Below, one piece after another: positions 1-64,000 of a stretch of DNA of 64,000 nucleotides; the first letter of the stretch is position 1, and each line of letters starts with the position of its first letter. The notes beneath the pieces were generated by a model, which was given only the letters and a program-made list of their open reading frames with translations, did not search any database and was not told the origin of the DNA. The translations under genes and the position numbers were made by a program. Source of the stretch: Diphasiastrum complanatum (lineage: Eukaryota > Streptophyta > Lycopodiopsida > Lycopodiales > Lycopodiaceae); the NCBI GenBank assembly GCA_029204225.1, contig MU831939.1:31708-95707 (forward strand). Direction: 5' to 3'.

Positions 1-330
1 AACGAGTAAAAGATGAAACAGAATAAGAGCTTGGTCCAGGCAACGTTAACCATGCATTAGCCTTACTTAAAACCTCCAAAATAAAAGCGGGGCGGCAGAT
101 CTAAAACGGCTCTACATGATTTCCTCCAGCTGTACACAGTTCAAAGATCAATGGAGCAACGGAAATGCCTGTCAATTTGGTTAGCCATAGACAAAGCTGA
201 AGTTCTCAGGCATCCAGATCAAGAGATAGAAAAGATCTTGAAAGATGATTGAAAACTCATTTGCAGTATTACTGAAGAGGCCAGTTAATTTTCTGCTAGG
301 AAGTTCCGGTTGCGCTATTTTTTGTTAATC
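1..330. other. 3' flank of the ERF gene
   Basis: Non-coding stretch just beyond the ERF stop codon; it should hold the 3' UTR and polyadenylation site of that minus-strand gene. I see no clear AATAAA on the minus strand and no repeat or other gene. Confidence 0.4.
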
Positions 331-1125
331 CTAAAAACGCAAATCCAGATTCTTGTTTTCCTCTTGTAACTCCTCATCTTCTAAACGATATGGTAGATTC
401 AGATCTAGGAGAGGGCGACTTTGATTTTGCGGCTTGATTTCTTGAAAAGGCACCGATTCTGTATCCAGGACAACAGACGCAGATGAATCGCAGTCGCTAT
501 GGTAATCCAGAGGGTCCATTGAAGGCTGGTTTGTGCCAGCTATCAACCATTCCGCCATTCGTTCTCTCATGGCCGGTAGAACAATCTCTCTTTTGGAGCT
601 CTTCTTCTTCAAGGAGCGATGAGTGCTTTCAAAAGGTTGGGGACGCTTCCTTGAAAGAGGATTTGAAAACATACTGCCAGCGGCCATGCAAGAAGGAAAA
701 GGACCGACTCCTTTCATCCCCATGTTAGCTTCCGAGTAATCCAAATCTTCAAGAGAGAGATTTAAGTCAATCCCGCTACCAACCTTTGATGAGCTTCCAT
801 GTAAGCTCTTCGAAACTTGCCCTGTTTGATGCACTCTCCTGGGAGTGCTCCAAGATTCAACGGTGCTGCTCTGACTTGTACTCTGATCATCATACGGATT
901 AGTAAAATTTGTTTTAGCTTTGGCACCTCTCAAAGCCCTGGCAGCATTATCATATGCTCTTGCAGCATCTTCAGCTGTATCAAAAGTCCCAAGCCAGACC
1001 CTGGTTTTCTTCCACGGATCTCGAATCTCTGCTGCAAATCTTCCCCACGGTCTCTTCCTCACACCTCTGAAATGGGCCTCTTTCACTTTCATATTCGGAT
1101 TCTTGGACCTCTGTCCCTCGTCCAT
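331..1125 (-). CDS. AP2/ERF transcriptional repressor with EAR motifs
   Basis: Complete 264-residue, intron-free reading frame from ATG at 1125 to TAG at 331-333. One AP2/ERF DNA-binding domain lies at residues 19-75 ([18 protein letters not shown], then [16 protein letters not shown]). It keeps the Ala and Asp at domain positions 14 and 19 that mark the ERF rather than DREB subfamily, so a GCC-box target is expected. A basic nuclear-localisation-like patch is at about 159-179. Two EAR-type repression motifs are visible, DLNLSLEDL at 120-128 and DLNLP at 241-245. AP2 near the N-terminus plus a C-terminal DLNLP is the arrangement of class VIII (group B-1, ERF3/ERF4-like) repressors that recruit TOPLESS/SAP18-type corepressors; the extra internal EAR is less usual. 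No stop or frameshift is seen, unlike every other coding sequence here. Family is secure; the exact orthologue is not resolved. Plus-strand frames over it are antisense shadows. Confidence 0.93.
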
Positions 1126-1264
1126 GAGAGCTATTTGTCTGCCCCTTCCAAAACTGATCGTCCTATAACACTCCTGTCAACGGATGTGCAATACACAGAG
1201 AAGAGCAACCACTAACTACTACTTCTATCAGCTCTACAGACTCTCAAATCGAAGGCACTCCTTC

Positions 1265-1465
1265 AAGCATGAAGAATTCATATCATCACACAATCAATCA
1301 ACTAAAACAGCTAAAAAGACAAAATTCTTGACATACACTGAAACCAAAACAGGTAAAGAGGAGAATAGCCTTTAAGCATAAAAGGATTCTATCATTCACT
1401 CAACTAAAACAGCTAAGAACAGAAAAATCTTGACATCTACTGAAACCAAAAGAGGGAAACAAGGG
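1265..1465. repeat. imperfect tandem duplication, about 90 bp x2
   Basis: Unit 1 is about 1265-1361 and unit 2 about 1375-1465. Both contain, in the same order, ACTAAAACAGCTAA, then TCTTGACAT, then ACTGAAACCAAAA, with scattered differences and small gaps. It lies 140-340 bp upstream of the ERF start codon, so it duplicates probable promoter or leader sequence. Confidence 0.8.
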
Positions 1466-1512
1466 GCAAAAGCTTCGATGTACATCATCACCCAGATGGA
1501 TCCAGACAATGA

Positions 1513-1588
1513 ATAACCGATCGATCGATAGAGCGCTGCCCACCAATCAAATAACCGATCGATCGATAGAGCGCTGCTCACCAATCAA
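1513..1588. repeat. 38-bp near-perfect tandem duplication with GATC/CGAT palindromes
   Basis: Units 1513-1550 and 1551-1588 differ at one position only (C/T). Each has the palindromic core CGATCGATCG, then AGCGCT (also palindromic), and ends CCAATCAA. The near identity implies a recent duplication or selection. Confidence 0.9.
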
Positions 1589-1722
1589 AACCCTACTCGC
1601 AAACGAATACATGGCCAGAGAATTGGAGAAGCCTTGTAAGGTCGAGAAAGTTCCCCAGCAATCCTTTCGTTCTTTCTTTCTTTGTAGCGGAAGCTTGAAG
1701 ACAGGCCTTTAGCTGCCTAGCT

Positions 1723-1850
1723 ATGCCGCCCACTACAGTTCGCGCTACTGTGCAGTTGGCAGCCATATCGCTCGGCGATACGCTCTCAGCCTCAGCCACC
1801 GGTATTTTAACCGCCGACTGGAAACTCCAGGAATACAAAAGGAATTTGAG
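1723..1850 (+). CDS. possible first exon of an unidentified gene divergent from ERF
   Basis: ATG at 1723 opens a frame whose first 42 codons are locally GC-richer than the AT-rich DNA after it. At 1850/1851 comes GAG|GTATAT, a good plant 5' splice donor, after which composition drops sharply. The encoded stretch (starting MPPTTVRATVQLAAISLGD) matches no family I recognise. Downstream exons were not found, so it could be a chance frame or a gene orphaned by repeat insertion. The overlapping minus-strand frame at 1593-1838 is equally unproven. Confidence 0.28.
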
Positions 1851-3201
1851 GTATATACCTGTTACTGTGTACTGGTTTCATAGAAAATGTAGCAGACACT
1901 TTTATTTATTTTATGCAGCATTCATTTTCCCCAAACTAGGCACATTGATATGCAACAAAGGTAAAGGAGAACTTTGCCTGAAGTTAGGGTACTAAGGGAA
2001 TGCTAGTGATTTGGAAGCTATGAGCAGTATCAGCCCCGCCCCACTTCTTGTTCAACTTCGGAGTGCTTTTGTTGTAAAGCTAACTCAAGTGCACTGAGAA
2101 TGCACTAAATCTGTCTAGTATATTTGAGTCTCCAACTTGTGGGCAAGCCAATCACTTGGTTGGGTCCAAATGTCTCTCAAAGAACATTGCCCAAGAGTTG
2201 CGAACTAGAACTACAATGGGTGACATTCTCAGGTTCAATTGAAAGGGCCAATTACAACCTTTTTCTTGGTTATTTGACCAAGGTTATCACTCATTGTTAT
2301 TCTAATTGTTGTTGTATTGATTAGCCTGCTTGGATGGTTAAGGTCTACATATGTGGAGCTCTTGTTCGCATGGTGATAGGTTGAGTTTTTATTGTGCTTT
2401 TGTTGGACATTGGATTAGTCTGTTGGGACAGTCATCTTCTTGTATTTTTTACGCAAGGTAATGTAACTCCTATTATTGTGATAATCAAAGTTCATCACCT
2501 AAATTACAAAGTACAACAACATCCTCCTTATTTCCTACAAGGACAGAAGTCATTTGTAAAGGATTACCTATTTTTCTTCAAGTTGTTAGAGCTTCTTTTT
2601 TTTTTCTCTCACCTCCATGAAAGAATAATTGTCTCAAAATTCACACACTAGATGAGTTGGAGGTTACCATTTGTCTGGATGTATTATTTATGCATTTTGA
2701 GTGAGTCTTGGCATTTGTAGTATCTCTTGTGACGTCAAAACAATCAAAATAAGCTTTTAGAGGAATAGTTGCTTCCATTGTACGCTATTAGAACCTAATG
2801 GCCCAAGAATTTGAGTTGCCTAGTCACTCGCAAACATGAAATATTGATGTTGAAAGGTGAAAATTGTAATAAATTATGATTTGAGAAGTTGGTATTGAGT
2901 ATTTCATTCAGGATTTTCAATTCATGGAAAAACTAGCAACTTTGTAATAGTTCACCTTTTTTTTTTAAAAAAGACATTTCATTTTTTAATGATCTTAAAT
3001 ATGCTTGCATCTATACAAGAAATTGGCAAGCCTTTAACATGGGAGCTATAGCAATTTGGAATGATTTTGCATCTTCCAAAACAAAAGTGAACATCTAAAA
3101 GCCACATGATATAAAGTTAAGTGGCCTAATCTATATATTTTTTTCTCTTGAAGAAAACTAACCATAGATTAGAGACTTTTTACAGAAATACATAAAAAAG
3201 C
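1851..3201. other. AT-rich spacer, nothing recognised
   Basis: No coding signature, RNA gene or clear repeat seen. The small open frames at 2124-2651 have no family resemblance and ordinary AT-rich composition. Confidence 0.5.
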
Positions 3202-3790
3202 TCAAAGAAGCAAGAGTTTTTTGGCCTCCTTGAAAAGAAGTAGGGGGGAGATGACAAAATCGCCATTCCCAAATTCCCTGCTATTCCTTTCAAGCCAAAT
3301 ATTCCAAAGAGTAATTATTCTATTGCATTGCCAAAAGGCATTGGCCTTCACATCGTCAAAAGTGATGTCATTCAGCAGTAGATTTGTATGGCTGAGTCTT
3401 TTGAATCTGGTATGAACGCGAGCAATAAATAAATCAGCCACTGATTTCTAGAGAGAAGCATAGCAGTGAAAAAAAGGTGAACCACATCCTCATCTAACAA
3501 AACAGACATCTGTTACATCCCCTTTATAATGAGCACGGACAGGAAGAGAGAGTTGAAGAATCCTGAGAAAGAAGATTTTGAGCTTGCCAGTTCTAATTTT
3601 GTGGGTACGTCTAAATCTAGCTTTCTAGAGACAGGGGGGATCAGACAGATTCCATTTGGAATTGAACTAGGAGAAAGTAAAGTTCGGCTCTTTGATAGCT
3701 GCCTAGACAGAATGGTAGGAAATTTTACCAGATTTATCTAAGGCTTTAAAGAGCCAAACATTCTTCTGTATGATTCCTCCTCCCAATATA
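3202..3790 (-). pseudogene. LINE (non-LTR) remnant, 3' end of RT ORF with zf-RVT region
   Basis: Read on the minus strand across frameshifts and stops, the region resembles the end of plant LINE ORF2. It runs from degraded linker sequence to a Cys-x2-Cys ... DEDVVHLFFHC zinc-ligand arrangement typical of the zf-RVT domain, and then the LWNIWLERN motif at about 3300 that characterises the terminal region of plant LINE polyproteins. The longest open part is 79 residues (3202-3441). The catalytic RT core upstream is absent. A dead fragment; plant L1-like clade is inferred. Confidence 0.7.
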
Positions 3791-4547
3791 AGTTAGAAAA
3801 GTAGAAAAAGCTTGTGGTTTACTTGTTGTTTTGCACTTGCCCAATCAAGCCTGGCACATTGTTCAAGTGCACTCTCTCTATCATTTCTACCATCAACTAC
3901 TTGGCACACACTTCAATCATGTCTCTTGATGTGTTGTCACCTCCTTTTGAGCTTTTTAGTAGTTTTTAAGATTAGTAGGTGTCAAGCATTATTTGCTTAG
4001 CTTTCTTTAATTAACTACATGTAATTTTTTGTACAATAGTTCAACAATAATGCATAATATAAGAGAAAAAGTTGCTTGAATGAGCATATGTGCTATGGAA
4101 ATAGAAATGGCTAGCTATGCTATTATTGTTTAGCAAAAGTCAAATATTTTAGCCAATGCTCATCAAAGAAGCAAGTGTATTATGTATTGTACATGAGTGT
4201 TTTTTTCTTTCTTTTGGAATGCAACTTTGAACAATTTTTACTTTTGATGTAAGAGCATATCACATTCTTTCCTTATCCATGCTTGACAACAACTCAAAAC
4301 TATCAATCACTAAATTATACATCTTTGCACTCTTCATAAGATTTCCTCAATATTCAAAACTCCAACTACAAAATTTGTGAATTTCTAGATGAAATGATGG
4401 TTTATGATGTCATTTCTTGAACCACTATTCTTGTTAATATATCATGTTTTTTTAAACCATTAACCCTTGATAAATAGCTTGAATTATTGCTTCAAGAGAT
4501 TCATTGTTACTAACTCTAAAGGTATAGTCTAAAAGAGTGTGTGTGTG
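3791..4547. other. AT-rich spacer
   Basis: No gene or clear repeat seen. It ends in a short (GT)n run at about 4536-4550 that abuts the start of the Gypsy A LTR. Confidence 0.5.
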
Positions 4548-4790
4548 TGTTATGTCCACGTCCCGCATATAGGATTTGGCATAATCCTAGACTTGAATAC
4601 ATGGTACTCCAATAGACTATTGGTTATGCCCTATTATTTCGAGCTAGGACAAGAATGTAATCAATAACCTTGTGAGACCCAATCAAAAGGAAATGGTGCA
4701 TGAGTTAGGACGACTATTGGCATGTGTAGAGTATCAATAGTAATGAAAAGCACTTTTGGAATTACTCTTGGCTTGCAAGGGGGCGTGCAT
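4548..4790 (+). repeat. Gypsy A 5' LTR, first part
   Basis: Starts TGTTATGTCC. Matches 22768-22965 along its length, including GCATATAGGATTTGGCATAA and the block around CCTTGTGAGACCCAATCA. It breaks at 4790 where Copia 1 begins and resumes at 14043. Its last 33 bp (4758-4790) are repeated at 14043-14075. Confidence 0.8.
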
Positions 4791-4807
4791 AGTGTTGGAG
4801 TTTAATC

Positions 4808-5357
4808 TTCAGCATCACAACTACAACAGCAACAGTATAGTCACTCATCATCCAAGACCAAGCTATTTTGCAGATATTGCAAAAGGACCAACCACAACAT
4901 CAAGGACTGTCGCATCCTCAAGCACAATGAAACAAATAAGAAGATGTAGCAGCACCAAGAAGGCAACTCTGACACAGTCAAAGGATCTCAAGATGAAGAG
5001 AAGGCGCTGATGGTACAAGATCAATCCAATAGAGATGCCCATCATTGGTATCTCGATTCAGGTGCTTCTCAGCACATGACATCATGCAAGGACCTCTTCT
5101 CTACACTCACAGCTACAAAATCAAAGTACATTTTCTTTGGTGACTCCAGTTCACACCAAGTTGAAGGCCAAGGGTCTATTCAACTACAGTTCTCTAATGG
5201 CATCACTAGGCAGCTTAATGGAGTACTTAATGTACCCAAATTAACAAAGAACCTTTTATCTATTAGCAAGATCACAGATCAGGACTATAGAGCTTTGTTC
5301 ATTGCCAACCGTTGTACTATTTTAGATGAGAACTCAAAGGAAATCCTCTCTTCTTAA
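4808..5357 (+). pseudogene. Copia 1 gag C-terminus and protease
   Basis: One frame runs from 4808 to 5357 with a single stop. It encodes the gag zinc knuckle FCRYCKRTNHNIKDC (C-x2-C-x4-H-x4-C) at about 4863-4910 and the aspartic-protease signature WYLDSGASQHMT at about 5047-5082. The N-terminal two thirds of gag are absent. The protease active-site triad D-S-G is intact. Confidence 0.85.
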
Positions 5358-5368
5358 AGAGAAAGAAA

Positions 5369-6027
5369 TTGTACATACTGAGTCACGATGTTGCGCTTTC
5401 TGTGAGTTGTTCAGATGCACATTTATGGCATCAAAGATTAGGTCATTTAAACATGCGTTCAATCTTGTATATGCATCACAATAAAATAGTCAAGGACATG
5501 AATATAATTGTTCTCACCACAGCTAATCAGACTATCTGTAAAAATTGTCTACTAGGGAAACAACCTAGAATGAGATTTCCCAGAGGACAAGCCAAAAGGG
5601 TGAAGTCCATCTTGTCACTGATACACAGTGACTTGTGTGGTCCTATGAGTGTCAAACCTTTTGGACAAAAGATATCTCTATGGCTTGCTATCTGCAAAAT
5701 TACTCTAGCACTAAAGCAGTTGATTCCAAGACATTGTTTGAAGCCTACTATGGTTACAAACCAAGAGTTAAACACCTACGTATTTTTGGATGTCTCTGCT
5801 ATGCACAAGTGCCATCTGATTTGAGAAAGAAGCTGGACCCAGTAAGCTGCAAAAGCATCTTCATCGGCTATTCAACATCGCACAAGACATATCGTGTTTA
5901 CGATGTGGTTATGGGCCAGATCTCAATCAGTCTCGATGTTGTCTTCCTTGAAGATAAATATTACGATTTCAAACATAAGCAACGAATACAAAGAGACTAC
6001 CATAGCAGCTCCACCTTCCATCGATAG
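5369..6027 (+). pseudogene. Copia 1 GAG-pre-integrase and integrase with catalytic core deleted
   Basis: Frame 5369-5660 gives a GAG-pre-integrase domain (LWHQRLGHLNM, then CKNCLLGKQ) and the first integrase block HSDLCGPMSV. After FGQK the sequence shifts frame and jumps to the integrase C-terminal part (YLQNYSSTKAVDSKT at about 5687, then LRIFGCLCYAQVP, and IFIGYSTSHKTYRVYD ending near 6027). The intervening segment with the second Asp and the Glu of the DDE triad is absent, a loss of several hundred bp compared with intact Copia integrases. Confidence 0.85.
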
Positions 6028-6041
6028 GCTACGATCTACGA

Positions 6042-6957
6042 TTGTCGATGACTGATTTAGGTCCAGTCCATCACCTACTTGGAATGGAGATTCATAGAGA
6101 TCGCGCGAGCAGAAGGAACACCATAAGCCAACAATCCTACTTAATTAATGTACTTCGAAGATACGGCATGGAGGATTGCAAGCCCATAGACACTCCTATG
6201 GATCCAAGATGCAAGCTATCCAAAGACATGTGCCCCAGAACAAAGGCAGATCAGCAAGAAATGTGCAAATACCCTTATCAGTCTATCATAGGTTCTCTCA
6301 TGTACTCTATGATTTGCACACGACCTGATCTAGCATATGCTATAAGCACGTTGTTGCAATTCATGTCCAATCCAGGCCTACAACACTGGAAAGCTCTACA
6401 AAGAGTTCTGAAGTACATTCAAGCCTCAAAGCACTATGCCTTGAGTTATAATAGAAATACAAAAGCTACACTCTCTTTGATTACCTATTCTGATTCAGAC
6501 TGGGTAGGAGACGTAGATACCATAAAATGCACCTCTGGCTACATTTGCTCCATTTCATGGAATAGCAGGAAGTAGAAATGCATTTCATTATCCTCTACGG
6601 AATCAGAATATGTCGCAGCTACGTCAGTAGTAAAGGAGATTTTATGGCTTAGAAGACTACTATAGGATTTTAGATTCCCATAGTTTGGTCCAACTATACT
6701 CCAGTGCGACAATCAGAGTTGTATAGCTCTGTTGTTGAACTGACGAACTCACATAAGGACCAAATATATGGAGGTTCAACTTCATTTTCTCAGAGAGAAT
6801 GTTCAGAACAAAGACGTTGCACTAAGTTACTATCACACAGACAGTATATTGGTTGACATTCTGACAAAACCATTGTCAAGGGACAAACATTCTACTCCAG
6901 TAGAATTGTTAAATCTCAATTTGAGTCTAGATTAGTAGCAATAAGCTTAAGAGGGAG
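6042..6957 (+). pseudogene. Copia 1 RT C-terminus, RNase H and polypurine tract
   Basis: Starts at the RT segment MTDLGPVHHLLGMEIHRD, so the whole RT N-terminus and YVDD box are missing. Then the conserved connection (SLMYSMICTRPDLAYAIS), RNase H blocks (TYSDSDWVGDVDTIKCTSGY, LSSTESEYVAA) and the terminal ILVDILTKPLSRDKH follow with a few stops. AAGAGGGAG at 6949-6957 is the polypurine tract. Confidence 0.85.
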
Positions 6958-7030
6958 TGTTGGAGTTTAATCTTCTCCTACTCATCCATTCGCCCTCCTT
7001 CTACTCTCAAGAATTTTCACTCTCTGAATC
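6958..7030 (+). repeat. Copia 1 3' LTR, first part
   Basis: Begins TGTTGGAGTTTAATCTTC immediately after the polypurine tract and is cut at 7031 by Gypsy B. The rest is inferred to lie at 13200-14042. Confidence 0.75.
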
Positions 7031-7388
7031 TGTAATAGATCCTAACACCACAGTAGGGCAAACACTAACTGATCCACCCAACCTTGCCTACTCCCTGATA
7101 TAGAGTAAGCCCCTCCTAGTCCAGTGTGAGAAGTGGTAGCATGCAACTGCCAAGTGTCAACCACGTGGCACTGACGTGGCCGACTACACGTCGGGACCCA
7201 ACTGGGGGCCCTATCCTGCTGACAGGGTCCCTAGGCTGTGTTAGGCCGACCATGGCTATGGACCGTGCTGGGGCACACTACTCGCATTGTCTTGCCCTGT
7301 TGGTCATGTACGTTGGACACGACCCTGACTGTGGTATCTGACCTATCTATGTTCCCTAGGGTTCGACACTAGTTACGAGCTCGTAACA
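7031..7388 (-). repeat. Gypsy B 3' LTR (358 bp)
   Basis: On the plus strand it runs TGTAATAGATCC ... GAGCTCGTAACA, so TG...CA in both orientations. The polypurine tract AAGGGGGAGGGAG (minus) abuts it at about 7389-7401. Relative to the other LTR it carries an extra ~18-bp segment near 7182-7200. Confidence 0.9.
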
Positions 7389-7402
7389 CTCCCTCCCCCT
7401 TA

Positions 7403-8984
7403 AGAACCTCTTGGTCCTCTAAGACAAAGTCTGGAAAAATCTTGCGAAGGACGCTATCTCTTTCCCAAGTGGCATTCTCAACAGGCTGATCATTTCACTT
7501 AACCAGATATTTTCGGTATAGAGTATGACGAGTCTGCGTCTCTCTACTATCAATAATCTCCTCTGGTTCATGTGGAGGTTGCTGAGGATCCAATGGGAGA
7601 ACTAGAACATTGTCCCCTACCAGATTGTCTGATCTGGTTAAGGCTTTCCGTAACTAACTTACATGAAAGACTGGAAAAACCTTACTGTTGTGTGGGAGTT
7701 TTAGTTCATAGGTGACCTCGCCTAGTCTCCTACTTATGGTAAAGGGACCACAATACCTTGGAGACAACTTAGCACGCACTCCTGATTTGAGGGTTTTAGA
7801 GTCGACTGGGACTCTCAAGTAGACGTTCTCACCAGTGGAGAACTACACATCCCGTCTAAGTGAATCAACATAATGTCTGGCTCGATCCTGGGACTGCCTA
7901 ATGCTGCGCTTAGCATGTTCTATCATCTGGTTTAGGTCCTCTAAAAATTTTCTAGCTGCTTCAACTTTTTCTTGTTTAAATCCTATAGTTGTGGGTGAAC
8001 ATGGCTGAAAACCGTACATCAGCATAAATGGGCTGTATCCCGTAGTTGAATGTTTGGTATTGTTGTAAGCAAACTCTAATATCGAGAGATACTCCTCCCA
8101 ATTAGTCTACTTCTTGCTGACGTATGCACGAAGCATATCCTCCAGCACTTGATTTACCCTCTCTCTTTGACCATCCGTCAGTGGAGAATCGGTAGTACTC
8201 ATATTAAGTTTAGTATGGAGATGATGGAATACTACCCTCCAAAAATTTCCAGTAAACTTACTGTCCCAGTCGTTGACTATGCCGGAAGGTAGACCGTACA
8301 ATTTAAATAGCCCATCTACAAACAACCTCGCTAACTCTAGAGCCCTAACGCTTGTTTTGGTCGGAATGAAATGAACCATTTTGGTCAGACGGTCAACTGT
8401 GACCCATATAGCGTCATTACCCTTTTGGGTTTTAGGTAGGCCTACTATAAAATCCATGGAGATACTCTCCCATTTACCAGCTGGTATTTCTAAGGGATGC
8501 ACAACCCTCCTGCCTTTAAATGCCCTGCTTTGTTTACTTGACATTTCTGGCAACTGGTTACATACTGGTGGACGTCCTTTTTCATACTGGGCCAAAAAAA
8601 TTGCCTACGAAGACGCTCATAGGTCTTATGTATGCCTGGGTGTCCCACACTAGGATTGTCATGACATTCATATAGATCCTGCTGCCTATAATCCTCTGAA
8701 TTGGGGACACATACTCTATCTCTATAGAGCAAGTACTCATCCTGAATGGAATATTGTTTCCATTTGAATCCTTGAGTCAACTGACCCTCAACCACTGGGG
8801 TCTGCTTGGGTAATACAGGCTCAGAATCCTCAACGTCATCACGACGTATACTCGGACTCATCATCATCCTCAACGGAAGCTGCCATATTCTTGGATGAAC
8901 TAGCACCAGCCCCAGGAACTGGTTCTGGAGTCTGTAACTGTCTGCTCTGGACTGAGTTCCAGATAGTAGAGAAGAATGCATCAT
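7403..8984 (-). pseudogene. Gypsy B integrase with HHCC finger and chromo-like tail
   Basis: Read right to left. The HHCC zinc finger (YECHDNPSVGHPGIHKTYE ... CQKCQ) is at about 8540-8660. The core (8107-8595) has SMDFIVGLPKT for the first Asp, NDWDSKFTGNFW for the second (usual form SDRDxKF) and QVLEDML for the Glu. C-terminal sequence continues at 7843-8025 (MLMYGFQP) and to a chromo-like end (KYLVK, then ATWERDSVLRKIFPDF) near 7440-7540. It cannot be made as one protein because of frame changes and stops near 7842, 8106 and 8600. Confidence 0.88.
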
Positions 8985-10310
8985 GCTGGCATTTTTCTCT
9001 CAAGGACTCGAGTAACTCATTACGAATCTGAATAAAACTCAACTCGTTTATCAGAGGCATTTTGCTAAGGGCATCTGCTACTGTATTGAATTTTCCACGT
9101 CTATATCTGAAAGACATGTCAAACTCTTGCATCAACTCTGTCCAACGAGCTTTTCGACCTCTAAGCTCAGGTTGATTGCAAAGGTATCTGAGACTCTCAT
9201 GGTCTGTCAAGACCTCAAAGTTGGCACCATACAAATAATGCCTCCAAGTCTTAAGGACATGGACTATAGAAAAGAGTTCCTTTTCATAGGCATTGTAACT
9301 AGTCTGAGCTGGCTTGAGTTTTTTACTCTCGAACGCAACTGGTCGTCCAACCTGAGTTAGCATAGCACCAACTGCAAAGTCGCTAGCATTTGTTTCGACC
9401 ACAAATGACTGATTGGGGTCGACGACTTTTAGAACTGGTGTTGTAGCTAAGGCTGTTTTGAGAGCATCAAAGCTCTCCTACTGTGCGGACTCCCAAATGA
9501 ACTCCTTTCTCTTCCCCTTAAAAAGATTTGTCATGGGAACTGCTATCTGAGCATATTCCTTGAGAAATCGTCTGTAATATCCTGCCAAACCAAGAAAGAT
9601 CTGAAGTTCCAAAATTTTCTGAGGTCTCAGCCAACTGAGTATGGCTTTAACCTTATTTGGGTCCATCTTAATCCCATCTGAAGAGATAATGTGACCCAAA
9701 TATGCTACTTCTTCAACGAAGAATTCACACTTGGATTGTTTAGCATAGAGCTTATGCTTTCTGAGTAGTCGAAACACCTTTCTGAGGTGTTTTAGATGCT
9801 CCTTCCTCGTTTTGATGTAGATGAGGATGTCATCTAAAAATACGACTACAAACTTACCCAAGTATGGTCTGAGGACACTGTTCATCAAGGTCATAAAGGT
9901 AGCTGGAGCATTTGTGAGCCCAAATGGCGTCACCTTAAACTCATAATGACCATGACGAGTCCTAAAAGTTTTTTTTGAGACATCTTCCGATTTTATACGG
10001 ACTTGATGATATCCCGATCTGAGGTCTATTTTGCTGAAAAACTTAGCCTCGTCGAGTTGGTCAAACAACTTGTCTGTCCGAGGCATAGGGTATTTATTCT
10101 TAATTGTGACTTTATTGAGGGCTCTGTAATCTACGCAAAGATGCATAGACCCCTCTTTCTTTTTCACCAATAGGACTGGTGAGGCCCATGGTGAACTACT
10201 GGTCTGAATTTGGCCTTTCCCAAGATAATCTGTTAATTGCCTAGTTATTTCTTCATCCTCTGTTCGGCTGACCCGATACGGAGGTTAAAAAATAGGTGCT
10301 GTACCTGGTA
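8839..10310 (-). pseudogene. Gypsy B reverse transcriptase and RNase H
   Basis: The RT open segment is 9478-10170, starting inside the LLVKKKEGS motif. It has [26 protein letters not shown] and the catalytic box FLDDILIY, all well preserved. After a stop at 9478-9480 the RNase H segment (8839-9402) has VGRPVAFESKKLKPAQ, YEKELFSIVHVLKTWRHYL and TDHESLRYL. The first RNase H catalytic Asp reads VETNAS instead of the usual TDAS, an inactivating change. Otherwise one of the best preserved retroelement genes here. Confidence 0.9.
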
Positions 10311-10670
10311 CTAGGTTTATTACATGATCTACCTCTCTGCTGGGTGGTAAACCATGTGGCAAATATTCAGGAAAAACATCTTTAAATTTAGACAATAAAG
10401 TTTCTAATTTACTGATTTTCTGTTGTATAGAATTGAAAATAGAAACTTCAGGAATAAACTGAAAGTCACATAAGAATACCTGATGGTCTTCGTCTTCGTT
10501 AGCTGATAGAGCTCTAAACTACAGACCATAAGACTGAACATCATGCTCCCAATGCAACTGGATCTCTCGCTCCCGAGAACAATATCTATACGATCCAGGT
10601 GCATTATCTGAAAGTTTATTTCATCTTGGTACCCCTGAATACCAAGATTCAAATTACTTACCGTAGTTTC

Positions 10671-11095
10671 TCATATTTTTTTATTTTCACTCTTAGCTAA
10701 TGAAACTATGTACCTATGCTGACTAGGTACTTCTGGTAGTTTAAGCTTTTTAACCAGGGTGTAGTTGATGGAATTATGGGTTGCCCCATCATCAACCATA
10801 ACTCTTACTGACTGGTTACCAACTTTCTCATGCATACGTACTAGGTCATGCGGCCCAAAGCTGAAGGGTCTCGCTAGCATTGCAGAGGTCAGATGGCAAC
10901 AATGTTCATGATCTTCATGATACACTTTGATCTCGGAAGCTGCCGAGTCACTGGGGAAACATACAGTCTGAACAAGATGAACTTGTTTCTTATCTTTCTT
11001 ATCTTTTTTAGTGAAAGGCCCCTTGGGACACTTTCTGACTGTGTGTCCCCTGCCCATACACACAAAGCACAAACGTTCTTGTTTGGCTTTCTCAA
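10671..11095 (-). pseudogene. Gypsy B gag zinc knuckle and aspartic protease
   Basis: Contains a CCHC knuckle CFVCMGRGHTVRKC at about 11030-11070 and a protease signature VMVDDGATHNSI at about 10780-10815, where the D-x-G-A pattern corresponds to the DGGATHNF form common in plant Gypsy. Between 10671 and the RT start at 10310 the frame is broken by stops. Confidence 0.85.
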
Positions 11096-11456
11096 AATGA
11101 TCTGGTTTTAAGGGTTGTATGAGTGAAGGGTATTTCTGAGGAGCTTCACTTTTAAATTTATCTTGATTCTTTCTTTCTAAAAATTTCTTTTTAAATTGAA
11201 AGTCTTTCTAAGAAGGCTGTTCAGAAAGTGGCTGTTGTCTCGCCCTCTTCCTACCCACTGAATCATCATAGATTTGAGCATATCCGAGAGCTTGCTCAAG
11301 GGTAGTAGGCGAATTTATCTGGACCTCTACTTTATATTCATCTTTGAGGCCACGGACAAATCCCCTGATTTTCTGATAATCATCCATATTTTTAATCTTT
11401 CAAATTGCTTCCCGATACTGCAAGATATAGAGGGACTTGTCCATTACTGTTCTTTC

Positions 11457-12096
11457 TCAGGCTTCCCAGGCTCTATCAAGCTCATTTTCTGGTAGAAATT
11501 CTCTTAGGAAAGCTTCTTCAAAGGCTTTCCATGACCGAGGAGCCTGCCCAATCTCCTGGAGATTTAACCACCACTTATAGGCCATAGGCCCTAAGGAAAG
11601 ACTGGCCTCAATAGCTTGCAAATGGTCAGGGGTCTGTTTGAGAGCATGAATGTTCTTCCATTTGCTAAGGAAGGTTTGTAGAATGTCTGCATTTCTATCC
11701 TTCTCTTCCCCATTAAAAGTAGGAGGCTTTAAATCTTTAAAAACACTGGGGTGAGACCGTAAAGTCTCACCCGAAATTGATGGAAGTGGAGAAGGGGATA
11801 ACTGAGAAGTGGAGGGAAGGCTTCCTTTCGCGGAACTCAAAATCAAAGCTTTTGAGTTCAGCGAACGAGTCGTCCACACTGGACTTGAAATTGGCTAATG
11901 CCAACTTCAGTTCATCCACTTCTGTTACCAACTAAAGAAACTGCTCCTTGGTAATCAGTTTGTCGAGTTCTTCAGCGAACCGTTCCTGTTCTTCCAATTT
12001 CATTGGTTCCTTCTCTTTTCTGTAAGCCAAGGCTTCTGTTTCAAGTTCGTCGAAGCCTCTCTCCGGGGGTTGATTAGGTCCTTGAAGAGTGGTCAT
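11457..12096 (-). pseudogene. Gypsy B gag (retrotrans_gag)
   Basis: The ATG at 12096 opens MTTLQGPNQPPERGF followed by a charged coiled-coil-like stretch. One stop and a frame change near 11880-11930 lead to the 140-residue frame 11457-11879. That frame carries the capsid-like region with TFNGEEKDRNADILQTFL and FEEAFLREFLP, typical of plant Gypsy gag. Confidence 0.8.
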
Positions 12097-12992
12097 CTTC
12101 GGAACTGAAAGAGAGCTACCTTAACCTCTGAAGGAAAAAAAGTCTAAAAGACTAATTTACAACTGTACAAGGGAAAGGAAAGATGACTTAGCTGTTTCTG
12201 AGGACTATACTTCCAAAGAAAATATGAAGAGAAACCCTCTCAGCTCTTTTACCCAAGATTTTAGACCTGCTGTTCCTGAAAATCCCAGTTTGAAGTTTCA
12301 AAACGGTCTCAAATTTTCTGGTTCTTGAGTTGAGTAGCTGACTGATCTGATTTCAGGTGTGGGGCTCCAACAAACCGAGTAAAAGTCGGAAGCTTACAAA
12401 AAAAAATTCGGAATTTTTGAAGTCCGTGCCCTCGCTGGTTGGACAGCCACCTGTTCGGCCCGATTTGTCCAATTTACAACTCTGAAATCACTTTGAATCT
12501 CTGATTTACTCTCAACTTGTAGGTCGCTGGTCTGTAGCAAGCAAGTTTGAAACTCAGACTCCTGAAAAACTTCTAAAAAACAGGGTTAAATTATGAGATT
12601 TCCACCCTACTGTCCAGCGCTGGCCCTGCTACAATATTTCATATCAGAACTCCTTCTAATCTGCTCAGAACTTCATAAAAAACTTAGATTTGAGGGCTGA
12701 CTATACAGCGATGGACCTGCTCTTCCCTTCCTCTTGAATTTTCCCACAGATCATAGTGATCTGCACTCGAAAATCAGAGAGGAAAACTAATTTTTCAACG
12801 TTGAAGCTATTCTAAAAGATATGCTTCCAAACTACTGAGAAATCCAGCAAATTGGAGGATTAGAAAGCTGATCCTACATCAATTTTCCTCCTCTATTCTT
12901 TTCTGAGAATCTCCCAGATCTTTCCTATCTTCTGATAGCTTTCTCTACTATTGCTCCTGAACTCCCTAGGATGGAGATGGCTCTGATACTAG
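12097..12992 (-). other. Gypsy B 5' leader with primer-binding site
   Basis: Untranslated leader between gag and the 5' LTR. Next to the LTR, minus strand 12991-12979 reads TAGTATCAGAGCC, one mismatch from the initiator-Met-tRNA complement TGGTATCAGAGCC. This places the 5' LTR on the right and confirms the minus orientation. Confidence 0.8.
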
Positions 12993-13199
12993 TGTAATAG
13001 ATCCTAACACCACAGTAGGGCAAACACTAACTGATCCACCCAACCTTGCCTACTCCCTGATATAGAGTAAGCCCCTCCTAGCCTAGTGTGAGGACTGGTA
13101 GCATGCAACTGCCAAGTGTCGGCCACGTGGCACTGACATGGCCAACTGGGGGCCCTATCCTACTGACAAGGTCCCTAGGCTGTGTTAGGCCCACCATGG
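12993..13199 (-). repeat. Gypsy B 5' LTR, truncated
   Basis: Matches 7031-7247 and stops at ACCATGG, after which the plus-strand sequence becomes unrelated. About 140 bp of the outer (U3) end is absent. Confidence 0.85.
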
Positions 13200-14042
<843 letters not shown>

Positions 14043-14287
14043 GGAATTACTCTTGGCTTGCAAGGGGGCATGCATGAGAAAAGCTAAGGCTATATGTCTA
14101 GGTGGGAAATCCCCCTACTACCATTCCAGATTGTGGTTTTCATTATTAGTTTTTTCTCTCTCTACACATGTATCCTATCTCGTGCTCAGAGGTGATGCTA
14201 TTGGATTGGTGGCTTTTCATTAGTTGGGCGGTTTTGCTCCACTATTTTTCCCTTGGCTAAGCAGGATCTTGAGGTGCTTTTCCTTAT
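14043..14287 (+). repeat. Gypsy A 5' LTR, second part
   Basis: Repeats 4758-4790 in its first 33 bp (one mismatch) and then continues as the LTR. It is collinear with 29036-29289, sharing for instance GGCTATATGTC, CCCTACTACCATTCCA and GATCTTGAGGTGCTTT. The LTR ends near 14287, just before the primer-binding site. Confidence 0.8.
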
Positions 14288-14289
14288 AG

Positions 14290-14301
14290 CGGTATCAGAG
14301 C
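14290..14301 (+). other. Gypsy A primer-binding site
   Basis: CGGTATCAGAGC, one mismatch from the initiator-Met-tRNA complement TGGTATCAGAGC, directly downstream of the 5' LTR end. It sets the plus orientation of Gypsy A. Confidence 0.8.
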
Positions 14302-15950
14302 AAGACTTACAAAGATCGAAGGATTTGGAGCAGTGAGTCTTTTCGTCGATTCACTGGTATAAGAAATCAATCCATTTTCTCTTCCTGGTGGAGAACAAAC
14401 TTCCAAGTGGGTGTTCTCTTAGTACTTTTCACTCACATGTTGCTAAGATCCATCAACACCAATTTTCTCCTTAGCCGCGTGGAGTATTATTGATATTAGC
14501 CAATTTTTTGATGATTTTTCAGTTTTTGCTTGTATCTCTCATAACTTAGGGTAGATTTGAATTTCTAGCAAGTGTAATTTCGTTTAGAGTTTTATTGATT
14601 GTTAAATTAAGGATTGCATGTTGGAATTTTGCAAGATTTATGGTTCTAGGCTATGAGTTAGTAAAAACTTGCTAGGTTTTTGGCTGGAAAGAGCTATGAT
14701 CTAGCAAAATAAGAATAATTGGTGCTTGTTATGGATTAATTTGAGTTTCATGTGATCAGTATTTGGATGCATGAGGTAGAAATTGGCTTCATGTATATGA
14801 AAAAACCCAAAAATTTGCCAAAGTGGATGACTTTTGGAAGTTTTTTCATAGATTTGATTGCAATATGGTTGTAAATTGCTTTGTAGACCTTGCATGAGTG
14901 TTCAGCAGCAAAACTACTTGTTTTTATGTTTTTTGGGAGATTTATGGTAATAAATCAGAGGATCACTTATGTCAATATAGCCTATTTAGTATCTCTCTTT
15001 GCCTTTTCGACAAGTTATCAAACCTGCTTTGGTTGCCCTAGGCTTGTGCTGTGTCTCCCTATAAAAAGTGTGCCCTCTTTTGTGCACTCTATACTCGCAC
15101 GTGTGGGGATGGCGTGGTAAGGTGACATGGCAGTCGTCTAAAAAATATGCCTACCCTCTGCACTGTCCTCTACAACGACCATTTTGTTACATCATAGCTC
15201 AAGTTATGGCCATCTAAAGTTTTGTTATTTTGTGAATAAAGTTTGCTAAAACTTCAAATTGTTCTGATGCATGTCTATCTTTTCCTAACTTTAGGATACT
15301 GTGCTTTTGGAAATTGGTTGCATGGTGATTATGTGAGCCATTCTGATAGACATGGTTGTTCTACAGTTGTTTTGAGTGGTTATATGCTTGTATTTCTATA
15401 ATTTTGTCATAAACCAGTGAAAGTGGCTAATGATTTCCAAAAAAAACTAGATTTTATGTTAAAAAATTTGTAATGACATTTTGTAACTAATGTCGTATGC
15501 TTTGCATGTTAGTGTGACATTAGGAATCGAACAATATATCAATTTTTAGATTTTGATTGTCTATTTACTATCAATTTTGTTTGTTGAATTTTTAAATTAC
15601 ATAAAAAAGTTAAATTTAAAGTTTGAAAGTTCATACTTTTCGGGTTTTTTTTTTTTGCATTATCAAATGAAATGAACTTAGATCAGTGAAATGACCATAC
15701 TAAGGATTAGTTCAATCAGGATGTGGTCACTTTGTTTTCACTATAGTTAAGAATACATGTATTCGCTAACTAAGTTAAATTTATTACTGAAGAAGTCAAA
15801 AATTTTGTTGTACCCTTGTACATGCAAATTTGACAACAGTTGAGTACCGCACTCTCTAACATGAACTATCAAATCATTTAAGAGACCAACGGATGGAAGT
15901 TTTGATAAACCAAGTGAGATTATTGTCTGTTTTGAATCTCATATTCCATC
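14302..15950 (+). other. Gypsy A leader, gag not recognisable
   Basis: AT-rich sequence where leader and gag would be expected. No gag motif or zinc knuckle can be seen; frames here are short and unrelated to known proteins. Confidence 0.45.
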
Positions 15951-16600
15951 TTGAGACCTACTCGGGGAGAAAAAAAAGAAAAAGTTGAAATTGGTGGAGA
16001 AATCCTTGGTGGTAAAGGTGAAACTTTGAAAATTAACATGTGTGATTGTGAGTGTGATTGTTCTTTTAGTACTATTTCTTTCTGGCCTAATGATTTATTT
16101 CATTTAAAAGGCACAGTTAAATATCAAGAAGTTAGTATTCTATTGGACAGTGGTTCTACTCATGATTTATTAATTCTTGTCTTCTGTAGAAACTTGACTT
16201 GACAACTGAAGCAAACACTCATTGATATCAAGTTTATCTAGCTTCAGGAGCCGAGTTGGAGACTTGGAATGTTAAAGTATCGAATCTCCCCGTGCAGATT
16301 CAAAATCATAGAGAATTAGTTAATATAGATGTTTTAGAACTAGCACGTACTGATTTAATTTTCGGATATGAGTGGCTATTCAATAATCTCCTTTTATGAC
16401 TACTAATTTTGAGAAGCAGGTTCTCACTTTCAAAGAGGGTGATAAAGTAGTTACATTATTTGAAAGTAATTTTTTTCATTCATCAGACATGATTTCTACA
16501 ATTAATATAATGGAAGCATTTGATTATCTAAAATATGAAGTGTTTTCAATGTTGCAATTCCTATTATGGATGTTTTTGATGTGTATCTAATAGTTGTGAA
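15951..16600 (+). pseudogene. Gypsy A aspartic protease remnant
   Basis: The frame 15951-16202 contains VKYQEVSILLDSGSTHDLL, the plant Gypsy protease signature with D-S-G intact. After a frameshift near 16200, VYLASGAELETW and LELARTDLIFGYEWL correspond to the second half of the protease. The following frame (16396-16590) fits the linker to RT. RT itself is absent. Confidence 0.75.
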
Positions 16601-16779
16601 TTCTCAACAATTCTAAAATCGGTGAATTTAGATCATGAACAAGCAATGAGAAATTAGATCATAAGTGAAACTAAAGATGTATTCTCGGCAGAGTTCCTAG
16701 TCCACCTATTGTGTGGAATGATAAACTAAATTAGTGTTCTGAGAAACTGAAAACCATGATTGTTTTAGCTCCCATTTTA

Positions 16780-17335
16780 TAGGTTGCAGATATAGATCAA
16801 TCTTATGTTATTAAAACTGATGAAAGTGATACTATAATTGGAGGAGTTCTGTTATAGAACAATAAGCCACTAGTGTTTGAAAGCAAGAAATTCACTAGTC
16901 ATTAATTGCGTCATATGATACAAGAAAAGGAGTTATTTGTATTTGTCCATGCACTTACAACCTAGAGACACTTCATGTATGGTAGTAATTCTATAGTGTA
17001 TATAATTCACCAACCTTTTAAGTACTTTTGTAATTAGCATGATCTTCAAGATAGGAAAGCCCGATGGGTCAATTGATGCAAGAATTTGATCTTGAAATCC
17101 ATTATATAAGAGATAGCTCTAATCAAGTGGATGATGCTCTTATTCAATTGGTAAACTGAATGAACTATCTTTCGCTCGGATTTCTATAGGTCTATATCTT
17201 TTATTTAGAAGAGGTATGAAAGTGATTCTCATTTGGTCATACTTGGATAGAGATCCTAATTTCACAAGTAACTTCTGGTCAGCAGTTATTCATAAACTGA
17301 AAACTTCTCTTATTTTTAATTCTAGTTATCATCCT
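16780..17335 (+). pseudogene. Gypsy A RNase H and integrase-core remnant
   Basis: About 16790-17130 reads as RNase H with stops: IKTDESDTIIGGVLL, PLVFESKKFTSH, EKELFVFVHALTT, RHFMYGSNS, DLQDRKARWVN. From 17190 a piece of integrase core follows: SYLDRDPNFTSNFW (second catalytic Asp) and LIFNSSYHP, cut off at 17335 by the Copia 3 LTR. The zinc finger and first Asp are gone. Confidence 0.75.
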
Positions 17336-18188
17336 TGATGCGAATCAAAATGAAACAAAATGCGAATGAATTCAGATGGAGTTCAAATATGATTGCTGGT
17401 CACTGCCTGCTATATCATTCCTACAATCCTCCAGAATGTAGACAGACACTGCTGACCTACGTTTTATGAATCAATTCGGCATTCAACAAGATTGAACCTG
17501 GGTGCGAAAATAGATAAACAACAAGCAAATCAGATACACGAATAATAAGCAGACAATAATTCAATTGAGATCAGACAACACAGAATGATATGTGCATAAA
17601 AGCTATAGTATCATCTATTGATCCTCTTTTGTTTAGGCACTGTGTGATAGACCCACACAGTGCATTGGCATGAGAGAGATGATATTCTCTCACAAATAGT
17701 GTCTCGCTTACTAGTAGACTTCTTGGATCTCTGTGGATTCTGCTTACAAAATTGTCTCGCTCACTGGTGGACTTCTCTATTCTGTATTTTTATCTGTATC
17801 TGTCTGTATATGTTGATGCATCTAGCAATGCATATATTCAAAGTAATGTTTCTGATTACATAGATTAAACAATCTATAACTAATCATAGATTACAAGAGC
17901 GGAGGATTAAGCATGTCCTAAAGCTCTTCTGCTGACGTCATCATATCATATCAGGGAGTTCGTACTTCACAGTACTTCTTTGATCTTCCTATTCCTTCGG
18001 TGCATGACGTGTCACGAACTTTGACCTTCGAGTGTCACGAACATTTTCGTTTTACATCGTTTGACTTTATCCTGTTGTTTGCAAACTTTGACCTTTGGGT
18101 GTCGCGAATAGTTCGTCTTTGAGGTCTTGGTCAAGTTGGGAGTCGAGAGCTAGCAGAGCTTTGGTAACAAAAACACTTTGTTTCTTCA
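17336..18188 (-). repeat. Copia 3 3' LTR (853 bp)
   Basis: TG...CA bounded; on the minus strand it starts TGAAGAAACAAAG after the polypurine tract and ends ...CATCA at 17336. It contains repeated TCACGAAC / TCGCGAAT / TTCGT words related to those in the Copia 2 and Copia 4 LTRs. Confidence 0.75.
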
Positions 18189-18350
18189 GCTCCCTCTCAA
18201 AGCATGATAGCTTGATGACTCCAAGTCTGCTCCTCTGTTTCTCGAACAAGCCTTTATCTAAGGCTTTTGTGAAGATGTCAGCAACCATCTTCTTCGTTCC
18301 ATTGAAAATAGTCTACAACTTCTTCTTTTTGATCAGGTCCCTTAGATGCT
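18067..18350 (-). pseudogene. Copia 3 pol C-terminal tail
   Basis: The minus-strand frame 18067-18288 reads MVADIFTKALDKGLFEKQRSRLG, the conserved end of Copia pol just before the polypurine tract. About 20 codons upstream it fuses to GAG-pre-integrase, showing that integrase, RT and most of RNase H were removed in one deletion. The frame runs on into the LTR. Confidence 0.85.
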
Positions 18351-19097
18351 CACCCCTGTGATAGCTCCATGATGGCTTGCTTGATACAGTGCCATTGAAT
18401 TCATATGGCATAGGCTCTTGTGCCATAGAATATCTGACGTATCATGGGCTTGATGTGCTTGATCTGCAAGTAGGCATACCTTCAAGTGATACAGGTTGTC
18501 TTTTCTTCTACCTTGTGCAATCAATGTACTGGTGCTTGCATCAACAACATTGCATGCTTCGTCTGAGAACTTCACACTCGTCCCTGCATCAGCTATTCTT
18601 GCAACTGACAGCAAGTCCTGCTGCAATGTAGGCACGAACAAAACTTCTTTGAGTCGTCTGTCTCTACCGTTTGTGTTGAGCCATAATGAACCAATACCAT
18701 TCACTTGATGCTTTGATCCGTCTCCAAGAATGATAAATCTTGATGGATCTACACTTCGGAAGTCAGACATGATCCGTCTTGATGTAACGAAGTGTGAGGT
18801 GTCTCTTGAATCTAGAATCATCTCTTGTGTGTTACGTGTCGACACTGCACACACATCTACATAGATGTAGATGGTCGAATTTCCATGATTCGATCTTTCT
18901 TCGTCCATTTTCGAGCTTTCTGGCTCTTCGACGTAGGACGAACTATTGTTGTTTTCCCGTTTGCCTTGAGCTTGTTTGTTTCTTAGGTATTGGTAGTAGT
19001 CCATCACTGCATGACCCTTCTTATGACAATGGATGCACTCAATCTTCGGATTGAGCCAACACGAATCGACATTGTGTTCTTCGCGTTTGCATCTCAT
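18342..19097 (-). pseudogene. Copia 3 zinc knuckle, protease and GAG-pre-integrase
   Basis: 251-residue open frame: a degenerate knuckle C-IHCHKKGHAVMDYY (last Cys is Tyr), a protease site reading ILDSRDTSHFV where intact elements have LDSGATSHF (the essential Gly and next Ala replaced, so inactive), RFIILGDGSKHQVNGIGS, and DILWHKSLCHMN of the GAG-pre-integrase domain. It ends at the deletion junction near 18350. Confidence 0.88.
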
Positions 19098-19790
19098 GCA
19101 TATCTTCTTGTCGCCACTCTACTATTTTGGCTTTCTTTTGATCTTCCATTTGCCTCTGTTGGCTCCCTCTGCTTGCTGGTCTTGATCCTGCCTTTGGTCT
19201 GATTCCCTCTTAGGCCTGAACTGCTTCTTTGTCTTCTCCTTGTTACTGTATAGAGCTTGGTTAGAAGCATCTTTGCGATCAAGGTGCTCATGAGCTTCGA
19301 CTTGTTCTCGAATCTCAATCACTACCTTTTCAAGTGTCATAGCTGGATCCTTTGCTAGCAACGTTCGGCTTGTTTGGAAGGATCTTGGTAAATCTCTTAA
19401 CATATATGTGAGCTGCTTCTCTGCTGATACTACATTTTCTGCTTCAAAATTGTATAGTAAGAGGAACAGGTCCTTCATCTTTCTAATAAAGGAGGTGAGG
19501 TCTTTGCCATCCCATTGCAGGTTTGTCAACTGATCTTCGAGAAGCATGATCTGACTACATGATTTTGTTTGGAATCTTGTGAGTAAACATCTCTCTTGCA
19601 TTCGAGAGTACAACAAGGTCAAAAGTTAGGCTATCTTCGATGGATGATGACAACATGGATATTGCGTTGTTGTTCTTTTCTCTCCATTCGTGTAGCTCCT
19701 TGCCTATAGTTGTAGGCATCTCTTCAGTGCCGTCTACCCAGGAAAATAATCCTTCTCTCTTTAGTATGAGAGAGGTCTTAAAAGTTAAAG
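19098..19790 (-). pseudogene. Copia 3 gag
   Basis: Frames 19122-19622 and upstream to about 19790 give a Copia gag (UBN2-like): LILKREGLF, then IMLLEDQLTNLQWDGKDLTS and MLRDLPRSFQTSR. It is collinear with the Copia 2 gag (LLLKGEGLW, IMFLEDQLTYLQWEDKDLN). The N-terminus is truncated where it meets the Gypsy C tail. Confidence 0.85.
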
Positions 19791-20384
19791 GAACTATTCC
19801 TGTAATTTTTTTCCTATTTTTAGGAGCTTCTAAGGATAGAAGCAGTTTAAGGAGGGAAGAATGTTATGGCCATATTCGGTTAAGGACCTGGAATAGTCCT
19901 AATATGGTAGACCAGCCCTCCAGTGTTCGAGATTATTGGTCACGTCGTGATTTAATTCCATGTCAAGGCTTATTTGTGACTAATTACCTTGAGAGGACCC
20001 AGACACTCTAATTGAGACATATGGAGTATTGCATGTCTGTGTGATGGATATAGGCAGGAAGACTGCATGAAGAGATGTGATCTATGTATAGTTGACCTAC
20101 ATGGATGTTGCATGGTTACATGCACAGGATTCTACTCTCTATACAATGAGGTAGGGATTCTTCCGTCGATATACTGGGTTTTAGGTTACCAGTTGCTCTC
20201 TTCTCCTCTTGTTTCACATGGCATGGCTTGGGGGCTAGATCCAGGTATTATCCTTAGTCTGACTTTTATATCAAACAAGTACTCAGAGATAAATCTATTT
20301 CCAATCGTTAATCTATGTTATGGAGTACAACCTCTGGTTTGAAAAATACACTAAGAGATATATTTTTTCAACTAGGTTAGTAAC
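19791..20384 (+). mobile_element. Gypsy C: 3' end and LTR related to Gypsy A
   Basis: AAGGAGGGAAGA at 19850-19861 is a polypurine tract followed at 19862 by an LTR start TGTTATGGCC. The next ~200 bp align loosely with the Gypsy A LTR (TCCAGTGTTCGAGATTATTGG against TCCAGTACTTGAGATTATTGG; ACCTTGAGAGGACCCA against ACCTTGTGAGACCCA), so it is a diverged sister family. The LTR end is not clear. Confidence 0.6.
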
Positions 20385-22563
20385 ATCACCTTCATGTAAA
20401 AGACTTACATGAATCAACTGAGTGAAATATTACCTAACTTAGGAAATTAAAGTTAAGAAAATAATAATAATTACAGTCTGAAATCATCCACAAACTCTAA
20501 TAGACAATTCATAAAAACTTCCAAGTACATCTATCCTTAGAATACAATTCTAAGATATGATAATTCCTACAACTAGAATCTCTAGGAGAATCATTAAAAT
20601 ATAGAATAATTAAAACTCATCTCTGAGTATCCCAGATACTCTTTTGAGTTAAATGCTCATGTTTCTAACACCAGATACAAGAAAATAACATTCATTCATC
20701 TTAATAGACTTGTCTGTCTCCTATGATAACTGGAGATCTGATCAAATGAAGAATTGTACTCAAGCATCTGTAGACCATAAAATGTAGCAGAATAACATCC
20801 ACTAGATAAATTAAATTCTCCACAAATAAAATACTTATCTTGTGAGAATATTTGTGAGATCCATAGGTTCTCAATTAAAATACTAGAGGAAAGAAAAACA
20901 CTAATTTGAATTCTAAAGAAAAATACTAATTTGAATTCTTACTCAAATAGTAGATCAAGAATTAATCATCACACTTAAGAATCATCACCATTTCTTATAA
21001 TCCTCTAACAATAATTAAGTATCTATTTATGATCCGTCAATCATAAATATTTAGATTCATATGATTCGTCAATCATAATTTTCTAGAATCCAAACCATAC
21101 TTAATCATTTACAAGATACTGGAGTATATGTCCAACATAACTCAGGTAAAGGATTCACTCTATTACAACAAGGACTTTTCCTTCAAATATTTTCAATCCA
21201 AGTGACAGAAACTACCATTCTATCAAAATCCATTTATGCAAAAAGAGATATTCTAGGTTTAATAAATTGAAACACTTTAACCTTGGAATTTATTTAAATT
21301 CCAAGTCTATTCACACAAGTAGTAGTTTATATGACATATTAGTCTTTCAGAAGAATAACTTCATGCTGGAAAAATCATATAAACAAGTTTAATGTCTTAT
21401 ATTCGAGAAATTACTAAGAAGTAAAAGACAAATTAAGAAAGCCAAAAATAGATTTGAGGGCCTCTGATTTTGTAAATAATGAGATACCACACTGGGATCT
21501 AGATTAAACCTCAAAATTTTCCAAAATACCCCACATTTAAACAAACGATTTTATTTTTCCCACATCGCGACTAGGTACTAAAATACACCATTGATCATTA
21601 GATCTTTACAGTCCTAGAATTTCCTTTCCAAACTTATTGATGTCCCATACCATCAACTTTTCCTTCCAGAAAACTCTTAACCGCTTTATCTGATATTCTA
21701 GAGATTCTTTGATCACCTAGCTGTCCTATAATCCATGTAGGATGTTATCTCTTGTTCCCAAACACTAGAGAATCCATTTATTTGGATGACTGGCATGTCT
21801 ATTAGATGGACACAACAAATCCACATCCGATCCTATGATTTAAACGGAAGAATTAACATGGTTAAATATTACATCCTGATCCTTTCTGGTTAATGATAAG
21901 CTTCAAAACCCTATTGATGCATCAAAACTAGGGACAAGCTTTGTCAACTAACAGATCCAATGTAAGCCATATATCAGATTCCACTTCTAACATTACAATT
22001 GACATCCAGAACTGCGGATAACTCAATGGTTACACAGATATCAATTACAAATTCAATTAAATGAATTTAATCTAGGAAATGAATATTTGGTATTAAGCAA
22101 TTATAAACTGAGATTACCAAAATCCTGACTGCGAAATACATTTCCCGATCACACTTACTACCCCTGATGTCCACTCTTCTTCCCTCCTTAGAATTCTCAG
22201 TTCCTTGAAAATCTTTTCAGCTAAGGACCTAAGAAGACGTAACGACATTAGTAAATGTTAAAATTAATTACTGTAGGAACAATTTCATTTCTATCCTATC
22301 CCTGGGCTGAATAACTAATATACCAAAAATCGATCTTAAGATATATCCCAACGAATTTTAAGTCGATGACTTGGTATATCTTAGAATCCCAAAATATTCT
22401 AGACATTACATAAAGGCAAGCATTATAAACCATCGACCATATATTTTGGACCATTTAGGATTGTACAAAAACTTGATTATTTAGCCTACATCTTCAAGGA
22501 AAATCTACTACACACCCAATATTTCATGTAAGTAAATGAAAATTAAGTTTACATGAAGGTGAT
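20385..22563. mobile_element. TIR/fold-back element, non-coding, about 2.18 kb
   Basis: Ends are a perfect 16-bp inverted repeat: ATCACCTTCATGTAAA at 20385-20400 and its reverse complement at 22548-22563. Each end also folds on itself (TTCATGTAA ... TTACATGAA) within 20-40 bp. The interior is AT-rich, without a transposase frame, and has short internal repeats such as TCGTCAATCATAA near 21040-21080. Flanks share only AC. It looks like a non-autonomous DNA transposon; the superfamily is not determined. Confidence 0.55.
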
Positions 22564-22564
22564 A

Positions 22565-22767
22565 CAATTGGATCAAATGAAGGTTTATTCCATTTTTGGA
22601 ACCTAAAAAAAGTACTCAAAACTCGAGATAATCGTTCTATATCTGAGTGCTTGATTTGGTGGAAGGGTCGAATTGAGAATCATGATTTGTGAGAGAGAGT
22701 TGAAAGCATAAAGAAGAACTTCCCTAAGTTCCACGTATGAGGACAAAAGTAGTTCAAGGGGGGAAGA
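22565..22767 (+). pseudogene. Gypsy A pol C-terminus (chromo-like) and polypurine tract
   Basis: In frame with stops: FIPFLEPKKVLKTRD, ECLIWWKGRIENHD, KKNFPKFHV, the usual chromo-like terminal block of plant Gypsy pol (LIxWKGLPxxxATWE). It is followed by the tract CAAGGGGGGAAGAA at about 22755-22768, which places the 3' LTR start at 22768. Confidence 0.78.
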
Positions 22768-22965
22768 ATTTACATCTATTTTTTGCATATAGGATTTGGC
22801 ATAACCATAGACTTGGAGACACTATACTCCAGTACTTGAGATTATTGGTTATGCCTTATTATTCCAAACTAGGCCAAAAATGTAATCAATAACCTTGTGA
22901 GACCCAATCACATACGTGGAGCTAGTGCATGGGTTAGGACGACTATAGGCATGTGTAGAGTATGA
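22768..22965 (+). repeat. Gypsy A 3' LTR, first part
   Basis: Collinear with 4548-4740; the start has changed from TG to AT. Ends at TATGA (22961-22965), the target duplication of Copia 2. The LTR resumes at 29023. Confidence 0.8.
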
Positions 22966-23868
22966 TGTAGAACAGTTGATCAGACAGATCTTGATTCTAC
23001 TAACAAAATGCACAGTTTACTTGACAAAGAATGAGAAAGAAACGAACGCGAACTCGAAACATTTCTATTCGTGACCAACTCGAAAGATTCGTGAAATTTG
23101 TCTTGCAGTCAATTCGAAAGATTTGCAAAACAGTTTCTTGTAGAAGCTCATGGCTTTCTTGTTGAAGCTCGAAAGATTCGCGAACAGAATTTTGTCGCGA
23201 AATATTTTGTTTTTTGTTCAGACCTCAGACGTCGTGAAATTGTCGCGAACAATTCACAAAATATTCTGAATTTTTTTCTTCAAGCTCAAAGTTGTCATCT
23301 GTCGCGAACAATTTGCGAAAGACGAAAATGTCGCGAAGAAACAAGTGTCACAAACAATTTGCGAAACACGAAGCTGAGACGAAAAGATGACATGTTGTTA
23401 ATAATTCGTGAACAACACTTATTCGACCCTGGAAACAGAGTGTCTATTGAATATCAACCATTAGTAAATGGTTAGACATCTATTTTACAACATTAAAAGG
23501 CCAAAAGACTTGTAAATAAAAGGCCAAAAGACCTGTCCTGTAGCAATATAAATACATGTGCACTACTCGTTGTAACTCACTCACTCAATTAGAGACCAAC
23601 AACAAGATAAGACAAGAAGAGATGTATATTGATGATTCAGATTCAGAGTTATAAAATTTGTTTTTGATCAATAGTTTCTTATTGTCTAAAATTGTCTTAA
23701 GTTGTCTCTTGATTCTGCATATAATTCCGCACACATATTCAATCAGAACTAATACTGTTCTATTAGTACATAGATCAGATACAATCTGATTGAAGACACT
23801 GATATTAGTTTGATATATTCAAGCTTTCATTGTGTTCTCTGTGGAAGAATAATTACTATTTTCCTATA
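22966..23868 (+). repeat. Copia 2 5' LTR (about 903 bp)
   Basis: Starts TGTAGAACAG. Over the first ~157 bp I count about 17 differences from the 3' LTR, mostly C/T and G/A. It is rich in TCGCGAA-type words. An internal duplication of AAAAGGCCAAAAGAC (about 23493-23534) is absent from the 3' LTR and explains most of the length difference. Confidence 0.9.
23547..23554 (+). promoter_or_regulatory. TATA box of Copia 2 5' LTR
   Basis: TATAAATA in the context GCAATATAAATACATGTGC, repeated at 28702-28709 in the 3' LTR. Position late in the LTR fits the U3/R boundary. Confidence 0.6.
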
Positions 23869-23869
23869 G

Positions 23870-23880
23870 TGGTATCAGAA
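23870..23880 (+). other. Copia 2 primer-binding site
   Basis: TGGTATCAGAA directly after the 5' LTR, matching the initiator-Met-tRNA complement over ten bases. Confidence 0.85.
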
Positions 23881-24013
23881 TGTATAGGCTCAAAGCTGAT
23901 ACAATGATATTAGAATGAATCAGAGTCGATACAGTGGTATCTTCGCACCCCATTCAGCATTCTTCATACATCCATCAGCAAGCCACTATCTGGAGGTTAT
24001 TCAGAAATAGAAT

Positions 24014-24800
24014 TTGTCATCGATCATCAATATTCAAGCTAAGATCACTACGATCTTGGATCTAGAAAGTTCAAACTACTTGATTTGGAAATTAAAGACT
24101 TCACTCTTATTGAAAGGCGAAGGTCTTTGGCAATGGGTAGAACCAATAGAGGAGAAGCCAGTAGCTACTCTTGGCAAAGAACTTCGAGAATGGAGTTTAA
24201 AAAATGACAAAGCTATAGCAATTATTGTGTCTTCAGTGCATGACAATATAATGCTAGGTCTTATATCAATTTCGAACGCAAAAGATTTATGGGAAAAATT
24301 GCAAATCAAGAATGAGACTCGATCTCGTAATCAAATCATGTTTTTGGAAGACCAATTAACTTACCTACAGTGGGAGGACAAAGACTTGAACACATTCGAA
24401 AGATAAAAGACTGTTTGTTTCCTTGCAAAATTCTGGTGCAGAAAATACAATTTTTGAAAAATAGCTTAGTTATTTTCTTCGAGCCCTACCCAGGTCATTC
24501 TACACAACAAGAACCTTATTGGCAAAAGATGCGACAATGACACTTCAAAAGGCAATAGACGCAGCTAAAGAGGAAGTAGAAGCTCGTGAACACTATGACA
24601 ACAATGGTGATTCCGAAAATGCTCTATTTACTCAGAAGAATAAATCTTCTAAGAAGTCTAAGTTTAAGAGGGAGTCTTCTAAAAGGAATGAGTCTAAGAC
24701 ACATTAACAACAAACTGGAAAACAACAGAAAAATTTTGGTGAGAAGAAGATCTGCAACAGATGTAGAAGATCGAGTTACACAGAAGATAAGTGTTGGCTA
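24014..24800 (+). pseudogene. Copia 2 gag
   Basis: The frame 24014-24406 starts at a TTG where ATG is expected (likely a mutated start). It holds the UBN2-type gag core (YLIWKLKTSLLLKGEGLW, IMFLEDQLTYLQW). Stops and a frameshift lead to 24519-24707 (ATMTLQKAIDAAKEEVEAREH). The first knuckle, CNRCRRSSYTEDKC, lacks the usual His and lies near 24748-24790. Confidence 0.85.
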
Positions 24801-25115
24801 AATCTCATGATTGAATGCATTCATTGTCATAAACGAGATCATGCAGCAGTAGACTGTTATCAAAATTCCAGAAACAAGAAGGAGCATAATCGAAGCGAAC
24901 CTTCAGATTCAAACTATGTCGAAGACAAAGCAGAATGCTCTAGAGCAGCAGAAGACAAGACAACAAGGGACTCGGCAGCTTATGTTAGTGCTGATCTATG
25001 CTGTTCATCTAATTCAATTCAAGAAGTAGTACTTGATTCGGGAGCCACCTCACATTTGTTTTCTCAAAACAAATTTTGTCAGAGTACAAGAAGACGAACT
25101 ATTCGAGATTCATGA
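24801..25115 (+). pseudogene. Copia 2 second zinc knuckle and protease
   Basis: CIHCHKRDHAAVDC (C-x2-C-x4-H-x4-C) near 24814-24855 and the protease signature VVLDSGATSHLF near 25028-25063, intact. A frameshift near 25080 separates it from the next frame. Confidence 0.87.
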
Positions 25116-26216
25116 TACTTGGAGATGGTTCTAAGCACATGGTTGATGGAACTGGTGTATTATGGCTGGACACAAATCAAGGTGACAAGAAACTAGAGGA
25201 AGTTCTCTATGTCCGTACTCTTGACAAAGATCTTCTATCCGTAGCTAAGATAGTCGATACAGACATGTCAATAACCTTCACAAAACTATTCAAGGAAGAT
25301 TCTGATAACCTGGTTGCTAAAGGCAACAGAGAAAAAAATTTATATCACTTGAACATTCGAACTAGAATCAAACAAGCCAATCAAACTCAGGAATCAACAG
25401 ATATCATGTGGCACAAGAGGCTATGTCACATGAACATGGAAGCCTTGTACCAAGCCAACAAAATTCAGAGAATTCAAGGAGTCGAAATCAAAAGTAGAGA
25501 TATTCGAACTACCTGTGAATCCTGTCTTAAAGGCAAGATGACTAGAAGACCTTTCAGTAAGGATGTTTATAAAGCAACTAAGGTACTTGAAATTGTGCAT
25601 TCAGATATTTGTGGACCATTTGGAGTATTGTCGTTGGGTGATGCAAAGTACTTCATAACATTTATTGATGACTTCAGCAAGTTCGTTGTGATATACTCTA
25701 TATGTACTAAATCTAAAGCTTTTGAGAAATTCGTTGAGTATATGAATTGAGCTAGAAGTGGACAAGCAATATGTTGAAACAAATTCGCACAGATCGTGGA
25801 GGTGAGTGCATTTCCAACGAATTCAAAGCTTATTGTATTAATCGAGATATTATACATACAAAGACTGCATCATACACACCTCAGCACAATGGAATAGCTG
25901 AACGAAGGAATCGTACACTTATGGAAGCTGCAAGGTGTATGATGGCTCATGCGAAAGCACCAAAGTAGTTGTGGACAGAAGTAGTGGCTACACGAAATTA
26001 TCTTCAGAATCGTATTCTGAAATCTCGAATACCGGATAAAACTCCTCGTGAGATTTGGTGGAAGTCGAACCCAAATCTTGCACATGTTCGGACATTTGGA
26101 TGCTTAGTGTATATGCACATACTAGACAGGCTGAGAAAGAAACCCGATGAAAAGACAAAACAAGGTTTTCTAGTAGGATTCAAGTTACATTCGTCATATT
26201 ATCGTTCTATGTAGCC
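25076..26216 (+). pseudogene. Copia 2 GAG-pre-integrase and integrase
   Basis: 25076-25750 has FMILGDGSKHMVDGTGV, MWHKRLCHMNMEAL, ESCLKGKMTRRPF and the first catalytic Asp in HSDICGPFGV. The second Asp is in IRTDRGGEC (25781-25806) and the Glu in NGIAERRNRTLME (about 25890). 25969-26214 has NPNLAHVRTFGCLVYMH. All three DDE residues survive, but stops at 25748 and 25966 break the frame. Confidence 0.88.
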
Positions 26217-26648
26217 GAAACTGGCAAGATAAAAGTTGTTCGAGATGTCAAATTTGATGAGTCGAAATACATAGTAGAAAGTGATCAAGTCGGCTATGAA
26301 ACTCTCAAAAACTATTATGAGCTACCAACGACGACAAAAGTAAAACAAGCAGAAGATGAAAGAGAATTACCAGATTCAGAGGGAGGTCAAGATCGAGTAT
26401 CTGATAGACTCGAATCACTAGCTCGAACTCCAACAGAAAAGGTCGAATCAGAATTGAGCCCAAAACCTGCAGAATCGAACTCGAAACCACCTGTGAGAAG
26501 ATCTGACAGACAACGTAAACCACCAGAAAGGTATGGTCAGGATGTTTTTAATACAGCATCAAATTTTGTGGTTTCTCTGACGAACCTCAAACATACAAGG
26601 AAGTTGTTGATGGACCAGATAAAGATCACTGGATTCAAGCAATGAAGG
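26217..26648 (+). pseudogene. Copia 2 integrase-RT linker
   Basis: Continues the integrase C-terminus (VRDVKFDESKYIVES in another frame) and then a low-complexity Ser/Pro/Glu-rich spacer ending VRRSDRQRKPPERYG (about 26486-26530), the usual SxRxRxPPxRY marker before Copia RT. Confidence 0.75.
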
Positions 26649-27494
26649 ATGAAAGGTTCATTCATGTATAAGAACAATGTATGGACATTTGCACCAATCC
26701 CTGATAGCAGAAAACCAGTCAAGTGCAAGTTGATCTACAAGATCAAAACAAATCCTGATGGAGGAAACATCAGATACAAGGCAAGGTTAGTTGCTAAAGG
26801 ATTTTCACAGAAGTATGGGATCAACTACACTGATACTTTCTCACTGGTAGTCAAACATACATCAATTCGCTTGTTATTCGCGTATGCAGTGGCTCATGAT
26901 CTGAAAATCCATATTGTGGATGAGAAGGCTGCTTTCTTGCATGCAGAATTGGAAGAAGACTTATTCATAGACCAACCACTTGGTTTTGTAAGCCAAGAAT
27001 ATCTAGAATACGGATGTCACATGAATAAAAGCATTTATGATCTGAAACAAATAGCCAGACAATGGTATAGAAAGAAGGATGAAGCATTATGTTCCTTAGG
27101 CTTCAAACCTCTATTTGTTGAGTCAAATGTCTATATCAAGCATGTCCAAAATGAAATAATCATTCTAGCTGTCTATGTTGATGACACACTTATCTTCTTA
27201 AGAAGAGATAAGTTAATTTCAGATGTCAAAAGAGACATTTCTGAAATATTTGAGATCGTTGACCTAGGAGAAGCTAAAATCTATCTAGGCTTGCAAATCG
27301 TGAGAGACTTTGAAGGTGGTAAGTTGTATCTTCACAAACAAAAGTACACTCAAAAGATCATTGAAGACTTTAACATGCTCGAATGCAAAGGTGTGCATAC
27401 TCCCATGATACTTGGAACAATACTGAGCAAGGCAGACTGTCCGCAGACTCTCGAGGAAGAGGAACGATGGCCAAAACACCTTATCGTAGGATGA
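26649..27494 (+). pseudogene. Copia 2 reverse transcriptase
   Basis: 281-residue open frame: YKARLVAKGFSQKYGINYTD, DEKAAFLHAELEEDLFIDQP (first catalytic Asp kept), YDLKQIARQWYRKKD, and the catalytic box AVYVDDTLIF near 27170-27200, then LGLQIVRD. The RT is the longest intact domain of this element; it ends prematurely at 27492. Confidence 0.92.
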
Positions 27495-28147
27495 TTGGTT
27501 CATTGTTATATCTAGCAGACAACACCAGACCTGATATAGCATTTCCAGTATACAAGCTGAGCCAATATAGGATCGTTGCATTGGAAGTTAGCAAAGAGAG
27601 TAATACAATACCTCCAGGAAATAAAAGACTATGGACTGTGTTATTCGAAGGAAGCTGGATTTCACATTGAATCTTATAGTGACGCAAGCTGGGCATCCAT
27701 GAAGGATGATAGCAAAAGTATTTCAGGAGGTTGTACTCTAGCATTGACGCAACCATACTCTGGATAAGCAAGAAGCAAACAATAGAAGCTCAATATTCTT
27801 GTGAAGAGAAATATGTAGCAGCAGCCAAGATGGCAAACGAACTGATTTGGATTAAATAGATGTTGGAAGGATTCGATGAATCTAATTTTGAACCTTATGT
27901 CTTGTTAATGGATAACACTTCAGCAATCTATCTTACGAAAGATCCTGTATTTCACTAAAAAACGAAGCACATAGCTATCAAATATCATGTGATTCGGGAC
28001 TTAGTCGAGAAGAAGATATTGAAGAAAGTCTTCATACCCACAAAAGAAATGACAACTGATATCTTTACGAAGCCACTCAGTAAAGCTTTGTTCGAGAAGC
28101 AGCCAAGAAGATTGGGGTTAATGCAACTGCCCACTTTGAGAGGGAGT
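27383..28147 (+). pseudogene. Copia 2 RNase H and polypurine tract
   Basis: 27383-27670 carries RMIGSLLYLADNTRPDIAF. Then, with stops and frame changes, ESYSDASWASMKDDSKSISG, the VAAAKMANELIW region, LVEKKILKKVFIPTKEMTTD and IFTKPLSKALFEKQPRRLG. TTTGAGAGGGAGT at 28135-28147 is the polypurine tract; the 3' LTR follows. Confidence 0.85.
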
Positions 28148-29022
28148 TGTAGAACACTTGATCAGACAAATATTGATTCTACTAACAAAGAGCGCAGTTT
28201 ACTTGACAAAGGACGAGGAAGAAACGAATGTGAACTTGAAACATTTCTATTTGTGACCAACTCGAAAGATTTGCGAAATTTGTCTTGCAGTCAACTCGAA
28301 AGATTCGTGAAAGAGTATCTTGTAGAAGCTCGTGGCTTTCTTGTAGAAGCTCTAAAGATTCGTGAATAGAATCTTGTCGTAGAATATTTTGTTTCTTGTT
28401 CAACCTCCGACGTTGCAAAATTGTCGCAAACAATTCGCAAAATATTCTGAATTTTTTTTTCAAGCTCAAAGTTATCTGTCATGAACAATTCGCGAAAGAC
28501 GAAAATGTTGGGAAGAGACAAGTGTCGTAAACAATTCGCGAAACACGAAGTTGAGACAAAAAGATGGACTATCGCAAATAATTCGCGAACAGAATTTATT
28601 CGACCCTGAAAACAGAGCGTCTATTGAATATCAACTATTAGTAAACAATTAGATATCTACTGTTACAACATTAAAAGAAAAAAAAACATGTCCTGTAGCA
28701 ATATAAATACATGTGCACTACTCGTAACTCACTCACTCAATCAGAGACACAACAACGAGATAAGTAAGCAAGAGATGTATATTGATGATTCAGATTCAGA
28801 GCTATAAAATTTAATTTTGATCAATAGTTTCTTATTGTCTAAAATTGTCTTAAGTTGTCTCTTGATTCTGCATATAATTCCGCATGCATATTCAATCAGA
28901 AATAAATTTTGTTCTATTAGTACATAGATTAGATACAATCCGATTGAAGACACTGATATTAGTCTGATTTATTCAAGCTTTCACTATGTTCTCTATGGAA
29001 GAATAATTACTATTTTTTCTAC
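28148..29022 (+). repeat. Copia 2 3' LTR (about 875 bp)
   Basis: Starts TGTAGAACAC after the polypurine tract and is collinear with 22966-23868. It ends ...TTTTTTCTAC before the TATGA target duplication. Confidence 0.9.
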
Positions 29023-29289
29023 TATGAATAGCAATGAAAAGTGCTTTTGGAAATATTTTTGGCTTGCATAGAGCCATGCACAAGAAAAGTTGAGGCTATA
29101 TGTCCAAGTGGGAACTTGCCCTACTACCATTCCAAATTGTGGTTTTCATTACCATTTCTCTCTCTTTACACCTGCATTCTATCCCACGGCTCGGGGGTGA
29201 TGTTATTGGAGATTTTTACATTGGTTGGGTAGTTTTGCTCCACTTTTGTTCATTTGTGTTTGTTTGGCAAGCAAGATCTTGAGGTGCTT
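29023..29289 (+). repeat. Gypsy A 3' LTR, second part
   Basis: After TATGA it continues AATAGCAATGAAAAG, matching 4731-4750 in the unbroken LTR copy, then follows 14043-14287 to GATCTTGAGGTGCTTTC ... TTATAG. Closes the 3' LTR. Confidence 0.8.
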
Positions 29290-29383
29290 TCTTTTATAGT
29301 AATTAATAATCTCAAGTATTGGAGTGTCATGTATCCAAGTCTAGAATGATGTCTAATCCTATATGTAGAACATGGACGTAACA
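29290..29383 (-). repeat. inverted fragment of a Gypsy A-type LTR start
   Basis: The reverse complement of 29290-29383 begins TGTTACGTCC and follows the first ~90 bp of the Gypsy A LTR (CATATAGGATT, CTAGACTTGGA, ACTTGAGATTATT). It directly abuts the end of the plus-oriented 3' LTR, forming an inverted junction. Confidence 0.75.
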
Positions 29384-29385
29384 AT

Positions 29386-29520
29386 GTGACAACTCATGCT
29401 AATGCCGATTTTGCTTTCCAATCACAACGAATATTCAGCATAGCCTCGTTGCTTAAAGAGTGAGTGATAATTCGTGCTAGTGTCAATTTTGCTCTTCAAT
29501 CACAACCACTATTCAACATC
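29386..29520. repeat. imperfect tandem duplication, about 78 bp spacing
   Basis: GTGACAACTCATGCTAATGC ... CAATCACAACGAATATTCAGCAT (from 29386) is repeated as GTGATAATTCGTGCTAGTG ... CAATCACAACCACTATTCAACAT (from 29464). Confidence 0.7.
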
Positions 29521-30037
29521 AAACAATGTTCAAAAACATATCATCCAAGATGAAACAACAACACTCTTAGAAATAGCTTCAAAACAAGAAAAAAAAAAAA
29601 GGATCTATGATAGTATATTCAAAATCGTCACAAGAAGCAAATGTATTGCTCATAAAATGACATCTCAAAATGAGAGTAAGACACAACACAAATTTGCTAC
29701 GAGTAATGGCCTTCAATCCAAATGACAGTACTCGAATTACATCCTTATTTAGATTCACAAAGGTTTTCCATGCAATTATCCATGTGTCAATATTCTAGTA
29801 ATCATGGCTAAGTCCAATGCATGAGCTATGCATGATGGTAACAAACTATGTAACTAAATGTGCTCATACAATACATGCTAAGAACAATGCATGCTTGTCA
29901 AAACTTAAATTTAACTTTTTTTCTCAAAAATTTTAGTTGAAAAAACAAAAAAACAAAATAGATTTAATTGTTCTAACACCCCTCCTTATGAGGCATTCTT
30001 TTTATTTGATGAATAAAATCAATATGAATCTCCCATA
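29521..30037. other. AT-rich spacer
   Basis: No gene or repeat family recognised. Confidence 0.45.
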
Positions 30038-30050
30038 TCCATCTACTCTT

Positions 30051-30248
30051 TTTATTTTTTTTTGTGGATACAAAGTTACGCCACTAGTGGGTTATACACA
30101 ATATATACAGCCTGGCCACGCCATCTGGGCAATGCCAAGAGCGGAGCAAGCTCCTTACAATGTCACTACGCAGCGGCTGGGATTCGAGCCTGCACCATGC
30201 TAGTCGCAGTCAACAACTCTACCCAAGCACTGAGTTGCGATGGACATG
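30051..30248 (-). mobile_element. tRNA-derived SINE with 13-bp target duplication
   Basis: Minus-strand SINE of about 198 bp flanked by TCCATCTACTCTT (30038-30050 and 30249-30261). Minus strand from 30240: an A-box-like CAACTCAGTGCTTGGGTAGAG, then the B box GGCTCGAATCC about 40 bp later (plus strand about 30176-30186), then a tRNA-unrelated body and an A-rich tail (plus-strand TTTTTATTTTTTTTT at 30049-30063). Internal Pol III promoter and LINE-type retroposition are inferred from this structure. A diverged relative is at 60780-60985. Confidence 0.85.
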
Positions 30249-30261
30249 TCCATCTACTCTT

Positions 30262-30799
30262 AATAGTTGATGTGATTTACTCAACATGGTAGTTTTATCC
30301 TACTTCATGTAGATCTCTTATAGGATGTTGATGTAGTGTAGATTCCAATATAAATGAAAACACCAATCTTTCATATTTGGAAATGTTTCTTTTCCATGTA
30401 ACAATGCAACAACATTTATAGCATATATGTAGAACAATCATTTCTTGGTGTATTTGCACCTCAAGTCTCTTCAACCACACTAAAAAAGATCTTGAGAAAT
30501 GTCTACTTTAGTTGAGACTCACAACACGACGTTTTCATCATGGATAACAAAATTAAATTTGCTGATTCCAAATTTCTTATCCATGTGCCTGTCAATGTCC
30601 ATTTTCATTTCAATGCAGGTTTTCTTACACGAGCACAATGAAATGTCCTCTAAAATACCAAACTTGATGTCAATATACCATCACATGCAATAGTACTATT
30701 ATTGGTACTAATCTCAAGTTTTTCCATAGCATAGAGTAGAATTGTGTTAAGGTTGCATAGTCTTCACCCAAACATTAGAGCTAGGATTCTTCAAAAGTA
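30262..30799. other. AT-rich spacer
   Basis: Nothing recognised; short frames lack homology. Confidence 0.4.
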
Positions 30800-31300
30800 A
30801 TTGGATTCATTAATTGATAAATTTAGCAAGCAAAGCATATGGCAATTTGGAACTAGTAAAAGGCATCAAGACGAAACCCAATGGTCAAAGGACTAAGGAA
30901 CTATTTTTGGAAGTTATTGAAGACTCAAGTAAGGTCAAAGGAACAACAAGGGAGTATGGTTCTAACCTACTTTACTTATCTTATTTCATGTTTGAGCATT
31001 GTCATGTCAATATGTGAAAATCGTCAATATATGATAAAACTTGGTTCATCCTCTGGATCTTATAGATAATGTTCTTGGCTGGCTTTGATGATGTAAATGG
31101 GAGCATACACCTCACATGAAGTGGGATTTGAAGGAAGCATGCAAGCATTCAACCATTTGATTGATTTGACAAATGTTTGTTGCTATGATATAGAGAAACC
31201 AAAGGTTGATGCATGGAGGGATCCATTCATTATGTTTCTATTTGTTCCTTCATGTCGTTTTCCTATCATGTTATGTAAAATTGATGTAAGAAATATATAG
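30800..31300 (+). repeat. dispersed non-coding repeat, copy 1
   Basis: Collinear with 44430-45150: shared blocks include GTTATTGAAGACTCAAGTAA followed by GGTCAAAGGA (about 30913-30942 and 44541-44571), TTTACTTATCTTATTTCATG-type sequence, GGCATGCAAGCATT-like sequence, and GTAAAATTGATGTAAGAAAT at the end. No coding frame is conserved between copies. Copy 2 ends in a polypurine-tract/LTR-like junction, suggesting a large LTR-retroelement derivative. Confidence 0.65.
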
Positions 31301-32294
31301 ATTAGAAATTTAAGCAAAAATATAGCTCAAATTTTGTTGGTACAAGACTCTAAATAATAAAAATATGGATGATTGCAACATGACTCAAAATTGCCATCTC
31401 ATGTCCAAGCAAGAGCTACCTAACATCAATTGAAGGAGATTCACTCCCATTCTCGAGTAGCCAACTCCTTCCATAGCTTCTCCATCTTATAATCATAATA
31501 TAGATGTTTTGCTACATCATGCTTACTACAACATAAAGCACAATCATTATACAAAGCTCATTATCCTAGTAAGTAGGGGATGCCTACTAGTTGTACTCCA
31601 ACAAAACCATTGTAACCTTTATAATTATTAATGAATAAGAATACTCTTCAATTGGTCTTGCAATCTTCCATTTGGAATCATACTAGCCCAAGGCTTGATT
31701 GTCTCTTCTCAAAATCATATAAGCATCTTTGTAGAAAGTTTTCTTGAAATGTTCACCAAATCAATAATGCTAATTATTTACCATGTTTATAAAACTTAAT
31801 TAATAAATGTTTGAAAAAAGTGGCTTCTCTATCATTGAACACATGCTTTACCACCATCAAGTATTTTCTGGCACCTTGAGCACAAAGTTGTGTACAATAT
31901 TAGAGAACTTAGCTGTAGTGCATTTAGAAATTGATTTCATACATTCTAGAAGTCTTCATATTCTCTCTATCCCAAAACCAAGATATTTTATCCACTACTA
32001 TAGATGCTTCTATGAACTTTAGCTAAAGCCAAGAAGCTTTATGCTATTCCAACTTCCTAAGCATTGAATTTGCATCAACCACCAATTAATCTTCCAACAA
32101 TAAATTATCCAATTTGACTTGAACTAAATTACTTAATCAATCTTTCTCAAATTTAGAAACCCACATTGATCACTAAAAATGACTTGAAATTTTTCTTGTG
32201 AATGAACATGCAAGATAAAATCTAAGAATCTCTCAAAATCAACCCACCATCCTCCACAGACAATGCATCAAATCATAATGGAAGAACTAATTCC
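31301..32294. other. AT-rich spacer
   Basis: No gene recognised. Several short frames without family resemblance. Confidence 0.4.
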
Positions 32295-32310
32295 ATAACA
32301 CTAGACATGA

Positions 32311-32395
32311 TCATCCAAGGGTTGGCTAAGTTGGTTAGCTTGGCATACAAAGTTTCTTTGGTCCCAGGTTCAAACCCCCTTGGAAACCAAGATGC
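32311..32395 (+). mobile_element. 85-bp tRNA-like head-only retroposon with 16-bp target duplication
   Basis: The insert is bounded by ATAACACTAGACATGA (32295-32310) and ATAACACTAGAGATGA (32396-32411), one mismatch. Inside, GGTTGGCTAAGTTGGTTAGC is an A-box-like sequence and GGTTCAAACCCC (32367-32378) a B box, with tRNA-like spacing of about 35-45 bp. There is no tRNA-unrelated body and no poly-A tail, and the sequence does not fold as a usable tRNA. It resembles the head of a SINE inserted alone. Compare 60204-60300. Confidence 0.7.
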
Positions 32396-32411
32396 ATAAC
32401 ACTAGAGATGA

Positions 32412-33855
32412 GATTTTGACCCCAACCTAGCTAGAAACATAGAACATCAAAGCTGAAGCAATAACATGCATAAATAGGAAACTCTCTAAAAAAAACACCA
32501 TTTTATTTTATCCAATTTGGCCCTAGACAAAATAATTAAGTCAAAATGTTGTGGTTTGATTTCCATTAAGCAATACAAAAAAAAAAAAAAATAGAAGCCC
32601 GATTCGAAAGATCGTTATTTTTTAAGTCACAGTAACTTGATTTTGCATATGAATCTAGTTTGATTAAAACCTCTGGAACTCACTTTCTAAGCATAAAGCT
32701 TTTCAAAGCATATCATGTACTAGACATTCTAATCGCCCTATTCATTTTCTAATGCTAAGTTTCTTTCCTCCTCCTTTCAAATGCTTTAATTCTTCCCCTT
32801 TCTTCAAAACTTCTATAGCCAATCTTAGCTTTTAACTTTTGCCTTCCTCTTGGTAAGCCCACATTAAACTATTGAAAATTTCACTAGCAAAAGATGATAA
32901 TTCTATAAGTGAAAAAAATAAATAAAGAACATATATATGTATGTAAGTGTAATACCCAATGTCCTTGGACATTCCCATGTCAACAACTAACTTCCTATGA
33001 TTTGCATACAACTCATTATGTCTAGCTATAGACTCCCTACTTGGTTACTAGATAATAGGAGAGTCCATAACAGTGTTCTCAAAACATAGATAAACTCTAG
33101 TGTGCCAATTGCTAACATTGGACTTTCATCTATTACTTTCAATGTCTATAGGTCTTCTGTTTGAAAAAAATCCACTAATTTTAATAGTGTAGTTGAGGTG
33201 GGTAATAGATGAACTCCTGCCACACTTTGCACACTCAAATTGAGGTCACTATGTTGTTGACATCTTGGTGCCTTGTGATGCCTAATTAATCTCAAGTTTT
33301 GTGGGTAGGAGAGAAATTTTTGGCACACACTATAGGCTTAAAATGATGTCACTATGTTGTTGACATATTGTGATGCCTAGAAGTGGGCTTGGCCTAGAGG
33401 TGGGCTTGGCCTATTACTCTAGCTACAATGTGAATATGTTTGTACATATTATTTTCTAATACAAGCAAACCAACTTTGATGCTTTCATATTTTTTATGAG
33501 CATAATTTCAGTTTAATTGCATGTTTTTTGTAAGGTCACTTTCAAACTTTTAAAATTATCTAAATCTTAGTGTTTTAAACTTCCATAATCTCAATGAAGC
33601 CCGATCAAGGCATTATGTATAGGGGAACACCCTTGGCGTGAAGCATTATGAACTAATTCAATTTATTATGTGTGTGAAAGAACCTTACAAAATCGTATTT
33701 TTTAGACGAAGGAACCTTAGGAATTCGTAAGGTTCCTTTGCTCACATTGCATCATAATTGCGCAACATAGGATTGTGCGGACATGTAGTGAGATCAGAAT
33801 ACGAAGAACATTTTTTGAACGATCACTAGAGTGACATTGCATTGCAATGTGTCAG
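32412..33855. other. AT-rich spacer with a short duplication
   Basis: TCACTATGTTGTTGACAT with neighbouring GTGATGCCTA occurs at about 33246 and again at about 33347. No gene recognised. Confidence 0.45.
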
Positions 33856-34008
33856 CACATTGGTGGGTTCCTGGAGATCAAAGGGAGAGGAGATATCAAT
33901 ATCTCGGCACATTGGTGGGTTCTTGGACATCAAAGGGAGAGGAGATATCAATATCTCGGCACATTGGTGGGTTCCTCGAGATCAAAGGGGAGAGCAGATA
34001 TGATACCA
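33856..34008. repeat. 52-bp tandem repeat, about 2.9 units
   Basis: Units 33856-33907, 33908-33959 and partial 33960-34008, each starting CACATTGGTGGGTTC and containing GATATCAATATC (palindromic). Unit divergence is small. No spacers, so not a CRISPR. Confidence 0.9.
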
Positions 34009-34079
34009 TCTTGAAGAGATGTTGTGTGTGCTTGGAGAACCATGGTGTGAAATACGCTCACCTTCTCAATACACTGCTA

Positions 34080-34700
34080 TGCTGTCGGCTCTTATCACTA
34101 AAATTAGTCATGACGGTGCCAGGCAGCTCAGGGCGAGAGTGCGGTGCCCGCTGCCCGGTGGCAATCACAGACAGGTCACGAACCACGACCTGCGCAGTCT
34201 AACTGCCATGCGGTTTGGTATCACAGACTGTTACCGCGGTGCGCTAATTCTGATCCCCAGTTTAGAGGTGCACTGCGCAGTTTATGGTTGGAGGGGGCGC
34301 CGGAATCGGGACGGCACGCCTCCCAGCGCACACGCACGGCAGACTGGAGCTGGAGCCGCCTGCGGCCGCGCCCCAACACTCTCCTCAGCTGCGCGTGCTG
34401 CGCGCCAGCGCCAGGCCACGATTCCACCACCGTTCAGCCTCCTAGAGGGCAGTGGAGGCTACCTAGCAGCGACGCCCTCCAGGGCCCAGCCTCGCTGCCC
34501 GTGGCCCAGGCCCCACCGTCGGTGGCTTGACTGGGACTGGCAAGCAGTACCACCGACCAACGTATCGCGGGGATTCGCGGCTACTATTGCCGCAGAGCCG
34601 ATCGTATCCTGCCAAATGCTAGGCAGCGCAGAGAGGTAGGTGCTAGTGGCTCATCTGCAGCCCCCTTGGGTCCGAACTCGGGGCCTTGCCGCTTGGCCCT
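34080..34700. other. isolated GC-rich island, unidentified
   Basis: About 600 bp of strongly GC-rich, CpG-rich sequence in otherwise AT-rich DNA. Overlapping long frames (plus 34019-34639 and 34144-34530; minus 34221-34430) are what GC-rich DNA gives by chance, and none resembles a known protein. It could be a captured gene fragment, the LTR or promoter of an unrecognised element, or a recent insertion not yet eroded by deamination. Confidence 0.5.
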
Positions 34701-37700
34701 TCTAATCCAGACTCCAGATGTTCTAAATCAAAATTTAACACTTAAAAGTTAAATCCTCTAGCCTCGGCGGTGATCAAAATATCACGAGACGCTTTGCGTT
34801 ACGCATGGCATTCAATTCGGTGAAAAATAATAAGCCAACGATTGCATTTTCTAAAAATTACAAAAACCAGAACTATCACTTAAGAGTGACACCTCAACTT
34901 TTAGCCAATCGACACAATAGCTTGCTGCTATCGTTACAAAGCCAAAAAAAATTAAACGTCTGTAGATCACAAGCAGCATTGCTGACAACGTAGCGATCTT
35001 ATAGCACTAGAGAGCCCATTTTTGGTGCACACCAAACTATGAGAAGAAAAAGCACTCGTAATCTAAAAAAATGATAGAGCAAAATGCATACCTTTGAGCT
35101 TGAACTAACCTAAAAAAGAAATGTCAACTCTGAGAGAATAATAATGATGTCGCTATCGTAGGGAAGCTAAAAAGAATCTATAGTATAGGATGAGGAAAGC
35201 CAAGCAAACTGCCCAAGAACCAAGGGACTCGTGAAGGGGGGTCAATTGTTGCCTAATCCTCTCACGCTACGATCTCTAATACGACAAGACAAACTAGAGG
35301 GAATAGCAATGAGGTTCATAGTGCTCTTTATGGCCAGATTCTGATTCCAATTCCAATCTCAAAATTAAAACTAAAAAGCTTGATTTGAAGTTTGTGGATG
35401 CCAAATAGGAAATCCATTGAAGCATAGCTTAGATCTAAAACTTTATGTCTCATGTTCACCAAACTTGTCATTTTTTAGAATGAGGTTAATTCAAAATGCA
35501 AAAATAAAAAGGTGAAAAGTGTTTTATGATAGCTAATTTGAAAAATAAGTGGTCTCCTTCCCAACAAAGTGAGTTGCGTAGAGTCCTTTTATGTGGCCAA
35601 GAAGACAGAGGCTCAAACTCCAACTAGTGCATTAATGGCATATTGGAGTCTTGTGGTCAACTTGGCCAATTGCTTGATGAACAATTGATATCAGCTTTTA
35701 TGCCTGAACTAAATGTTATGCTTCATCTTCAATAACAAAGGATCTATCTTTTTGCAAAAAGAAATAATAAGATTTTTTTTAAGGGAAGTAATGATACCAT
35801 TTCCACATGCACAATGCACACGTACATCATAGGCTCGAGGAGTTACTACCTCCAAGACACCACTGCAACTAAGTGCCATAGCTAATGTAAGTATTATTTC
35901 TCAAGACATACTAAAAAATCCTAGGGACTAAAATAATCCCAAGATAAGGGCCTCAATTTGTAAACTTTAAGATAGGTCCCATTGTGTTACATAGATTTAT
36001 ATTTAATTTGTGTGAATATCTCATGCAACTAGTTGAATTCATAAATCCAGTTCTCAAAGTCGAACCTAGGATTTCTTTCTAGATAAATTGTCACACATCC
36101 ATAACATGGATACATGTCCTAGGGCCAATGGGTTTTATCTACACGTACATAAATATTCACTAAAATAGAGTCAAGTAAAATTGGTGGAGCTTGTACAAGT
36201 TTTTGTGAGAGGAGGCCCAAACAATACAATTTTGTGTGTAACAATCCATGAAGAGTGCTCATCAATGGGGGTCAAGGAGGATGAAAAGGATATGGCACTT
36301 AATTCCTATGGGGGAGAGAATGGAAGAGTTCAGGCCCATGAAAAATGACAAGCATAATTTGTGCAACAAGGTAGATCTTTCAAAGTCATTGTCATACTCT
36401 CATGAGAAGACACTAAAGTGTGATAGCCAAAAAAACTTTGGGCTTTCTAGAAGGTTCTTAAATTGCCAAAGCCCTTATTGGTTGCAAGGCAACTAGATTT
36501 GACTTTGTTAGGTCCTCTTCTAGTTCCACTTTCTCATTATGCTCGTTGATCACTTGATCAAATGCCTCTCTTTCAATGATGTTGAATACCTATGTAATAC
36601 CCATAATATGCTTATTCATAGGTTTTGGGCATGGCCTCCATGAGTGTCCTAATTGCTTGCAATTGAAGTCAAGAAGAAGGGAATCATCCACAATTGGTGA
36701 GCTACTATTGCAGTTGTGGTTGATGGGCCAATGGTTCTTTTTCTTCTTTTATTATTTGCCTTGGTTGGCAAATCCTTGTCTTATCGAGATTTTGTTTACG
36801 TTGTTGGAGGTTTGACATGCATTGGGGGCTAATTCACCTCTTGAGAAATATAAAACTTGATCTTGACCCACTAAAGACTTTTGGTGCTAATGAGGGAGAA
36901 GACGACACAATAATTGATTCAAATTCACAAACTACTTTAGTTGCCTAGAGGGTAGAGTTGAGTTCTATGGGCATGTAATTTCTTATGTTTCATGTGGTCC
37001 ATGTATGCATTTGAGTCATAAGGTAGTGTGTCATGTCTGTTTCTGACATGTCTAGTCAAAATCCAAACACAAATTCTTGCCATTCTTCAATTTTTGCTTC
37101 TCAATCCTTATTGAATCCATTTAGAATCGCTTACTTTATGCTTGTGATGTATTTGGCACATTTTTGAAACCAAAGAAATCTTGATGGAACTTCAGCACTG
37201 AATGATCCTTTGGGGAGCTCTAGAAGAACTCCCACTTCTTTTTGAGGAGGGGGTAGCATTTGATTGTGAACTTGCTCTTTTTTCTCTGTCTAGACTTGCT
37301 ACCATCTTGATGTACTCTTGGGCCATAATCCCAATAGTGCTCTTCTAGATATGTTAACACTCTAGACTCTAGATTGTCTTCCATTTGTACAAATTGTGCT
37401 TTTCTGGGACTGCTTTGGAACTTTCTTCCTCCTTACATTGTACTCCTTTGTTTGGTTTAGAGAATCAATGCCATAGCAAAACTTTCTTTTCTTAGTTTCA
37501 CACAGTCAAATCATGTAAGCAATCTAGCCGAAATTAGGCTATTTGGGTCCACATAAGCAACCGTCAAACAACATTCAAACAAAAACCTACCACAAAGGGG
37601 TCTCCATATCAATCACACCCCTTGAGATGGAGCATAAAACTTTTGCATAGTAGCAAACACATCCATGGAAGTAGCCCACAAGAAATGTCCAACCAAATAG

Positions 37701-39000
37701 TCCATGATTTTGCCATCAACAAACACTTGCCTCAATAACACATTCATAGTCGACAACCCCCACTACCCAAGGGAAGATAGTGCCTTCCCTTGCCTAGGCA
37801 ACAAATTGTCTCTATATCAAACCCTCTATACCATATAGTTGAGCAATTGGCAATCATTCTTCATAGACAACAAACTATTCATGCTTTACTCTCATAGTCA
37901 AATACCATCTCTGTATCAATAGCTAGCTCATACAGTTCAAAATTGTTATCCCACACCACATCAAGGCACACTGTAGGTGTGCACAATTCGGAAGAGCTAT
38001 TGAAAGTATGATTCATCTAGAAAGCCAACATTACGAAAATAAGCCTTTCAAAAGGACACCATACTAGATTACAGATAGTCTGAGTGGCAAGGAAAGAAAA
38101 AGTTCCTTTGATCTAATATCCAGGAAATACGATTTGTAGGATCGAAGTGAGAGAATTCTGAAAAGATTGTTGTTTTTCGAAGAAAGTTGTCATTTCAAGC
38201 TGCAAAATTCCCTACATGGGTCATTTGGTGCAATACAATTTGCAAAGGAGCTGCAAAGGGTAGCAAATGCAAGCCATTGCAATATACAAGCTTAGATTTG
38301 GTGGAAGTTTAATAAAGTTTTGAAATTCTCAGATTTGGTTGGCTTTAGAAGTTTTTCTTGAAAAACTGGACTGTTTGCAACCGATTCACATTTAAATGAC
38401 AAACTGTTTGGTGTAGATAGAAGTTAGGAAAGGTCAATAGATAGCCAAGGCAATCAAGGCTATTGGTCCTTAGTGAGTGGTTAAGCAACAACTTGGAAAA
38501 TGTGAAGCAAAGTTGACTCTTGTGGGGACCAAACTTTTAACAAAGAAAAAGATAAATATTGAAGTATAGGAGATCTTTTTCAATATGTTAGACTCTAATA
38601 GAGTGCACCTCTACAAGGCAGATGTAGAAGGCCATAATAGGCACGAATCAAGAAGTGCATGGTCCAAGGAAATGATCAATGTAGCCATAACCAAGTTTCA
38701 GGTAAAGGCAAAGATGAGAGGCAGTCGTGGAGGGCACATGTGCTCAAAATGAGGAGAATGAGGACGTTTGTGGCTTGATGGGCACAATTTGATGCACGGA
38801 TATAATGCCAATGATTGTATTGGCAAAAACTTTGATGGAAACACATGCACTAGTGAGCATTGTGGGTCATTGGATGGAAAACAATTATGGACGAAGAGCA
38901 AAGGGGCCCGAAGAGAATTGCAAGGGAAAAGAACCCTTCCTTTGTAAAGAATTTCTAGAATGAAATGGCTGGAGGGACTCGACTTTTAAAATCACTAGTT
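34701..39000. other. long spacer, no gene recognised
   Basis: 4.3 kb with no supported gene. Frames at 34805-34993, 36248-36496 and 36576-36815 have no convincing family; the last has a weak GH-x4-C zinc-knuckle echo only. Confidence 0.45.
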
Positions 39001-39384
39001 CCTCACTGGGAACCCCCACAGGAAACCGCAAGGAGATTTCTCGTGGTTTCTTGTGGTGGGCTAGACCATAAGGAGCCTTCCATCCCCCACCACAAGAAAG
39101 CTCCTTGGGGTCCCTCACAGTTTAGGGTTTAGGGTTTAGGGTACCCAACCCAACAGAGCCCACCCCAAGAGACCACAAGGAGCCTTCTTGCGGTCCAGAC
39201 CACCGCAAAGGGACTGCAAGAAGGCTCCTTGTGGTCCCTCACAGTTTAGAGTTCAGAATACACAACCCAATGGACCATAAGGAGCCCATCCCAAGGGACC
39301 ACAAGGAGTTTTCTTGGGGTCCAGACCACCGCAAGGGACTACAAGAAGGCTCCTTGCGTCCCTTGCAGTGACCCAAGGGACCGC
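39001..39384. repeat. palindromic satellite block left of Copia 4
   Basis: Dense repeats of GGACCACAAGGAGCC and its complement (GGCTCCTTGTGGTCC). Two head-to-tail units of about 125 bp are clear (39101-39224 and 39225-39349), each starting CTCCTTG and containing CCTCACAGTTTAG. The same words recur at 43329-43470 on the other side of Copia 4. Confidence 0.8.
39121..39141 (+). repeat. three TTTAGGG telomere-type units
   Basis: Three exact copies of the plant telomere heptamer inside satellite unit 1; unit 2 has a degenerate version (TTTAGAGTTCAGA). Too short to indicate a real telomere. Confidence 0.9.
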
Positions 39385-39814
39385 ATGTAAGATCTTTGAA
39401 TTCGTAGCTTTCAGAAATCTGACTCTTCGCATTTTTTATTAGCATTAAGGAATTTCCTATCATCAGGGAATCATCCACAAAGATAGTCAGTATCACAAAA
39501 TCTTTTCCTACTCTTTTAATGTAGACATTGCAGTCTGGTTGAGTGGGATTGAACTCTAGAGACTTCATAAGACCATCAAGCTTCTTGTACCAAACTCGTG
39601 ATGCCTATTTTAGACCATAGATGCATCTCTACAACCGACAGACATATTGTCGATTGTTGGGGTCTTCAAAACCTTCAGGCTGCTTCATGAAGATTCTATC
39701 CTCTAGATCTCTATGGAGAAAGGCTGTTTTCACGTCAATTTGGTGAATTTCCATATTGTACTGTGTGGCGTATGCAAGAAGTAGCCTTATGCTTGTCATC
39801 TTGACCATGGGCAA
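39385..39814 (-). pseudogene. Copia 4 reverse transcriptase, truncated
   Basis: FPMVKMTSIRLLLAYATQYN, QIDVKTAFLHRDLEDRIFM, then a stop, then SLEFNPTQPDCNVYI and the catalytic box TIFVDDSLMIG (near 39480; the usual YVDD has become FVDD). It ends YEFKDLT and is replaced by satellite sequence. Confidence 0.88.
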
Positions 39815-39830
39815 ATATGTGTCGAAATAA

Positions 39831-40497
39831 TCAACACCATATCTCTACGTGTAGCCCTTCGCAACAAGCCTTGCCTTGTAGTAGCCAATGGTGCCATCTG
39901 ATTTCATCTCTTTCTTGTACACCCACTTGCAGTCGACTATTTTTCTGTTTTCTGGCAGTGGCTCTAATGTCCATGCCTCGATTCGATAATTGCCTACTTC
40001 CAGAATTCTCCCTCTGGACTCTGGATATCGTCTTGGTATGTTGTTGGCTCTTCAGTGAAGCTGCAGTACTCGAACTGTGTATCTTTGCTCCACTGAAGAT
40101 TGTCAGAGTAATGGTCTGGAGGTCTTCTTTGTCTTGTTGACCTTCTAGGTTCGTTTCGTCGCTGTTCAAACGTTTCTTGTTCATGGTGTTGATCCTCTGC
40201 TTCCTGCTGCTCTGGAGTCTGTGGCTCTGCATTATGATTTGATGTATGTCCTCAATCTCCCTCTTGAATGGGTAGCAGTGTGAAGATCTCATGGCCTCTT
40301 TTGTCTTTCAGTCCAGAAAATGTGGACTCATCGAACTTCACATCTCTATTCGAAACAGCCTTCTTCGTGGTTGCGTTGTAGAGTCTGTACACATGTGTTC
40401 CGTTCGAGTAGCTGACCATGATTGTTTGCTCAGATTTGTCATCAAGCTTGCTTCTTATTTCTTTTGGAATGTGCTTGTATGTTGCACATCCAAACAC
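39831..40497 (-). pseudogene. Copia 4 integrase C-terminus and linker
   Basis: 40252-40497 reads MFGCATYKHIPKEIRSKLD ... YSNGTHVYRLYN ... RDVKFDES, the conserved Copia integrase tail. Further left, frames are shifted through the variable linker to about 39831. Confidence 0.8.
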
Positions 40498-41048
40498 TCG
40501 TACTTATGACAGATCTTTCTGCCTGTCCACATTTTGTATGGTGTTTTGTTTTTCAGCACTGTAGTTGTAGATCTGTTCTGTAGGTGTACATCTACAGCTA
40601 TTGCCTCAACCCATAATTGACCTGGCAATTGAGCCTGTGCCATCATGCATTTGGCTCCTTCGACTAGCGTTCTGTTTCTTCTTTCTGCAACACCATTGTA
40701 TTCTGGTGTGTATGCAGGAGTGAACTAGTGTTCTATCCCCTGTTCTTTGTAGAATCTTGAGAATTCTTTGCTTTTGTATTCACCTCTGTTGTCAGATCTA
40801 AGGATCTGTATCCTTTTCGAGGTGTGTCGCTTTGCAAATGCTACGAACTTCTTGAAGGAATCAAACACTTCAGATTTCTTCTTTAAGTAGTAGATCATGG
40901 TCATCCGGCTGTAATCATCTATGAACGTCAGAAAGTATCTTGAACCTGAGAGTGAATCCATCTTCATCGGTTCACAAACATTAGAGTGGACGAGCTCAAG
41001 AACTTCCTTGGCTCTTCTTCCCTCATGCGTGACTGATAGGCTTCGCAA
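40455..41048 (-). pseudogene. Copia 4 integrase core
   Basis: YFLTFIDDYSRMTMIYYLK, QILRSDNRGEYKSKEF (second Asp) and, after a stop at 40725, NGVAERRNRTLVE (Glu). The first catalytic Asp is lost: the block reads HSNVCEP where functional copies have HSDxCGP. Confidence 0.88.
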
Positions 41049-41600
41049 AACTCAGTTTCGGGCTTTAAAATCTTGAGACCTGTGACTATGTCTTTTCTGC
41101 TCATGTCATACAGGCTCTGCATGTTCAGGTGATACATTCTGCTATGCCAGATCTGATCTTCATTTTTTGAAGCATTTAATATGCTATCAGAGTTGCTGAT
41201 TATTTTGGCTTGGTAGAGGTTTCCTTCTCTGCATCCGACCGTTAGCAACTTGTTTGTCGTCTTCTCAATCATGCGACATGTGTTGACGTCAAACAAAACT
41301 TGAATTCCAAGATCTGTCATCTTGGAGACGGATAACAGATCTTTTCTGAGTGAGGGCACATAGAGTGCTCCTGGTAGCTCTGCTTGGCCTGACAGTGTTC
41401 GTAGCTGTAGAGTGCCAGTGCCTTTGACATCGTGTTTGCTCCCATCACCTAGAATCACTGCTCTATTGTTTTTGAGCTCTCTGAAGTTGATCAAGATCTT
41501 CTTGTTGCAGGTGATTTATGATGTTGCCCCTGAATCAATGACTACATCGTAGTCGTATTCAATGTAGCTCGTGGAAGCTTCATCAAGTATCGTGAGAGCT
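40964..41600 (-). pseudogene. Copia 4 protease and GAG-pre-integrase
   Basis: The protease site VVIDSGATS is at about 41525-41550, followed by a stop. Then AVILGDGSKHDVKGTGTL, GALYVPSLRKDLLSVSKM and IWHSRMYHLNMQSL of GAG-pre-integrase in the 176-residue frame 40964-41494. Confidence 0.88.
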
Positions 41601-41639
41601 TTGTCACCTTTGTCAACATCTTTGGATGACTCTGCAACG

Positions 41640-42391
41640 TTAGCTTTTTCAGCTTTTTTTTTTTTCTTTTTGGGTTGAATCTGCAATCGTATGCAGAATC
41701 CCTTTCTTCTTGCAGTGCCTGCAAGGTATTGCTAGATTGAACCAGCATTTGCTGGCCGTATGGCCTACTTTGTGGCAGTGATCACAAGAAGAAGACTGCT
41801 GATTCAAGGACTTCGTCTTCTCGAATCTTGGCTTGTTCTTGTTTTTCTTCTTTCCTTTCATGAAGAGAGCCTTCTCTTGGTTACTGCTTCCCTCTCCTTC
41901 ATCTCTCATCAGTATCTCATCAGCGACAAGACTGACTACTTTGTCGAATTTCATATCTGGTAAACTCAGTATGAGCATTCTCAGCGGCTGATAGGACGTC
42001 GATAGATTTCAAGAAGTACATCAGTTGTTGTGGTGTTGGGACCTGGTGCTCCTGTCCCGATGCAGCGAGCTGAGCAAAAATTGTTCTGATCTTCTCAATG
42101 TGTTGATCTAACTGGTTGCCATCCCATCGTATGGATTGCAGCTGATTGTGAAGGTGCATGACTAAAGCTGCAGTCCTTACTTCATACTTCTGTGATGATC
42201 GCCATTGCGCGCTCATCTTTTCTGATCCATTCAGCTCTCCTCGGCTCTCCCTCTGGAGGCTGCACCTCTGAGAGTTTGGTCACCGACCAGATGCCTTCGC
42301 CCTTCAGAAGTGTTTTGATTTTGAATTTCCAGATTCTGTAATTTGCACCATCAATACTGATTGATACTCTTGTCTAGATTGTTGTAGCCAT
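41640..42391 (-). pseudogene. Copia 4 gag
   Basis: The ATG at 42391 opens MATTI; after a stop YRIWKFKIKTLLKGEGIW follows, then the frame 41920-42216 (VMHLHNQLQSIRWDGNQLDQ) and 41649-41978 with a CCHC knuckle CDHCHKVGHTASKC and a second degraded one CRHCKKKG. Frame changes occur near 41960 and 41700. Confidence 0.85.
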
Positions 42392-42443
42392 ATTGTGTTG
42401 TCTGGAAGAATCACTACTAGGATATCAGTAGTGAAAACATGTG

Positions 42444-42457
42444 GGCTCAAATACCAT
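42444..42457 (-). other. Copia 4 primer-binding site
   Basis: The minus strand reads TGGTATTTGAGCCC just inside the 5' LTR, two mismatches from the initiator-Met-tRNA complement TGGTATCAGAGCC. Confidence 0.7.
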
Positions 42458-43328
42458 GTCGCGGAAGCGAAAAACTGTTCGGCTTCGCAAAAACAAAAGT
42501 GTTGCTTTTTGTTTTCGTTTTCGTATTCGCGAACGATTTTGTGTCTTTAAATTTTCTTTTGCGCGGAAGCTTCACAGGAACCTAGACATGCGACTGCACA
42601 TCACACAACACATTCCATTCTAGCAATCAAGATAGACAACACAAGACAAGGAGATGCATGAAAATAGAGCGACTGTATAATCAGTTTAATTTTAGAGTGA
42701 GATCGTCAGTGTCTCGCTCGTTGGCAGATTGACACTCTGCTCTTTTGTTGTGTTCTGCTCGTTGGCACTCTATTGTTTCTAGTATTTTCTTTCTGCTCTA
42801 CTCACTACGTCTCTCTCTCTCTCTGTCTCTTACAGTGATTCTGTCTATTCTTGTCTCTCTCGTTTATGATCCAGAAAGGATAGTTTATACCTCCACTATG
42901 TGGAGTGTCTCTCATTTATGACCCAGAAAGGATAGTTTATACCTCCACTGTGTGGAGTTTACAAAATGGCTAAACGCAAAAATCACAAGACTAGTTAACG
43001 CTAATCAACTAATCAGTTACTCTTCGTTGTTGCCACTCGTTTCACCTAGGCGTGAAGTCTACGACTCCAAGCCCGTTGAGCTGCCAGCTGGCAGCGCGAA
43101 AGATTCCCCTTTGTTTGCTTTCGCTCTTTTTGTTTCCTTCGTAATCTTTCGTTTTGCGTCCCTTTGCGGTTTGCGGTCTTGGAGGTATGTTTATGTTTCA
43201 TGAATGATTCGCAAATCGTTCATGCTTCGAGTCAAGGCACGTTGACTGTCGCGAATTGTTCTCGTTCGACCTTCGCTTCGTGTTCGTGCTGCAACAAAGT
43301 TGCAGGAGTTCACCATTTCTGACACTAC
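42458..43328 (-). repeat. Copia 4 5' LTR (about 870 bp)
   Basis: Lies between the PBS and the satellite. The inner end is ...CGCGACA; the outer boundary near 43328 is set by the start of satellite repeats. It contains TTCGCGAA-type words (TATTCGCGAACG near 42524, GTCGCGAATTG near 43250) and a duplicated block GACCCAGAAAGGATAGTTTA-like at about 42868 and 42919. Confidence 0.65.
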
Positions 43329-43470
43329 AACGGACCGCAAGGACCTCCTTGTGGTCAATTGTAGTGGGATAGACCTCAAGAAGGCCCCTTGTGGTCCCTT
43401 AAGCCACCATAAGGGACCACAAGGAGGCTCCTTGCGGTGGGCTAGCTGCAAGTGACCACAAGGAGCCCAA
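43329..43470. repeat. palindromic satellite block right of Copia 4
   Basis: Repeats the GGACCACAAGGAGGC / CTCCTTGCGGT words of 39001-39384. Its presence on both sides suggests Copia 4 inserted into, or recombined with, a pre-existing array. Confidence 0.75.
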
Positions 43471-43493
43471 GTGTACAAATTTGTTTTTTTGAC

Positions 43494-43668
43494 TGAATCA
43501 CTTGGCATGTCGGCATGCCAAGTGATTCAGAATGCCAAGTGATTTAATTATTTTTTCTTCTTGCCCTAGTAGCTCACCACCATAGCACGTCGGCTTGCTA
43601 TGGTGGTGGGTAGCAAAAACATAAAATAAAATAAAATTTGAATGACTTGGCACGCCAGTGTGCCAAGT
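43494..43668. repeat. cluster of three perfect hairpins
   Basis: Hairpin 1: TGAATCACTTGGCATG (43494-43509), loop TCGG, perfect complement 43514-43529. Hairpin 2: CACCACCATAGCA (43575-43587), 8-nt loop, complement 43596-43608. Hairpin 3: ACTTGGCAC (43645-43653), 6-nt loop, complement 43660-43668. Hairpins 1 and 3 share the word ACTTGGCA. Confidence 0.9.
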
Positions 43669-44409
43669 GATTCAGTAAAAAAAAAAATTATGTTTGTAGC
43701 ACAAGGCTAAAAATGTTTTTTAACTTCAAAAAAAAAATTATTTTGGGATTTCATTATGGGATTTTTAACTATTTGCCAAACCACAATTCTTATTAATAAA
43801 CATTCAAGTAGTGGCATAAAAAAGATAGCACACCATGTGTTATCTTTGTATTGACTCATGGCAAGAATAAAACTCACAAAACTCGCAAAAAATTTACTCA
43901 CAAAATGCCAAGCCCCTTATGGGAGCATTGTGGTTGTGTGATACTTTGCATTGTCACACATGCACTTGAGTGTGATTAAAGTGGTTTGAGTGTGATTTAA
44001 TTACATAGTAGCAAGAACATGCATGACATCTTTTTTTTTCTAACCAAAGATTAAGAGACACATTTTGGATCTTAATGATCTGAAATTCTGCACAAATACA
44101 GCCATTGAAGTAGATACCAAAACTGATGATGAAGAGTGAAAACTTTGTATTCTGTTACTATACAATCAATACATATACAATGAGTACATATCATTTGATT
44201 ATGATGCTCTTCTCTCTTGCTCCATAAAATCATTTGTATATGGTACATTTTGAAGAAGAATGGTAAGCAAGTGGAAGTTACTCATTTCAAAATTATCACA
44301 CATTTTGGTGAATCTTCTTTTGTAGAGGATGCTATGCAGTGGATGGTTGTTTTCATGGAATGGATGCAACTAATGGATCTGGATTTTTTTTTTGTTCAAT
44401 GGCTTTGAT
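43669..44409. other. AT-rich spacer
   Basis: Nothing recognised. Confidence 0.4.
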
Positions 44410-45284
44410 GGTCAAGAGGAAGATCAAGAGGTTGATAAAGGGCTTTAACCACACAAAAGGGAACGTGGCAATTTGGAGCTAGTCAAGAGCATCAAAGGGA
44501 AGTCAAGTGGCAAAGATACTTTGGATCTATTTTTGCAGGTTATTGAAGACTCAAGTAAGGTCAAAGGAGAAGCAAGGAAGTGTTGTTCAAGTTTACTTTA
44601 CTTGTTCTATCTCATGTTTGACAATTTCATGTGAATGTGTGCAAATTGTCAAGATATGGTGAAACTAGCTACATTGTTTTGCATCATTTTGATGTTGGAG
44701 CTGTACTAGCATTATTGGCTGGTTTTGCTGATGGAAATGAAGCTAATGGAGGCTCATTATATCACTCATTCATGGTCAAGTCATCAAGGGTTGATAATAT
44801 CTTATGGCAAGATGGAGATGGAGGCTCCGCCAGCCACCTGAACATGCCATCGTTACTTCGAATGACATTATCAGTGGCAAATTAGATGAAGTTTCATTTA
44901 AGCTAGATGCTACTACCAAACATCAGAGCTCAAATGGATTTTCATGGTGGAGACATTAAGAAAGGACAAAGATGGAGGAGACATGCAAGCATTGGTTGAT
45001 TACTCACATTTATTGCTTGGTTGTTGTTATTTTCTAGAGATTTCAAAGTTGAAAGCATGGAGGAATCATTGCATTTACATTCTATTTGGTTCTTCATGTT
45101 CTAGTTACATCTAGATATGTAAAATTGATGTAAGAAATAGTGAGGCGTGGAGAAGATTCTCTATATCAATTATGAAAGTTACTATAAAACCATAGAAAGG
45201 ATGTCTACACTTAGGATGAGATAATTTTTAAGATGGATCAAAGTAGTGTGGTTAAATCTATGTTAAATCTAGTTGAAGGGGGAG
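44410..45284 (+). repeat. dispersed non-coding repeat, copy 2, ending in a polypurine tract
   Basis: Collinear with 30800-31300, with additional sequence. Ends GTTGAAGGGGGAG (45272-45284), a typical polypurine tract, directly followed by TGTGAAAGATTG, an LTR-like start. Together this suggests the 3' part of a non-coding LTR-retroelement derivative. Confidence 0.6.
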
Positions 45285-45688
45285 TGTGAAAGATTGTCAA
45301 CTAGTTTGTTGGTTATTTGGCATTTTTGGAGGCCAACATGAAATCTCAAGTTAGAGATAGGTTCATATTTAACAATAAAGGACTAAATAGTATTTTTACT
45401 ATTTTTGGCAAGTAGATAAATGCATGAGGTCGAGTTCGGACCCATTCTAATTGCTTGGCAATCTGCTGTTTAGCACTTATCTATTTTCTCTCTCCATGTA
45501 TGAACTTGCACACTTTTCTAAACTTGCTGTATTTTGTGGATTTTGTTATTTGTCGAATATGAACTCTACAATAGAACCACTGAGAAATAATTGACAAATA
45601 TAGTTTCGTTTTTCATTGGTTCCTCCATTTTGTAATGAAATGTTGCCCGTGCTTGCCAATGTGACTTCTCCATCCAAGCATAGGCGGA
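45285..45688 (+). repeat. putative LTR of the dispersed repeat
   Basis: Begins TG after the polypurine tract. No second copy here allows its end to be fixed; the boundary near 45688 is where the transposase-like frame begins. Confidence 0.4.
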
Positions 45689-46141
45689 GCAAAAGCACAT
45701 CGATTCTTGTCAAACCACACTGGTAAGGCTACTAATATTCAACACTCAGTCTGGACATATATTGTTGCTGCCACTCAGGACTTTGAGGTGAGCGACAAAA
45801 CTAGATTACTAAAAGTTGATGTATGGAGGAAGCTTGACAGTATGATTAAAATTTTAAGAAAAGATAAATTTTCTGATATTGATAAGAAAGCTCTACAAAA
45901 GACTTGTGTCGAGTTTGTTGATGTAGTATCAAAAGCATGGGGAGAAGATCACATCACTCATTACATGGTTAGTATAAATGCTTCGAGTTGCTTTTAATTT
46001 TCCCTATATCTTTTGATCCAAGCATAAGACTGACATTACGATTTTGACATTATATGGAAGCCTGAGTGTCTGGTCATCATCCATCTAATGTAGCATCCAA
46101 CTAAGTATGATGCTAATGCAATCACCAATCATAGTGTTGTC
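45689..46141 (+). pseudogene. transposase-like family, copy 1 (partial)
   Basis: The frame from about 45689 to 45967 encodes a segment that aligns with copy 2 (48720-48960) along its length: DVWRKLDSMIKIL against QVWRNFNKLIGVI, and AWGEDHITHYM against GWGEDHVTHYM. A donor ATG|GTTAGTA at 45967/45968 sits at exactly the same codon as the intron of copy 2, and about 46046-46090 resumes with LYGSLSVWSS, matching YGSLSI-stop-SS in copy 2. Sequence upstream (the C-x2-C region of copy 2) is missing. I do not know the family by name. The shared intron, shared protein similarity and repeated occurrence argue for a mobile or multigene family. Confidence 0.6.
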
Positions 46142-46401
46142 CACTTTCATTGCTATATATTTGTTGTTTTACACTCTCACCACATTTGAGCTTAAGTAAA
46201 AGTATTAGAAATTCGACTATGATCTATGGAAGCTCTAAATGCAGTAATGTACAAGTAATTAGATTTGATGTAATGGTAGTGGTTGGGACATGTGACTTAG
46301 ACTAAACATCAAATCCCTATTGCAATCACCTAGTGTTGAAAATAAAAAAGCCATCTATCTTGACTTTTAAGGTTTGATGAAATATCCATCATGCATGTAG
46401 T

Positions 46402-47036
46402 TGTAGAACCTGAAAAGGCCAAAAATGGCTTGGTAGGAACTCGAGCCAATCCACATGCATTAAGCCAAGTTTGCCAAATATGACATGCAAAGCAAACTCA
46501 AACTTGTATTGGGGCACATGCATGAACATTTGTACATATGTATTCTAGAACATGACACATGTAGGAAAAATATAGATGAAGTTGCATTTCTCAACATGCA
46601 AAGTTGTAGGTGTCAAATTTTTGGTAGAAACTACTCTTAGAAGTGGACCAATGAGATTCAAGGCTTGATCTACCTCGAGCTAGTACCATTCACTATATAT
46701 GTAAGTGATTGCTCTCACTATTTTGTTGATGAATCAAGCATTGAAGCCATTCTCTATTCATTTTGGATTTTTGCCTTGTAAGCCTGAATTGTCCATTCTC
46801 TCTCTATTCGAGGAGAAGGCTTTGCTCATACATTAATTTTCTTGGTACTTTCCCCACATGTGTGAAAATAATCAATTATTGATTTTTAGCATGTTAGATT
46901 GTGATTTAGCCATAGAATCTAGATATAGATCTTGTTTCTCAAGCTACAATTGATCTATGTGCAGACACAAAGCTTAGGAAGATCATTCACACTTTGAAAG
47001 TACATCCCACACATGTGAACTTCTTGGAATTTCACA
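46402..47036 (+). repeat. Copia 5 5' LTR (about 635 bp)
   Basis: Runs from TGTAGAACC to ...GGAATTTCACA and is directly followed by a good primer-binding site. TG...CA bounded. The start is chosen by motif only. Confidence 0.6.
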
Positions 47037-47048
47037 TGGTATCAGAGT
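47037..47048 (+). other. Copia 5 primer-binding site
   Basis: TGGTATCAGAGT, 11 of 12 bases identical to the initiator-Met-tRNA complement, immediately after an LTR-like CA end. Confidence 0.8.
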
Positions 47049-47799
47049 CAAACTAAGCTTACCATGCTATAACCATTTCATGTATGAGAAATTTCAAATT
47101 CTATTCAAGTACGAAAGCAGCTTTTTCACAATTTTCTATCATTTCTTGAGAAGTTTGTGGATCAAAGAGACCAAAATAGAAGTTTTCAGATTTGAACAGG
47201 TACTGTAAGGATTTCTAAGATTTCACACGTGTGAAAATCAGCCCACTTCATTCCTATTGTTCTCTTTGATGCTTAATCTAAAGATAGTGACTAGATAGCT
47301 TGTTCGAAAGCTAGAAAAGTCTAGTTTCCATTGCAATTTGTTTCAAATTAATTTGATAAGCCAATCAAAAGTAACAAGCTTTTGATGAAGTGTAGGTAGG
47401 GCTCCTAGACCTGTGTGGACACTTTTTGATTTGATCAAAAATTGCTTGTTTGATCCAAAAACCCATATCTATGCATACCAATTTAGACAAACTTGAGATC
47501 TAGACATTGTTTTGAGTTGTTTGACACATTGTTTCATACAAAGCCATTGTATTTGAGTCAATTGTGGTTTCTTTGAGCATCCCACATATGCCAAAGAATG
47601 TTTATGCCAAAACTTGTCTAAACTCCATTGCAAAGTGAGAGGTTGATCTAGTTTGAAAAACATTGGTAGAAATTTTGAGATCTATCTCAAATTTTGTTGC
47701 AAGATCTTGCATAGGAATTGGTAGTACACACTTTGTGAGTCCTACAGTGAGGGAGAAGCAACATATTTTTTTGTACATTACAAGGATTTTCACACATTA

Positions 47800-48187
47800 A
47801 TGGCCTCCATGGGATCCTACCTCTTAGAAGCTAGTGAAAGACTGAACACCTCCAATTACTCTATTTGGAAGGTTAAAATGGAGTCAATCCTAATACTCCA
47901 AGATGTTATGGACAAAGATCTTAGAATTGAGGAGGAGCCTCAAATACAACAAGAAGTGCAAAAATATAAGAAGAGATCTAGGATGGCCCTTCATTTTATC
48001 ATAATGAATGTCTCTAATGAGATCTTAAGAGAAATTGGCACTTGCACCTCTTCCAAGGAAGCTTGGCATGCACTCAAAGCTATCTATGAGGCCAAGAAGT
48101 GATGAGAGTGCTTTTACTTATGTATTGAGAATCAAAAATCTTCATAGAGAGCTTACTTGTGTTGGAGTCTCAATCAACCAAAGGAGC
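47800..48187 (+). pseudogene. Copia 5 gag N-terminal half
   Basis: ATG at 47800: MASMGSYLLEASERLNTSNY, then YSIWKVKMESIL and SSKEAWHALKAIYE, the UBN2-type gag start. A frameshift near 48100 leads to ESAFTYVLRIKNLHRELTCV, after which a deletion at about 48187 joins it to integrase. Confidence 0.85.
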
Positions 48188-48480
48188 TCAAGTCATCCTG
48201 GGGAGAAGCTATAAATTTTGCAAACTACTTGTGCAATGGATTACCTCACATTTCTCTTGGAGGAAAATCACCATATGAAGTCTTATTCAACAATAAGCCT
48301 AAGGTTGATCACCTTAGAGTTTTTGGAAGTACTTGCTTTGCTCATATTCCCATGGAAACAAGGAGGAAAGATGATCCAAGTTCACTCAAAGGGATCATGG
48401 TTGGGTATTCATCCAACAAGAAGGCATATAGAATCTTTATTCCCTCTACCTCAAAGACAATTTTGAGTAGAGATAAACAT
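48188..48480 (+). pseudogene. Copia 5 integrase C-terminal part
   Basis: EAINFANYLCNGLPHISLGG, SPYEVLFNNKPKVDHLRVFG and MVGYSSNKKAYRIF are the post-core part of Copia integrase. Gag end, protease, GAG-pre-integrase and the integrase core are deleted. Its frame continues without a stop into the transposase-like sequence. Confidence 0.85.
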
Positions 48481-48515
48481 GACCATATAATACTTTCATG
48501 GATATTTTCACGAAC

Positions 48516-49190
48516 AAATTATGACAAGATTATAAAGAGACATTTGGAGGGTGAAAAACTTATAGTCAAAAATCATGGAAGTTTCCAAATTCAATGGCAC
48601 CTTGCAGGCGATTTGAAAACATTGAAATGTATGTATAATGTCTCTCATGGGTCAACATCAAAGCATCCATGTCTTTATTGTATGAAGGATTGCTACAATT
48701 GAAATTGGGGACGACCAAACACTGGCCCAACATGTGTCAGATATGCAATTTGGAAAGAAATTGTTTTAGCCGCACGAGTAATCGAAGAAAATTGTAAAAT
48801 GGACAAGGCACAAGTGTGGAGAAACTTCAACAAACTCATAGGTGTTATCATGAAGGAAACCCTATTATCAGAAGATATGAGTACTCTACAAAATCATTGC
48901 TCCACATTTGTAAAATCTATACGAGATGGTTGGGGAGAAGATCATGTTACACATTATATGGTACTGTTCTATTTCATTATATGGTACTTATATCATTCAT
49001 GGTTATATTTATATGTACTGATATTACTTTTTTCAACTATTGTTTGCAGCACGTCTTTCTTCATCATGCAACTTATTTTGCAAAAGAATATGGGAGCTTA
49101 AGTATCTAGTCATCACAAGGCATGGCAAAATCAAATTGGCAAGCAAGAAGCGCATTTCATAGAGCTACAAATCATGGTGGACATAATTAA
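48516..49190 (+). pseudogene. transposase-like family, copy 2, with an 89-bp intron
   Basis: Exon 1 (about 48516-48960) encodes IQWHLAGDLKTLKCMY, SKHPCLYCMKDCYN (Cys-x2-Cys), a stop at 48702, then NWGRPNTG, IWKEIVLAARVIEENCKMD, QVWRNFNKLIGVIM and GWGEDHVTHYM. The intron 48961-49049 starts GTACTG and ends TTTGCAG. Splicing restores the frame as HYM|HVFLHHATYFAKEYGSLSI, then a stop where copy 1 has Trp, then SSQGMAKSNWQARSAF and TNHGG. The Cys pair, conserved His/Trp and repeated occurrence suggest a DNA-transposon-type or otherwise selfish gene. Exon 1 is fused in frame to a Copia integrase remnant upstream (continuous frame 48157-48702). The family is not one I can name. Confidence 0.6.
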
Positions 49191-49341
49191 AAAATAAATA
49201 TCTAGTAGAATTATTCTAGTTGTTTTACAGACGAAGACAAATATCAAGCTAAGAACTCGCCAAAAATGTTATCATCTTTCATAAAGCGTTCAAATTCATC
49301 AGAAAAGAGAGATCTTCTTGATACAAAGGAAAACATGTATG

Positions 49342-49515
<174 letters not shown>

Positions 49516-49589
49516 GATCCATGTTGGGTTCTGTCAAGGATAGAAATTCAAAACTAACCTCTAGCATGTCTAATACAATCATAAATGTT

Positions 49590-49706
49590 TCCCAAACCCC
49601 CCATCGGGGGGCAACCGCCCCCCGGACCCCCTATTTCTTGGGGGGCTACGGCCCCCCGAACCCCCCGTTTCTCGGGGGGCTACCGCCCCCTGAACCCCCT
49701 GAGCAT
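49590..49706. repeat. GC-rich hairpin minisatellite with G/C runs
   Basis: About three units of 35-40 bp, each GGGGGGCTACGGCCCCCC or a variant (a hairpin with GGGGGG/CCCCCC stem) followed by GAACCCCC and TTTCT. Multiple runs of five or six G on each strand could also form quadruplexes. Confidence 0.85.
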
Positions 49707-49887
49707 TTATTGAAAACCAGAGCAAATAACAACCAAATAGCTATTGAAAATAAGATCTGTTTGTGACCCATCTACTGCACTTCTGAGAGGCAAAACACTC
49801 GTTTGACCATTGATCCCCTAAAAAAATTTCAGCCATAAGCTATTTTTCCCAAAAAAAAAAACAAATAATTTTTTTTTTTTGCGATTT

Positions 49888-49940
49888 TGGGAGGAGAAAC
49901 GCGTTTCTCAGAAACGTGGTTTCCGAAACGTCTCCTCCCA
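49888..49940. repeat. inverted repeat with GAAACG motifs
   Basis: TGGGAGGAGA (49888-49897) pairs with TCTCCTCCCA (49931-49940). The loop contains the palindrome GAAACGCGTTTC and further GAAACG copies. Confidence 0.85.
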
Positions 49941-49969
49941 GAAACGCGATTCTATGCAACTATGGTAGG

Positions 49970-50133
<164 letters not shown>

Positions 50134-50199
50134 CATATATATGTATGTATATACTAGTTGCTTGTGCCCGCTGGCGGATGTGCGTGCATGCATGCGTGT

Positions 50200-50303
50200 C
50201 CTAATGGCTATGTATGTGTGTGTGTGTGTGCGCGCGAGTGTGTGTATGTGCATGTGTTGTGTGTGTTGTGTGTATGTTTGTGTGCCATGTGTGTGTTTAT
50301 GAA

Positions 50304-50342
<39 letters not shown>

Positions 50343-50440
50343 CGTGTGTTTACGAAGTGTGTGTGTGGGTTTAGGGAGTGTGTGTGTGTGTGTCGGTTGT
50401 GGATTAGGATTAGGTTGTGGCTTTAGGCTTTAGGCTTAGG

Positions 50441-50501
<61 letters not shown>

Positions 50502-50900
50502 CTCGAAAGTGTGTGTGTGTTTGTGGGTGTGCGCACTATGTTGTGTGTTGTGCGTGTGTTTGTGTATGTGTGTGTGGGGCTGCGTGTATTTGTGGGTGTG
50601 CGCACTATGTTGTGTTGTGTGTTGTGCATGTGTTTTTGTGTATGTGTATTTGTGTGCGTGTGCGTGTGTGGGTAAGGGTTAGAGTGGATCTTTATGGATG
50701 TGTGTTTGCATGTGTTTGGGCTGAGCTCAGAGCTCAAAAAATCCGGCCTACGTGTTCCATCCCACTTGAGAATAGATTTGGGATCACTTTGTGTTTTGGA
50801 TGGTTCGACATGCATCGACATGAAGCTTCGACACCTTGACATGTGTGTGGTTGTGTGCTTTTAGGTGTGCATGTCTGTGTGTGTGTACGGAGAGAGAATT
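50200..50900. repeat. degenerate TG-rich tract with internal duplication
   Basis: Several TG runs with variant words. TTTGTGGGTGTGCGCACTAT occurs at about 50520 and 50590, marking a ~70-bp duplicated unit. No gene inside. Confidence 0.9.
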
Positions 50901-50967
50901 TGATGATTATAAGATTTTATCATGCAATTTGTTATTTAACATGATGACATCTCCCCTCCCCCTTATC

Positions 50968-51053
50968 CCCCATCCTTTTATTAGAATTTTTAAAAATTGC
51001 TAATTAAAGCCACTCCCATCCTTTTATTAGAATTTTAAAAATTGCTAATTAAA
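50968..51053. repeat. 40-bp tandem duplication
   Basis: CCCATCCTTTTATTAGAATT and the following AAAAATTGCTAATTAAA occur at 50968-51008 and 51015-51053 with one base of length difference. Confidence 0.9.
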
Positions 51054-52215
51054 ATTTAGCTTGTTTGTTGTGATGGAAGGTGGAGAAGTTGTAGCCATGA
51101 AATCCTGGGAACTGGGCATGGGCATGGATACCTATAAAAAATAGTAGACATCCTACTCTATTTTAAGCAAACATCCTACTCTATTTTAAACTGTAATTTA
51201 TTATTTTTGAGCAATAAAGAAAGATTATGGCTCAAATTTTATGTAAAAAATAGTCTTGTTTGACTTGTACTGGTGGTTAGTTCCTTTGGAACCTTTTGGG
51301 AGCATGTATCATTAAAAACTTTAATTATCACTTGAATGATTGCACATGCATGACTTTCTTTTCCAAATGTCTAAGTTGGGTACATCTATTCTATATATAT
51401 GAATTTTCTATTTTAATGTCAATAATGGAAAATGTAAGCCCTATTATCTTTTGTACATTATCAAGAACATGCTCCTACATTGAGCATGCACCTACATTGA
51501 GCATGTGCATAGACAATGTTACGACGTCCAACTGATACAACATGAAGTTTGAAAAAAGATTTCAAGCCTTGGAAGTTTGAAGTGGATAGGAAAAACCTTC
51601 TTAAAAATATAAAACCCCTTATATGACATATTGGGCAAGAAGCCATCGCACCTAGTTCCCTTTGGGATGTAAACAGTAGATTACAGGTTCTGGGGAGTGA
51701 TTCCGAATACAGGTTATGTTCAAGTGAGGGAGTTGACTCATTGACTAATGCTATCTAATTTTTGTCAAGAGTCTCCATTTTTGTGAGTGGATGGGCAGAA
51801 GCTAATTTCTCGCATAGTTATCATTTGAAACTAATGAAACTAATATGTAAATTAGTTTGCACACTATGAATTTGAAAGGTCACAAAATATGAACCTAATG
51901 ATAGTTCAACCGAATTTCTTAGATTACATAGCACTTTGACGTTTTAAAAGTAGCTAATCTGTGCCACAAAAGCTTCTATCTCAGTAGGTCCAAATAAACA
52001 AAAGTCTTAGCATGAAGAGGAAAGCGGTAACAATCCATGAACGCATCAAGACTGAAATCTTTAGAGATAAAAGCGCAGTTTGACATTTTAGAAGTAAATT
52101 GATCTATTTGCAAATTTTAGTTCCCAAGTCGTGTTGATTCATTTGTCAATTTTCTAGGCATCTATGTACAAAATGGCCATGCAGGCTCTGCTATTTGGCA
52201 CTCATATGCTCCATA
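51054..52215. other. AT-rich spacer
   Basis: No gene recognised. A small doublet CCTACATTGAGCATG occurs at about 51473 and 51491. Confidence 0.45.
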
Positions 52216-52390
52216 AATAAAACTGCATCAATTCAATTTATTTAATTTGATCAAGTCCACACTGCTGCTTCTTGGGTTAAGATGGAGCATTTCATGGTTG
52301 GTTCTATAGTACTGAAAAAATGCATTGATTCAATTTATATAGTTTCATCAAGTCCACTACTTGCTTCTCGGATTAAGGTGGAAAATTTCT
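52216..52390. repeat. imperfect duplication upstream of the ZIP sequence
   Basis: Unit 1 (about 52216-52295) and unit 2 (about 52315-52390) share GCATCAATTCAATTTAT / GCATTGATTCAATTTAT, ATCAAGTCCAC and GCTTCT(T/C)GG(G/A)TTAAG. They lie in the presumed promoter of the ZIP gene. Confidence 0.7.
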
Positions 52391-52432
52391 AGCGTCAGGC
52401 ATGCTATCTACGTTTGAGAAAGCAAACCCACT

Positions 52433-52806
52433 ATGGCGAGCACTGAGCTGAATAGCAACTGCTCCCTAGATCTTCCTTTTAGAGAGAAATTGCTCTCTAT
52501 GAATCTCAAAGGAGTAGCGAGTCCTACAATCCTCGTAGTCTGCATGTTGGGGATGGCATTGACTCAGTTTACAAAGAGATCTTACTCCTTCAAACCTGAC
52601 GGTTTAGCTTTTTCCATAATCAAGGCGTTTGCTGCGGGCGTGGTGCTAGCTACACACTTTGTCCATGTTCTGCCAGATGCCTTTAAGGCTCTCTAGAGAA
52701 ATTGTCTACCTTCGCATCCCTGGAGCTCTTTTCCCTTCGCAGGTTTCATTGCTTTGGTAGCTTCTCTTGTCACTCTCTTTCTCGAAGTTCTGGGAACTGC
52801 GGAATG
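52433..52806 (+). pseudogene. ZIP-family zinc/iron transporter, 5' fragment with premature stop
   Basis: ATG at 52433. Residues about 28-46 form TM1, preceded by a hydrophilic N-terminus. KPDGLAFSIIKAFAAGVVLA and THFVHVLPDAFKAL are the strongly conserved plant ZIP/IRT TM2 block, where the HVLPDAF segment is diagnostic. TAG at 52694-52696 interrupts it. The frame then resumes CLPSHPWSSFPFAGFIALVA (next TM) and ends with TGA at 52804-52806. Normal ZIPs have eight TMs and 330-380 residues, so at least five TMs and the His-rich loop are missing. The fragment covers roughly the first exon; later exons are not seen downstream. Probably a decayed gene copy rather than a functional transporter. Confidence 0.85.
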
Positions 52807-53949
52807 AACAAAACTACAATTGTCTATATCTATATGAGGGGTGTAATTACATGACCAAATTTATCAAGAAGATCAACAAGCTGAAAACGATTCTCATAAA
52901 CTAACTTATCAATATCGAAAGTAGAAAAGAAAAGAAAAATAAAGTAATTTATTTGTTCGAAGGGAATTTCACTGATAGCCAAGAATTTCACTGATAGCCA
53001 AGAATTCCCTCAAGGCCTCCGAAGATGTCAAGATAGACATAGTACTAATTGTAAATTAAAAAAAAAAAAACCAAGTATTGTTTCAACGCGTGTAGACACG
53101 GGCGCAACAAAAAGCCAATAAGAAAATGCGTTGATTCGATATTACAAGAAAACAATAGGATATTGATTCAACACACAATGGGGAATGATTTAAGTAGACT
53201 TGTAGATGATGGTGCATGCATAGGTGATGTCAGTTCAACGTGCAGGTGATGTGCACGTGAACGTAAGAAAGCTAACACGTGCATTGAATCGATACATGAG
53301 GAAGGAGAACAAGAAGCGGAAAGGTTGCGAGAAAAGTAGATTGCAAACTGAAAGAAAAAAATTGAAATGAGTCTACATTTGTATATATAGAAGATTGGCT
53401 TAAATTGCAGCCATACACTTGTCACATCTTCAACGGGTAGTTGACGTCAAAATACGATGACCAATAATATATGAACACGTGGGGTTCAAACACACTCACA
53501 TCTAATAATAATCATCACAAAAGAAGACACGCGATTCCACAATTTATGGGCTCAAATTTCAAGACACTCAACAAATGACATCTAGCAATTATTATTCTAA
53601 AATACAATTAGAAAATATTTTATGGATTTCCATGAGATCCTAGATTCTATGGATGTCGAATTCGAGGCTTGACATGACCTGAAACATACTCAATCATGAT
53701 CACAAATTTTAATGAAGGGCATTAATGATTGGCTATGCATCCCATCCCCCAAATCTTATATAAACGCTTATTCCAAACGTAAAAAATATTTACGACCTCC
53801 TCGTTCGCTTGCTCACTCGCTCCTAATACCAATTCAGCACACATTCAGTTATCTCCATCACTCTCATCATCTACTCTGCGCTCTCAATCGATACTCGACC
53901 CTCAATCAATCAGTCTTGATATCGATTCAGTGCCCGCACGCACTTACCT
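52807..53949. other. spacer, nothing recognised
   Basis: No remaining ZIP exons were found on either strand by eye. Small frames have no family resemblance. Confidence 0.45.
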
Positions 53950-54550
53950 CTCCTGCATTGGCGTGCAGCTGGTACCTAACTTATTATGAGATGCATTTTA
54001 TCAAAATACTTGCCAAGCTTGGAGCTCTCAAATACATGAGAAATTTTAAGTACACCTTTTGATACATTGATGACGTATGTTTTGTTAATAATCTCGTGGT
54101 CCTACAATTTTTGGATAAAAAACAAACCCGATTAAAAAGTAATCCATTTTGGATTTACACTCTGGAATACCTAGAGATTAAATTCGAGGATGTTGAAAAT
54201 TATATTATCAACTTCTTAAACATCACTACCAGATTTGATCCAATTATTGGTGCTTTCCATATGTATAAATATGATAAGAGGAGAGCTCTACCCTTCTCTA
54301 TTTGTCAAGTCATCCACCTAGCATCAAACAAGCCTATCTTTAACTCATACAAAGTGATCGTTTCACAAGTTATAGCTACTATGTACTGTTGTAATGACCA
54401 AAATACCCTGATTAATGAGGTGGAAAAATAGATAAATGCTTTTCAAAGGAATGGTTTCATGAAAGACAAATTATGTAATATTGTCACCAATATCGTTAAG
54501 AGCAAACAATTTTATGGGCTTAAATATATATTACTTGATGGTGATAGGTT
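53950..54550 (+). pseudogene. fragment of an unusual (non-Copia/Gypsy) reverse transcriptase
   Basis: Frame with two stops. YYEMHFIKILAKLG, then FKYTF-stop-YIDDVCFVNN: the YIDD box is the RT catalytic motif, and the stop (TGA) replaces what is probably an Arg (CGA). Next NPFWIYTLEYLEIKFED, INFLNITT, then MYKYDKRRALPFSI, VIVSQVIATMYCC and INAFQRNGF. The order YIDD - FLxIxI - YDKRxxLPF - SQV - NGF is not that of Copia, Gypsy or plant L1 RTs. It fits a divergent RT group that I associate with Penelope-like or related elements of algae and invertebrates. No endonuclease (GIY-YIG) domain is visible nearby. Family assignment is tentative; RT identity is more secure. Confidence 0.6.
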
Positions 54551-56724
54551 ATTTTTGGCGGGCAGTTAGCATCCTCTCTCAAGGGTGTTGTCACACAAGC
54601 CAAATACTTCCAAGTACAAGGGCTTACCTAATTAGGTGACAAATATTTACTGTAATTATTACACGGATGAATTCTATAAATGGATCATCCAGGCACACTC
54701 TACGTGATGTTTCATCCATGAGACGAATGATTTTGAGCCTCCCAGTTACGCCGTCATTCTACTTGTAACTACTATTTCGTTGTGCTTCAGTGTAATATAG
54801 CAGCAGTACGCTTTTCTATCCATGTATAACGTAGATGAATGCTTGTTGTGATTTGAATGCACTTCATTGTTGTTTGATAACACTTGTTCACTCACTCTAA
54901 TCAGAACACAGACATCTACGACTCCTCAGTTTCTGATCAGACGATGGTTGTCTTTGACCCCTGAAGAACTTGCATTGTCATACTACTCTTTCAATCTATT
55001 TCAGAACTAAACTTCTGAATAAATCCATTTTTCAGTAATACCACACACAAACCATTTCTAATCTCTTCGGTGGACTGTACTCATTTTTGTTTTTGTGAGT
55101 ATGAACTAATTTATAAGATCTTGTTGGGCACAATAACACTTAAGCTGTGATTAAACTTAGCATAAACATTCTATTAGACTGTTTTTGCATCTAGCAGCCC
55201 ATTGTAGCAAGAGAATTGTTCCGCAAATATTTCTACTCTCTTCTCCACTCGCGTTATCCATACTCCATCGCCCCCATCACCTTGAACACTACATTTCAAT
55301 CCTTCCCATCGTGTAGGAGTGGTATTTAGTAGTACCCATGATGGTGATGCGATTTGGCTTTGTAGCACTTCTACGAGAGCAAATGTGTAACTTTTTTTTC
55401 TATCACTTTGTTCTTACCTATATTTTCCAAAAGAAAGTGGCTGAATGTTGTTCATTTAGAAATTTCACTAAATTTAGATTAGGAAATTTTTTCTATAACT
55501 TAAAATATTGTGAAGAGATACATGCTGATCTAGCTTTTTGTGTAGACAATTTGATTTCTTTTTTACTTGTGTCATCTTCATCAAACTTTTGATGTGCTTG
55601 TGCTTTCTTCACAAACTCTCTCATATTATTGAAGTTTTGTTATTCCACAGGAGGAATCAAATACTCTATACATAAGGCAAATACGAAGATTCATTTAATG
55701 TATCTTCAAAAAAGACTCTGGTCATCTTTGGTTCCTTTAGCTTTTGAGCCATTTTGTGTGCACAAAATGTACAATCAATTATCCCTACAAACAAACCATA
55801 TTAGGTAAGTTATAAAGATTAGTTGTTTTTCCTTCTTCCAAACTTTTCTCATGTTGAAAACTTTGTCATTGATGACCACTGCCAAAATATCTACATAAGA
55901 CTACAAACTTGTTCTTTGAGCTTTTGTGGAAAATCTGCCATTTAGTGATGCTCCAACATCCATGGAACTTTATAGAAGGTAGCATGTACCTCTTATTTGA
56001 CTGTTAAAATTGCCATAATACATGGATTGATCCCATCAATGAAATGCAAAAAATATCTCTTTTTGAGGAGCTATAGCCTATATATTATATTGATCATAGT
56101 AGGGCTGTTATGCTCCATGTGCTATCAAATTCTCTAGCTGAATGATCATACCATGTTCTTATTGTCTAGATTGCTACTTTAAGAGTTGGTAAAGCTTGAT
56201 GATGTCCACCAATCTTGAATTGGTGTGCATTACTTGGTTTATACACTTTAGAGAAACTTAGAGCCCGAAGAGGGCCTTTGAAAAAAATGCTTTTTTATTT
56301 TTTTTCTTATTTTTGTTGCCATGTTAACCAATTGAAACCTTGAAATTGGGATTCTACGTAACGTAGAATTTTTCAAATATAAATAAAATAAAAACTTTTA
56401 AAATATATTGTTGTTTCGTCGGGCAGCATGTGGAAATGCTATTGGTTGATGAGACCTGCCCTTCCAGCTCATCACTGCCTGAACAGACCCAAAAATATTG
56501 AAAATGAATATGACAGATGGTTGAGATGAGAAAATCGATATACCATTAATGTATATGCATTGTCAAATCATGGTTATCAGGGTTAACCATAGTTAATTTG
56601 TGGCGCCAAATAGATCAATGCTTCAAATTTTTGCCAACACATTTTCTTAGATTCATGGCTTTTTGTCTACGCAAATTTTCAAATTCATAGTTCATTGTTT
56701 CAGATTTTTGCATGCAAATTACGA
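54551..56724. other. spacer with a weak minus-strand coding-like stretch
   Basis: Minus strand about 55640-56240 reads as semi-continuous frames with stops (for example NAHQFKIGGHHQALPTLKVA near 56210) and may be a decayed transposase or host gene. I could not assign it. The rest is AT-rich and featureless. Confidence 0.35.
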
Positions 56725-57928
56725 ATGGCGCCATCAAGGAAGCCGTGCTCCTCAATCGACTATGTGCTTCTATTCAACGAGACAGATGATAATGGATTAT
56801 GGGTGCCAAGAAAATATTCAAAAAACTCTTGGGTTTTGATACATCCATCATCAAGAGGGCTAGAATTTTGGATTTTAGAACATAATCAGGAGGAAAATCT
56901 ATTTCTAAAATTCTAGTCCAACATGTATATATACATTCAGAAATAAATGTGCAAGGATTCAACCGTCAGGATCACAAAAAAAACAACTGTGAGTATTGAT
57001 ATTTTTGATACTTTGATTTTTGTTCATAAATATCTAATAGTAAACTTGCCAATCTGATTATTTTTCTCTTGCAGATTTATATCCATCCAACATAAATGAA
57101 TGGGATCTGAGTGGATCTTTAGTAGGTGTGTTAGATGTTATTCACACTGATATTGGACAGCTGCAATATCGAGGTAGAATTGCAAAAGATCTAGCTAATA
57201 GTGAGATCTTTTTTTATGAATCAATGTACATTCCTGATACAAAAGAAAATTTTGGACAAATAGTACCAATTCTATTACCTAGTTTTGAAAGTGATGAATG
57301 GATTGCACCATATGCTACAGTTTTAGAATCATTTCGTTGCAAGATATATAATGATATAAAAAATTCATTAAAAATGAGCACATGATAAAAAATAGTCAAA
57401 TTGAGTTGGTTTATTTCCTTGAATATATTTGTGGATTTCTTTTCAAGTGTCAATGTACACAAAACCCCAACGATGTTTGTATGCAAAAATTTATCAAATA
57501 GTTTATTATCTGAACTTATGGATGAAGGCTGGGACAAAAGATTGGATGGAGAAATAGAATGCAGAATTAAAATGTCTTCTATGTGCTTCTGTTATCAAAT
57601 TGAAAAAGAAATGCTGAGCTTATGCTTCCATTATCAAAGATGAAAAAAAAATAAAGGTAAATGGGTGCCACTCGATCAAGACTTGGAAGCCAGTGGACAT
57701 TCAAAACGAAAAAATACTAAAATTATATACAATGATGTCGTTTTGACGTGTGTTGAGGTGGAAGAAGATTGGAGTCTAAACTACATCAGGCGGGAACTAT
57801 TGCTCCTACAAGTAGATGTACTTTCAGACTTCAGATTCATTTTTAATGGTAAACTCGTAAGTAATGTAAACACTCGATCTTTTACGAATAGTTTCAATCA
57901 AAACTTTCTAATACAATCTTCGTACTAA
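56725..57928 (+). CDS. unrecognised possible multi-exon gene
   Basis: Three plus-strand coding-like segments. Segment 1, ATG at 56725 to about 56910: MAPSRKPCSSIDYVLLFNET, NGLWVPRKYSKNSWVLIHPS. Segment 2, from about 57075 to the stop near 57385: a polypyrimidine tract and TCTCTTGCAG end at 57074, then DLYPSNINEWDLSGSLVGVL and EIFFYESMYIPDTKEN. Segment 3, about 57665-57928: TCVEVEEDWSLNYIRREL, DFRFIFNGKLVSN; this last part looks like a small beta-grasp (ubiquitin-like) fold by pattern only. The acceptor before segment 2 is good, but donors and the junction to segment 3 are not established, and segment 2 ends in stops. Could be a host gene, a pseudogene or an element-encoded protein. No function assigned. 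Confidence 0.35.
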
Positions 57929-57955
57929 TTGTAACTAACTTTGTATTATCACTAG

Positions 57956-58857
57956 AATTTAAGATGGTAGATCTTGGTCAACTTCACTTTATATTGGGCA
58001 TAGAAATAGAGGTTCAGATTTCATCTTCATTAGTCAAACTAAGTATGCTCAAAGTTTGCTCAATAGATTCAAGATGCAAGATTGCAAGCATGTAGAAACA
58101 CCAATGGAGCAAGATGTAAAAGTGCTCAATAAAAGTGATGAAGCATCCTTTATGGACATCACTCTTTATAGGAAACTTAAAGGCTCCTTAATGTGGATCA
58201 TCATAACTAGGCCTGATCTATGCTTTAGTGTGTGTAGGCTAAGTCAATATATGCAAGATCCATTAGTAATACATTGGAAAATTACTAAAAGGATCTTGAG
58301 ATACATCTCGGATACTCTAGGTCATGGAATTCTCTATAGAGGAGATGTCATTGATTTGCATGCCTTTAGTGACTTGGATTTTGCAGCTGAAAAAAGGGAT
58401 AGGAAGTCCACAAATGCCTATGCAACATTCATTGGTGGAGGAGTAGTTTCTTGGTTGTCAAAGAAACAAGAAACCAACTCACTTTCTTCAACCTAAGCTG
58501 AGTATAAAGCTCTCACCCCTACAACAAAGGAGCTATTATGGATCACGAGGCTACTTATGGAGTTGAAAGTCATGAGTTTAGATGTTGTTCCAACTCTCTA
58601 CAATGACAACATTTCAGCCCAACACCTTGCAACCAATCCAATCTTCCTTGCAAGGTCAAAACACATTGAGATCTCTCAACATTTTGTGAGAGAGAAGGTG
58701 TAATCAAAGGAGATATCTTTGGAGCATGTGGCAAGTAGTGAATGTATTGTTTATAATCTCACTAAACCACTTCAAAGAGATGCATTTGTGAGGTTAAGAT
58801 CAGCCCTAGGGTTGATAAGCAAGTCTATGTTATCTTCAAACTAGTTGTGAGGAGGAG
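57956..58857 (+). pseudogene. Copia 6 RT C-terminus, RNase H and polypurine tract
   Basis: FKMVDLGQLHFILGIEI at about 57960, a frameshift near 58015, then LLNRFKMQDCKHVETPMEQD, SLMWIIITRPDLCFSVCRL, the RNase H block HAFSDLDFAAEKRDRKSTNA, VSWLSKKQETNSLSST-stop-AEYKAL, and the tail LTKPLQRDAFVRLRSALGL. GAGGAGGAG (58849-58857) is the polypurine tract. The RT catalytic half is absent. It may be the distal part of Copia 5 (46402-48480), but the LTRs are not clearly alike. Confidence 0.88.
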
Positions 58858-59391
58858 TGTTAGATTTACACAAGCTAGTTTGCACAATTACCACTTGTAA
58901 ATGACTTTGAGGCCGTGTTGTGGGATGTCACACGTGCCAAAAGCATAGGATACCTTATTCCAATTCAAATCATTAACCTAGCTTTGGAATGGTACCTTTG
59001 GGATATGTCCAAAGAGTGCATAGATAGGGTAGAAAAAAGGAGGAGCTAAAAATAGCATTTTTCTCATTGTTTTTGGATCTCGAGGCATTGACCCTAAATA
59101 GGGTGGATCAAGTGGATCTTTAGGTTAGATGTTAGGGTTAGGTTATGATTAATACATAGAAGCCCTAATATGCTCAGATCCGAGCTCTACATGTATAAAT
59201 ATGTGATGGGATTTCCATCCAATTATGAGCAAAATCAAGATTTTCCTTCTTGACTAGTTTGAGTCTATGATTTGATTGATGAATGCTACAATATGGTCTT
59301 TTGTGATAATTGAATGAGTTTGGAGTTGCAGGTACAGTACACAGGCAGCAGCAGGCCGTACTTTCACACGTGTGAAGAGTTTTGGAGCTAA
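58858..59391 (+). repeat. Copia 6 3' LTR, end approximate
   Basis: Starts TGTTAGATTTACAC after the polypurine tract. A TATA-like TATAAATATG lies near 59191. The end near 59391 (...TAATTCA) is a guess from weak similarity to the end of the Copia 5 LTR (ACACGTGTGAA against ACACATGTGAA). Confidence 0.55.
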
Positions 59392-60186
59392 TTCATGGAG
59401 TTCAAGCCAAGATAAGCTAGGAATCAATGTATTGATTAGTAATCTAGCTTCTAGATCTTGTTTGGATCTTAAGTAGGTGCTTTCTCCATCATTTCTAGGA
59501 TCAAATGGCATTATTTTGTTGTACTTTTATCAGAGCAATGTTCTTCAAAAGATTCGTATAACAAAGTTTTATGACAAGAAGTTACGTATAAAAGATTGTT
59601 CATTTGAAAAAATAAGTTCATGAACCGAGTGAAAATATTGCAAACTTTAAAATTCTTAAAACCTTCAAGTGGCCAAAAATAAAGGCATCCCCAAAATGAC
59701 AAGATCCCTCACTTTGCCCTCTTCCACATTAAGAAAATGGCTTTATCCAAAACTATGTACCCCCCCCCCCTTTGCTTATTTTATCCTCCAAGTCTAAAAC
59801 CCAAGGGTTTCCAACCGTGCCCACACACGGCTAGCGAGGGAAAAAAGGAGGGAGGGAAAATGCTTGAGCAAGAGAGACAAAGAGAGGTAGAAAGAGCAAG
59901 AGGTTGCACATAGGAGTAGAATCTTACAAAATCAAAGCTTTAACCATCTACTAATGTTGTGTTCTCTATGGTTTTAAGATATCAACTTCATGAGGCTAGA
60001 TCCATTCGATCTAGGTTTGGTTGGGTTGGGTTGGTTTTCCCACCATCAGGTTCCCTTGTGTTGCTACTGATTGGCATGCTTAGAATAGGATCCTTGGATT
60101 GAGGACTTAAATTTGGCGATATTCGCTTCTCATGTCAATCTGAAAAGAATATCTATCAAAAGTCTCTCATATTCTAGGCATAACAT
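59392..60186. other. spacer with a C11 run
   Basis: No gene recognised. Poly-C at 59760-59770 and a GGTTG-repeat (GGTTGGGTTGGGTTGG) near 60017-60034. Confidence 0.45.
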
Positions 60187-60203
60187 ATTTGTTCCTTTTA
60201 GTG

Positions 60204-60300
60204 CTTCTTGGTGTTATCAACCCAAGAGATCATAGAGAATCGAACCTAGGCAGGCAAGCCAACCTCAAGCACGATACACCAACTCACCACACATGAGAAG
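60204..60300 (-). mobile_element. 97-bp tRNA-like head-only retroposon with 17-bp target duplication
   Basis: Bounded by ATTTGTTCCTTTTAGTG (60187-60203) and ATTTGTTTCTTCTAGTG (60301-60317), two mismatches. Minus strand: A-box-like TGGTGAGTTGGTGTATCG (60289-60272) and B box GGTTCGATTC (60246-60237). As with 32311-32395 there is no SINE body and no poly-A tail. The two share layout (A box, ~30-bp spacer, B box, short tail) but are on opposite strands and clearly diverged. Confidence 0.68.
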
Positions 60301-60317
60301 ATTTGTTTCTTCTAGTG

Positions 60318-60425
60318 GTTTTATTTAGAGCACGATGGTTTATGTATAGCTCCATCAACCCTTCTTTCTTTTTCACAAGAAGGATCGGTACTCTATAAAG
60401 TTATTTACTTGGTCTACTAGATGCC
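60318..60425 (-). pseudogene. Gypsy RT scrap
   Basis: The minus strand reads [23 protein letters not shown], the conserved N-terminal RT block of plant Gypsy (compare the same motif of Gypsy B at about 10110-10170). Only about 30 residues remain, directly beside the tRNA-like insertion, which may have landed in it. Confidence 0.65.
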
Positions 60426-60779
60426 TTTGCTAGAAATGATCATTTTGAAGGTGCCACACAGTTAAAGCCCAAAACAATGTCAAGTTTTACTTAATTTCTC
60501 TAGTCAATGCTAAAAATACTATCTAATCATCTTCAAGACCAATTTGTACATGTGACTTCTTAATCCATATAGAAAGTTGTAAGCCTCTACTCCAACTACG
60601 TATTTTAATCAACATTTTATAAAAGAGTAAAGAGTGGTCTCTCTTTACAAAAGTGTTCAATTTCTTAAGGTCTACACCATTGTGCAATTTTTTTTATTAC
60701 CATTTCATAATTTAGCAATTAGTATTTTGAATCTTGTGAACAAATTCGACGAAATTTTTGTCATTTATATTTAATGAGT

Positions 60780-60985
60780 TGGGAGTAATGTGGGTTCAAT
60801 TGTCAAGGCATAGTCTTGGAAATTGTTGCATTGGCAAGCTTCAAGGGACTTGGCTAGGCCATATTTGTAAACATTGTGAGTTGGGAGCATAAGGCTTCGA
60901 AATGTCACTACATGGTGGCCAAGGTTTGAGCCTAGACTTTCCTGACTGCAATAAACAACTTTACCCAACTCACCCCAGTATAACG
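60780..60985 (-). mobile_element. diverged relative of the SINE at 30051-30248
   Basis: Plus-strand AATGTCACTAC, then GAGCCTAGAC, GACTGCAATAAACAACTTTAC and CCAACTCACC, matching in order AATGTCACTACG, GAGCCTGCAC, AGTCGCAGTCAACAACTCTAC and CCAAGCACTGAG of the first copy. The B box is degraded (GGCTCAAACC, minus). No clear target duplication found. Confidence 0.6.
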
Positions 60986-62659
60986 AACGAGTGTGATATA
61001 TGTTTGATTGCGGTACTCTTTTCATAGGATTTTCTTCTATTTTCATAGCATAGCATATCATGAGCCATTAACTTCAAGCTAGTGAAAAGAAATCCATTAT
61101 GAGTCAAAAGTAGGTTTATAAGTAAATCACAATGTCTTCAAAAATGCATGAATAGCACAACCTCTATCATGGTTGTGCAATCAAAGTGTCCTTTCTCAAA
61201 TGCTGAAAATAGCTAGACATTTGGAAATTGAACATAATCTTTGGCAATATAGCTTAGAAACAAGTGTAGAATGCATTGATTTTTATGTCTAATGGATATT
61301 GGCCAAATCAAATAGGCTTCAACTAAGTTATGGTCCAATAACTACAAAGGAATATGACAGTCAAATAAACATGCAGACAAAAGTGTTCATGTTATAAAAT
61401 GTGTCTAAATTTGTCTTCAACTCCTTCCCTTTGAGATTCACCCACACAGATTTTGCTTTTTCTCTCATGGGTTTGCCAAGTTCCTTATGTGACTTTGGCT
61501 AGTCCTTCATGTGGAAAGGAGGATATCATATCTAAAAGTTTAAGCTTTCTTTGATTCAAGAGAGGCATCTGGGACACTTTGTCAAGAAGTCATAAATTGG
61601 GTTAGGTGAGTGTTATGGCCTTACTAAATGAAATGGGTTCTTAATACTATTGGGCAACTTCCTAATTGGAATTTAGGGTCCACTCTATGTTTGGCTTGCT
61701 CATAGTTTGTCTTTTTTGAAAGAAAGATTATATTTTTGAATCTATTTCAAATTCAATTATGTTTCTTGGGACTCAAGCAACTTTGCTTCTAACCATTTTC
61801 TCGGCTTGTTCACTAATGTTAAAAGGCTCCTAGAAGTTGTAACTTTCCTAGTTGCAAGGAGGTTTCTCTTGGGTGATTTGAATATTGCTAGATGGTACTT
61901 GATTCCATGTAACATGTCTACCTCTTCAAATAGCAAATGCCACAACATTCTTAGCAACGTTTGGTCTTGTAACACTTCGGAGAACAAAACTTGGTGTTCT
62001 CAGTGTTCTAAATATATATAGATGCTTTTGCTAGCCAACATGGCAAGGTGTTAATACACATTGTAATCGAAAATAACTTGGACAAATATACAAAACTAGG
62101 GACACTATTAGAATAAGTGATTGTCTTTTACAAGGCTTTGTTGACTATTATCTATATCTATCATCATAAGGCTTTACACTAGCAAGGACATTGGTATCTC
62201 TGAAGATGTATCGTTTAGTTTCATATAATCACGCTTCTAATGACTTTTTTCAAACATGTCTCAACCATTCCTAAGGCCTAAATGTAGTTGGATGTCAACA
62301 TCATAGTCTCAATGGAGCTCTAGAGGGCATATAGGTCTTCCTGATATTCCAACTCTATCCATGGTATGACCAATGACCAAGGATGAATGTATCTCACCTT
62401 TTCCCAATGGGAAATTTTCAAATACACTTCTTTAGACTAGCTTTCACTTCATGTTCTAATTATCAAGTGCTATTCTACCTATAACCCTATCATTCCAACC
62501 TTTAGTAGCTCGTCAACAAGGTTTGCTCAAGAGTTAGTTATATCAGATGCTTGCTACTATAAAAAGATTACAAATCTTACAGCTGTGACCAAGATATATA
62601 CATCCTTATGGATTCATAGGATTTGACACTAGAATTATTTAGCATCTACATGAGAGAGG
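60986..62659. other. AT-rich spacer
   Basis: No supported gene. Frames at 61757-61987 (minus) and 61806-62021 (plus) overlap antiparallel and have no family match. Confidence 0.45.
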
Positions 62660-63235
62660 GAGCAGGACCCAATCTTTTCACCCCAATTTGAAACACAATG
62701 TGGAAGATAGCCAGGCCGTTGGGCAAAGCACAGAGTGAGAATTCCGAATGCAACTTGAGAATTTCTAAGCTCTGGCAACATATTAGAATGAAGAGCAAAT
62801 TCATCAGAGCATCCTTAATAAATAAAGTGACAAACCCAAGAGAACTGATGGGAATGCCAAGTGTCTTAATGCCATGTGAGGAGTAATGAAACTTGCAGGT
62901 AAAGGAGAGATGTCAGCTGGAAGTCCTTTTGGGCACCAAGCTATGCACTTAGACCTGTTCATTATAAGCCCAACAGAAGAAAGCTAAGCTGAGAAATGCA
63001 AAAAACGCAGGGATGACTTCACAGATGTGTATCATCTGCAATAGAGGGGAATAAATAGGAGGAAAAAGTTGTAGCAGTAAGCACGCAAGGCACGATAATC
63101 TGCCAAAGCAAAGAGAGGTCCGCCTAAGGGATCCCCTTGTCGAGTTCCCTCAGCAGAAGAAACGATGATAACATCACCTGACAGAGTTTCAAAGGGTAGG
63201 TTAATTTTGCGAAATTGTGAGACTAGTCAATTTTA
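62660..63235 (-). pseudogene. LINE (non-LTR) reverse-transcriptase fragment
   Basis: Minus strand with stops: AEGTRQGDPLGGPLFALADY near 63104-63165 (RT block 4), a catalytic-box relative IADDTHL near 63025-63045 (usually FADD), then GLIMNRSKCIAWCPKGLP near 62900-62980 and the ITPHMALRHL region near 62860. Only the palm region remains. The GVRQGDPLGGxLFALA form differs from the LINE tail at 3202-3790, so it could be another clade. Confidence 0.75.
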
Positions 63236-64000
63236 TTTCAACTTCTGAACAGGAACAAGGTGGTTTGTTGCAATCATCACATTTAATTGAAATGGGTGCA
63301 ACAGGCTCCTCTTAGAGATCTAGATTTGTTGTTTTCATGACGCCGGTCAACGATCATCTTTTACCCGCATGTTGATGCATGTTGAACATCCATTTCCATT
63401 CCAATGCTGGTGCCTCTTTATGCTCGACCATTTTGTTTGTATATATACAATAATGTGGGCAAAATTCAAATTTCAAGAGCATGATCGATTTCAATTTCTA
63501 TTAGGTGTAATTCAAGATATGACCCATCTAGGGCTCAAATCAACTTTCGCTCAGACCAAAGACCAAACATCCCAGTAAACATTTTTTGGACAGCAGCAGC
63601 AACTCGGTCTATACGAAAACATCTTGATTTGCACCTAAGAATTTCATGGATGGCCCATAGAAACTTAGGCAATTGAGCTCTACACCAGTTACTACAATAG
63701 GCTATTATCCATTACAATAAAAGACTGCAGGGTATATAAACCTAAAACTTAACTCATACTAATAGAGATCTAGCTAGATTCAATCTCATGCATGCCTACT
63801 GTTAAAAACACATATGGTTCCAAAAAGCTCAAGTTTTGATCAATGTTGCACAGCGCTAAGAGATCCATCCATGTTTCTCAAATTAAAACACCTTAGAAAT
63901 CATGCAGAAAGATAAATGTTAGCTCTCTAATTTAATTCCTTGATCGACACCCACCCCAAACCCTGCATGTCTGAACATGTTTTTTTTTCTAGCAATGCAT
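63236..64000. other. spacer to window end
   Basis: No gene or repeat recognised; the frame 63369-63578 has no family resemblance. Confidence 0.45.

Follow-up and report, generated by a model that had tools for sequence, protein, structure and literature searches.

The window, a 64,000-nucleotide stretch of Diphasiastrum complanatum DNA, contains two plus-strand segments that encode a common protein pattern, here termed copy 1 and copy 2. Both had been reported in the initial annotation, and their coordinates and pattern are correct by sequence and translations. Copy 2, a member of subfamily A, extends from 48475 to about 49314-49336 and is interrupted by one TGA and one TAG. The start of its exon 2 (48475..48732, plus strand) encodes the putative second catalytic Asp (LAGDLK) and the C(2)C motif (HPCLYC); this block contains the TGA and retains 88-91% nucleotide identity with genomic elements. 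At a deletion junction (48731..48736, plus strand), the LH-motif segment of about 110 residues is gone: copy 2 matches residues 209-295 and 406-480 of a composite of genomic copies, and the two flanking blocks are about 325 nt apart in genomic elements. The end of exon 2, VRYAIW...WGEDHVTHYM (48736..48960, plus strand), is 65% identical in amino acids to the genomic composite and is followed by a phase-0 intron of 89 bp with 25% GC (48961..49049, plus strand, GT...TTTGCAG; sequence and translations). As proposed initially, excision of this intron restores the frame, joining WGEDHVTHYM to HVFLHHATYFAKEYGSLSI*SSQGMAKSN, and sequence comparison reveals the same exon boundary in genomic copies. 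Exon 3 (49050..49187, plus strand) carries H(4)H (HVFLHH), the TAG and an exchange of Glu for Ala at the putative catalytic Glu (GMAKSN), a position occupied by Glu in 18 of 20 genomic loci. More 3′ element sequence reaches to a TG/TA microsatellite (49188..49325, plus strand), as determined by blastn of element loci, whose matches to copy 2 end between 49231 and 49336. On its upstream side, copy 2 is abutted by a decayed Copia retrotransposon relic that lies outside the transposon (47812..48474, plus strand; Pfam Retrotran_gag_2 4.5e-12, SH3_retrovirus 1.7e-24).

Copy 1 is nearest to subfamily B and preserves the end of exon 2, PSIGGAKAHRFLSN...WGEDHITHYM (45674..45967, plus strand), its coding similarity beginning at 45674 when measured against full genomic copies. 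Spliced copy 2 detects it by tblastn with 61.2 bits (E 7.5e-14; best score in 20 triplet-shuffled windows, 25.4 bits), and it is 48% identical to the composite of genomic copies over 98 columns (tblastn). The GT donor claimed for the codon of the copy 2 intron is indeed there, as WGEDHITHYM ends at 45967 and is followed by GTTAGT. From this donor at the conserved intron position up to 46052 (45968..46052, plus strand), an acceptor and the first 13 codons of exon 3 are not recognisable in sequence or translations. The exon 3 piece YGSLSVWSS (46053..46079, plus strand) scores 47, and a displaced, inverted piece with the putative catalytic Glu, MEKSHWQARATFH (45635..45673, minus strand), scores 54, against a maximum of 37 when 122 further 500-bp segments from the window were scored. 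In the tblastn search of the whole window, the MEKSHWQARATFH piece by itself only equals the best shuffle (25.4 bits), and the argument is therefore carried by its adjacency to copy 1. Copy 1 is rearranged, with part of the missing exon inverted alongside and the Glu retained there. A one-step inversion was rejected: the upstream part that it predicts is absent right of 46080, and hence the rearrangement was more complex. The Cys-x2-Cys pair, which the initial annotation ascribed to the family, is present in copy 2 and absent from copy 1.

The two copies resemble different subfamilies and are therefore not a recent duplication; their dN/dS is 0.28 at a dS of 1.67, which is near saturation (NG86). 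Both are dead internal remnants and represent two different subfamilies within a single transposase family. In the same genome (1.74 Gb), scoring of 150 candidates out of 13,897 yielded 251 transposase exon matches, and 1,439 left and 1,105 right element ends were found, including some assembly duplicates, compared with 0 for reversed-pattern controls. Paired ends are 2-12 kb apart and display imperfect terminal inverted repeats (TIRs) of about 35 bp that begin with CATTAGGG (CATTAGGGGAAATATGGGCTCAAAATGGGCCC versus CATTAGGGGATATTAGAACTCAAAATGGGCCC), the element termini being 5′-CA...TG-3′. The 3′ end was defined from three loci other than the fetched copies, and in the latter an inverted copy of the 5′ TIR was not found downstream of the transposase. 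None of 8 independent end pairs is flanked by a target-site duplication (TSD) of at least 2 bp; empty sites were recovered for 5 of the 8, and all 15 sequences are continuous and seamless. The window itself contains no element end at up to 7 mismatches in 32. In subfamily A, one element of 11.3 kb is delimited exactly at either end (C2:66524905-66536223); it comprises TIRs and transposase exons, followed further downstream by a histone H3-like gene on the same strand. The H3 ORF of this element is open over the compared stretch; its transposase exons contain stops and a frameshift, and for this reason we dropped it as an intact element. The hundreds of exon matches genome-wide and the ends with TIRs confirm the mobile, intron-bearing multicopy family that had been suspected from the window. 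The family is an abundant plant cut-and-paste DNA transposon with TIRs, and the empty sites demonstrate the absence of a TSD. Since it is abundant and matched by no Pfam model, plant repeat annotation may overlook it.

The residues highlighted by the initial annotation, C-x2-C and His, recur together with D, D, E and LH across 20 genomic loci (gaps set aside; 18 independent, as L032/L050 and L036/L037 share flanks). The acidic residues are conserved in 16 of 16 (D1), 19 of 20 (D2) and 18 of 20 (E) cases, the Cys residues of C(2)C in 20/20 and 19/20, both residues of LH in 20/20, and the His residues of H(4)H in 15/16 and 16/18. Judging from the motif spacing, with 20 residues each between D2 and C and between H and E, the two Asp residues and the Glu are putatively catalytic; the motif arrangement is that of CMC/Transib/RAG1 transposases. 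The transposase most likely cuts at the TIRs and joins the element into target DNA without target duplication, presumably by blunt joining.

Searches against Pfam, NCBIfam and PDB families gave no transposase match, in line with the earlier failure to name one; the Pfam and PDB profile searches yielded weak matches to unrelated families only, and window and genome sequences matched neither Pfam RAG1 nor Transib/RAG1 in the PDB. Plant EnSpm/CACTA elements differ in that the termini here are not CACTA, a 3-bp TSD is lacking and no match was obtained to the Pfam CACTA transposase domain. Relatives were also absent from viral contigs, from a prokaryote genome collection and from phages and plasmids (tblastn). 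A pattern match in viral contig L001 was discarded, as none of its open frames renders the motif within a similar protein. As described for the CMCT clade, which unites EnSpm/CACTA, Mirage, Chapaev, Transib, Plavaka, ESTA, Lanisha and RAG1, members carry C(2)C and H(3-4)H in the interval from the second D to the E and have 5′-CA...TG-3′ termini and a TSD of 2-5 bp (PMC12730594). The family here shares C(2)C and H(4)H at this location as well as the termini, but is without a TSD and has no sequence match to members in the libraries searched. Chapaev, a CMC superfamily described in animals, has the motifs C(2)C, LH and H(4)H and, in one family, a transposase in two exons (PMC4079192); these features recur here, whereas the termini (CATTAGGG instead of 5′-CAC...GTG-3′), the lack of a 3-4 bp TSD and the plant host differ. 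With plant EnSpm/CACTA the family has in common the host, a multi-exon transposase gene and an exon boundary near the catalytic E (PMC4158355).

It is possible, albeit less likely, that the transposase stands outside CMC/Transib descent, either as a separate DDE superfamily or with C(2)C and H(4)H arisen or kept independently, and with its own zero-TSD insertion. The missing duplication, compared with 2-5 bp for CMCT (PMC12730594), and the lack of a Pfam or PDB transposase match point in this direction, as does hhalign, which gave no alignment support with a 41-residue HzTransib piece. However, D, D, C(2)C, LH, H(4)H and E follow in CMC/Chapaev order with the 20-residue spacings and the 5′-CA...TG-3′ termini, and hhalign aligned the transposase with an animal-like peptide of approximate sequence at E 2.2e-8, a peptide that itself matches Pfam RAG1 at E 0.0025. 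The CMC/RAG1-type motif set combined with TSD-free insertion bears on how this DDE branch joins DNA.

Downstream of the transposase, the larger elements contain a histone H3-like ORF, which was found in at least 150 places (150 of 150 scored candidates). It lies outside the window, in which no H3-like match below E 0.01 occurs, and so was not visible to the initial annotation. The protein matches Pfam Histone (E 2.9e-18), and its best PDB sequence is a histone H3 (E 2.8e-20). Its identity to plant H3 is 34-39% (39% over 134 columns with an approximate plant H3 sequence), and despite this far divergence it is still a histone by profile. A comparison of CENH3 and H3 kinship gave no clear preference either way. 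The tail of the protein is rich in Pro, and its C terminus is extended. All 18 copies read retain K4 and have lost K9, and in 12 of 13 the first 40 residues contain no Lys besides K4; most of K14-K36 is replaced by the Pro-rich stretch, and the canonical K9, K14, K27, K36 tail was not encountered. Within 10 kb of the transposase, the ORF occurs 13 times downstream on the same strand, once on the opposite strand and never upstream, with 0.06 expected; the order left end to transposase (5/0), left end to H3 (6/0) and H3 to right arm (8/0) is uniform, a few places in these counts being assembly duplicates.

Across 17 copies, the dN/dS of the H3 ORF is 0.41 and lowest in the N tail (0.29). The first 12, picked mostly for lack of stops, gave 0.37, and the 5 with stops gave 0.52; L056 and L057 are near-identical to each other. 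These values bear a signature of selection on the ORF. The protein keeps a histone fold and K4 and might enter nucleosomes; lacking K9 and most of K14-K36, it is presumably unable to carry silencing marks, and nucleosomes containing it could not receive the K9/K27 methylation with which plants repress transposons. This loss of marking would help the element to escape silencing, and we infer that the protein may act as an anti-silencing histone. Our specific proposal, that a plant transposon family encodes its own H3 variant, markable at K4 and devoid of K9/K27, so that its nucleosomes evade silencing marks, is put forward tentatively.

A competing and similarly tentative explanation is that the element acquired the ORF in a single capture and carries it along by transduplication as an inert passenger that does nothing for it. 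Of the 150 H3-like matches listed, 101 contain a stop; the ORF was seen in just 4 of the 20 loci fetched, and its median dN/dS (0.44, 17 copies) is not much lower than the value for the decaying transposase exon (0.55). These findings would fit, as would the fungal hAT elements, which took up histone H3 and multiplied it mostly in broken form (PMC6710886). Against this stand a dN/dS that is below 1 and reaches its minimum in the unusual N tail, the retention of K4 and loss of K9 in every one of the 18 copies, and a histone profile at 34-39% identity to plant H3. Somewhat less plausible still is a role in transposition itself, in packaging or targeting, instead of anti-silencing: the location of the ORF behind the transposase on the same strand, the Pro-rich tail and the C-terminal extension agree with it, and nothing specific opposes it, but K4 kept with K9 lost suits anti-silencing at least equally. 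That the two window pieces belong to a host multigene family instead of being transposon relics, as the conserved intron position and purifying selection between copy 1 and copy 2 might suggest, was rejected with near certainty on copy number and empty sites, the hundreds of dispersed matches, the defined ends with unrelated flanks and these sites having already refuted it for the family. Consistently, the family proved high-copy in the genome, and no strong host-domain match was found for the transposase. Taken as a whole, we regard it as likely that the locus holds dead fragments of a cut-and-paste family with a CMC-type transposase and an H3-like cargo, whose cutting chemistry, nucleosome entry and anti-silencing action are predicted.

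Transposon capture of host genes is already known, and so is H3 capture, from fungal hAT elements. These are known from Pyrenophora tritici-repentis, in which the captured H3 copies are putatively functional, and from Pseudocercospora fijiensis, in which they are mostly truncated and RIP-broken (PMC6710886). The common feature is a DNA transposon that carries and amplifies a histone H3-like ORF; here, in contrast, the H3 is far diverged with a rebuilt tail and a dN/dS below 1, and resides in another transposon type in a plant. Our literature search for transposon-encoded histones found this fungal case and no plant case. VANC of Arabidopsis VANDAL transposons counters epigenetic silencing and binds specific DNA repeats (PMC10398659). 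The likeness is confined to the proposed role of a transposon-encoded protein against epigenetic silencing; VANC is not a histone. If the anti-silencing proposal is true, a re-engineered H3 without silencing lysines, kept by a transposon, would represent a direct countermeasure in the arms race over chromatin, dodging H3K9 methylation by supplying another histone, a claim that is testable. A comparison of 128 other H3-like places with 140 subfamily-B transposase places gave no linkage within 25 kb. The genome also harbours other H3-like repeat families, about 45-55% identical to plant H3; should these be alike, transposons in this genome would have resorted repeatedly to encoding histones of their own.

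The two related segments that the initial annotation described in the window are borne out by sequence and translation, and belong to a multicopy DNA transposon family with terminal inverted repeats (TIRs), whose larger elements also carry a histone H3-like ORF downstream of the transposase. With the window placed at G000:C421:31708-95707 of the 1.745-Gb genome, we obtained 251 exon-level genomic matches to the protein of copy 2 (48475 to ~49325; 150 of 13,897 candidate places scored), so that the family indeed extends beyond the window, and 140 with a subfamily-B query (140 of 13,203 scored), counts that include assembly duplicates such as window 47017-50052, which is 99.2% identical to the first 3,018 bases of locus L002 (C22:31845532-31849002) and therefore stands twice in the assembly. 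The subfamily-B query also revealed an additional group at ~70% identity. Twenty loci of ~9 kb were fetched, of which 18 are independent (L032/L050 and L036/L037 share flanks); all have a colinear core in common and each matches most others.

The transposase exons of these loci are alignable over the putative catalytic residues and the motifs of CMC/RAG1-type transposases. The DDE residues sought in genomic copies were found, gaps set aside, as D1 (KLDESE) in 16/16 loci, D2 (AGDLK) in 19/20 and E (GMEKSHW) in 18/20. On the same basis, C(2)C (CLYC) retains its first Cys in 20/20 and its second in 19/20, LH (CTLHA) keeps both residues in 20/20, and H(4)H (HILLHH), directly 3' of the intron, has its first His in 15/16 and its second in 16/18. 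Spacings are 20 residues for D2-C, 20 for H-E, 252 for D2-E and 74 for D1-D2, the last across an exon junction with putative ends. The CMCT clade is marked by a C(2)C and an H(3-4)H motif lying between D2 and E (PMC12730594), and Chapaev by C(2)C together with LH and H(4)H (PMC4079192); the transposase here displays both sets. In 20,000 shuffles of a sequence combining both window copies, a broad motif pattern occurred in 0.6% and a tight one in 0.05%, the pattern having been picked after the sequence had been seen. The family assignment found no supporting sequence match in Pfam, NCBIfam or PDB, consistent with the earlier statement that no known plant transposase could be matched. HzTransib (6pqn) has H-x4-H and E..N in the corresponding region, but hhalign against this 41-residue piece gave no match. 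An approximate animal-like peptide matched the transposase in hhalign (E 2.2e-8) and Pfam RAG1 (E 0.0025), a lead and not a test.

The right arms of L038 and L050 encode a histone H3-like protein, which is also present in L035 and partially in L043 (4/20 fetched loci); several of the remaining 16 stop short of this position or have already given way to other sequence. The L043 right arm also holds, 3' of its H3-like sequence, an unnamed ORF (PSPAALAFVNTPQYVQYDQLLNTYLKGLGP...) with no Pfam match. The H3-like protein matches Pfam Histone (E 2.9e-18), and histone H3 is the best of 173 distinct PDB sequences matched (E 2.8e-20). All 150 genomic places scored (of 7,772 candidates) reached E ≤5.9e-66, separate from the canonical H3 genes of the host, of which there are 13 (97-99%). 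Linkage was counted on 133 transposase, 150 H3, 100 left-end and 40 right-arm places from the listings, omitting second-exon rows of the same transposase copy. Within 10 kb and with both genes on one strand, H3 followed the transposase 13 times, these including at least one pair that is an assembly duplicate; an opposite-strand arrangement was seen once, and H3 never lay upstream (expected 0.06). Order counts were 5/0 for left end to transposase, 6/0 for left end to H3, 8/0 for H3 to right arm and 3/0 for transposase to right arm. In the element at C2:66524905-66536223, both the H3 gene and transposase exons lie between exact ends. D2, C(2)C, H(4)H and E persist in its transposase exons 2 and 3, which nevertheless contain stops and a frameshift; its H3 ORF (L059) is open across the 132 residues compared, and the matches listed for this element include 15 empty sites at 95%.

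The dN/dS of the H3 ORF was 0.37 in 12 copies picked chiefly for open frames (two, L056 and L057, nearly identical), 0.52 in five stop-carrying copies and 0.41 in all 17 (tail 0.29, fold 0.47). The median was 0.44 in the 17 copies, compared with 0.55 for transposase exon 2 (170 pairs, 19 loci), and 49 of the 150 listed H3 matches are stop-free. Judged from these ratios and stop counts, the H3 ORF therefore seems to have been constrained during element activity, and many copies are now dead. Residue 4 is Lys in 18/18 copies read at the start, residue 9 is Gly in 17/18 and Val in one, a Pro-rich stretch (PPPRPPPPPPRPRG) takes the place of K14-K36, and 12/13 copies have no Lys but K4 among the first 40 residues. 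H3K9me2 coupled to DNA methylation, together with H3K27me1, silences plant transposons. Possessing K4 but neither K9 nor K27, the H3-like protein could not bear H3K9me2 or H3K27me1, and we propose that it may have an anti-silencing role. Precedents are the VANC proteins, anti-silencing factors encoded by transposons (PMC10398659), and H3 captured by fungal hAT elements (PMC6710886); among the papers listed by full-text searches of open-licence literature, none showed a plant transposon that carries a histone gene.

Other H3-like sequences occur in the genome. A second multicopy family (beta; L066-L071, for example C19:11025416 and C10:2473120) lacks the ARTKQTAR tail, and its six members read share ~45-47% identity with plant H3; the matches listed include well over 100 H3-like places at roughly 44-57%. 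A third protein, gamma (L073, G000:C8:18046600-18047080; MDRKKQTRRDFF...), shows 55% identity with plant H3 across the histone fold.

The initial annotation had called for element ends and target duplications; both ends could be defined, and no duplications were detected. Comparison of loci gave the left end, CATTAGGG(A/G)AAATATGGGCTCAAAATGGGCCC, and L052, L053 and L054 the right end, ...GGGCCCATTTTGAGTTCTAATATCCCCTAATG; in L055 divergence sets in before it. Allowing ≤3 mismatches, the genome contains 755+684 left and 560+545 right ends, with 0 for reversed-pattern controls. Choosing by eye among the exact ends listed, 100 for each side, we obtained nine same-strand pairs 2.0-11.9 kb apart, eight of them independent since two are mutual duplicates. 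None of the eight has a target duplication of ≥2 bp, and 1 bp is shared at two, the chance expectation. For five of the eight, the joined flanks match unbroken sites elsewhere, and for the other three none was among the matches listed (40 of 7,547 candidates scored). All 15 unbroken sites inspected are continuous across the junction, without gain or loss of a base (in one, the adjoining base is mismatched); therefore, insertion makes no target duplication. The transposase would join the element bluntly to its target.

In the window itself, the spliced copy 2 query recovered copy 1 (45674-46079) at 61.2 bits (E 7.5e-14), the maximum in 20 triplet-shuffled windows being 25.4. The predicted copy 2 intron at 48961-49049 holds (89 bp, 25% GC, phase 0), as does the GT donor that copy 1 has at this codon. 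The copy 2 5' splice site lies within a tandem duplication of 23 bp (units 78% alike; window 48952-48997), giving two candidate donors. A piece of the exon absent from copy 1 lies inverted at 45673-45635 (score 54; MEKSHWQARATFH, corresponding to MAKSNWQARSAFH in copy 2) and YGSLSVWSS of copy 1 at 46053-46079 (score 47), with none of 122 other 500-bp segments above 37. Because the inverted piece equals but does not exceed the best shuffle in a whole-window search (25.4 bits), the case for it depends on position. Differences between the copies by codon position are 39/28/54 over 99 codons, a protein-like change (dN 0.46, dS 1.67). Compared with the genomic loci, copy 2 has no LH segment, carries TGA and TAG, and has A replacing E; copy 1 begins at PSIGGAKA and, judged by eye, is closest to the second element in L047. 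The 11-bp sequence ATCCAAGCATA occurs as a direct repeat at 45672-45682 and 46016-46026, with no third copy in the window; the two units flank a portion of copy 1 and may be a mark of its rearrangement.

Elsewhere in the window, an AP2/ERF gene at 331-1176 on the minus strand (Pfam AP2, 3.1e-14), with a DLNLPY sequence that we take to be an EAR-type motif, is probably a host gene. Together with the abundance of Copia and the H3 sequence, this gene suggests that the host is a plant. Both L042 and L046 contain, beyond their transposon portion, a dispersed repeat that also stands at 44671-45307 (81-89% identity), and three 34-bp GC-rich tandem units at 49606-49707 adjoin long TG/TA microsatellites. 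Pieces of Copia and Gypsy type retrotransposons occupy 4950-6575, 8107-11894, 18342-19625, 24011-28369 and 39239-41515, on the basis of Pfam Pol_BBD, RVT_1 and RVT_2 for five stretches and of ORF reading for the remainder; Copia sequences are abundant.
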